Positions 1 to 39,490 of a DNA stretch of 39,490 nucleotides are shown piece by piece. This DNA comes from a virus. The stretch covers positions 1-39,490 of IMG/VR virus record IMGVR_UViG_3300025701_000025; one strand, given 5' to 3'. Made by a program: the position numbers and the translations under genes. Position 1 is the stretch's first letter. The number at the start of each line of letters is the position of its first letter. Under the pieces are notes generated by a model that had not been told where the DNA came from, searched no databases, and saw only the letters and a program-made list of their open reading frames with translations.

Positions 1-1
1 T

Positions 2-1231
2 GATGGTATGTCTATGCTATCCTTCCTTGATGAAGCTATTTGGGAAGAGCTACAAACTAGCAGAGCATGGGTTATTGTAGACTACCCTGAAGTGCCTAAC
101 TATGAGTCACTAACAAGTGAACAGCTTGCTATGATTAATCCATATGCAATGATGGTTAAGGCAGAGAACGTTATTAACTGGCGTAAAGCTAAAGCAGGAG
201 CAAGCAACTCAGAAGTGCTTATAAGCATAATATTGCGATACTATGTAGCTGACTACTCTAAGAACGACTTCCATCCCGACTATGTGGACACGGTGTCACA
301 CTATTTCTTAGATGATTCTGGTATGCTTCAGATTGACTACTATCAACGTAAAGATACTAACGATACTATTGGTGTTGTTAATGGTGAGTTACGCTCACAG
401 TATCAACAATCTTTAACTACACAAGATTGGACACTAATAGACTCTAAGCAGCCTTTAATGCAAGGTGAAAGAATGCCTTTCATTCCTGCCTTTCCGCTTA
501 ACGGTCAAGTAGACCCTATTGAACCTGCTCTACTACCCTTAGTGGATCGAGAGGTAGCCCTCTACAACAAAGTTTCACGTAGGAATCACCTGCTATATGG
601 TGCAGCAACTTACACGCCTGTGGTGATGTCTGACATGACTGATGAGGAGTTTGAAGAGATTACTTCAGCTGGTCTCGGTACATGGATTCATTTACGCAAG
701 GATGATCAAATTAAAGCGCTAGAGACGCCTACCAACTCACTCTCTGACATGGAGAAAGCTATTTCAGCTACTGTTGAAGAGATGGCTAAAATGGGTATTC
801 GTATGCTTTCACCAGAGGGTGGAGCACAGTCTGGCGTAGCTTTAGAGATTCGTAATGCTGCTCAGACAGCACAACTAGGTTTGTTAAATACTAAAGTTTC
901 AAAGACTATGCAGTCAGTTATTACTGTTATGCTTAATTGGAAGTATGGCCTAGGCTTAAAAGATGAAGACATTGAGTATACGTTGAGTGCTGACTTCAAC
1001 CCTACACCTATGGGTGCAGATTGGATGCGCTTAATTACGGACTGGTACCAACAAGGTATTATTCCACGCTCTACTTTCTTGTCTATTGCTAAACAAAATG
1101 ACATTTTACCTACTGACTATGATGATGAAGAAGGTAAAGCAGAAATCCAAACAGACCCCTTAGTGGGGACTAACTCATCAAACATTGATGCGTCTATTCT
1201 TGAAAATCTAAATACAGATAGACAGGTCTAA
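2..1231 (+). CDS. Phage portal protein, DUF4055-like, 5' partial
   Basis: Probable portal: the dodecameric ring at the head vertex through which DNA is packaged and ejected. The reading frame is open to the first bases of the window (Asp-Gly codons precede the ATG at 8), so the gene starts outside it. The first visible residues already resemble an internal DUF4055 segment, R-A-W-V-I-V-D-Y-P at residues 19-27 from that ATG. I infer that roughly 100 N-terminal residues are missing. The rest has the mixed alpha/beta and charged-helix character expected of a portal clip and stem, with a long helical stretch around residues 245-300. A head-morphogenesis protein, scaffold and major capsid protein follow, the usual order around a portal. 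The stop at 1229-1231 lies one base before the next ATG, implying one transcript. The assignment rests on family resemblance plus position. Confidence 0.8.
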   Translation, partial: DGMSMLSFLDEAIWEELQTSRAWVIVDYPEVPNYESLTSEQLAMINPYAMMVKAENVINWRKAKAGASNSEVLISIILRYYVADYSKNDFHPDYVDTVSHYFLDDSGMLQIDYYQRKDTNDTIGVVNGELRSQYQQSLTTQDWTLIDSKQPLMQGERMPFIPAFPLNGQVDPIEPALLPLVDREVALYNKVSRRNHLLYGAATYTPVVMSDMTDEEFEEITSAGLGTWIHLRKDDQIKALETPTNSLSDMEKAISATVEEMAKMGIRMLSPEGGAQSGVALEIRNAAQTAQLGLLNTKVSKTMQSVITVMLNWKYGLGLKDEDIEYTLSADFNPTPMGADWMRLITDWYQQGIIPRSTFLSIAKQNDILPTDYDDEEGKAEIQTDPLVGTNSSNIDASILENLNTDRQV

Positions 1232-1232
1232 T

Positions 1233-1631
1233 ATGAAAAAGGTATTAGCGACTATATTAATTACACTATCCCTGACTGGTTGTTCAGCGTTATCTGCGCT
1301 AATTCCTGGAATGGGTGGAGGTACTAATGTTGCCGCTAATACTCAAATTGGTAAAGAGAATAATCAGACGGGTGTACAACTTGGTGATGTAAAAGAGAAT
1401 AAGGTAGAAGCTCAAGAGATTGGTAAGCTTTCACAAGCAGAAAACGCTATTGAGGCGGCTAATGTAACGATTAACAGTTTACCTCCTTGGGCACTGCTAT
1501 TAATTATTTTAGGCTGGATTCTTCCAAGCCCTATGGAAATTTATAGAGGACTTATTAATGCCATAACAGGTACTATTAGGTATGTTTTTGGTGGTATTTT
1601 TGAGTTTGTAAAATTAATAAGAGGTAAATAA
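1233..1631 (+). CDS. Small lipoprotein with C-terminal membrane segment; candidate unimolecular spanin
   Basis: The 132-residue protein starts with a lipoprotein signal: MKK, a hydrophobic stretch, then lipobox L14-T15-G16-C17. A Gly-rich and then polar Asn/Gln/Lys-rich segment (about 25-82) would lie in the periplasm. A strong transmembrane helix follows at about 84-98 (PPWALLLIILGWILP), and a second weakly hydrophobic stretch at about 106-128. An outer-membrane lipoprotein end plus a C-terminal inner-membrane helix is the layout of u-spanins such as T1 gp11 (131 residues), which fuse the two membranes in the last step of lysis. No holin, endolysin or Rz/Rz1 pair is next to it. It sits between portal and head-morphogenesis genes, which is unusual for lysis. 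Its stop overlaps the next ATG by one base (TAATG). A superinfection-exclusion lipoprotein or a virion lipoprotein is the alternative. Confidence 0.55.
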   Translation: MKKVLATILITLSLTGCSALSALIPGMGGGTNVAANTQIGKENNQTGVQLGDVKENKVEAQEIGKLSQAENAIEAANVTINSLPPWALLLIILGWILPSPMEIYRGLINAITGTIRYVFGGIFEFVKLIRGK

Positions 1632-4600
1632 TGGCTATTAATGACGATCTGTATGATAGAATCGTTCAGCACTTAGCTGATACACGACTCTATGAGTTAG
1701 AGACACAAACAAACGTGTCTAGGGGTATCAGAAGACATCAAAAGAGGCTTCGTGCCCTTTTAGTGCGAGACATTCGTGCAAATCTTAAGCCAGAAATTAC
1801 AAGAGCAATGAAGGAAATTCACAATACTACACACAATAGTATTAGTGACTTTGCATCTGCAGCAACTTCCTTTCATGCAAATAATTTAGAAAAGTCTACA
1901 GGTAAGTTTTTTAAGGTTATTAAACCAAGAGGATCAGAAGTTGCCCTAGACATTGTTGGGCCAAATATTCAAACATCTAAATCTATTAGATCGCATTTTG
2001 ATTCAATTGGCTCGGCTGAATTTCAAAGAATTCAGTCTAAAGTTAAATTAGGATTAGCAGAAGGTAAGTCTCAAAAAGAGATTATTAGTTCTGTGTTAGA
2101 CACAACGCGCTTGACAGAAAGTCAAGTAAAATCATTAGTAAGAACATCTATTACCAGAACTGAGGCGTTAGCTATCGATAGAGTAATGGAAAGAAACAAG
2201 GATATAGTATATGGATATCGTTTTACAGCTGTACTTGATTCTCGAACCAGTCCTACATGCTCCAGTCTCGATGGTAAGGTCTTTCTTCTCGACAACATTA
2301 AATATCGACCGCCTCTTCATTGGAATTGTCGATCAGCGTTGGTCCCTGTATTAAAGTCTAAAGAAGAAATTGCTAAAGTAGAATCAGATAGAATTAAGAA
2401 AAGAGCATTAGCCGAGGTAGCCGCAGGTAAACTTAACGGCGAGACCCCTAAGGTGGAAGATTATTCTCAGTGGTTAATTAGACAACCTATGAATATTCAA
2501 ACACAACATCTTGGTTCAGAAGAATTAGTAAGTTTGTTTCAATCAGGCACACTAAAAGTAGGTGAGTTCTTTACGCCAAAGGGTAGAGGTATTAGCATTG
2601 CTGCGCTGAGAAAACTAGACAATTTAAGAACAATGACTTTTCCAACTAGGCAAGCAGCTATTAGTAAGATTGACAATGATGCTGACATTATTGCAATAAC
2701 TAGACCTTATGACTTGCTTCGTAGCACAGAAAACCAAAGAAAGCTTAAAGCATTTTATATTGCAGAGTCGGATGATATTCGGCAAGCAATGTCATTGACT
2801 GACTTTAAAGGTACTACACTTGGTGGTAAGAGAGCGGTAAGGCTACGAGCCAACAATGAATTTGATGAACGTAATATGTCATTCGACCCGTTTACAGGGG
2901 AAATGAAATCTACATTACTTTATGATCCAGACCTGTCTGTTTATCAAGAACGGATTGACTTCATGAAGAACTCTAAGTTACTTACAAGGGATCAAAAAGA
3001 TTTTATCGAAAGTTTTGCCGAGAGCCTAGAAGATCAAATTAGTGTCAATAATCAAAGTGTGGTTGTAGAAAACTTACGTCTTCTTTTTGAACGGTATTCC
3101 AAAGATAAAAGTAGTTGGAATAACTTTATTGCCGTGGCTAGAGCAGAACAACAATTTAGCGTTACTAACGTTTCTAGAATTTTAGACAGACGTTCAAGAG
3201 AAAGAGCCGAGTTGTTTGCTAAATACATTGCTGGTGAAGACCCCAAGGTACAAATTCAAGGCAAGTATTATTCATTTGAAGACCTTACAAAGAATCTTCT
3301 TGATAATCAACGATTTGTTGATAGATGGGTGGATAACTACGGTAGAAGTCTAGCAAGACGAACCTACTACACAGGAAGAGCACCATTACGTAGCTATTTC
3401 TTTAAACCAAATAATATTGAGTTTAATGATCAGGTGCATAATTGGATTAAAAAGAATATTCCTGGAGCCAGGTTAGCCTATATTCGTGGACTAGATGATC
3501 TTGAAACTTATCAAAAATTGACTAAGATTATTGGCAAAGTTAAAGACTTTACTGATATTGATAAATTCTTAACTAGTAAAAAAGAACAAATTCGTAGAAT
3601 TATTGATTTTGAATTATCTGCTAGACGAATAAAAGATAAGTATATTAAAGATTTTGTAGATGAAACATTAAATGATAAGAAAGCTATTGACGTTATTTCA
3701 AAAGTATTTAATACAATTGGTGACGGTACTGCAACTGACTATGATAGTATTGCAATTAATGTTGGAAAAGTTCTTAGAGAAAATTGGGAACTACCATTCC
3801 CTTCCTACAAGCCTACATTGGCAGATTATCACGCAGATGGTTCAAGACTACTTCAGTTACTTAAAGATCAAGGTAAGATTAAAATTCAACTTCGAGGTAA
3901 AACAAGAAGAAGTGTTATTGACCTTGAAACAGGCAGAGCAAGCGGCGCTTGGAAAGATACAATATCTAGAGAAGTAGTAATTGTAGATAAGGACATGCTA
4001 GAATTACAATCTAGAAATAGACAAATTCTGTTAGCTCAACGCTTTGGAATTGTTAATAGTAGAGATAAATTATATATTAAGGCTGGACAGAAGACATATT
4101 ATGATGCTCGTGGTAAAAACACAAGTATTAGTATAATTACAAGACGAGCTTCTGCCAACTATGACAAAGTATTAGTAGACAAAGATTTTGCAAAGATGCT
4201 GAATCATACTATGAGTGTAGAATATGAGACAGACCTAGAGTTTGCATCCTTTATGGATGATGTAGTTAGGTTCAGGGACCCAAGAGGTAACTCTGCTAAA
4301 TATGATGCCATAAATGAATTCAGAAAGCTAATTATTAAGCGTGGAGACCAAGGCTATGGCTTCATGCAGACAGTTAAGTGGCATACTCAACGGGGTAAGC
4401 CATTCACAGTTACTGCTCAAATTGACGGTCGTGGTCGTGTTTATTATCAGGGCTACTTAACCCCCACAGGTGGTGAGGTAGTACGTCCCTTTTTAAACAG
4501 TGCGTATTCACGACAATTTGGTGCAGCCGAACTGAGAGAGCTAACTACACAGATAGGCTCTTTAATTGGCCCTGCAACAGAGGCATTAACTCAAGCAGGT

Positions 4601-6067
4601 AGATTAGAAATCTTTAACAGAAATCAAGAAGACCTATTAACATTAGGTCGGTTACTATTAAGAAAAACACAAAGAGATAGATCTATTAGAGAATTTCTAG
4701 AGCACCCTTTAATCGCAGGATTAGATGCCGAGGAAGTTCCTAAAATGACAAGATTAGCTTTAGAGTATGCAAGGGTACATGACCATGTTCAAGGTGACTT
4801 TGCAGATATAAAAAAGCTAGCAAGTTATCAAACCAAACTAATGATTGAGAATGACGCCTCATCAAGCGGTGCTCAGATTATTGGTTTAAGTACAAGAGAC
4901 AGAAGTATTTCTCTTAACTCTAATGTAGTACCTACAAACCAAAAGAACAGACTATATGACTTAGTTGCTATGGATACGGTGTCCGATCCAGCATTTCAAG
5001 CCATTGATAAACTAGCTGACGCAAATATTCAATGGACTGATTTACAAAAAGCTGCTAAGGCACAAAACATGGTCTCATTTTATGGTGCTGGTAGAGCTAC
5101 ACAGGCGGCAAATATTGAAGCTAAATTTGCTGGTATTCTAGAACGTAAAGGTTATACCGTTATTACTAGAGAAGAGTTAAGAACAATAAACAATCAAATC
5201 GATAGACTAGTTAAGGATGCTGATCGCATAGGTGCGACAAATACTTCTTACGGTCTAAAACAACTAAAACGTGAACTAATTGAAGTGCTAGACAACGAAG
5301 TCCCTGTGGGAAAAGAGTTAATGGCTGCTGCAAGAGATGTTCACCCTGATGTTGAAGCCTTCGTGGACAAACTTGCAAACACGCGAGTTGGTTTAATTGG
5401 CCCTAACGAGTTTAAACAAGTATCCGAGATTATGTCTAGGAAACTTGCCGAACGAGCGCCCATTACTCAAAAGTTCGTACAATTCTGGAAAGATGCAGCA
5501 AAATCATTTGTCGATGAAACTCAAAAGGTAGACATTCCTTGGGTTACATTTGATGGAAAAGTGTTGTATCAAAGATATAGACCAAAGATTCAATCTAGTA
5601 TTGAATTTAGAGACCCTGTAACAGGTCGAATGGTTCGAAACATTTACGAAGCAAAAGCCGAAGACGCTACACTATTAGGAAAAGCTAGTTTAAACAGAGC
5701 AGGAATTGGTATGGGTGTTAACGGGAATCATATGAATGATGCCTCAATTGTTCGTCAGTACCACTTATGGGGTCAACGAAACAATGTACCTACAGCAACA
5801 ATTCATGATGCTTTCTTTACAAACATTGGCGATGCAGTTAAATCTAAGGATGCCTTAAGGCTTATCTACGCAGATGCGTTAGATGGAGACACTATTAGGC
5901 AAACATTAAATGAGTTGCGTAGACAAGGAATGTCAAGAAAAACTTATGATGCGTTGATATTACGTGCCAAACAAGAGGGCTTACTAGATCCAGCAAATGG
6001 TTTAACTAGAGAAGATATTTTAGCCCCGATAAGACCGGGATATGATTTTTATGGGGTTGGCCCATGA
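1631..6067 (+). CDS. MuF-like head-morphogenesis protein fused to a T7/N4-type single-subunit RNA polymerase
   Basis: This 1,478-residue protein has two recognisable parts. The N-terminal part is Mu gpF-like (minor head protein). It has T-S-P-T-C210-S-S-L-D-G-K at 206-216, P-P-L-H230-W-N-C233-R at 227-234, and the usual tail Q-W-L-I-R-Q-P near 280. The C-terminal part has the single-subunit RNA polymerase motifs in order: D932-G-R-G-R936-V-Y (T7 421-427), motif A D1075-ASSSG-A-Q (T7 D537-GSCSG-I-Q), motif B K1143-x7-Y1151-G (T7 K631/Y639), H1367-M-N-D-A-S-I-V-R (T7 H784-SQDGSHLR), and motif C T-I-H1392-D1393 (T7 H811-D812). The Arg four residues before the motif B Lys in T7 is Gln here. About 1,140 residues follow the MuF part, close to the N4 mini-vRNAP domain. 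The only cysteines are C210 and C233. It lies in the standard MuF slot between portal and scaffold. I infer a packaged polymerase ejected into the host; this is untested. Confidence 0.85.
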   Translation: MAINDDLYDRIVQHLADTRLYELETQTNVSRGIRRHQKRLRALLVRDIRANLKPEITRAMKEIHNTTHNSISDFASAATSFHANNLEKSTGKFFKVIKPRGSEVALDIVGPNIQTSKSIRSHFDSIGSAEFQRIQSKVKLGLAEGKSQKEIISSVLDTTRLTESQVKSLVRTSITRTEALAIDRVMERNKDIVYGYRFTAVLDSRTSPTCSSLDGKVFLLDNIKYRPPLHWNCRSALVPVLKSKEEIAKVESDRIKKRALAEVAAGKLNGETPKVEDYSQWLIRQPMNIQTQHLGSEELVSLFQSGTLKVGEFFTPKGRGISIAALRKLDNLRTMTFPTRQAAISKIDNDADIIAITRPYDLLRSTENQRKLKAFYIAESDDIRQAMSLTDFKGTTLGGKRAVRLRANNEFDERNMSFDPFTGEMKSTLLYDPDLSVYQERIDFMKNSKLLTRDQKDFIESFAESLEDQISVNNQSVVVENLRLLFERYSKDKSSWNNFIAVARAEQQFSVTNVSRILDRRSRERAELFAKYIAGEDPKVQIQGKYYSFEDLTKNLLDNQRFVDRWVDNYGRSLARRTYYTGRAPLRSYFFKPNNIEFNDQVHNWIKKNIPGARLAYIRGLDDLETYQKLTKIIGKVKDFTDIDKFLTSKKEQIRRIIDFELSARRIKDKYIKDFVDETLNDKKAIDVISKVFNTIGDGTATDYDSIAINVGKVLRENWELPFPSYKPTLADYHADGSRLLQLLKDQGKIKIQLRGKTRRSVIDLETGRASGAWKDTISREVVIVDKDMLELQSRNRQILLAQRFGIVNSRDKLYIKAGQKTYYDARGKNTSISIITRRASANYDKVLVDKDFAKMLNHTMSVEYETDLEFASFMDDVVRFRDPRGNSAKYDAINEFRKLIIKRGDQGYGFMQTVKWHTQRGKPFTVTAQIDGRGRVYYQGYLTPTGGEVVRPFLNSAYSRQFGAAELRELTTQIGSLIGPATEALTQAGRLEIFNRNQEDLLTLGRLLLRKTQRDRSIREFLEHPLIAGLDAEEVPKMTRLALEYARVHDHVQGDFADIKKLASYQTKLMIENDASSSGAQIIGLSTRDRSISLNSNVVPTNQKNRLYDLVAMDTVSDPAFQAIDKLADANIQWTDLQKAAKAQNMVSFYGAGRATQAANIEAKFAGILERKGYTVITREELRTINNQIDRLVKDADRIGATNTSYGLKQLKRELIEVLDNEVPVGKELMAAARDVHPDVEAFVDKLANTRVGLIGPNEFKQVSEIMSRKLAERAPITQKFVQFWKDAAKSFVDETQKVDIPWVTFDGKVLYQRYRPKIQSSIEFRDPVTGRMVRNIYEAKAEDATLLGKASLNRAGIGMGVNGNHMNDASIVRQYHLWGQRNNVPTATIHDAFFTNIGDAVKSKDALRLIYADALDGDTIRQTLNELRRQGMSRKTYDALILRAKQEGLLDPANGLTREDILAPIRPGYDFYGVGP

Positions 6068-6082
6068 TAACAACAACAAACA

Positions 6083-6128
6083 CCCTAGAATTTGTAATTC
6101 AAAGGGATCTAAATAAACGGCTGTGCCG
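6083..6128 (+). promoter_or_regulatory. Two short hairpins with 3-nt loops; possible single-subunit-RNAP promoter(s)
   Basis: The 75-base gap after the MuF-RNAP gene holds two small inverted repeats. The first has stem GAATT (6088-6092) and AATTC (6096-6100) around loop TGT, nested inside CCCT (6083-6086) and AGGG (6103-6106). The second has CGGC (6118-6121) and GCCG (6125-6128), also around loop TGT. N4 virion RNA polymerase promoters are 5-7 bp hairpins with a 3-nt loop and a central purine placed at -11. By that rule, G6094 would put +1 at 6105, inside the GGG at 6104-6106. Small hairpins occur by chance in AT-rich DNA, and the second one abuts the ribosome binding site (AAGGA) of the scaffold gene, so this is speculative. 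Confidence 0.25.
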
Positions 6129-6142
6129 AAGGAAAATAAATA

Positions 6143-6790
6143 ATGAGTGATGATAACAGTAACGTAGAACAAGAACCAAACGAAACAGCAGTAGTATCAA
6201 GTAAAGATACTGAGGCGCTACTAGAAAAAATGGTAGAAGAACGCCTAGCTAAAGTTAAGTCTAGTCTAGATAAAGCATATTCGGAACGTGATGAAGCACT
6301 AAAGCGTGCTGTTCAACTTGAAGATGAACGTAAACAACAAAAGCTATCTGCTCTTGAGGCTGAAGGAAAGCACAAGGAAGTAGCTGAAATGAAGTTGACA
6401 GAACTTCAAGAAAAACTACGCATTGCTGAGGAGCGAAACATCAAGTTAACACGAGATGCGGCTGTTCGTGATGCACTCACGGGTTTAGATTTCCGTAATG
6501 AACGCTCACAACAGATGGCTTATCGTGATGTAGTAGACCAATTGATTCAGGATCCCGAAACGGGTGGTTGGATTCATAAGTCTGGTGCATCCATTAAGGA
6601 ATTTGTGAATGCGTTTTCTAAGGATGATGATAATACATTCTTATTTAAACCTAAAACTAATTCGGGAAGCGGCACTAGCTCTGTAGGAGGTACGCCGAAG
6701 TTAGATCCCAATAAAAAGATGTCAGACCTTTCTACTGCTGAAATTATGCAGTTAGCTGCGGCTGGCAAATTAGGAAACTTTTCACTTTAA
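6143..6790 (+). CDS. Capsid scaffolding protein
   Basis: This is probably the scaffold that guides procapsid assembly and then leaves the head. The 215 residues are strongly charged and helical: an acidic N-terminus, then a long predicted coiled coil at about 25-105 rich in Glu, Lys, Ala and Leu. A compact segment follows (about 105-165, with DxETGGW and a helix). A Gly/Ser/Thr linker comes next, then a basic patch L-D-P-N-K-K near 190 and a short C-terminal helix, which in other scaffolds is where the capsid protein binds. No cysteines are present. Placement directly before the major capsid gene is the classic position. AAGGA at 6129-6133 provides the ribosome binding site for the ATG at 6143. 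The function is inferred from composition and position, not from a sequence signature I can name. Confidence 0.75.
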   Translation: MSDDNSNVEQEPNETAVVSSKDTEALLEKMVEERLAKVKSSLDKAYSERDEALKRAVQLEDERKQQKLSALEAEGKHKEVAEMKLTELQEKLRIAEERNIKLTRDAAVRDALTGLDFRNERSQQMAYRDVVDQLIQDPETGGWIHKSGASIKEFVNAFSKDDDNTFLFKPKTNSGSGTSSVGGTPKLDPNKKMSDLSTAEIMQLAAAGKLGNFSL

Positions 6791-6821
6791 TAAAAATTAA
6801 TCAATTTCTAGGAGAAATTAA

Positions 6822-7913
6822 ATGATTGACCATACCCTATTTAAGAACGTTGCCTTGGCAATTAGCGCATACTCTGATGAGGCATACACTACTGCTAAGA
6901 AGCTAAACTCTACTGGTTTAGTTGGCACAAACAACATGATCAACGCTGGCGGTGAAAACTTCACTGGTCAAATGCGCTGGTACAAGCCCCTAGCTGCTAA
7001 CATTAACGTAGCTAGCTTGACTTCAGCAACTGCTGGTACTTATACCGACATCTCTACCGAGATTGCTGACTACATTAAGTCTGTTCGCACTTTTGGCGCA
7101 CAGCAAGTGAACCTGCAACAAGTGGTTTCACAACAAGACGGTCTGTTGAAGATCGCCCGTGACTTTGCCGAAGTACGCGGCAATGACGAGTCTAACGCAG
7201 TTGTTTCTATCCTCAAGGGTGTTGCAGCTTACGAAGTTAGCCGTGGTGCTGGTATTGTTGAATTTGATACCGACGCCGATGGCGCTGGTGTTGGTGCTTT
7301 TGTTGACATCAACGCCGCTGGTACCTTTGGTACTGCCGCTACTGACCTCGCTACTGAGCGTAAGTTGTTTGACGCTTCTGCTATTGGTGCAGCTCGCGGT
7401 CAACGCTTGTTCAAGGCTATTGGCATGGGCTTCAAGGATCATGAGCCTGACTTTATGTACATGGTTACTTCACCTGAAACAATGGCTGAACTCCGTGCTG
7501 CAAACTTGGTGGACACGACCACTGTTGTAGATGGCAACTTGGAATTCCAAACCGTCTTTGGTGGTAAGTTCCGTTTGGTGATGAGCCGTGTTGATCAGGG
7601 TAACCTATCAGCTTCTGCTAACGTTAACGATCGTTCTGTTAAGACCACGTTCCTCGTTAAGCCAGGTTCTATTGCCTTCTCTCCAATCGTTGTACCTACC
7701 CCTGTTGAAGTTGACCGTGATGCGGCTTCTTACACTGGTGGCGGTTCTACTAACGTGTGGTATCGCTACGGCTTCGTAATGCACCCAATGGGTTACGACT
7801 GGGCCGGTTCTACCTCTGCTTTTGCAACCAACACAGCCTACGGTACCGCTGGCTCATGGTCACGCAAGATGGATGCTTTGAACCTCGGTATTCTCCCTAT
7901 TTTCCACGCTTAA
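6822..7913 (+). CDS. Major capsid protein
   Basis: This is the probable HK97-fold coat protein, 363 residues, following the scaffold and preceding the head-tail connector genes. No cysteines are present. Late segments such as the F-S-P-I-V-V-P-T-P stretch near 285 and W-Y-R-Y-G-F-V-M-H-P-M-G near 320 look like beta-rich P/A-domain strands, and the protein ends with aromatic and hydrophobic residues. A clear AGGAGA ribosome binding site precedes the ATG. Codon use differs sharply from the neighbours: all 14 Lys codons are AAG, Arg is only CGT or CGC, and Asn is almost always AAC. The neighbouring genes use AAA, AGA and AAT freely. This fits the most heavily translated protein of the phage. The exact coat-protein family cannot be told by eye; gene order and codon bias carry the call. 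Confidence 0.88.
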   Translation: MIDHTLFKNVALAISAYSDEAYTTAKKLNSTGLVGTNNMINAGGENFTGQMRWYKPLAANINVASLTSATAGTYTDISTEIADYIKSVRTFGAQQVNLQQVVSQQDGLLKIARDFAEVRGNDESNAVVSILKGVAAYEVSRGAGIVEFDTDADGAGVGAFVDINAAGTFGTAATDLATERKLFDASAIGAARGQRLFKAIGMGFKDHEPDFMYMVTSPETMAELRAANLVDTTTVVDGNLEFQTVFGGKFRLVMSRVDQGNLSASANVNDRSVKTTFLVKPGSIAFSPIVVPTPVEVDRDAASYTGGGSTNVWYRYGFVMHPMGYDWAGSTSAFATNTAYGTAGSWSRKMDALNLGILPIFHA

Positions 7914-7930
7914 TCCACTAGGAGGAACTG

Positions 7931-8431
7931 ATGGCACTAACTCTTAATGTAAACTCATATGTGACTGTCAGCCAAGCCGAAGACTATTTTGATACACGCA
8001 TTGATGCGTCATCTTGGAATAGCGCTGACGCTGACGACAAAGAGTCTGCCCTTGTGACTGCAACTCTAATTCTTGATGAAAATCAATTTATAGGGGCTGC
8101 TGTCAGTTCCACACAAAGTCTAGCCTGGCCTAGAACATCTGCAAGCTACTATGATACTAAGTTAGGTATGCAAGTAGATATTGCTTCTAATGAGATTCCA
8201 AATCGATTAAAATTAGCTGTTTATGAAATGGCTAATCACTTACTCGCAAACGAAAACTTATTAGACAACACTGCACAAACTTTTGAAAAGATCAAGATTG
8301 GATCTATTGCAATTGAGGACAACTCTTCGGATTACGTGCCTCCCCCGCTAGTTCCAACTACTGCTAAAAAGTTTATTAAGCCCCTGCTTACCTCTGCTCA
8401 AGGTGGCGGTATCTGGTGGAGGGCTAATTAA
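7931..8431 (+). CDS. Head-tail connector / adaptor, DnaT-like family
   Basis: The 166-residue protein begins MALTLNVNSYVTVSQAEDYF and continues with helical segments, then S-L-A-W-P-R-T near 57-64 and a helix following I-P-N-R-L-K. The AWPR motif and this helical layout are typical of phage proteins annotated as putative DnaT-like ssDNA-binding proteins, which sit right after the capsid gene and are thought to act as head-completion adaptors (HK97 gp6-like) that bind the portal. The DNA-binding name is historical and nothing here shows DNA binding. A very strong ribosome binding site (AGGAGG at 7920-7925) precedes the ATG. The stop overlaps the next start by one base, suggesting translational coupling through the connector set. 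Confidence 0.72.
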   Translation: MALTLNVNSYVTVSQAEDYFDTRIDASSWNSADADDKESALVTATLILDENQFIGAAVSSTQSLAWPRTSASYYDTKLGMQVDIASNEIPNRLKLAVYEMANHLLANENLLDNTAQTFEKIKIGSIAIEDNSSDYVPPPLVPTTAKKFIKPLLTSAQGGGIWWRAN

Positions 8432-8775
8432 TGGTAACAAAAGCAAAACTACAGAACGCTGTAGATGATGCTTTTAAGAAACTTGATGCGCTTGCCGTTA
8501 CAGCAGTTTTTACTAATAAAACAGTTAGTACTTTTGATTTTTCAGTTGGTGAAATAGTTGCTCAGTCAACTACTTACACAACTAAAGGCTTTATTGAAGC
8601 AGAAAAATCAGAAGTTGACAATACAATTGCAAACTATTTAACACTAATCGTAAAGACTGGTGGTGTAGACTTTAACGCCTATACAGTAGTTACAATTGAC
8701 AGTATTGCGTATAACTGTTCTATTTTAACTGGTAACGAATATGCAACAACCTTTAAGATTGTGAGGGTAAAATAA
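8431..8775 (+). CDS. Head-closure (stopper) protein, probable
   Basis: The 114-residue protein has a short N-terminal helix and then an alternating beta pattern: the TAVFTNKTVSTFDFS and TTKGFIEAEK segments, then N-Y-L-T-L-I-V-K-T-G and Y-T-V-V-T-I-D. A small beta-barrel of this size between adaptor and tail terminator is where siphophages encode the stopper, which plugs the portal exit after packaging and forms the docking face for the tail. I see no sequence signature beyond size, predicted beta content and place in the operon. The ATG overlaps the previous stop (TAATG), and its own stop overlaps the next ATG in the same way, so the three connector genes appear translationally linked. Confidence 0.55.
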   Translation: MVTKAKLQNAVDDAFKKLDALAVTAVFTNKTVSTFDFSVGEIVAQSTTYTTKGFIEAEKSEVDNTIANYLTLIVKTGGVDFNAYTVVTIDSIAYNCSILTGNEYATTFKIVRVK

Positions 8776-9176
8776 TGTTTGATAAACTTAGACAAGATAT
8801 TTACTCTGTATTTGCAAGCTTTGCTTGGAAAGCTAACAATATTAAAGTATATCCAGAAAATTACCAAGGCGACGTAGGTTCTCAAACACCCTACATTCGT
8901 TTAACAATAATTCCTGGAGCTGCATCACTTGACTCTTTTAGCATTGGTAAAAGATTATCTGGTCGTATTATTCTTTCTATTTTTGTAGATAATACGGCTG
9001 GTGATAAAGACTTATACAACGTAGCAGACTTGTTAGATAATTATTTTCAAGGCAAAACTTTAACTAATGGAACGCAATTTGGACCAAGTACGGTAACACC
9101 ACTTGGCATAGACAATGTGAATAGTTCAATATATAGAGGCGACTATTCAATAAAATTTAATTCTTACGGAGATTAA
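8775..9176 (+). CDS. Tail terminator protein, probable
   Basis: The 133-residue protein opens with a helix (MFDKLRQDIYSVFASF), followed by P-Y-I-R-L-T-I-I-P-G strands, a second helix (D-K-D-L-Y-N-V-A-D-L-L-D-N-Y-F-Q-G, about 76-92) and a C-terminal strand G-D-Y-S-I-K-F. This helix-strand-helix-strand layout, and the slot just before the tail tube gene, match tail-terminator or tail-completion proteins (lambda gpU / SPP1 gp17 class), which cap the finished tail and join it to the head. No diagnostic motif is visible. The start overlaps the preceding stop by one base. The gene ends four bases before the tail tube ATG and shares the GGAG ribosome-binding region. Confidence 0.6.
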   Translation: MFDKLRQDIYSVFASFAWKANNIKVYPENYQGDVGSQTPYIRLTIIPGAASLDSFSIGKRLSGRIILSIFVDNTAGDKDLYNVADLLDNYFQGKTLTNGTQFGPSTVTPLGIDNVNSSIYRGDYSIKFNSYGD

Positions 9177-9180
9177 CAAA

Positions 9181-9726
9181 ATGGCTCATATTACATCAAT
9201 CGGCGCTGGTATTTTCTCAGCATTAGCCGTAAACACGACTGCTATCACTGACTATACGTCAGTCGATACTTTGACAGAGCTAGAAGCACTATTTGCTTCT
9301 GCTTCTGCTTTTTCTGAAATCAAAAACGTTCGCGAGTTCCCACAAGTTGGTACACCCGCTAACATCGTAAACGTACCTGTTTACGGTCAAAAGACGTCTA
9401 GCCAGATCCAAGGTCAGGCTGATGCTCCTTCACTTGAAATCAGCATTAACTACATCCCTTCAGAGTGGGCCGCTGGCACTACTCTGGGTGACGCAATTGG
9501 TGATGGTAACGTTTATGCGTTCCAATTCTCATTGCTTAACTCTAAGCCCGATGGCTTGACTGCCAACGCTGCTGGTCTGGGTACTGTTGCTAACTCTAAC
9601 TTCTACTTCATCGGTAAGATTGAAGCGTTGTTGGTCAGCCCACAGTTGACAGATGCTAACCAAGCTACCCTGACTTTGTCAGTGGCTGGTGAATTCTTTG
9701 GTCCAAGCACACAAGCCGGTGCCTAA
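9181..9726 (+). CDS. Major tail (tube) protein
   Basis: This is the probable tail tube subunit, 181 residues, stacked in rings to form the DNA channel. The pattern is beta-rich: an N-terminal G-A-G-I-F-S-A-L-A strand, then F-P-Q-V-G-T-P-A-N-I-V-N-V-P-V-Y-G and a G-Q-A-D-A-P-S-L-E-I-S-I-N-Y-I-P core. A late strand set A-T-L-T-L-S-V-A-G-E-F-F-G is typical of tube proteins. No cysteine is present. Codon use leans to GCT/GCC, AAC and GGT as in the capsid gene, a sign of high expression. Two hairpins follow the stop codon. The place between tail terminator and tail chaperones is the standard siphovirus order. The family is called from context and fold pattern rather than from a named motif. Confidence 0.82.
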   Translation: MAHITSIGAGIFSALAVNTTAITDYTSVDTLTELEALFASASAFSEIKNVREFPQVGTPANIVNVPVYGQKTSSQIQGQADAPSLEISINYIPSEWAAGTTLGDAIGDGNVYAFQFSLLNSKPDGLTANAAGLGTVANSNFYFIGKIEALLVSPQLTDANQATLTLSVAGEFFGPSTQAGA

Positions 9727-9739
9727 TTACCAGGGGACG

Positions 9740-9807
9740 TTAAAGAAGGTTGAGACCTCCCTTTAATGTATTTATGTAGGGGTATTTATCTTAGGGTAGA
9801 TACCCCT
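9740..9807 (+). terminator. Two hairpins after the tail tube gene; attenuator or partial terminator
   Basis: The first hairpin pairs TTAAAG (9740-9745) with CTTTAA (9761-9766) and AGGT (9747-9750) with ACCT (9755-9758), leaving a TGAG loop. The second pairs TAGGGGTAT (9777-9785) with ATACCCCTA (9800-9808) around a 14-base loop. Neither is followed by a clean T-run, so full rho-independent termination is uncertain. They may lower read-through after the abundantly made tube protein, or protect the 3' end of the upstream message. Confidence 0.5.
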
Positions 9808-9834
9808 ATCTATTAAAGTATAAGAGAGTATATT

Positions 9835-10068
9835 ATGGATAGTAAACCACCATTTAGTAAATCATTTGTTATGAAGACTACCTTTAGGCATATGAAGAGA
9901 TCTATTGAAATCAGTATCAGTAAATCATTTGAAAGACTAAAAGACTTTGAAAATGAGAGTGATACAGGAAAAGAAATTATTGAGACATTATCAGTTCTTC
10001 ATACACTAAACAAAGTGTTAGAAGAATTCCAAGATAATAACAAACATCTATTTATTGAAAACAAGTAA
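9835..10068 (+). CDS. Small hypothetical protein
   Basis: I do not recognise this 77-residue protein. It is charged and predicted mostly helical, with a basic N-terminal part (S-K-P-P-F-S-K-S-F-V-M-K, R-H-M-K-R-S) and an acidic, coiled-coil-like C-terminal half (E-N-E-S-D-T-G-K-E-I-I-E-T-L). There is no signal peptide, membrane helix or cysteine. It lies between the tail tube gene with its hairpins and the tail chaperones, with AGAG upstream of the ATG. Its stop lies 11 bases before the chaperone start. A tail-assembly accessory role is possible from position alone. Coding status is supported by spacing, frame continuity and AT-rich codon use like its neighbours. Confidence 0.55.
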   Translation: MDSKPPFSKSFVMKTTFRHMKRSIEISISKSFERLKDFENESDTGKEIIETLSVLHTLNKVLEEFQDNNKHLFIENK

Positions 10069-10079
10069 GGAACAGTAGT

Positions 10080-10388
10080 ATGAAACATTTAGTCGGTAAA
10101 GGTATGAGTAAACAAGTTGATTTTATGGATGATAAAGTCAATATTAAAAAGCTATCAGTAGCTGAAATCATGAAGATTCAAGATCACGGTAAGAAAGCCA
10201 AAGAAGGTGATGAACTTAGCGTTTTGCGAGCAATGATTCGTCTAGCTGTTGAAGAAGCAAAGGATTTGAAGGATGCTGAAATTGATTCATTTCCCCTAGA
10301 TGAACTAAGTAAACTAGGTGCAGAGATTGTTCAGTATTCAGGGATGGCTGGTCAACAAGCCGCCGGGGAAGTAGAAGCGGGAAACTAA
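10080..10388 (+). CDS. Tail assembly chaperone, G part
   Basis: The 102-residue acidic, helical protein lies between tail tube and tape measure, which is the position of lambda gpG. Such chaperones coat the tape measure during tail assembly and recruit tube subunits. Visible features are a short beta-like N-terminus (V-D-F-M-D-D-K-V-N-I-K-K-L), then helices around S-V-A-E-I-M-K-I-Q-D and S-V-L-R-A-M-I-R-L-A-V-E-E-A. The last sense codons, GCG GGA AAC before TAA, form a G GGA AAC slippery heptamer at 10379-10385. A minority of ribosomes would therefore shift -1 and make a longer GT product. AAGGA lies upstream of the ATG. Confidence 0.78.
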   Translation: MKHLVGKGMSKQVDFMDDKVNIKKLSVAEIMKIQDHGKKAKEGDELSVLRAMIRLAVEEAKDLKDAEIDSFPLDELSKLGAEIVQYSGMAGQQAAGEVEAGN

Positions 10389-10441
10389 CTGATGAAGAAA
10401 TGGTTATTTATGAACTTGCCTTTAATTTAAAAATAACCGTT
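10379..10441 (+). promoter_or_regulatory. Programmed -1 ribosomal frameshift signal
   Basis: The slippery heptamer GGGAAAC lies at 10379-10385, read in frame as G GGA AAC and followed at once by the TAA of G. It differs from lambda's G-GT site (GGGAAAG) only at the last base. Thirteen bases downstream, GGTTATTT (10402-10409) pairs perfectly with AAATAACC (10431-10438). The stem can be extended outward by one G-T wobble and two A-T pairs (10399-10401 with 10439-10441). This could act as a stimulatory hairpin. Confidence 0.75.
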
Positions 10442-10708
10442 GGTCAATTGCTAGAAATGCCTTACGAAGAATTTTTAGGATGGCTACATTTCTTTAAAAT
10501 AAGACCTGTTGGTTGGCAAGAAGATAACAGGACTGCTTTACTTTTAAGTGCGCAGGGTGTTAAAAAGAAGGCAACAGAAATTTTCCCATCTTTGGCTGCT
10601 TTATATAAAGGCAACCGTAGCTCAAATAAGTCAATGGATCCTAACTTTTTGCGTATGTTGCAAAAGGCTAAGAGTGGTGACAATTGGGAAATAGAAATAG
10701 AGGATTAA
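10385..10708 (+). CDS. Tail assembly chaperone, T part, made as GT by -1 frameshift
   Basis: After a -1 slip on GGGAAAC the ribosome reads CTA ACT GAT GAA GAA ATG, entering the frame that contains the ATG at 10400 and ends at 10708. The fusion would be about 209 residues, 102 from G and 107 from T. The T segment continues Y-E-L-A-F-N-L-K, then M-P-Y-E-E-F-L-G-W-L-H-F-F, a Trp-rich helical stretch, then a basic Lys/Ser tail and acidic end. It is unlikely to be translated alone: no good ribosome binding site precedes the ATG at 10400, and the frame is open back through the slippery site. In lambda the T domain binds tube protein and G binds tape measure. The stop lies two bases before the ATG at 10711. 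Confidence 0.75.
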   Translation, partial: LTDEEMVIYELAFNLKITVGQLLEMPYEEFLGWLHFFKIRPVGWQEDNRTALLLSAQGVKKKATEIFPSLAALYKGNRSSNKSMDPNFLRMLQKAKSGDNWEIEIED

Positions 10709-10710
10709 CT

Positions 10711-11052
10711 ATGTTAAAATTTACTGCAAAAGTTGATTTCAAATCAGAGTTAGAAAAGCTAAAAGAAGAAGTAAAACAAATAGCAGATGACAGTGTTGTT
10801 GAAAGAACAGCATTTGCAACAGAAGCCTTAACAAGAGTTACTCCTATAGACACTGGTTATGCCCGTAGTAGGTGGAGTTATAAGTTTGATAATTCAGAAA
10901 AAGGAAATACAATAGGTATCATTGACAATGATGCTTCTTATATTGGCCTTTTAAATCAGGGTAATTCAAATCAAGCACCCGCCTATTTTATTGAGAAAAC
11001 ACTTATATCTATTGGAGAACTAGAAGATCCAGTGATAGATTACTTAAAATAG
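10711..11052 (+). CDS. HK97 gp10-like head-tail/tail completion protein
   Basis: The 113-residue protein starts at the ATG at 10711 after A-GAGG. A TTG-initiated frame from 10684 is possible but would overlap the chaperone end. Two N-terminal helices (F-K-S-E-L-E-K-L-K-E-E-V and the A-F-A-T-E-A-L-T-R helix) lead into V-T-P-I-D-T-G-Y-A-R-S-R-W. Then come beta strands with N-D-A-S-Y-I-G-L-L-N-Q-G and Q-A-P-A-Y-F-I-E-K-T. The pattern TPxDTGxARxxW, then an asymmetric Y-I-x-x-L-N-x-G and a closing helix beginning PxxFIEK, is characteristic of the HK97 gp10 family. The usual place of that family is among the connector genes before the tail tube. Here it lies after the tail chaperones. A terminator follows. 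Confidence 0.72.
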   Translation: MLKFTAKVDFKSELEKLKEEVKQIADDSVVERTAFATEALTRVTPIDTGYARSRWSYKFDNSEKGNTIGIIDNDASYIGLLNQGNSNQAPAYFIEKTLISIGELEDPVIDYLK

Positions 11053-11060
11053 TATTATAC

Positions 11061-11110
11061 GCCCTAGATGGTAACCATTTATAATGGCTATTATCTAGGG
11101 CATTTTTATT
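11061..11110 (+). terminator. Rho-independent terminator before the tape measure gene
   Basis: GCCCTAGAT (11061-11069) pairs perfectly with ATCTAGGGC (11093-11101), followed by ATTTTTATT. A second hairpin is nested in the loop: CCATT (11075-11079) and AATGG (11083-11087) around TAT. It ends just before the AAGGAGG ribosome binding site of the tape measure gene, so the late transcript is probably partly stopped here or reads through. Confidence 0.8.
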
Positions 11111-11123
11111 AAGGAGGCATAGA

Positions 11124-14100
11124 ATGTCAGTACAAATTCAAGTACGGTCAGACTCCTCACAAGCGCAAGCAGATTTAAAGAAATTAGAAGGATCTCTAAA
11201 AGCGGTACAAAGCAGTACCGAAAGTATCAACAGATCAATAGTTAGCTTTTCCAATATCGCAAAGACCGCATTTGCGGCGATTCCACTTGCCATTGTAGGA
11301 AATAACGCTGTTAAAACAGCAGCAAGTTTTGAAGTTTTAGAACAAAGACTTTTAACGGTAACAAAAAGCAGCATAGCTACAGCAGCTGCTATGGGCGCAG
11401 TAGCAAAAATTGTTGCAAAGACGCCATTTAGTATTAGATCACTAACTGATGCTTATGCTCGGTTAGCAACAACAGGGAACTCTTTATTCAAGTCCCAATC
11501 ACAAATAGAACGTGGAATTAAAAATATCGCTGATGCAGTTGCGGCTGTAGGTGGTAGTGATCAAGAATTATTTAGAGTAGCTGTAGCCTTTGAGCGCATG
11601 TCATCTGAAGGTCGTATTACTGCAGAACGATTAAATCAAATCACAGATGCAGGCATACCTCTTACTAAGATTGCCGATCAGCTTGGTATTTCCATGGCTG
11701 AACTTCGTGATCAAAGCGAAAAAGGGACTTTAACATTTAATAAGTTTTATAAAGCATTTCAACAAATATCAGAATCTTCTGATGGGTTTTTAGGTGCAGC
11801 AGAGAGACAAGTAAACACATTAAATGGCGCAATGCGTAACTTAAATGACGCCTTTGATTTACTTTATGATCGTTTAATTAATGGTTCAGGTATTGGTAGA
11901 ATACTAATTGCAGTAATTAACTCTACTGAAAAAGCTATCAGATCTTTTACTGTAGGTCTTGATAGTCAATTAGCAAAAGGTATTGGTAAAATAGGCTTTT
12001 TCTACGGCTATACTGCGCTTTATATTGGAAAAGTTGGAAAAGTATTTACAGATACTGCTAATAAACTTAGAGACTTTGTACTACCAGATTTAGAGTTTAA
12101 TATATCATTAACTGATATTAAACTAGAATTATCTAAGTGGATGCCAAACTTAGAAAGAATTAAAACTTCATTTAGTAATTTTGGAAAGTTTATTAAAGAT
12201 GTTTTCTATAGTATTTGGGATGAGGTTGTTGGAAATTCAACGTGGCCAGATTTAATTAACGGTGTACTTGCATGGGCGGATAAGTTAGTAACGCTTATTA
12301 AATCACCAATGAAATTATTTAAAGACCTTGTTAACAATACTTTTAAAAATTTAAATGCAGATCAAATAAAAGAAAAGATTCTTTCTTCTGTAAGAGAACT
12401 AATAAAGAATGTTAAATTAGGTATTATAGAATTTAATAAATTTAAAGTTACAGTTATAGCAGCTGTTTCTGCAATTGGTGTTGCGTTTGACCCTTTACTT
12501 AGCAAGCTCAGTGCAGTAGCAAATTATATAAAAGATTTTACTAGCAATCTATACTTGCAGTTTAAACTAAACTTAAGTTATGAACAATTAGACTATAAAG
12601 ATTTATTTAGAATTGATAAAGCAGAAGCTGCTTGGGGTAAAGTATGGAAAGCCTTTAGACTAGCAGCAATTCCATCTATTTCAGATTTACAAGAAGACCT
12701 TGGTGCGCTTTATGATGTAGTTAAAAATAAGTTTGTAAACATGATAGATAGGGCATTACTTGCGCCCGAAGCCGTTTCAGGCTTCTTTGCAAATATTACC
12801 TCTAGTATGAAAGGCTTTGTCACTTCAACCTTTGAAAATGCAAAACAATTATTTAGAAACGTAACAGAAGGTATTACAACACGATTCTCAGATAGTATTA
12901 GTAGCATTAAATTAGATGTTAGAAACTTTTTAAATGATAATGATTTAAGAGATTTTGTTGCAAGTGCGTTATTATTTGCATTTAACAGCACCTTTAGAAA
13001 CTTGGCAATTATTACAATTGGTACTAAGTTCTTAATTGAATCATTTGATATATCACAAGTTCGAGCAGCTACTGATGAAATTGCTAAGTATTTTGGTTCT
13101 TTATTAAAGAGAGTTATTGATAACTTTGCAAAAGAAGGCCCCTCTACAGTTAGCAAGGCCCTTGGAGAAATTTATGATTTAATTGTAAGTTTTGGAAATA
13201 ACTTATTAAAAGAAGCTGGTTTTGCTGGCACTGGTAACTTAACTGGTTTACTTTCTGGGCTATTCTTTGGAACACTAACAGTAGCCTTACTAACTGGTAA
13301 GCTAGGCGCTTTGTCAAAAGCAGTTATGGGTTCTATTACCTCTCTTGTTAAATTTGTTGCGCAAGAGGCACTTGGCGGTTACTTTGTAAAATACTTTATT
13401 GGTGACGATGCTAAAAACGAAGAAAATATTAAAAAGGGTGAAACAACAGGTAAAACGGCAGGTAGAAGGGTTGGTAGGGCATTTAAAGGAGCCTTATCTA
13501 TTGCCTCTGCTGGTATTGGTATTGCAATAGCTCTGGCCTTTACAGATGATATTGTTAAGAATATTGGCATAGAAGATCCAATGCTTAAGCTTTTTGCTGA
13601 ACTAGGTATAACTACAGGTATCATATTTGGTACAAACTTAGTTGCTGGTATGTTAGGTACTAAGCTATTATCCTCAGCTACATGGGTTGCTTCTGCATTT
13701 AGTTTACCTGTAATTAAAGCTGCATTGACTAGACTGGCATTAAGTACTGCTTTACTTGGTGCGCTATTTCCATCTGTTAGTGCCATAACTGGTGCTGTGG
13801 CTACAATGCTAGCTGCATTAGCAGGTGCTTTAAGTCTGCCAGTAATCCTTGCAGCACTAGGTGTTGCAGCGGGTGGCTTTTTGATTTATAACGTATTCTT
13901 TGGTGAAGAGGGTGGTTGGGGTCAGAAGATTAAAAAGTTATTCCAAGAGCAGATTGGCCCTGCAATTGAATCTTTCTTTACAGGAATATTTGATTGGATG
14001 TCATCTAAGATTGAAGAGTTGGGTAAAACAATTAAAGGTATCTTTTCAATTAATTCATTTAAAGGTAAAAATTCTGATTCTGCTGGTGGTAACTTTACAG

Positions 14101-17100
14101 TAGATCCAATTTCAGGCCTTGCTACAGGCGGTAAGGTATCCGGCAAAGGAACAGGAACATCTGACTCTATTCTTGCTAGACTTTCAAATGGCGAATACGT
14201 TGTTAATGCCAAAGCAACCTCTCAAAATAGAGGCTTGTTAGAGCGTATTAATAATGGATTACCTGCTTTTGCTACAGGTGGTTATGTATCAAAAGATGGA
14301 AATGTAATTAGTAAAGCATTTCCTGAAGACACAATTCTTTCTTCATTAGTCAAGCAACTTAATTGGAGTTCTCCTCTTTCTTATATTGGATTACGAGCAA
14401 CTATTGATAAAGAGTCTGCAGGTGGTCTTGCACAAGACGAGGCACCCAACCCAAATGCTTTAATTAAAAATAAATATAAAAGTCGTTTAGAGTCTAGGGG
14501 TAAATGGGATAAATTATTTGGCGGCCCTTTTAAAAACTTTACTTGGGATGAAATAAAACATTTTGCAAACACACAAACAGTTGAATCTTTATTTAATTTT
14601 GCTTATGCAGATGTAAATAGATCAGAGAGATATAAGTTAGGAAACACAGGAGTTGGTGATGGTTATCGCTTTAGAGGTCGTGGCTGGTTACAAACAACTG
14701 GTCGTGATAACTATAAAAAAGCAGGTTTTGAAAATGATCCAGAAGCGCTAGCCTCCTCCAGCGATAATAATACTAAAGCTGTTACCACTTTAGTGCGGCG
14801 TATAAAAGGGCTAGATAATTTAAAAGATATTAATTCTATTGCAAAGGTAATAAATAGACGTATAAATCCCGGCGGCAAAGACACTGGTATTATTATAGAC
14901 AAAGCACAACCTTATCTTTCAAAATTAGATTCTTATTATAGATCAATAGCTTCACCATTTGCTAATGGCGGCTATGTTAATGATGAAGACTTTAACATGG
15001 TTGGTAGCTATGTTCGTGGCTTTATGGGTAACGTTGATGATGACTATATCAATAACTTACTAAAACAATATAAGCAAACTGGACAGTTAGAAGGTCATAT
15101 AAATACGATACGTAGTATGACAAAGGGTTATGCTAATGGCGGCTATGTTAATGATGAAGACTTTAACATGGTCAGTAAGTATATACGTAGCTTTATGGGT
15201 AATATCGATGATGATTATATAAATCAGCTACTAAGCCAATACAAGGGAACAGGTCAACTTAATGGGCATTTAGAATTAATGCGTCAAATAACGAGTGGCA
15301 AAGGAATTCCCCGTTATGAAGCTGGCGGTAGTGTTGGTTTTGAAGCTCCAGAAAAGCCAGAAAACAATTCGGAATTAAATAAGTTAATAACCGCTGACCT
15401 AAACAAACTAATTAATCAAAGAACACCAGATCAACTTTTACAGTTAAGACAGCAGGCTATTGCAGAAAAATTAAAAACAGAGTCTTTATTTGCAATAGAT
15501 TCCTTTACTAGTCAATATGGTGTTTCAGGTAAAGAGGCCTTATCCGTAGCAGGCGGGGCAGCTGCTTTAGCCACAGGTAACTTAAGCTATTCTACTGATC
15601 TCTTAGGTGGTGACTTTAAAGCTAGTCTTAAGAAGGGTAAGAGACTCGACTTTAGCTTTATAAAACAATTTGCAAATGGTGGATCTATTATGGGGCCAGG
15701 TACAGGTACCTCTGATTCTATTTTAGCAAGATTGTCTAATGGCGAGTTTGTTGTTAATGCAAAAGCAACTGCAGATAATAGAGCCTTGTTAGATAGAATT
15801 AACTCTGGCTTACCCGCATTTGCTCAAGGTACCCCTCCACTTCAAAACCCATTACCCTTTGATTATAAAAAGGGCGGTATACAAAAGGTAAATAATATTG
15901 ACTTAGATACTAAGTTCTTAATAGACGCTTTAAATAAATCAATAGATGCTAATTTATCTACAGAAGAAGGATTAACCTTACTGACAAAAGCATTTAAGGA
16001 TGCTGCATACGATGCCCAAGACAGGGGTGCTATTTCTAGGTTTGTACCTCGATCAATGATTAATAGCAAAATCGATAGCTTTGTTAGCCAGCCAGAAACA
16101 AAAGAAAAGTTTGTGCAAAGCCAATCTTATATTAAATCTATTAGAGAACAAGATATTGCTCAATTTAAAAAGGCTGTAGATTCTCTTTCTAATAAAGCAG
16201 CCCCTGCTGCACCTCAACAGAGTACGGTAGAAATAATAAAAGCAATTAACGTTGCTAGTACAAAACAAAGTGCTCTACAGGAATTAACAAATAAATTAAG
16301 CTCTTTAGGTATTGATACTTCTAAGTATAATTTAGAAAAACTATCTAAAGATTCTGAAATTTTAAATAGAACTACTACAAATGTAGATAATTTACTTAAA
16401 ACAGGTAACGATTTAAATAGGTCTCTTAAAGATGGTGTTACAGAAGGTATTGGTTTACAAGAAATTGCAGTAGCTAGTTTAAAAGATATTCTATTAAAAC
16501 AGCTTTCTATAGACCTACAAATACAAACTGTCGATCAGTTAAAAGCTATTCGTAATGAGGCTAGAGCAAACTTTACAAAAAAGACTGGTGATGCTGCAGC
16601 AGCTAATGTCCGTGGTGACTTTAATACTGGTTTAAGTTCCTTACTAAAGGGCCAATCTAATATTGGGGACTTTGGTGATACACTTTTAAATAGTATTACA
16701 GGCAATATAGTTGATAGCTTTTCAGCAGGAATCACAGAAGGTATATTTGGAAAAGAAGGCCTTAAGCTTGAGAGTATGTTTAGTGGTTTATTCGGTGAAC
16801 AAGCAGGTATAGGGTTTGATCTTTTTGGCGGTAGTCAAGTAAAAACAATTGGAGCAGGGCCTACTGGTAGTTTTGGAGACCCTCTTTATACTAAACAGGA
16901 TACCTCTAGGAAGCTTAACGATAAAGGTGAAGATGGAAAAGGTCCGATTGATACTGCTAAAAGTACGCTTAATGATGCTTTTGATTCATTTGGTGCTTCT
17001 CTTGATGGTACTTTTGCTTCTGTAACTGCTAATCTGAGTCAAACCTTTGACGGATTAAAAGAAGTATTCAAAGGGCTTCCAAACTTATTATCTGGTTTAT

Positions 17101-17468
17101 TTAGTGGCGGTGGCGGTGGACTAGGTGGCCTATTTAGTGGCATTGGTAGCCTATTTACTATGGGCAGTAGTCCTGCTAGTATGCTTGCTTCTGGTATGAT
17201 ACCAATGGATACTGGTGGAGTAGTTCCTGGGCAATTATCCGGTCAGCCGTTTCCTATCTTAGCACATGCAGGTGAGATCATTCTTAATGAAGCTCAACAA
17301 GCTCGGGTAGCTGCCTCAATAAGCGGAAGTAATAAACAGCCTAATAGTGTTACCTTAAATATTACTGGCGATATCTCAAGACAAACTAAAGCAGAAATTA
17401 TAAAATTAATGCCACAAATTTCTAGTGGTGTAAACGCACAAAATAGAGAAAATAATAGAAGGAGATAA
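11124..17468 (+). CDS. Tail tape measure protein with internal GH19-like muralytic domain
   Basis: The 2,114-residue tape measure sets tail length and leaves with the DNA at infection. The N-terminal part (about 1-260) resembles the common tape-measure domain, with V-L-E-Q-R-L, A-K-T-P-F-S-I-R-S-L and E-R-M-S-S-E-G-R-I-T. Long helices follow, then hydrophobic segments at about 700-960 that could enter the host membrane. G-T-G-T-S-D-S-I-L-A-R-L-S-N-G-E occurs near 1009 and 1526. Between them (about 1065-1240) is a GH19/chitinase-like fold: D-K-E1097-S-A-G-G as candidate catalytic Glu site, and G1180-Y-R-F-R-G-R-G-W-L-Q-T-T-G-R-D-N-Y, close to the GH19 substrate-site motif. It probably cuts peptidoglycan. 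Two 57-residue repeats begin at 1280 and 1337. The C-terminus has a Gly-rich segment and P-I-L-A-H-A-G-E-I-I-L-N-E. The ribosome binding site is AAGGAGG. No cysteine was seen. Confidence 0.92.
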   Translation: MSVQIQVRSDSSQAQADLKKLEGSLKAVQSSTESINRSIVSFSNIAKTAFAAIPLAIVGNNAVKTAASFEVLEQRLLTVTKSSIATAAAMGAVAKIVAKTPFSIRSLTDAYARLATTGNSLFKSQSQIERGIKNIADAVAAVGGSDQELFRVAVAFERMSSEGRITAERLNQITDAGIPLTKIADQLGISMAELRDQSEKGTLTFNKFYKAFQQISESSDGFLGAAERQVNTLNGAMRNLNDAFDLLYDRLINGSGIGRILIAVINSTEKAIRSFTVGLDSQLAKGIGKIGFFYGYTALYIGKVGKVFTDTANKLRDFVLPDLEFNISLTDIKLELSKWMPNLERIKTSFSNFGKFIKDVFYSIWDEVVGNSTWPDLINGVLAWADKLVTLIKSPMKLFKDLVNNTFKNLNADQIKEKILSSVRELIKNVKLGIIEFNKFKVTVIAAVSAIGVAFDPLLSKLSAVANYIKDFTSNLYLQFKLNLSYEQLDYKDLFRIDKAEAAWGKVWKAFRLAAIPSISDLQEDLGALYDVVKNKFVNMIDRALLAPEAVSGFFANITSSMKGFVTSTFENAKQLFRNVTEGITTRFSDSISSIKLDVRNFLNDNDLRDFVASALLFAFNSTFRNLAIITIGTKFLIESFDISQVRAATDEIAKYFGSLLKRVIDNFAKEGPSTVSKALGEIYDLIVSFGNNLLKEAGFAGTGNLTGLLSGLFFGTLTVALLTGKLGALSKAVMGSITSLVKFVAQEALGGYFVKYFIGDDAKNEENIKKGETTGKTAGRRVGRAFKGALSIASAGIGIAIALAFTDDIVKNIGIEDPMLKLFAELGITTGIIFGTNLVAGMLGTKLLSSATWVASAFSLPVIKAALTRLALSTALLGALFPSVSAITGAVATMLAALAGALSLPVILAALGVAAGGFLIYNVFFGEEGGWGQKIKKLFQEQIGPAIESFFTGIFDWMSSKIEELGKTIKGIFSINSFKGKNSDSAGGNFTVDPISGLATGGKVSGKGTGTSDSILARLSNGEYVVNAKATSQNRGLLERINNGLPAFATGGYVSKDGNVISKAFPEDTILSSLVKQLNWSSPLSYIGLRATIDKESAGGLAQDEAPNPNALIKNKYKSRLESRGKWDKLFGGPFKNFTWDEIKHFANTQTVESLFNFAYADVNRSERYKLGNTGVGDGYRFRGRGWLQTTGRDNYKKAGFENDPEALASSSDNNTKAVTTLVRRIKGLDNLKDINSIAKVINRRINPGGKDTGIIIDKAQPYLSKLDSYYRSIASPFANGGYVNDEDFNMVGSYVRGFMGNVDDDYINNLLKQYKQTGQLEGHINTIRSMTKGYANGGYVNDEDFNMVSKYIRSFMGNIDDDYINQLLSQYKGTGQLNGHLELMRQITSGKGIPRYEAGGSVGFEAPEKPENNSELNKLITADLNKLINQRTPDQLLQLRQQAIAEKLKTESLFAIDSFTSQYGVSGKEALSVAGGAAALATGNLSYSTDLLGGDFKASLKKGKRLDFSFIKQFANGGSIMGPGTGTSDSILARLSNGEFVVNAKATADNRALLDRINSGLPAFAQGTPPLQNPLPFDYKKGGIQKVNNIDLDTKFLIDALNKSIDANLSTEEGLTLLTKAFKDAAYDAQDRGAISRFVPRSMINSKIDSFVSQPETKEKFVQSQSYIKSIREQDIAQFKKAVDSLSNKAAPAAPQQSTVEIIKAINVASTKQSALQELTNKLSSLGIDTSKYNLEKLSKDSEILNRTTTNVDNLLKTGNDLNRSLKDGVTEGIGLQEIAVASLKDILLKQLSIDLQIQTVDQLKAIRNEARANFTKKTGDAAAANVRGDFNTGLSSLLKGQSNIGDFGDTLLNSITGNIVDSFSAGITEGIFGKEGLKLESMFSGLFGEQAGIGFDLFGGSQVKTIGAGPTGSFGDPLYTKQDTSRKLNDKGEDGKGPIDTAKSTLNDAFDSFGASLDGTFASVTANLSQTFDGLKEVFKGLPNLLSGLFSGGGGGLGGLFSGIGSLFTMGSSPASMLASGMIPMDTGGVVPGQLSGQPFPILAHAGEIILNEAQQARVAASISGSNKQPNSVTLNITGDISRQTKAEIIKLMPQISSGVNAQNRENNRRR
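14961..15172 (+). repeat. 41-bp direct repeat inside the tape measure gene
   Basis: Bases 14961-15001 recur identically at 15132-15172, 171 bp (57 codons) apart. They open two tandem 57-residue units, each reading A-N-G-G-Y-V-N-D-E-D-F-N-M-V, then a diverged helix with R-x-F-M-G-N-x-D-D-D-Y-I-N. The near-perfect start and diverged remainder suggest an in-frame duplication under selection. Confidence 0.85.
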
Positions 17469-17470
17469 TT

Positions 17471-18079
17471 ATGGCTGGTATTTTTGAAGACGGAAAGGTT
17501 ATTAGAAGATTTGTAACACCTATGTCTGTTGCTAGTAACCAACCTGTATTCGTAGCCGACACATTATCTTTAGCAAGACAAGTAGTTTCAAGGGAGGTTC
17601 AACGTTGGGAAATTACAACTAACATTGAACCTTCTAATGATTCACCCGATTTGTTAATTCATTCTGTTGTTAATGGCTATGCTGGCGTATTTGATATTTT
17701 AATGCCACAGGTATATAGGCCTAAGTTTGTAGAGACTAGGGCTAGGTTAATTAAGCCTTTAGAGGCAAAAACCGCTGGAGTTAATACATTTTCAACTTTA
17801 GCTACCCCAGTAAGTAGCAGGTTACTTAAAGGTGAATTTATTCGTTTTACTAATCATAGTAAAATATATTTAATTACAAATATTGTAACTGTAGACACTA
17901 CAGATGTTATTACAATTTTTCCAAAGTTAGTTAGACCCATTGCTACTACTGAGTCCATTAATTATGGACAGAATGTAATATTAAAAGCCAGATATGATAC
18001 AGATACCATGCTAGGAATAACCTATACGGATGGGGTCTTATCGGACATGGGAACAGTAACATTTATAGAAGCGTTATAA
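17471..18079 (+). CDS. Distal tail / minor tail protein, probable
   Basis: The 202-residue protein is predicted mostly beta. It has no signal peptide, membrane helix or cysteine. Recognisable stretches are a W-E-I-T-T-N-I-E-P motif near 47, an R-L-I-K-P-L segment, G-E-F-I-R-F-T-N-H-S-K-I-Y-L-I-T-N-I near 117-134 and a C-terminal M-G-T-V-T-F-I-E-A-L strand. The W-x-I-x-T-x-I-E and K-x-Y-x-I-x-x pattern looks like phage proteins that close the lower end of the tail tube. It starts two bases after the tape measure stop with a strong AGAAGGAGA ribosome binding site. Two further tail-tip genes follow, matching the lambda order in which M and L sit between tape measure and J. No precise family is assigned. 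Confidence 0.55.
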   Translation: MAGIFEDGKVIRRFVTPMSVASNQPVFVADTLSLARQVVSREVQRWEITTNIEPSNDSPDLLIHSVVNGYAGVFDILMPQVYRPKFVETRARLIKPLEAKTAGVNTFSTLATPVSSRLLKGEFIRFTNHSKIYLITNIVTVDTTDVITIFPKLVRPIATTESINYGQNVILKARYDTDTMLGITYTDGVLSDMGTVTFIEAL

Positions 18080-18088
18080 GGAATATTT

Positions 18089-18709
18089 ATGAAACAATTA
18101 AGTAATGCTGTTAACACATTAATTCTTGAAAAAAATATTAGTTATTTTTTCCTAGTATCCCTAGATATACCTAGTGCTATACAGCATTACACAAGTTTAC
18201 CTTATGATATTACTATGGGAGATGGAAATACCTACTCAAGTGAAAATGGAGTTTACGGTGTAGATCCTCCTCATATTTCAGATATTGTAGATCGGGAGGC
18301 GTATAAAGTTGCGCTTTCTGATCCCTCTTTTAATTTTAAATATTATTTTGAGGATGGCATTATTGGCAGAGAGATGTCTGTTAGACTAGGTTTTATTAAT
18401 ACAACAGAATCTGAAATTGAAGGTTTTGATAGTATTATAGTTCAGCCGGGTGAAATCTTTAAAGATATTAATGATACTATTTTAATTTATGCAGGTGCAG
18501 TTGACAATCATGGCTATACAATTGATATTAGTAATAGTGAAGCGATTGCAGCTATTGAGGGTTCAAGCCCTATGGCAGATTTAGATTTGGTTAAGACTTT
18601 TTATACTTCAAAGGATTCAATGTCTCACAGAAATAACACAGATACTGCTTTTGATTCTGTTCATGAAGGTTCTGGTACCATTCAAGTTAGATGGGGAAAG
18701 GTGAAATAA
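18089..18709 (+). CDS. Tail-tip / hub-associated protein, probable
   Basis: The 206-residue protein has an N-terminal segment L-E-K-N-I-S-Y-F-F-L-V-S-L-D-I, then S-L-P-Y-D-I-T-M-G-D-G and Y-G-V-D-P-P-H-I-S-D-I. A beta-rich centre follows (R-E-M-S-V-R-L-G-F-I, I-L-I-Y-A-G-A-V-D), and the C-terminus is P-M-A-D-L-D-L-V-K-T-F-Y-T-S-K-D-S plus R-W-G. The layout recalls phage minor tail proteins that link the distal tail to the host-specificity protein (lambda gpL slot or DUF2163-like), including a strand describing ring-like pairing. It lacks the Cys-rich end of lambda gpL, so it is not a simple homologue by eye. Its stop overlaps the next ATG (TAATG at 18707-18711), so the tip gene is probably coupled to it. 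Confidence 0.5.
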   Translation: MKQLSNAVNTLILEKNISYFFLVSLDIPSAIQHYTSLPYDITMGDGNTYSSENGVYGVDPPHISDIVDREAYKVALSDPSFNFKYYFEDGIIGREMSVRLGFINTTESEIEGFDSIIVQPGEIFKDINDTILIYAGAVDNHGYTIDISNSEAIAAIEGSSPMADLDLVKTFYTSKDSMSHRNNTDTAFDSVHEGSGTIQVRWGKVK

Positions 18710-21700
18710 TGTCATTAGAATTCCGAATTTTAATGTTTATATTTTCTACTGTTGTTCAACAACAACAGATAGCAAATGCAAAAAGAAGACAAGAAGAGTC
18801 TATGGACAAAATGAGGGGCTTTGAATTCTCTGTTGAAGGAGAAGCCTACCCTCTACCTGTGTTATACGGTAGAAACATAATTGCAGGTGCTCGTGTATAT
18901 CATAATGTAAGGAGTAGTTATTCCCATGCTGATGCCGATTCTTCTGCAATTGTATTTCAATCAAATATGGAAGAAGACATCTCAGGGTCTAAAAACGAAT
19001 ATTTGTATGTTCAACAAGCTTTGTGTCAAGGCAAGATTAATGATGTAATAGACTGGGTTCTTGATGATCAAAAATCAGATACAAAAGAATTAAAGCATGG
19101 GCAAAGAATTCATGTTTATAAAGAAGGAACTATAGCAGACCCCATGATGGTTGCTAATTTTACTGAAAGACAAAATTCAATATTTACAGATGTACCCTAT
19201 GCTTCAATGGTGTTTAGATTAAACAGAGAGGATGCGCAATATAGTCAAGGTATACCAAATCTTCAATTTTTTGTTGAAGGTAGAACAATCAAAGATATTA
19301 TCAATACTAATGGGGCCTTTAGCCTTAGCGAGGAAGAAGTATATAGTAATAACCCTGCATTAGTTTTGTTAGATTATTTAACAAGTGAAACGTATGGCAG
19401 AGGCTTATCTTTTGATAAAATTGATTTAGAATCCTTCTATAATGCAAAGGTAATTTGCAATAGGATTGTGCAGACGGATGTAAAAGTTGATGGAACATAT
19501 TGGAACAAAAAAGAAATTGGTAAAAGAGATTTACCTCTTTATGAGGCAAATTTAATTATTGATACAACTAAATCAATTAGAGAAAATGTAACTTCAATTC
19601 TAGGTACAATGGGAGATGCGAATTTAATTTGGACCAACGGCGTATACAAATTAATGTTAGAGTATCCCTCTACACTTGAAGAGCTTAATGAAATTGTAAT
19701 TGCAGAAATCTCTGAAGAAGATATTGTTGAAGACAATATTGAGGTAACGTACCCTTCTGCATCTGAAAGATTAAACTTTTGCACAGTAACTTTTGAAGAT
19801 GAATCTGAAGATTTTAAATCAAATACTGCATCTTGGCCTTTAAAAACAGGAGGCGTTTATTCTTCATTTTTAATAAATGACAACCAAGTACCATTAGAGA
19901 CTTCTCTAAATATTCCAGGTATTACAGATCAATATCATGCTCTTGCAAAGGCAGAAGAACTTGTTAGACTAAGCAGAACAAATGTCATATACAAGTTTAA
20001 AGTAACAATTAGATCAACATTGTTTGAGCCAGGAGATATAATTATTGTAAATGCACCCAGTGTTAGCATTAACAATGAATATTTAAAAATTAAAGAAATT
20101 AAATTTTCAGAAGATGGAACTGCAGATATAACCGCAGTTAAATACGATTATACAGTTCTTGCTTGGAACGCAAAAGATGATCAAATTGTCAATCCAAGAA
20201 ATAATTATGACTTTCAAGTAACGGCTCCAACTAACGTAGTGTTAGTCCCCAACGAAACTGGAAATAGCGCTTTCGGCATTGGTAGGCTTGAATGGGATTA
20301 TCCTGAAAATGAGTATGCAGCTTCCTTTAGCATATACTACTCAATTGACACAAATCCAACAAGAAAAGTTTATTTAGGCCAATCAATAGATACTAACTTT
20401 GATATTTCAAATTTAAGAACTAATATTTATACCTTTTATGTAAAAGCCACAAATTCGTTAAGAGCAGACTCTACAAGTACAGCTTCTCAAGCTTATAATT
20501 TAAGCCCTCAAGCCCCTCTAAATATTACCTTTGCACCTAATGATGATGGAATTTATGAAGCAGGCTCAGGTACTCTTTCTTGGTCAACGGTACCCGATTC
20601 CTTCTTTAGAAGGTTTTTAATAGAGTATTCAGTATCAGGTAGTCCGACTATTAAGAAGCTTGGTTTAACATCTGATAATAATTTTGTTGTTGATTTAGGT
20701 GTGGGATCTTATGACTTTTATATTAGAACAGAAAGTTTCTCAGGTGAACTATCACAAAGATCTAACTTAGAAAATACAAGCATTTCTATTCCTAAACCTA
20801 GTGTAGTAGAGTTTGAGGCTAATAACTTTTTAAACCAAACACAGAGCTTAGTTTTAGGTACTTTAAGTTGGGTAGAACCTCTAGATTATGTACCCTTTAG
20901 GTATATTGTAGAGTATAGGCTACCATCCGCTAATACCTACAAACGTTTAGGTAACTCTACAACTAATACTTTTGAAGTGTCTGGATTAGATTTAGGCTCT
21001 TATGTCTTTTCTGTTAGAACTGAATCAGTTAGAGGTCTTCTTTCTGAAAGAGTAGAGTCAATTAGTAATTTAATTACAGTTCCTGAAGTTACAAATTTAG
21101 CATTTACAAGAAATACAACAAACAATATAACAGCAGGTGTTGGAACATTGACTTGGACTGCACCAATTAATTATAAGGTTTCATCTTATATTGTTTCTTT
21201 TTCTTACTTAGATAATAATGTTAAAATACAATTAGGAAGAACAAAGACAGAGGCATTTACTATTAAAGGTATGGGTGCAGGTAATTATACTTTTATAGTT
21301 GAAGTAGAGTCGCTATCAGGCGCACTATCTCAAACTACTAGTTTAACACAAGTAATTAATACCTCTTCAGTATCTGAGCTAAGTTTTTATAACGATGAAG
21401 CTGATCTTGCAACAAATTCAAGTGGATATTTATCATGGAGCCTTGCATTAGAATCTTCTTTTGCAAAATTTATTATTGAATATAAAAAGTCAACAAGTAA
21501 CATTTATAAATATTTAGGTGAAACAACAGATACAATTTATGTACTTCCAGAATTAAAACCTGACATTTATGATTTTTCTGTCACCGCTGTAGATATTAAT
21601 AATATTCAATCAGATAAACTTAAACTATCAGATCAAAGTATTAGTATTGACACTGTTTCAAATATTGTATTTATTAAAAACACTTCTAAAAGAATTGATC

Positions 21701-24159
21701 TAGGCTCTGGTAAATTACAATGGATTGTACCACCTAATTTTTCTGTAAAAGAATATATTGTAGAGTATCGTGAAAATAATGACCCTGTTGGTGAATATAC
21801 ACTAATAGGTACTGCATCTAGTAACTCTATTACTGTACCAAGGCTTGAAGCCGGAAGCTATTATTTTTATATTTCTACAGTTTCAAGAGATGGGTTTACA
21901 TCTAGTAAATTAAGATCAGACTTAGAGAAAATAGCAATTGATGGAGTTACTGGTGTAAACTTCACCCCTAATCAATCTACAGAAAATACAAATAGCTTAG
22001 GTGTTTTAAATTGGGTAATGGCTTCTGATTCAAAACCTAAACATTTTATTATTGAATATAAAACAGCTCTTGAAGAATTGTTAGACATGCCCGGAGATAA
22101 CACGGCATTTAAACCTATTGGAATTACAACAAATAACTCAATAGATATTACCGAGTTAAAGCAAGGTGACTACGTCTTTTCTCTCATTTCAGAAAGTAAC
22201 ACTGGTATAAAGTCAGAAAGATTTATTTCTGGAGTTATTTCAATTACACAAAATAAACCAACAAGCATAACCTTTACTGTTAATTCAACTGCTTCAAAGT
22301 TAGATGGCAATGGAGTACTTTCTTGGGTAGCCCCTGAGGGTCTTCTAACAAAATCATATATTATTGAATATCGCATTGATGGTACTGAAGATTATGTTTA
22401 TGTTGGTACAACTACTAATACAACCTATATCATTAACAGTATTGACTCAGATATTGAATACGAATTTTCAGTAAAAGCTGTTGGATACTCAGGTGAAGAG
22501 TCTCTAAGAGGTCTCTCTCCCTTATATAATTTTAGTGTTCCTACTGTGATTGATGTTATCTATACAAATAACGAAGAAACAATTGATTTTGGTTCAGGCG
22601 TATTGTCTTGGACAGAGCCAACAAATTATGCTGTTAGAAATTATATTATTGAGTACTCAGAGGTTGGTGAAAATGCTTGGAAGCAAATAGGTAAAACCAC
22701 TAGAACTTCTTTTGTTATTGACAATTTATTAATTGGTAACTATGACTTTGCAGTATCAGTAGAGTCTTACTCACTTGATGTGTCTTTGCAAAATACACTT
22801 TTAGATGTATTTATTGATGACGGCTCTGATGAAATACCTGGTATTGAGTTGAGCGAAATACTAGTGGAAAATAAGGACAATATTACTACTTCTTTAATTG
22901 TAAAAGTCATACCTGCGCATCACCCATTGGCTGTCTCTTATGAGGTAGAATATCAAAGAAATGGTGATACTGAATGGCAGTCTATTGCAAACGCAGCAAA
23001 AGGCGAAGGAGTAGAACCCGTATATGTTTACATTAATAGCGTAATTGATTTACTTACATATACTGTAAGAGCCAGAACTATTTCTGGGCTAAATACTAGA
23101 AGTGAATGGGCTACTACAAGTAAAATAGTAATTGGCAAAACAGCACCCCCTGCTGCACCCATTGAGCTTAACGCCGATGTTATTGGTAGTAATTTAATGC
23201 TAAGTTGGGATCCAGTAGAGGATGTTGATCTTTCTCATTACTTTATTACTTATTCAAATGATATAACAACTGGTGTTTATGCTTCTTCATTTACAATTGT
23301 AGACAAAGTATCTAGACCAGCAACTACTACTATTGTACCTGCATTAACTGGTAAATACTTTATTAAATCTGTAGATAAATCTAATAATATAAGTCTTGAG
23401 GCAACTGAGACAGTTGTTACTACAAATCTTAATTATATTGAAAACTTAAATACAGTTTTAAATTTACCACAGCATCCAAATTTTACAGGTACAAGAACAT
23501 CAACTGTTTTAAAAGATGTAGACGGATATTTGTATTTAAACGCAATTTCCAACTATACAGAGGGGTATTATACTTTTCCAACTACTACAGACTTAGGTGC
23601 TGTTTATACTTCAAAATTGTCTGCTTTTTTGAATATGGTAAGGTTAGACTCCTCTACTGGTTTGTTTGATTCTGTATTAGGAACTTTTGATTCAAGAACA
23701 GGTAATTTTGATGGGCCAGACTACCCTGATGATATTGATGTTAAATTGGAAGTTAGATATAGGAATACAACCTCAGATACTTGGAGTTCTTGGAAACGAT
23801 TCTTAACAACTACTGTTACTACAAGGTACTTGCAATTTAGGCTTAAATTAGTAAGCGAAGCAAACGGAATAACTCCACAAATTAGAGAGTTAGAAGTAAT
23901 AATTGATATGCCTGATAGATCAGTAAATCAATCAAATATATCTTCTGGAACAACAGTGTATAACGTTTTATACCCTAATGGAGCATTTAAGGACGTTCCT
24001 TCTATTGGTATTGCAGCACAAAATATGGATTCAGGAGATTATTATACAATTACTAACAGTACAGTGTCTGGTTTTAGTATTGTGTTTAAAAATAACTCTA
24101 ATACAATAATTAATAGAACTTTTGATTATGTAGCAAAAGGCTACGGAAAGGTAGAATAA
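18709..24159 (+). CDS. gpJ-like host-specificity / tail-tip protein with tandem FN3-like repeats
   Basis: This is the likely central tip protein. I chose the ATG at 18709 (1,816 residues) over the one at 18691, because it overlaps the previous stop and follows AAAGG. The N-terminal part has gpJ-type motifs: G-E-A-Y-P-L-P-V-L-Y-G-R-N near 35-47, a helix of Q-Q-A-L-C-Q-G-K-I-N-D-V-I, and F-F-V-E-G-R-T-I near 187. A hub-like region runs to about 500. From about 506 come nine similar units of about 95 residues. Each starts near a Pro or Val, and carries G-x-G-x-L-x-W, Y-I-V/I-E-Y and a closing Y-x-F-x-V-x-x-E-S-x-S-G, the FN3 beta-sandwich pattern. Two more diverged FN3-like units follow to about 1,570. 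The C-terminal 240 residues are beta-rich and probably hold fibre or receptor contacts. Confidence 0.85.
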   Translation: MSLEFRILMFIFSTVVQQQQIANAKRRQEESMDKMRGFEFSVEGEAYPLPVLYGRNIIAGARVYHNVRSSYSHADADSSAIVFQSNMEEDISGSKNEYLYVQQALCQGKINDVIDWVLDDQKSDTKELKHGQRIHVYKEGTIADPMMVANFTERQNSIFTDVPYASMVFRLNREDAQYSQGIPNLQFFVEGRTIKDIINTNGAFSLSEEEVYSNNPALVLLDYLTSETYGRGLSFDKIDLESFYNAKVICNRIVQTDVKVDGTYWNKKEIGKRDLPLYEANLIIDTTKSIRENVTSILGTMGDANLIWTNGVYKLMLEYPSTLEELNEIVIAEISEEDIVEDNIEVTYPSASERLNFCTVTFEDESEDFKSNTASWPLKTGGVYSSFLINDNQVPLETSLNIPGITDQYHALAKAEELVRLSRTNVIYKFKVTIRSTLFEPGDIIIVNAPSVSINNEYLKIKEIKFSEDGTADITAVKYDYTVLAWNAKDDQIVNPRNNYDFQVTAPTNVVLVPNETGNSAFGIGRLEWDYPENEYAASFSIYYSIDTNPTRKVYLGQSIDTNFDISNLRTNIYTFYVKATNSLRADSTSTASQAYNLSPQAPLNITFAPNDDGIYEAGSGTLSWSTVPDSFFRRFLIEYSVSGSPTIKKLGLTSDNNFVVDLGVGSYDFYIRTESFSGELSQRSNLENTSISIPKPSVVEFEANNFLNQTQSLVLGTLSWVEPLDYVPFRYIVEYRLPSANTYKRLGNSTTNTFEVSGLDLGSYVFSVRTESVRGLLSERVESISNLITVPEVTNLAFTRNTTNNITAGVGTLTWTAPINYKVSSYIVSFSYLDNNVKIQLGRTKTEAFTIKGMGAGNYTFIVEVESLSGALSQTTSLTQVINTSSVSELSFYNDEADLATNSSGYLSWSLALESSFAKFIIEYKKSTSNIYKYLGETTDTIYVLPELKPDIYDFSVTAVDINNIQSDKLKLSDQSISIDTVSNIVFIKNTSKRIDLGSGKLQWIVPPNFSVKEYIVEYRENNDPVGEYTLIGTASSNSITVPRLEAGSYYFYISTVSRDGFTSSKLRSDLEKIAIDGVTGVNFTPNQSTENTNSLGVLNWVMASDSKPKHFIIEYKTALEELLDMPGDNTAFKPIGITTNNSIDITELKQGDYVFSLISESNTGIKSERFISGVISITQNKPTSITFTVNSTASKLDGNGVLSWVAPEGLLTKSYIIEYRIDGTEDYVYVGTTTNTTYIINSIDSDIEYEFSVKAVGYSGEESLRGLSPLYNFSVPTVIDVIYTNNEETIDFGSGVLSWTEPTNYAVRNYIIEYSEVGENAWKQIGKTTRTSFVIDNLLIGNYDFAVSVESYSLDVSLQNTLLDVFIDDGSDEIPGIELSEILVENKDNITTSLIVKVIPAHHPLAVSYEVEYQRNGDTEWQSIANAAKGEGVEPVYVYINSVIDLLTYTVRARTISGLNTRSEWATTSKIVIGKTAPPAAPIELNADVIGSNLMLSWDPVEDVDLSHYFITYSNDITTGVYASSFTIVDKVSRPATTTIVPALTGKYFIKSVDKSNNISLEATETVVTTNLNYIENLNTVLNLPQHPNFTGTRTSTVLKDVDGYLYLNAISNYTEGYYTFPTTTDLGAVYTSKLSAFLNMVRLDSSTGLFDSVLGTFDSRTGNFDGPDYPDDIDVKLEVRYRNTTSDTWSSWKRFLTTTVTTRYLQFRLKLVSEANGITPQIRELEVIIDMPDRSVNQSNISSGTTVYNVLYPNGAFKDVPSIGIAAQNMDSGDYYTITNSTVSGFSIVFKNNSNTIINRTFDYVAKGYGKVE
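20224..22830 (+). repeat. Nine-unit FN3-like protein repeat array
   Basis: Nine consecutive units of about 285 bp encode the same FN3-like pattern (G-x-G-x-L-x-W ... E-Y ... L-x-x-G-x-Y-x-F). The DNA copies have diverged, so the array is old or under diversifying selection rather than freshly copied. Confidence 0.8.
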
Positions 24160-24162
24160 AAC

Positions 24163-26178
24163 ATGAGTACTCATGATATGAGTATTGCTAACCAAACATT
24201 CCCCGCATTTAGAGCAGATTTAAATTCTGCTTTAGGGGCTTTGGCTAGTAGCTCTTCAAATACAACAGCTCCCTCTGTTAGTTATGCGCATCAATTATGG
24301 GCAAATTCAACAGCAGGCGATACAACCTTAAAAATTAGAAATAAAGCTAATAACCAATGGGTAACAATTGGTACTATATCAGAAACTTCAAATACCTTTA
24401 CAGGTGGTACGGCAAGCTCTGCAGCAGCAGCTACATATGCAAGTAATGTAACAGTTGCAGCAAGGAATACAATAGATGCAAATCACTATATTGCGTTTAC
24501 TACCGCTCAAACAGGAAACATTTCAGTATATACTGATGCTAATTTAACTTACAACCCATCTACAAACGTATTAGCAACAAGTATTTCAGGAAACGCCAAT
24601 ACTGCTAATAGTGCAACCTCTGCCACCACTGCAGGTACCTGTACTGGTAACTCAGCTACAGCAACTAAACTTATTACAGATAGAACAAACTGGAGTACAA
24701 ATGGGGTTATTGCGTCTGTTGTTGGTCAACTAGGTTGGCAAAAGAATGGTAATAACAGTACTATTTTTGATGCTTCAAACAATACAAGTCCACTAAACAC
24801 TAGCTTAGGTACTACAGGCGCTTCTGATAAAGATGCAACATTTCAATGGGCGGTAGGTTACCCTGTACTTATGGGTTGGAATGGTACAGCCACTTATGGG
24901 GTTAGAGTTGACTCTGCTAGAATTGCAGACTCTGCAGGTTCTGCTACAACGGCTGGAACGGCTACTAATGCAGAAAATATTAAAGTAGCTGCAAGAGATA
25001 CAACTTCTGGTGAACACTACATTAACTTTACAACAACACAAACTTCAGACGGTACTCCTTTATATACAGATACTGATTTAAAGTATAATCCAAATACTAA
25101 TACATTAACAGCTGCTAGCTTTAATGGCAATGCTTCTACAGCTACTACTGCAGGTTCTGCTACTACTGCAGGCTCTGCTACTAATGCAGGTTTTGCAACT
25201 TACTCAGGATATGCTCAAAAATTAACTGTTGCTGCAGATACAGATACAGAGGATGCTACGGTTAGATACCTTGTATTCTCAGGGGATACTGCTAAAGATG
25301 ATGCACTTATTTATACAGACACGGGGCTAACTTACAATCCAAAACTAAATAAATTAACCGCATCAATCTTTAAGGGTGACTTAGATGGTAATGCAAGTAC
25401 TGCGAGTACTGCAAGTACTTGTAGTGGCAACTCAGCTACAGCAACAACGGCTACTAATGCAACTAAAGTAACTTTGGTGGCTGATAATGCAGGCGCAACT
25501 GCAAAACCAATTTTGTTTGGAGGTGCGGCCACAGGTAACCAAATTGTTTATTCTGATACCTCACTCTCTTATACTCCAAGTACAAATACTTTAGCCTGTA
25601 GTATTTTTGATGGTAATGTTTCAGGTAATCTTACAGGTAATGTTACAGGTAATGTTTCAGGTAGCTCAGGGTCTTGTACTGGTAATGCCGATACTGCCAC
25701 CAAGCTTCTTAATACAAGGACTATCAATGGCGTTTCTTTTAATGGAACTGCAAACATAACTATTGCAGATAGCACTAAGCTACCAACAACGGGAGGCACT
25801 ATTACTGGTACAACAGATAGCTCTAGTACAACTACAGGTGCCTTTCAGTGTAGAGGTGGTGTGGGGGTTTCTAAGAGTATTTATGTAGGTGCTAACGTAA
25901 CTGCATATTCAGATAAAAGGCTTAAAACAAATATTGTAAATATTGACAATGCCTTAGATAAAGTATCAAAAATAAATGGTGTGTTATATAATAGAATTGA
26001 TTTAGAAAATATGAAACAAGCAGGTGTAATTGCTCAAGAGGTTCTTGAAGTATTCCCTGATGCTGTCTCTGGGTCAACAGATACATTATATGGTGTTCAT
26101 TACAATGCGCTTATAGCATTATTAATAGAAGCCGTAAAACAGTTAAAACAAGAAGTAGATGAATTAAAAGGTAAATAA
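24163..26178 (+). CDS. Tail fibre with C-terminal S74 intramolecular chaperone
   Basis: The 671-residue fibre ends in a Peptidase_S74 domain. The motif S583-D-K-R-L-K588 supplies the Ser/Lys pair, five residues apart as in K1F endosialidase. It is followed by A-G-V-I-A-Q-E-V-L-E-V-F-P-D and a long C-terminal helix (A-L-I-A-L-L-I-E-A-V-K-Q-L). Such domains trimerise the fibre and then cut themselves off just before the Ser. The shaft holds four diverged copies of a module with Y-T-D-x-x-L-x-Y-N-P-x-x-N-x-L and a G-N-A-S/N-T-A spacer, an Ala/Thr/Ser-rich beta-helix pattern typical of trimeric fibres. The N-terminus (M-S-T-H-D-M-S-I-A-N-Q-T-F-P-A-F-R) is an adaptor segment seen in aquatic phage fibres. 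It starts three bases after the tip gene stop. Confidence 0.88.
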   Translation: MSTHDMSIANQTFPAFRADLNSALGALASSSSNTTAPSVSYAHQLWANSTAGDTTLKIRNKANNQWVTIGTISETSNTFTGGTASSAAAATYASNVTVAARNTIDANHYIAFTTAQTGNISVYTDANLTYNPSTNVLATSISGNANTANSATSATTAGTCTGNSATATKLITDRTNWSTNGVIASVVGQLGWQKNGNNSTIFDASNNTSPLNTSLGTTGASDKDATFQWAVGYPVLMGWNGTATYGVRVDSARIADSAGSATTAGTATNAENIKVAARDTTSGEHYINFTTTQTSDGTPLYTDTDLKYNPNTNTLTAASFNGNASTATTAGSATTAGSATNAGFATYSGYAQKLTVAADTDTEDATVRYLVFSGDTAKDDALIYTDTGLTYNPKLNKLTASIFKGDLDGNASTASTASTCSGNSATATTATNATKVTLVADNAGATAKPILFGGAATGNQIVYSDTSLSYTPSTNTLACSIFDGNVSGNLTGNVTGNVSGSSGSCTGNADTATKLLNTRTINGVSFNGTANITIADSTKLPTTGGTITGTTDSSSTTTGAFQCRGGVGVSKSIYVGANVTAYSDKRLKTNIVNIDNALDKVSKINGVLYNRIDLENMKQAGVIAQEVLEVFPDAVSGSTDTLYGVHYNALIALLIEAVKQLKQEVDELKGK

Positions 26179-26180
26179 TT

Positions 26181-26627
26181 ATGCTAATAAGAGATGTAGC
26201 TAGCTTAGAAGAACTAAGACAATGTTGTTTAATAAGTTTACAAATATACAATAAAAACTCTATTGTACCAGTTAATGAAGACAAAGCATGGAAATCAATG
26301 AAAAACAGGTGGTATAGTAAGGGTTATATTAAGTGTATTGTTATTAACAATAAAATTGCTGGATGGTTCTGTGCTAATAAACTCTCTTATAGCTATAGCA
26401 ACGCAACAACCTTTAATTTAGAAATATTACACCATAATCAAAGTAATTTTACAGGAGTTAAAATTATTAGACTTGTTCACAATGAACTTATTAAGTACGC
26501 AATATTAACAAAACAAAAGACTGTTTGTAGCAACAGTATTTTACCCACTATGGATACGTTTAACCGTATTTTAAGTAAAGATGGGTGGCAACAAAATGGT
26601 TGTCAAATGATTTATAAAATAACCTAA
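26181..26627 (+). CDS. GNAT-like acetyltransferase, probable
   Basis: The 148-residue protein opens L-I-R-D-V-A-S-L-E-E-L-R-Q-C-C-L-I-S, the beta-1/helix-1 pattern of GNAT N-acetyltransferases. Then come I-K-C-I-V-I-N-N-K-I-A-G-W-F (beta-2/3), a strand F-N-L-E-I-L-H-H, and the C-terminal T-F-N-R-I-L-S-K-D-G-W-Q-Q-N-G-C-Q-M-I-Y-K-I. That last part matches the usual GNAT end, in which a helix leads into a -x-GF-like turn and a final strand. The classic Q/RxxGxG/A acetyl-CoA loop is not clear, so activity is uncertain. It has six cysteines in 148 residues while neighbouring virion proteins have nearly none. This argues for a cytoplasmic enzyme rather than a structural part. It sits between two fibre genes, where modification of a fibre or host target is possible but unproven. 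Confidence 0.5.
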   Translation: MLIRDVASLEELRQCCLISLQIYNKNSIVPVNEDKAWKSMKNRWYSKGYIKCIVINNKIAGWFCANKLSYSYSNATTFNLEILHHNQSNFTGVKIIRLVHNELIKYAILTKQKTVCSNSILPTMDTFNRILSKDGWQQNGCQMIYKIT

Positions 26628-26664
26628 AATACCCCACCTGAGGGTCGGGAAGAAAGGAAATAAA

Positions 26665-27105
26665 ATGGCAAGAAGTAAAATAACCTCTTCATCACAGGAT
26701 TTGATTTCTGATGATGGTGCCGTACTTGTATCAGTGATTCAAGGTGAGCAAATTCATTTAAATTTAACTTTAAATTGGCTAACAAATATTAGTGATTACA
26801 CATTACTTTGCAAAGTAGTTGAAGGAAACAATGATGGCTTGGGTAATAAACCCCTTCAAATAGCAAGTGGCCCTGCAATTACAACGCTTCCAATTTTGGA
26901 AGCAAGTGACGAAGACAATCAATTTAAACTAGTTATCCCTGAAACATTAGGGGACGACTGGTCAGTTAATCCCGCGCCTAATAGCCCTGTTTATGGCTTT
27001 ATTGATTTAGAAATTAGAGACACAGGTTTAGGAAATGAACAACAGGTCTGGAAACCCTTTAGAGGTTTAATTGAAATTAGATACTCACCAACAGAAGAGG
27101 TATAA
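26665..27105 (+). CDS. Virion structural / fibre-associated protein, hypothetical
   Basis: The 146-residue protein is predicted almost entirely beta. L-V-S-V-I-Q-G-E-Q-I-H-L-N-L-T-L-N-W (about 22-39) is followed by Y-T-L-L-C-K-V-V-E, a run to F-K-L-V-I-P-E-T-L-G, a G-F-I-D-L-E-I-R-D-T strand and a closing F-R-G-L-I-E-I-R-Y-S-P. This looks like a single immunoglobulin- or lectin-like domain. Similar small proteins (G-D-x-x-x-x-x-L-x-W pattern) accompany fibre genes in aquatic phages, so an adaptor or baseplate-linked fibre component is the best guess. I cannot name a family. It has AAAGGA before the ATG and ends two bases before the next fibre gene. Confidence 0.5.
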   Translation: MARSKITSSSQDLISDDGAVLVSVIQGEQIHLNLTLNWLTNISDYTLLCKVVEGNNDGLGNKPLQIASGPAITTLPILEASDEDNQFKLVIPETLGDDWSVNPAPNSPVYGFIDLEIRDTGLGNEQQVWKPFRGLIEIRYSPTEEV

Positions 27106-27107
27106 TT

Positions 27108-30100
27108 ATGGCTGATTACCAATTAAATGTTACTCAAACAGGTATAGGCCTTGATCTTAGTGTCCAACAAAACATTTTAAACGTAGAGACAGTTGATTAT
27201 CAACTCTCTTTATCAAGAACAGGTGGTCAGGGTGCGCATGGATACAGTACTTATGATTTAGCAGTAAAGAATGGCTATATAGGTACTGAACAAGAGTGGT
27301 TAGACGAACAAGCAGCTACGTCTGCTGCACTTAATGCGCTTGTTGCTTCTGCTGCAACTAGTGAAGCTAATGCAGCTACTAGTGAAGCTAATGCAGCTAC
27401 TAGTGAGACTAATGCAGCTACAAGCGCAAGTAACGCTGCAACTAGTGAAGCTAACGCTTCTCTTAGCGAAACTAATGCTGCTACGAGCGAAATTAACGCA
27501 GCTACAAGCGAAACCAATGCAAATGCCAGTGCCGTTGCTTCTGAAGCTAGCGCTAATGCAGCATTAACTAGCGAAACAAATGCAGCTGCAAGTGCTGCAA
27601 CAGCTTCACAAAAAGCTATAGATGCTAATAGTTCTGCAATTGATTCAGCCGCTAGTGCCGCTACTGCAACAACGAAAGCCTCTGAAGCCCTTACTTCTGC
27701 AACTAATGCACTAGCAAGCGCAACAGCGGCAGCTACAAGTGAAGCCAATGCTGCTACAAGCGAAGCCAATGCCGCTAGCTCTGAGACCGCTACAAGTTCC
27801 TATGCAAATAGTGCAGCTACGAGCGCAAGCAATGCCGCAACAAGTGAAACCAATGCAGCCACAAGTGCAAGTAATGCTTCTAGTAGCGAAAGCAATGCAG
27901 CTACGTCTGCTACTAATGCCGCGACAAGTGAAACAAATGCTCTGTCTAGTGAAAACGCGGCGGCAACATCCGCTACTAATTCAGCAAACTCAGCAGTCTC
28001 TTCACAAAACAGCGCTTCTAATTCATTGGATTCTGCCACAGCTTCTGCTAATAGTGCGACCAATTCAGCAACATCCGCTACTTCTGCAAACAATAGCGCA
28101 ATTTCAGCGGCAGCTTCTTTAGCTTCTGTTGAGTTAATTTTTGATAATTTTGATGATAGATATTTAGGTGCAAAAGCCTCTGATCCAAGTTTAGATAATG
28201 ATGGTAACGCTTTGCTTATTGGTGCTGTCTATTGGAACACAACTACAAGTGGTTTACGTTTTTACAATGGCACAGAATGGGAAGAGCCAGAAACAACTGC
28301 AACTAATGCTGCAACAAGTGCAAGCAACAGTGCAAGCAGTGCCTTAACTTCAGCTACTAACGCAGCTATCTCAGAAACCAATGCAGATACGTATGCTACA
28401 AATGCAAGTAATTCGGCTTCTGCAGCTTCAACCTCAGAAACAAATGCAGGTATTAGTGAAGCTAATGCAAGTAACTCTGCTACAGCCTCTGCAGCTTCTG
28501 CTTTAATAGCTTCTACAAAAGAAGCCGAAGCAACTACAAGTGCTTCTAATGCGGCTACTTCAGAATCTAATGCTGCAAGCTCTGCATCAGCGGCATCAAC
28601 GTCAGCCACTAACGCAGCATCTTCTGCTCTTAGCGCTAGTTCTTCAGAAACAACAGCCGTTGCGTCTGCAACTGCAGCTTCTAATTCAGAAACAGCATCA
28701 GCCCTCTCTGCTTCTAATGCAGCAACATCAGAAACAAATGCTGCCACAAGCGAAACAAATGCGGCGGCATCTGCTTTATCTGCGTCTAATTCAGAAACAG
28801 CGGCTTCTTTATCTGAGACTGCGGCTTCTAATTCAGAAACTAATGCTGCTACTAGTGAGACCAATGCTGCAACTAGTGAGGTTAATGCTGCTACTAGTGA
28901 AACTAATGCCGCAACTAGTGAGACTAACGCGGCTAACAGCGCTACTGCGTCAGCTACGTCAGCTACTAACTCTGCTAATAGCGCCACCGCCTCTGCTAAT
29001 TCAGCCACTAACTCTGCTAATAGCGCCACAGCCTCTGAGACAAGTGCAAGTAATGCTGCTACAAGCGAAACTAACGCTTTTAATAGTGCAGAAGCATCTG
29101 CTGCAAGCGCTACGTCGGCGGCTACATCCGCTGCAAATGCTGCTGCGGCTTACGACTCCTTTGATGATAGATACCTAGGGTCTAAGCCTTCAGCCCCAAC
29201 AGTAGATAACGATGGTAATCCTCTGCTAGTAGGTGCATTGTACTATAATAATGGTACAATTGTATCTGAAGACAAAGGTATGTGGATATATGACGGCGTT
29301 ATTTGGATAGCTGCTTCGGCTGCATCTCAAGCTATTTTAACTACTTACAACTACACAGCTACATCTGGTCAAACAGTATTTTCAGGTAATGATGATAATT
29401 CAAACCCACTAGCTTATACTGCAGGTTCTATTATCGTAACCTTAAACGGTATATTCCTTGAAGGGGGTACCGACTACACGGCTACTGACGGAGCCTCTAT
29501 TGTTCTTTCTCCTGCTGCTATTATTAACGATGAATTAAATATTCTAGTTTTTAGTACATTTGATTCTGCAAACGTGTATGCTCTTGGTGATACTAGATAC
29601 GCTAGAAATGCGGATAACACCGATATTACATCGTTAACAGGTGTTACAAGCGGTATTAGCTCTCCTGACTTTATTCAGTTTGATACAACTATTACACCTG
29701 TACAAGGTGTTGGTAAACTTCAATGGGATCCTGATAATGGTACATTGCAAGTTGGTTTAGTTGGTGGTAATGTAAATCTTCAAATTGGCGAAGAACAAGT
29801 AGCCAGAGTATTTAACGCAGATACTGTTCCATTAACCGATGGCATGGTAGTATATCTTTTTGGTGCGCAAGGTGGACGACCCTCTGTTAAAAGAGCAAAT
29901 AATGTTGGTGATTTAACTTCTAGTAAAACTTTAGGAGTTGTTACTGAGACTATCGCAGTTGGAGGAGATGGATACGTTACTACAAAAGGAATTGTTAATG
30001 GGCTTAATACAAGTGCCTATAATGAAGGAGATATTCTTTATCTTGGGTCAAATGGTGGATTAACAAAAATACCTCCTGTAAGTCCTCTACATTCTGTTTT

Positions 30101-33100
30101 TATAGGTGTAGTATTAAGGGCTAATTCAGGTAACGGTGGTATTTATGTATCTCCTCAAAATGGATATGAGATTGAAGAGCTGCATAATGTACTCATTAAT
30201 TTAGTATCTAACAACCAAGTATTAAGATACAATAGCACTACTAGTTTGTGGGAGAATTCTTCTTTAGGTACTGCAGCTGATACTGCTTCTACTGACTATG
30301 CTACGGCGGCTCAGGGAACAACAGCAGATACGGCAGTTCAACCTAACACATCACCTACTTTTACTGGTGTTAACCTTGGTGACAACGCTAAGGCAATCTT
30401 TGGTAATGGCTCTGACTTGCAGATTTACCATGATGGTAGTCATAGCTATATCAGCGACCAAGGAACAGGCCAACTACGTATTCTTGCGTCACAGTTTCAA
30501 GTGATGAATCCGGCTGGCACAGAGTCAATGGTATTTGGGGCGCAAGACAATACAGCAACCCTGTACTACGACAACTCAGCCAAACTCGCCACCACCGCCA
30601 CAGGCATTGACGTGACAGGTACGGTGGTTAGCGATGGGTTGACGGTTGCAGGTGACGGTAGTTTTGTTGTTTCAAATACTGGAGCAACTGAGACACTTTT
30701 AACAGTACACAATAGTGGTGTTGCGAATGGTACGACCGCTGAAATAAAAATGGCTGGCGGTAATGGTTTATCTACACGTTACGCATACATTCGTGCTGTT
30801 AATGGAGGTGCTTCAGCGGGGAACCCTCATGATTTAGTTTTCGGCACAAACGACAATAGCGCATCTCCTGTTGACCGATTAAAGATTGCTGACAACGGCG
30901 ACATCTCTTTCTACGAAGACACAGGCACGACAGCTAAGTTCTTTTGGGACGCTAGTGCGGAGTTTCTTGGGATTGGTACTACGGCTCCAACAGTTAATGG
31001 TGAAAGTCTGCGACTTGTAAACGGTTTATTCATCAATACATTAGGTACAAATTCAGTTCCATCTGTGGCTTTGGGCGATGCAAACTCTGGGTTGTTTGCA
31101 CCTATCGCAGGTGAAGTCGCTATTGCAACAAACGGTGGAACCCGCTTGACCGTATCTGGCACAGGCATTGACGTAACAGGTACGGTTGTTGCTGATGGGT
31201 TGGCACTAAATGGAACGCAGCCTAATGATGTTTCAATCCAGCTAACTACAAGTGGTGATGGCTGGACTATTGGTACTGACTATAATGCAAACAACGATAT
31301 AGATTTGGTACTAAAAGGCGGAAACGCAGGAGGTACATTTACTGAGAGGGTGCGCATAACCAGCGCAGGCAACGTTGGTATTGGGACGAGTGCGCCTGAG
31401 TCGTTTTGGGGTCAGGCAAATAAACTTGTAGTAGGTGGAAGTGGCAACCAAGGCATAAGCATTTATGGAACTTCTACTAGCCGCCTTGCTTTTGTAGATA
31501 CGACCACAGGCAACCCCGGCTTGGACAGTGGCGGCTTAATTACTTACAACCATACAGACAACAAGTTTTTGTTTAGTGTGGCTGGTAACAACAGACTGTC
31601 TATTCGATCAGACGGTCACGTTGGCATGGGCACTGATACACCTGACTATAAGCTGGAAGTCGTTGATGGTTCTTCACGTTTTTATTACGACTTCACTACC
31701 TTTGGTATCATTACTAACGTTGCTGGTGGCTACGGGCGATATTTAAAGATTTGGAATTCTGACGCTAGTGGTGATGGTGAAGCAGTCGGTTTAGGTAATT
31801 TATCTGGCTCTCTTATTTTTGGAACAGGTTTCCAAGGAGATACGCAAAGCCCAGCAAACGGTGAGGCAATGCGTATTAGAAGTGACGGCAACATTACCAT
31901 CGTAAATAACGTGGGCATAGGTGCTTTAGCTGACGCTCCCGCAACATTACTAGAGCTGGCAAAAAACAACAATGGTTTAGCTGGAAGCCCCCCTATCAAC
32001 ATCCTGCGTTTTACCGACAATGACACGGGGTTGGGGGTAAACCAGCCAACAGGCCGTATTGAGTTTTACGTTAAAGACGTTAGTCCGGGTGGGACTGGTG
32101 TTGGTTCTTACATTGAAGGTAGAGCGGATGGCTCGGATGGCGGTGGCTACCTTGTTTTTGCTGACTCTGCTGGTGGTGCAACTGGCGCAACGGAGCGTAT
32201 GCGTCTTATCGACGGCAATCTGGGAATTGGGACGCCTTTGCCTGCTTATAAGCTGACAATTAATGACCCCGGAACTGGACTTGGTTTTACTAACGCAGCA
32301 AGCGGAAATTTCAACATTGGTCTGCTTGCAGGAACTGGCTCTCCTTGGGCATATATTTTCCAACGCGCCAACTCGGACTTGCTTTTCGGAACCAACAACA
32401 CAGAGCGTATGCGTATTACCAGCGCAGGCAACCTCGGCTTGGGGGTTACGCCGAGTGTTTGGTATCCAACATTTAGAGCATTTCAATTTGGTGGAAATGG
32501 CTCAAGTCTATTTGGTCGCTCTGAAAACAACATGGCGTCTATTGGCTCAAATGTGTATGTCAATGCGGCAGGTGGTAACACTTACATTAACACCAACACT
32601 GCCTCGTACTTCCAGCAGATAAATGGCGCATTCCAGTGGTACACCGCCCCCTCTGGCACAGCAGGTAGCGCTATTAGCTTTACTCAGGCGATGACGCTGA
32701 CCTCGGCTGGTGACTTGCTGGTTGGATACACATCAAGTGTTGGCTACAAAATGACACTTGGTGGTGGCGGTCTACATATTAACGGTTCCAACCACGGTTC
32801 GATGAGTTCTGGACAACAGGGCTTCACTATTGATTATGCTTCTGGGTTAACTACCCTTAGAGGACGTAGCAATAGTTCAATCACAAGAGGTCAAATTGCA
32901 TTTAATGTCATTGAAAACGATAACGGCAATGATTTAGAGGCAATGCGCATCACCAGCGCTGGTGACTTGCTGGTTAAAGCGACAAGTTCTTTTGATATTT
33001 CAACTCAAACCATTAACGGTTTTGCTGCGACAAGCACAGGCAGAACAAACATTAGCCGTGATGCTGGTGTTGTGTTGGGTCTTCAAAGAACAACATCTGA

Positions 33101-33767
33101 CGGTGATATTGTTGAGTTCCGCAAAGGCACTACTACGGTGGGGAGTATTGGCAATTTCGGAGATAACTTAGGCATTGAAAGCGTGGATGTTGGTTTATTA
33201 TTCTTGTCTGGTAGCGCACAAATAGTACCAACTGGCGGAAACTATGGTGTATCAGACGGCACAAAAGACCTTGGACGTAGCACTACCCGCTTCAAAGACC
33301 TCTACCTATCAGGCGGTGTATATGTAGGCGGCACAGCGGCGGCTAACCACTTGGATGAATATGAGGAGGGGTCTTGGACACCTGTGGTTGCTGATGCGAC
33401 ATCTGGTGGTAATGAGGGGACGGCGACTGTAAATTACGCCAAATACACAAAAATAGGAAATGTAGTAACAATATCGGCTAGGTTGTTAAACATCAACACA
33501 ACAGGTTTAACTGGCGGTAATACTTTTTATCTTCGTGGAATGCCTTTTGTATCCAGAAGTGATAACCAAACCGTAGGTACTGTTGCAACAAGCAATATTG
33601 CCTATACGGGGTCAAATACAACTATTTCCTGTACAGTTGCGCCATTAGACTCTTGGATGCGTTTTTGGACTTACGGTAGCGGTAGTGGCCCTAACAATGT
33701 TGCAGTAAACGACATAACTTCAGGCACTGCCGATATTTATTTCACCGTTACTTATTTCACCGCTTAA
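27108..33767 (+). CDS. Large tail fibre with Ala/Thr/Ser/Asn heptad shaft
   Basis: The 2,219-residue fibre starts with an adaptor ending G-Y-S-T-Y-D-L-A-V-K-N-G-Y-I-G-T-E-Q-E-W-L. A first shaft block (about 79-340) repeats a 7-residue unit close to A-A-T-S-E-T-N, like the lambda side-fibre. A globular module with D-D-R-Y-L-G at about 345-395 follows. A second heptad block (about 397-680) and a second D-D-R-Y-L-G module (about 684-740) repeat this. Beta domains follow to about 1,060. From residue about 1,080 (nt 30,340) the DNA turns GC-rich. The protein becomes a series of I-T-S-A-G-(N/D)-(V/L)-G-I-G-T shaft repeats with S-D-L-Q-I-Y-H-D-G-S at its start, a motif familiar from marine phage fibres. 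The end has D-E-Y-E-E-G-S-W-T-P-V-V and a beta-rich tip that probably binds the receptor. Confidence 0.85.
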   Translation: MADYQLNVTQTGIGLDLSVQQNILNVETVDYQLSLSRTGGQGAHGYSTYDLAVKNGYIGTEQEWLDEQAATSAALNALVASAATSEANAATSEANAATSETNAATSASNAATSEANASLSETNAATSEINAATSETNANASAVASEASANAALTSETNAAASAATASQKAIDANSSAIDSAASAATATTKASEALTSATNALASATAAATSEANAATSEANAASSETATSSYANSAATSASNAATSETNAATSASNASSSESNAATSATNAATSETNALSSENAAATSATNSANSAVSSQNSASNSLDSATASANSATNSATSATSANNSAISAAASLASVELIFDNFDDRYLGAKASDPSLDNDGNALLIGAVYWNTTTSGLRFYNGTEWEEPETTATNAATSASNSASSALTSATNAAISETNADTYATNASNSASAASTSETNAGISEANASNSATASAASALIASTKEAEATTSASNAATSESNAASSASAASTSATNAASSALSASSSETTAVASATAASNSETASALSASNAATSETNAATSETNAAASALSASNSETAASLSETAASNSETNAATSETNAATSEVNAATSETNAATSETNAANSATASATSATNSANSATASANSATNSANSATASETSASNAATSETNAFNSAEASAASATSAATSAANAAAAYDSFDDRYLGSKPSAPTVDNDGNPLLVGALYYNNGTIVSEDKGMWIYDGVIWIAASAASQAILTTYNYTATSGQTVFSGNDDNSNPLAYTAGSIIVTLNGIFLEGGTDYTATDGASIVLSPAAIINDELNILVFSTFDSANVYALGDTRYARNADNTDITSLTGVTSGISSPDFIQFDTTITPVQGVGKLQWDPDNGTLQVGLVGGNVNLQIGEEQVARVFNADTVPLTDGMVVYLFGAQGGRPSVKRANNVGDLTSSKTLGVVTETIAVGGDGYVTTKGIVNGLNTSAYNEGDILYLGSNGGLTKIPPVSPLHSVFIGVVLRANSGNGGIYVSPQNGYEIEELHNVLINLVSNNQVLRYNSTTSLWENSSLGTAADTASTDYATAAQGTTADTAVQPNTSPTFTGVNLGDNAKAIFGNGSDLQIYHDGSHSYISDQGTGQLRILASQFQVMNPAGTESMVFGAQDNTATLYYDNSAKLATTATGIDVTGTVVSDGLTVAGDGSFVVSNTGATETLLTVHNSGVANGTTAEIKMAGGNGLSTRYAYIRAVNGGASAGNPHDLVFGTNDNSASPVDRLKIADNGDISFYEDTGTTAKFFWDASAEFLGIGTTAPTVNGESLRLVNGLFINTLGTNSVPSVALGDANSGLFAPIAGEVAIATNGGTRLTVSGTGIDVTGTVVADGLALNGTQPNDVSIQLTTSGDGWTIGTDYNANNDIDLVLKGGNAGGTFTERVRITSAGNVGIGTSAPESFWGQANKLVVGGSGNQGISIYGTSTSRLAFVDTTTGNPGLDSGGLITYNHTDNKFLFSVAGNNRLSIRSDGHVGMGTDTPDYKLEVVDGSSRFYYDFTTFGIITNVAGGYGRYLKIWNSDASGDGEAVGLGNLSGSLIFGTGFQGDTQSPANGEAMRIRSDGNITIVNNVGIGALADAPATLLELAKNNNGLAGSPPINILRFTDNDTGLGVNQPTGRIEFYVKDVSPGGTGVGSYIEGRADGSDGGGYLVFADSAGGATGATERMRLIDGNLGIGTPLPAYKLTINDPGTGLGFTNAASGNFNIGLLAGTGSPWAYIFQRANSDLLFGTNNTERMRITSAGNLGLGVTPSVWYPTFRAFQFGGNGSSLFGRSENNMASIGSNVYVNAAGGNTYINTNTASYFQQINGAFQWYTAPSGTAGSAISFTQAMTLTSAGDLLVGYTSSVGYKMTLGGGGLHINGSNHGSMSSGQQGFTIDYASGLTTLRGRSNSSITRGQIAFNVIENDNGNDLEAMRITSAGDLLVKATSSFDISTQTINGFAATSTGRTNISRDAGVVLGLQRTTSDGDIVEFRKGTTTVGSIGNFGDNLGIESVDVGLLFLSGSAQIVPTGGNYGVSDGTKDLGRSTTRFKDLYLSGGVYVGGTAAANHLDEYEEGSWTPVVADATSGGNEGTATVNYAKYTKIGNVVTISARLLNINTTGLTGGNTFYLRGMPFVSRSDNQTVGTVATSNIAYTGSNTTISCTVAPLDSWMRFWTYGSGSGPNNVAVNDITSGTADIYFTVTYFTA
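27340..29145 (+). repeat. 21-bp coding repeats (heptad array) in tail fibre gene
   Basis: Two blocks (27,340-28,130 and about 28,290-29,145) consist of diverged 21-bp units encoding 7-residue repeats near A-A-T-S-E-T-N. They also create long frames without stops on both strands, which are not genes. Confidence 0.88.
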
Positions 33768-33770
33768 CTA

Positions 33771-33790
33771 TCTGCCTCGGACGATGCAGA
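33771..33790 (+). terminator. Hairpin after the large fibre gene, possible weak terminator
   Basis: TCTGC (33771-33775) pairs with GCAGA (33786-33790); inside, TCG and CGA can pair across a C/T mismatch. CGGACTTTT follows. The T-run is short, so any termination would be partial. Confidence 0.35.
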
Positions 33791-33817
33791 CGGACTTTTA
33801 ACTCAAAGGAAAACAAA

Positions 33818-34060
33818 ATGGCTTTAGAAAAACAAACAGTAGTAGACAAGATTGAAGTGCTGGAAAACAATTGTGTGCAAGTACGCACAGCAATTCGCAT
33901 CATGGAGGACGGTGTGCAACTGTCTTCTAGTTACCACCGACACGTTGTTGCCCCCGGTGACGACTACTCAACCCAAGACGCACGAGTACAAGCTATCTGT
34001 GCGGCAACCCATACCGCCGAAGTTGTAGCGGCGTATCAAGCGGCTAACGCAGGAGTTTAA
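33818..34060 (+). CDS. Small fibre-associated protein, unknown function
   Basis: The 80-residue protein has an N-terminal T-V-V-D-K-I-E-V-L-E strand, then V-Q-V-R-T-A-I-R-I-M-E-D-G and Y-H-R-H-V-V-A-P-G-D-D (about 40-50). A helix of A-R-V-Q-A-I-C-A-A-T-H-T-A-E-V-V-A-A-Y ends it. I recognise the combination E-V-x-x-x-x-x-V-Q-V-R-T-A-x-x-I-x-E-D-G ... F/Y-H-R-H-V-V-x-P-G-D as a small conserved protein often placed after fibre genes in aquatic phages, with no known function. It may assist fibre assembly. It shares the GC-richer composition of the preceding fibre's C-terminal part, so the two may have been acquired together. AAAGGA precedes the ATG. Confidence 0.65.
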   Translation: MALEKQTVVDKIEVLENNCVQVRTAIRIMEDGVQLSSSYHRHVVAPGDDYSTQDARVQAICAATHTAEVVAAYQAANAGV

Positions 34061-34061
34061 T

Positions 34062-34352
34062 ATGTGGAAAATTATAAATATGGAGCGTGATGCTCAAACG
34101 GGCTTTGTCAACAACGTGCATTGGACTTGCTCTGATGTTGACGGCGACTATTCAGGCTCTACCTACGGCTCAATGGGTTTGCAGGGTGAACTTGTCACTC
34201 CCTACGAAGACCTAACCGAGGAAGTTGTTATCGGATGGGTCAAAGCATCAATGGGCGAGGAGACTGTGGCGGCACATGAAGCAGCTGTGGCGGCTCAAAT
34301 CGCTGATGCTAAAGCACCAAAGGTAGCTACTGGTACACCTTGGAGTAACTAA
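34062..34352 (+). CDS. DUF7936-like small phage protein
   Basis: The 96-residue protein starts M-W-K-I-I-N-M-E-R-D and has G-F-V-N-N-V-H-W-T-C-S-D-V-D-G-D-Y-S near 17-34. Then come Y-G-S-M-G-L, V-T-P-Y-E-D-L-T-E-E-V-V-I-G-W-V-K-A-S-M-G-E-E and a C-terminal helix rich in Ala and Lys ending G-T-P-W-S-N. This string, from W-K-I-x-x-M-E-R through V-I-G-W-V-K to T-G-x-P-W, fits a small protein family (I believe DUF7936) found beside fibre genes. Its function is unknown and the family name is from memory. The ATG follows the previous stop by two bases with GCAGGAG upstream, and composition is GC-richer like its neighbour, supporting one acquired cassette. Confidence 0.68.
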   Translation: MWKIINMERDAQTGFVNNVHWTCSDVDGDYSGSTYGSMGLQGELVTPYEDLTEEVVIGWVKASMGEETVAAHEAAVAAQIADAKAPKVATGTPWSN

Positions 34353-34388
34353 TGAAACTAGTACCCCACTTAAATATAGGAGATAATA

Positions 34389-37300
34389 ATGAGTAAAGCA
34401 AGAGGCCTAGCTAATATCGTTGCAGAAGGTAGTGCGTTAGCTGACGGTGTAGTAGCACTGTCTGAAATAAGTGGCGGTACTAATGATGGCGTACTTTATA
34501 CTACAAGTGAAGGAGTTACACATTCTGGTTCTAACCTCACTTTTGATGGCGATCACTTACATGTGTCCGGAAATGTTAACGCTACTACCTTTATAGGAGA
34601 TGGTAGCGAATTAACAGGAATAGATGCACTACCAAGTCAAACAGATAATGATAATAAATATTTAAAAACAAATGGTACAGTGGCTACCTGGGAAGAATTA
34701 GTTATTCCAGAAGTCCCTGTAGACTCTGTTAATGGGTATACTGGTGTAGTCTCTCTATCTGCATCCGATGTTGGTGCCGCAACAGCAAGTGATATTTCAA
34801 CTGCCGTTGCAGGATTAGCTTCTGAAACTTATGTAAACACGGCTGTTTCTAATTTAGTTGATTCTTCACCTGCTACGTTAGACACTCTTAATGAACTAGC
34901 GGCAGCTTTGGGTGACGATCCTAATTTTGCTACTACTGTGTCTACTACTATCGGTACAAAGGCTGATAAAACTACCTTAATTTCTGCTGGAACTGGTTTG
35001 ACTGGTGGTGGTGATCTTAGTGCCAATCGCACAATTACACACGCTAATTCAACAGTAGCTCCTGGAAATTATGGCTCAAGCACTTCTATTCCATCTATCA
35101 CAGTAGATGCTAGAGGTCACGTTACTGCTGCTAGTAACAATAGTATTAGTGTTGGTAATGGTGCCTTTACTGTTAATACAGGTAGTGGTCTTACAGGTGG
35201 CGCTCAATTAGGTACTGCCAATCAAGCAGCAGATACATCTGTTACAATTAGTCATGCTGATACTAGCACACAAGCCTCTGTCAACAACAGCAATGGCACA
35301 GTCATCCAAGACGTAACTCTAGACGGCTTCGGGCACATCACAGGGCTGGCGTCTGTTGACTTAGACAGTAGATACGCACCTGTCTCGCATAACCACGACG
35401 TATTATATGCAGTAGATGATCGTGATATGAAGCCTAACACTTCCGGTATAGGTACTAACGTAAAGGCAATCAGACCATTTTTCTCTTCTCTTGGAGGAAT
35501 GACAGGCGCTGCTAATTCTGACTACCAAGATGTCCTTGTCCTTGATACTTATACCGACGCTAGCGGTGGAAACGCAAACGCGATCACGTTAGACAAGTCT
35601 AATGGAGCGATGCGTGTATGGAACGCTCCGAATACCGCCACGTCATGGGGGACTGCTCAACGAGTATTCGCGGACAACTACCACCCTAACGCTGACAAGT
35701 GGACTACTGCTAGAACCAATACAGTAACTCTTACTGGTGACGTAACTGGTTCAGGTAGTGCATCAGTTGATGGTTCAGGAAACTGGACTGTGAGTCTGTC
35801 TACTGCTGTTGGTGATGCCGATACCGTTGATGGTTTACATGTACACGGCGGCAGAAATAACGAAGTCAACAAAATTGTTCGTACAGATGGTAGCGGGTAC
35901 ATTCAAGCTGGTTGGATCAATAGTACTTCTGGTGCAACAACAAGTACAATTACACGGATCACAGCTAGTAACGATGAATATTTGAGGTACGTTACTCCTG
36001 CTACTTTCCGTACACAAATCACCGATCCTTATTATCCGACTAAAACAGGTGGTGGGGCAAGTGGCACGTGGCCTATCTCTATCACGGGGAATGCAGCGTA
36101 TGCTACTACGGCGGGTTCGGCAGATCAAATTGATGGATGGGGTTTTGTAAACACAGGCAGTAACAATGCTGTTAACGCAGACACCATTACTAGTAACGGT
36201 ATTAGTTATTATACAGGAGGTGTTACAAACTTTAGCGGAAATGCCACGGATGGTGCTTTATATTCACAAATATTTAACGCTTCTTGGCAACATCAAATTG
36301 CTGGTGACTATCGCAGTGGTCAAATAGCAGTACGTGGACGTAATAGCGGTACATGGCAAGGCTGGCGAACTGTCGTAGATTCCTCTAACGTAAGTTCCTA
36401 CGCAGCTTTACCCGGGCATACCCACAGTAACTACGTCACAACTACTTACAACTCAAGTTTAAACAGCGATAGTCGTAATAGTCGTGGTGTTACTCGTTTG
36501 TACCGCCGTGATGATAATAGTGATTTCAGTGTGCAAACATACTGGACAGGAAGCTATTGGCGCTTGTATGGGTATAACGGAGATAGCGCACATGCCGATG
36601 TTCAGGTGGGCTACGCTGACAACGCTGGCTACGCTTCATCTGCGGGTAACGCAGATACCTTAGATGGTTTAGATAGTACGGCCTATCTCCGAGACAATGG
36701 GTGGAACACTTACCCAGGACAAGACGCTAATAGTCAGCCCACAATGAGTGATGACTTCACTTATTCTAATAATGCCCCGCATACGGGCGATCTTATTAAA
36801 TTTGGAGCTAGCAACTATTCTCTTCAGCTCAATTCACAATATAACGGTACAGGTCAAGGATTCTCTTTCCGAACTCGAAATGGTGACAGCGGCGCTTGGA
36901 ACCCTTGGTATCATTTAGTTCATGCTGGTAACGTAAGCTCCTACGCCGCAGCCCCTGGTAACTACCTCCCTTTAGCTGGCGGAAATATGAGCGGCAATAT
37001 TGGTCGCACATCGCATAGCTCTGGGTATCTTGTTGGTGGTCATAACAACATCGGTGATACTTCAATTAAAACAAACCCTATTTACGCAATTGGTTCTGGA
37101 TACCAACCCAACGATAATGATCTTGTCAATATGTACGGTATTGGATACTCGCATCCGAATGCAGCCTATGATGGAATCAATACGGTTCTTAGTGGGTGGG
37201 GTCTGTATGTTGCGGCTGGTGGTACTGCTAGAGTAGGTTTAGACGGTGATACCGGACGCGTTAAAGCGACTGGAGCAATGTACGCTCCGATTTATTATGA

Positions 37301-39461
37301 CTTAAATGATACTAGCTATTACTGTGATCCAAATGGTACAACAGTACTGAACGCATTAACAGTGAATAGTATTAATGCAAATTCACACAGCCACGACTCA
37401 ATATCACACCTTGGTAGAATCTCTGCCGAGACAGGAAGAAATACTTATCGTTCTGGTGTTTACACTTTCGGTACTTATACTACAGCTAATCCCGGAGGTA
37501 ATCCTCCTTTAAGTTATCCTGAAATTATATCTTGGGGTGCTGGTGCTACCGGCTCAATTCAACTTGCAGGTGATTGGATTTCAACAACATCCACACCATT
37601 AAGGGTCAGAAGTTTAAGAGATTGTTGTCAAGATTGGTCTTCATGGTCTGCTATTGCCACATCAAATGAATCATTTACAAATAATATAGATTTACGAGCA
37701 CCAATCTTCTACGATAGCAACGACACAAATTATTATGTAGATCCAGCTTCAACTACAACTTCCGTACAAGTTGCAGGAGCAATTGAACAAGGTCATAATT
37801 ATGCTCATCCAAATATAGAATGGGCTGCTTCTGGAAACTCTACGGGCGAGGTTATCTTTTATTTGCCGGGGAACATTAATAACTATGGCATGGTTCATAT
37901 GGTGTTTGACATCTATGAATATGCTTCTCCGCGTACTGCTACTGTTATTATTGGAGGGCATAATTGGTCAAATAGCTGGTATAACACTGCTTGTAACGTA
38001 GTTGGTTATACTGATAAGACAGTTCGTTTAGGTGTTAAGGATAGTAGGTTTTGCGTTATATTTGGCGGTACAACTTCTGGTTGGTCTTACGGACAAATTA
38101 GACTTCGTAAAATTCAAAACGGGTCGTACTATAACAATATAATGAATTTAGGCGGTGACTGGGCTGTTACTCAAACCACATCTGAATCGTTTACTTCTAT
38201 TACTGGAGACTTGCGTAACCTGCGCACACCAGCTAACTTAGAAGTTGACAATATTAGCTATGCCTATGGTAGCTCTCGTGCGCCTATTTTTTATGATTAT
38301 AATGATACCGGATATTACACTGATCCAAATTCTACATCTGATACAGCACAAAGAATGCGTGGCGGTACAGTGTATGGTCCAAACGTAACATGGGGTTCTT
38401 ATCTATTAGTTGGTGGTGATGGTAGACAAAACTACACTAATTCTGGTTATGCTTCAGTTTGTACTACAAATGGTAACTTACATTTAGACTCCGGTACTAA
38501 TAATGCAACACATATTAATTGGTATGATGGAACTGATTTATTAGTAGGTGCAGGTGATAGTAGTACTTTAAGATTTCAAGTCTATGGTACTGGGAATTAT
38601 TCATACGCATCAGGATCAATGCGTAGCCCTATTTTTTATGATGCTGATGATACCGCATATTACGTCGACCCAAATGGTACGTCTCGGCTAAATTCGACAG
38701 TCACCACTCAGTCTTACACTCATAACTGGTTCCGTAACTATGCTTCAGGTACTGGTCTGTATAACGAGTCTACTGGTCAACACTTCTATTCAGACGATGA
38801 TGACTACTGGAATATTGCTGGCGGTTCAGGTGCTAATGGTTTACGCTTCAGAGATGAACATGGAGGCACTATTCGTGGTTACGTGTATGCAGATTACAGT
38901 AATAACATTGGCTTTCTAGATCTAAACGGTAGCTGGAAAGCAAGAGTTGTTAATGGTGACTACTTTTTAATAGAAGGTTCCTCAATAAGAGCGGTGAAGT
39001 TCTTTGATTCTAATAATACAGGCTACTTTGTAAATCCAACTGCTTCAACAAATTTATCTGATCTCTATGTAAATGAGTTACATCAAAATTTAGCTACTGG
39101 AGACACGGCGCGTCTAACTGCTGCTATAGCATGGGTTAACTTTAATGGTACAGGTGTCGTAGCGATCCGAGCCTCTAGTAATGTAACAAGTATTACTGAT
39201 GTTGGTACTGGTACTTACACGGTTAACTTTGCTATTACAATGCCTAATACTAATTATAGCGTTCAGTTAACAGCTTCAAATTACAACGGTGGTCAGGCTA
39301 ATACCCCATCAGTACAATACGGCTCTGGTTCATATTGGGGAAATACTAGTCCAACAACTAAAACTACAACAGCAATTAGATTTGTTAATGGAATTGGTAA
39401 TTCTGCATCAGTGATTGATTCTCCAGAACTTAACGTAGCCATTTTTGATTATATGGTTTAA
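34389..39461 (+). CDS. Large tail fibre with pyocin-knob-like and YDxxDTxYYxDP repeats
   Basis: The 1,690-residue protein starts with an adaptor (M-S-K-A-R-G-L-A-N-I-V) and a short L-H-V-S-G-N-V-N-A-T-T-F-I-G-D-G-S-E-L-T-G unit. The middle contains knob-like segments, for example S-W-Q-H-Q-I-A-G-D-Y-R-S-G-Q and W-Q-G-W-R-T-V-V-D-S-S-N-V near 36,280-36,390, and G-N-Y-L-P-L-A-G-G-N-M-S-G near 36,955. The distal third holds five copies of a short repeat, A-P-I-F-Y-D-x-N-D-T-x-Y-Y-x-D-P, near 37,284, 37,698, 38,280, 38,626 and 38,995. These repeats are common in fibres of marine T4-like phages and others. The end is a beta-rich domain with no S74 motif. No chaperone partner is visible downstream. 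Middle parts are GC-richer than the ends. AGGAGA precedes the ATG. Confidence 0.85.
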   Translation: MSKARGLANIVAEGSALADGVVALSEISGGTNDGVLYTTSEGVTHSGSNLTFDGDHLHVSGNVNATTFIGDGSELTGIDALPSQTDNDNKYLKTNGTVATWEELVIPEVPVDSVNGYTGVVSLSASDVGAATASDISTAVAGLASETYVNTAVSNLVDSSPATLDTLNELAAALGDDPNFATTVSTTIGTKADKTTLISAGTGLTGGGDLSANRTITHANSTVAPGNYGSSTSIPSITVDARGHVTAASNNSISVGNGAFTVNTGSGLTGGAQLGTANQAADTSVTISHADTSTQASVNNSNGTVIQDVTLDGFGHITGLASVDLDSRYAPVSHNHDVLYAVDDRDMKPNTSGIGTNVKAIRPFFSSLGGMTGAANSDYQDVLVLDTYTDASGGNANAITLDKSNGAMRVWNAPNTATSWGTAQRVFADNYHPNADKWTTARTNTVTLTGDVTGSGSASVDGSGNWTVSLSTAVGDADTVDGLHVHGGRNNEVNKIVRTDGSGYIQAGWINSTSGATTSTITRITASNDEYLRYVTPATFRTQITDPYYPTKTGGGASGTWPISITGNAAYATTAGSADQIDGWGFVNTGSNNAVNADTITSNGISYYTGGVTNFSGNATDGALYSQIFNASWQHQIAGDYRSGQIAVRGRNSGTWQGWRTVVDSSNVSSYAALPGHTHSNYVTTTYNSSLNSDSRNSRGVTRLYRRDDNSDFSVQTYWTGSYWRLYGYNGDSAHADVQVGYADNAGYASSAGNADTLDGLDSTAYLRDNGWNTYPGQDANSQPTMSDDFTYSNNAPHTGDLIKFGASNYSLQLNSQYNGTGQGFSFRTRNGDSGAWNPWYHLVHAGNVSSYAAAPGNYLPLAGGNMSGNIGRTSHSSGYLVGGHNNIGDTSIKTNPIYAIGSGYQPNDNDLVNMYGIGYSHPNAAYDGINTVLSGWGLYVAAGGTARVGLDGDTGRVKATGAMYAPIYYDLNDTSYYCDPNGTTVLNALTVNSINANSHSHDSISHLGRISAETGRNTYRSGVYTFGTYTTANPGGNPPLSYPEIISWGAGATGSIQLAGDWISTTSTPLRVRSLRDCCQDWSSWSAIATSNESFTNNIDLRAPIFYDSNDTNYYVDPASTTTSVQVAGAIEQGHNYAHPNIEWAASGNSTGEVIFYLPGNINNYGMVHMVFDIYEYASPRTATVIIGGHNWSNSWYNTACNVVGYTDKTVRLGVKDSRFCVIFGGTTSGWSYGQIRLRKIQNGSYYNNIMNLGGDWAVTQTTSESFTSITGDLRNLRTPANLEVDNISYAYGSSRAPIFYDYNDTGYYTDPNSTSDTAQRMRGGTVYGPNVTWGSYLLVGGDGRQNYTNSGYASVCTTNGNLHLDSGTNNATHINWYDGTDLLVGAGDSSTLRFQVYGTGNYSYASGSMRSPIFYDADDTAYYVDPNGTSRLNSTVTTQSYTHNWFRNYASGTGLYNESTGQHFYSDDDDYWNIAGGSGANGLRFRDEHGGTIRGYVYADYSNNIGFLDLNGSWKARVVNGDYFLIEGSSIRAVKFFDSNNTGYFVNPTASTNLSDLYVNELHQNLATGDTARLTAAIAWVNFNGTGVVAIRASSNVTSITDVGTGTYTVNFAITMPNTNYSVQLTASNYNGGQANTPSVQYGSGSYWGNTSPTTKTTTAIRFVNGIGNSASVIDSPELNVAIFDYMV

Positions 39462-39473
39462 TACTAACTAATT

Positions 39474-39490
39474 AAAAAAAAAAAAAAAAA
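39474..39490. other. Poly-A run at the end of the window
   Basis: Seventeen consecutive A end the window, 12 bases after the last stop. This is probably an assembly end in a homopolymer or added A residues at a DNA terminus, not a gene feature. Confidence 0.9.

Follow-up and report, generated by a model that had tools for sequence, protein, structure and literature searches.

A single gene in the stretch of DNA analysed here (a 39,490-base IMG/VR virus fragment, hereafter the window) encodes a MuF head-morphogenesis domain joined to a complete single-subunit RNA polymerase (RNAP) of the T7 type. We consider it probable, at about three chances in four, that this MuF-attached polymerase (MuF-RNAP) is carried in the virion and starts infection at a conserved element, class E, after which a free phage RNAP reads a second motif class, ML, in a relay of two polymerases. 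With scarcely less confidence, we regard the T7-type enzyme as MuF cargo in the capsid that is injected through the long siphovirus tail and has a 31-bp promoter of its own, with early transcription independent of the host enzyme, in a large family of phages that includes some with dU-DNA. The fusion itself had been read from the DNA in an earlier note, and Pfam, PHROGs, and the predicted fold have now confirmed it.

The fusion gene and its polymerase half

The window carries the head-tail cassette of a siphovirus, beginning with the genes for the portal protein, a small lipoprotein, the fusion, the scaffold, and the major capsid protein and continuing through head-tail adaptor, tail terminator, major tail protein, tape measure, and tail tip and fibre genes (Table 1); the early region and the free RNAP gene are absent from this fragment. 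The interval between portal and scaffold/major capsid genes is the usual place of MuF, and the order in phage DSS3_VP1 is identical. Because of these flanking genes, the prediction that the fusion protein is a head component is supported.

Table 1. Position of the MuF-RNAP gene, its parts, its neighbours, and a promoter-like motif in the window
Feature	Position	Strand	Basis or remark
Portal protein, upstream neighbour	8..1231	+	phrog_145, E 1e-45; frame open to window start
MuF-RNAP fusion gene	1631..6067	+	1478 aa; frame open throughout
MuF head-morphogenesis part	1736..2626	+	Residues 36-332 (Pfam core 132-237); phrog_241, PF04233
Conserved segment linking MuF and polymerase	2636..3271	+	Residues 336-547
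Single-subunit (T7-type) RNA polymerase part	3272..6064	+	Residues about 548-1478
DGRGR motif, residues 932-936 (= T7 D421xxGR425)	4424..4438	+	Alignment
D1075, motif A catalytic aspartate (= T7 D537)	4853..4855	+	Invariant 58/58; aligned to T7
K1143 to Y1151, motif B (= T7 K631/Y639)	5057..5083	+	Alignment; group I introns there in two relatives
H1367 (= T7 H784)	5729..5731	+	Alignment
H1392-D1393, motif C catalytic aspartate (= T7 H811-D812)	5804..5809	+	Alignment
Scaffold-like protein	6143..6790	+	phrog_206, E 1e-7
Major capsid protein	6822..7913	+	phrog_247, E 2e-26
Class ML promoter-like motif ATTACCAGGGGACGTTAAAG	9726..9745	+	The window's one copy, just after the major tail protein gene

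Both halves of the protein were recognised by profile searches. Pfam placed Phage_Mu_F (PF04233) at residues 132-237 (E 9e-14, 52.6 bits, above the curated cut-off of 29.6) and RNA_pol at residues 1059-1432 (E 2e-6, 27.3 bits, above the curated cut-off of 22), and PHROGs matched residues 36-332 to the head morphogenesis family phrog_241 (E 1e-48) and residues 925-1164 to the RNA polymerase family phrog_414 (E 6e-20). A phmmer search of the PDB with the single sequence returned no match, T7 emerging only from profiles and folds.

The polymerase motif residues named in the earlier note were all found at the positions given, each with a T7 counterpart, and D932, R936, D1075, K1143, Y1151, H1367, H1392, and D1393 were invariant among 58 aligned sequences with identities down to 49%; G935 was replaced by Ser in five of the 58. 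An AlphaFold model of residues 336-1478 (37 aligned sequences, template-free, pLDDT 74.6, pTM 0.67), compared with the T7 and N4 enzymes as that note had suggested, yielded a polymerase fold: T7 RNAP matched with a VIA Z of 29.3 over 516 residues at 5.0 Å (Foldseek E 4e-18), mitochondrial RNAP with Z 28, and N4 mini-vRNAP with Z 21. The original description of the enzyme as T7/N4-type was thus upheld for its T7-like part, by the T7 and mitochondrial scores of Z 28-29, and less so for the N4-like part. Profile comparison gave T7 RNAP at a probability of 89 (E 2e-6) and N4 gp50 at 0.2, and hhalign against the N4 vRNAP as a single sequence found no match, though the fold search gave one. Judged from sequence correspondence and the fold together, the catalytic residues would share one pocket. 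The first 212 residues of the model (residues 336-547 of the protein) were hardly covered by the T7 and N4 matches and had no significant match in the PDB, and a model of residues 1-590 opened with long, confident helices and gave no Foldseek match in the PDB at E <= 0.001.

Between the window and one relative (L003), the polymerase half had a dN of 0.14 and a dS of 1.9, a mark of purifying selection, and this half was better conserved than the MuF half. Because of the fold, the catalytic residues, and the conservation, the prediction that MuF-RNAP is an active polymerase is supported. The fusion gene of another relative (L036) contains a group I intron with an HNH gene inside motif B (Rfam, 86 bits), and that of EBPR siphovirus 1 contains one, also with an HNH gene, a few codons beyond the L036 site (E 2e-8, with a score of 40.5 bits that lies below the Rfam cut-off of 50). 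Homing elements tend to settle in those coding sites that are most strongly conserved, and the introns at motif B therefore fit a strong constraint on the active site. The free RNAP gene of the L036 phage is also interrupted by a group I intron of this kind, just past its own motif B (71 bits). Introns were located at L036:13396-14206 and, approximately, at L045:23179-24285 and L116:7951-8851.

Relatives of the fusion and the second polymerase

A search for the same fusion elsewhere had been proposed at the outset, and by tblastn relatives are encoded on at least 370 viral contigs, at full length in dozens of them and in two isolates; this recurrence of the full-length fusion in independent contigs and sequenced isolates rules out a chimeric assembly. 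The two isolates, DSS3_VP1 and DSS3_PM1 (Naomviridae, dU-DNA phages of Ruegeria), encode it with 48% identity (accession YP_010105321.1), under annotations that go no further than 'minor head protein-like' or 'head morphogenesis'. The carriers are a large, mostly uncultured group of long-tailed phages. No relative was confirmed in 84,980 bacterial and archaeal genomes, none of the 34 pattern matches there encoding one; we therefore rejected prophage carriage, and this result suggests that the carriers are virulent phages. The most distant relative, with 30% identity, was the intron-split fusion of EBPR siphovirus 1. A weak match in Macromonas phage BK-30P lies in an Autographiviridae record and was hence taken as the ordinary RNAP of that phage.

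Pelagibacter phage Kolga has both a related MuF protein (31%; gp59, L105:6001-7902) and a related free RNAP (28%), with no class E above chance in its genome. The C-terminal domain of the Kolga MuF protein is not a polymerase but a zincin-like HEFAH domain, which scored below the Pfam cut-off, and the MuF chassis therefore seems to take different cargo.

The Naomviridae isolates resemble the other carriers in having the same fusion, the free RNAP, and class E copies; they differ in that a search of eight large relatives found no member of the dTMP phosphatase (YfbR-like) family that is linked to dU-DNA, and dU-DNA is for this reason not supported as a general explanation of the fusion. A dCTP deaminase homologue is present in these eight contigs, and the window is without that region of the genome.

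The free RNAP, recognised as a strong phrog_414 match elsewhere in the record, is encoded in 11 of the 15 IMG/VR records that carry the fusion, the other four being fragments of 28-35 kb, and also in DSS3_VP1 and DSS3_PM1 (E 1e-79 to 1e-131 for the 11 records, and down to 1e-133 once DSS3_VP1 is included). It is a separate protein of about 700-740 aa, intron-interrupted in one case. The MuF-RNAP and free RNAP families aligned weakly in hhalign (E 0.014), which makes a recent duplication of the free RNAP into MuF unlikely.

Two motif classes and the proposed relay

The class E element, AAAAAGTGAGAAAAATGACGTATCTATAAT, starts an early block to which the free RNAP gene belongs, usually after an intrinsic terminator. 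Across 24 distinct copies, conservation within the 31 bp came to 1.83 bits per base and dropped to 0.33 and 0.45 on the two sides. Two copies are present in DSS3_VP1, with a single mismatch at 19 scored positions, a level to be set against at least three mismatches in 60 shuffled genomes, and DSS3_PM1 also has two; in the isolate record NC_055826, class E sites lie at 35795 and 36242. A degenerate form of the pattern matched 103 stretches in a set of 2.9 million viral contigs, and about 85,000 prokaryotic genomes (257 Gb) yielded no match. All 65 class E copies whose position could be scored, at the 47 of 81 loci whose stretch includes the free RNAP gene (most of the others end too soon), lie upstream of that gene on the same strand, at a distance of 1.06-7.0 kb (median 2.5 kb). 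In the window, from which the early region is missing, no match to class E exceeded chance.

Class E ends in a perfect TATAAT, which a host sigma factor acting without a normal -35 box could fit, and the leading alternative is that host RNA polymerase reads it as a TATAAT-type promoter, while the packaged MuF-RNAP mainly pulls the DNA in, as T7 RNAP pulls T7 DNA into the cell, or transcribes some other early segment. We consider this improbable, if the least so of the alternatives. The conserved block is contiguous over all 31 bp, with GTGAGA 13 bp from TATAAT and no -35 box at 16-18 bp; the element is common to phages of 35% and 47% G+C, yet absent from the prokaryotic genomes searched; and the early region of one genome (G002) has no sigma-70-like excess, with 20 matches found against 24.0 +/- 5.0 expected. 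The length of class E, its contiguity, and its restriction to these phages favour a phage RNAP over a host sigma factor as the reader. Since class E is needed before the free RNAP exists and the MuF fusion is the only other phage RNAP seen, MuF-RNAP is the candidate reader, on the grounds of position and analogy. An N4-type hairpin promoter, considered because several genomes have a small inverted repeat (TATC..GATA) just after class E, was set aside because L124 and L140 have lost this repeat. Downstream of class E and ahead of the free RNAP gene, G002 (24924-25245) has two imperfect hairpins in tandem (AGAGAGACC..GGGTATGTAC..), which recur in the corresponding part of G007 with paired changes relative to G002.

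The second motif class was defined by a motif search of intergenic DNA, which returned TTTACCAGGGGACGCTAAAG (promoter-like consensus form ACCAGGGGACGCTAAAG) between three and five times in each genome, in every case on the coding strand and outside the early block led by class E. Two of the genomes, G002 and G005, have all called genes on one strand and, by our reading, end repeats of 107 and 127 bases, which close them at 76.8 and 77.7 kb; a looser match to the ML pattern inside the free RNAP coding sequence, once in each of these two, is probably chance. AT-rich genomes have one ML site directly after the free RNAP gene, and this copy is a variant, with GGGTACGCTAAAGCAC for GGGGACGCTAAAGAGA, common to four AT-rich genomes (L123:8539-8562, L109:8509-8532). 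In DSS3_VP1, three copies of an ML-related motif, ATAGGGTACGTTAAAG, immediately precede portal in the portal-MuF-RNAP pair, and the interval from the class E copies to the free RNAP gene has none. The single copy in the window has two mismatches, none of 100 shuffles having one, and G002 has an ML copy in the same head-tail gene region. Position and analogy point to the free RNAP as the presumptive reader of class ML.

In the relay that we propose, MuF-RNAP would be made late, together with the head genes, and its MuF part would build it into the capsid near the portal, as MuF biology and the gene order suggest. The enzyme would leave with the DNA at infection, a step that, like packaging, we infer, and once injected it would start transcription at class E, whose location and conservation are observed and whose reader is the putative part. 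The early block led by class E would then yield the free T7-type RNAP, which would read class ML and so provide MuF-RNAP for the next virion, and the early programme would be independent of host RNA polymerase. Relatives have the features of such a relay, namely a second, non-structural RNAP and two motif classes, one early and one middle/late. The second RNAP, the phage-restricted class E, and the placement of ML together support the earlier proposal that the fusion solves the first-transcription problem. At about 165 kDa, MuF-RNAP would have to pass through a long tail; the N4 vRNAP is larger, so this size is not prohibitive for ejection. EBPR siphovirus 1 counts against the relay, with DHRAR where DxxGR is expected, no class E above chance, and no second RNAP found in its partial genome.

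MuF-RNAP might instead act in the infection that produces it, working late in or on procapsids for instance, and not be needed at the start. We hold this to be less likely again: the fusion is indeed encoded among late genes, but a dedicated free RNAP, equipped with motifs of its own, already comes ahead of them, and the polyvalent-protein survey predicts packaging and injection for MuF-fused enzymes as a rule (PMC5512222). That the head protein bears a polymerase-derived but catalytically dead C-terminal part, as the weak match to known RNAPs (RNA_pol, 27 bits) might hint, is very improbable, given the catalytic residues kept in all 58 sequences, the better conservation of the polymerase half, and the introns in motif B of two relatives.

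Relation to known systems and other genes of the window

Thermus phage P23-45 has a virion RNAP fused to the tape measure, gp96, and a free RNAP, gp64, shown by experiment to use an AT-rich and a GC-rich motif, respectively, and the AT-rich motif is missing from those P23-45 relatives that do not have the fusion (PMC10770324). The likeness to a two-polymerase relay of MuF-RNAP and free RNAP lies in the long-tailed phage, the virion RNAP fused to a structural protein, the second, free RNAP, and the logic of two motifs, known here from sequence; in P23-45, the AT-rich motif precedes the pre-early genes and the GC-rich motif serves the free enzyme. The P23-45 enzyme is, however, of the two-barrel (cellular) type and sits on the tail tape measure, whereas that of the window is a T7-type, right-hand RNAP on MuF, in another phage family. 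N4 gp50 (Schitoviridae) is also an enzyme of T7 fold, packaged in the virion as we propose for MuF-RNAP and followed by a second phage RNAP, but it has about 3,500 aa and belongs to a podovirus, without MuF, in contrast to the 1478 aa found here and a fold that resembles T7 (Z 29) more than N4 (Z 21). The polyvalent-protein survey confines virion RNAPs of the N4 kind to N4-like phages or prophages (PMC5512222). MuF effector and toxin fusions (SPP1 gp7, Mu gpF) share the portal-MuF-capsid chassis with a C-terminal enzyme; they differ in cargo, which in the parts of the two sources consulted comprises RNases, ppGpp synthetases, and peptidases, among others, and no polymerase (PMC3482391, PMC5512222).

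We found no description of MuF-RNAP in the literature searched, and an earlier mention in Rihtman 2021 (DSS3_VP1) is possible. The initial claim that the arrangement had not been described holds for the MuF route and the type of enzyme and fails for the principle, which is not new because a virion RNAP fused to a structural protein is already known from P23-45 (PMC10770324). The MuF route and class E appear to be undescribed, as does a siphovirus head with a T7-type enzyme.

If true, the proposal would add to N4 and the P23-45 tape measure a third way for phages to carry in transcription machinery of their own, and it would speak for MuF as a cargo slot of general use in the phage head. MuF-RNAP and class E make a concrete enzyme/promoter pair to test in cultured phages with uracil DNA. 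The other dU-DNA phages known to us package multisubunit RNAPs, and MuF-RNAP might meet the same need with a small enzyme. There may also be potential applications in vitro, for which MuF-RNAP is a possible new compact, promoter-specific polymerase of the T7 type.

Three further genes of the window deserve mention. The interval between portal and MuF (1233-1631) holds a 132-aa lipoprotein-like ORF with matches to LPAM_1 and to the Rz-like spanin family phrog_1804 (E 2e-9), an odd site for a lysis gene. The 2114-aa tape measure (11124-17468) includes endolysin-like stretches at residues 953-1072 (phrog_971) and 1076-1204 (phrog_181). Within the tail-gene region, a 2219-aa ORF (27108-33767) has no Pfam match at E 0.1.
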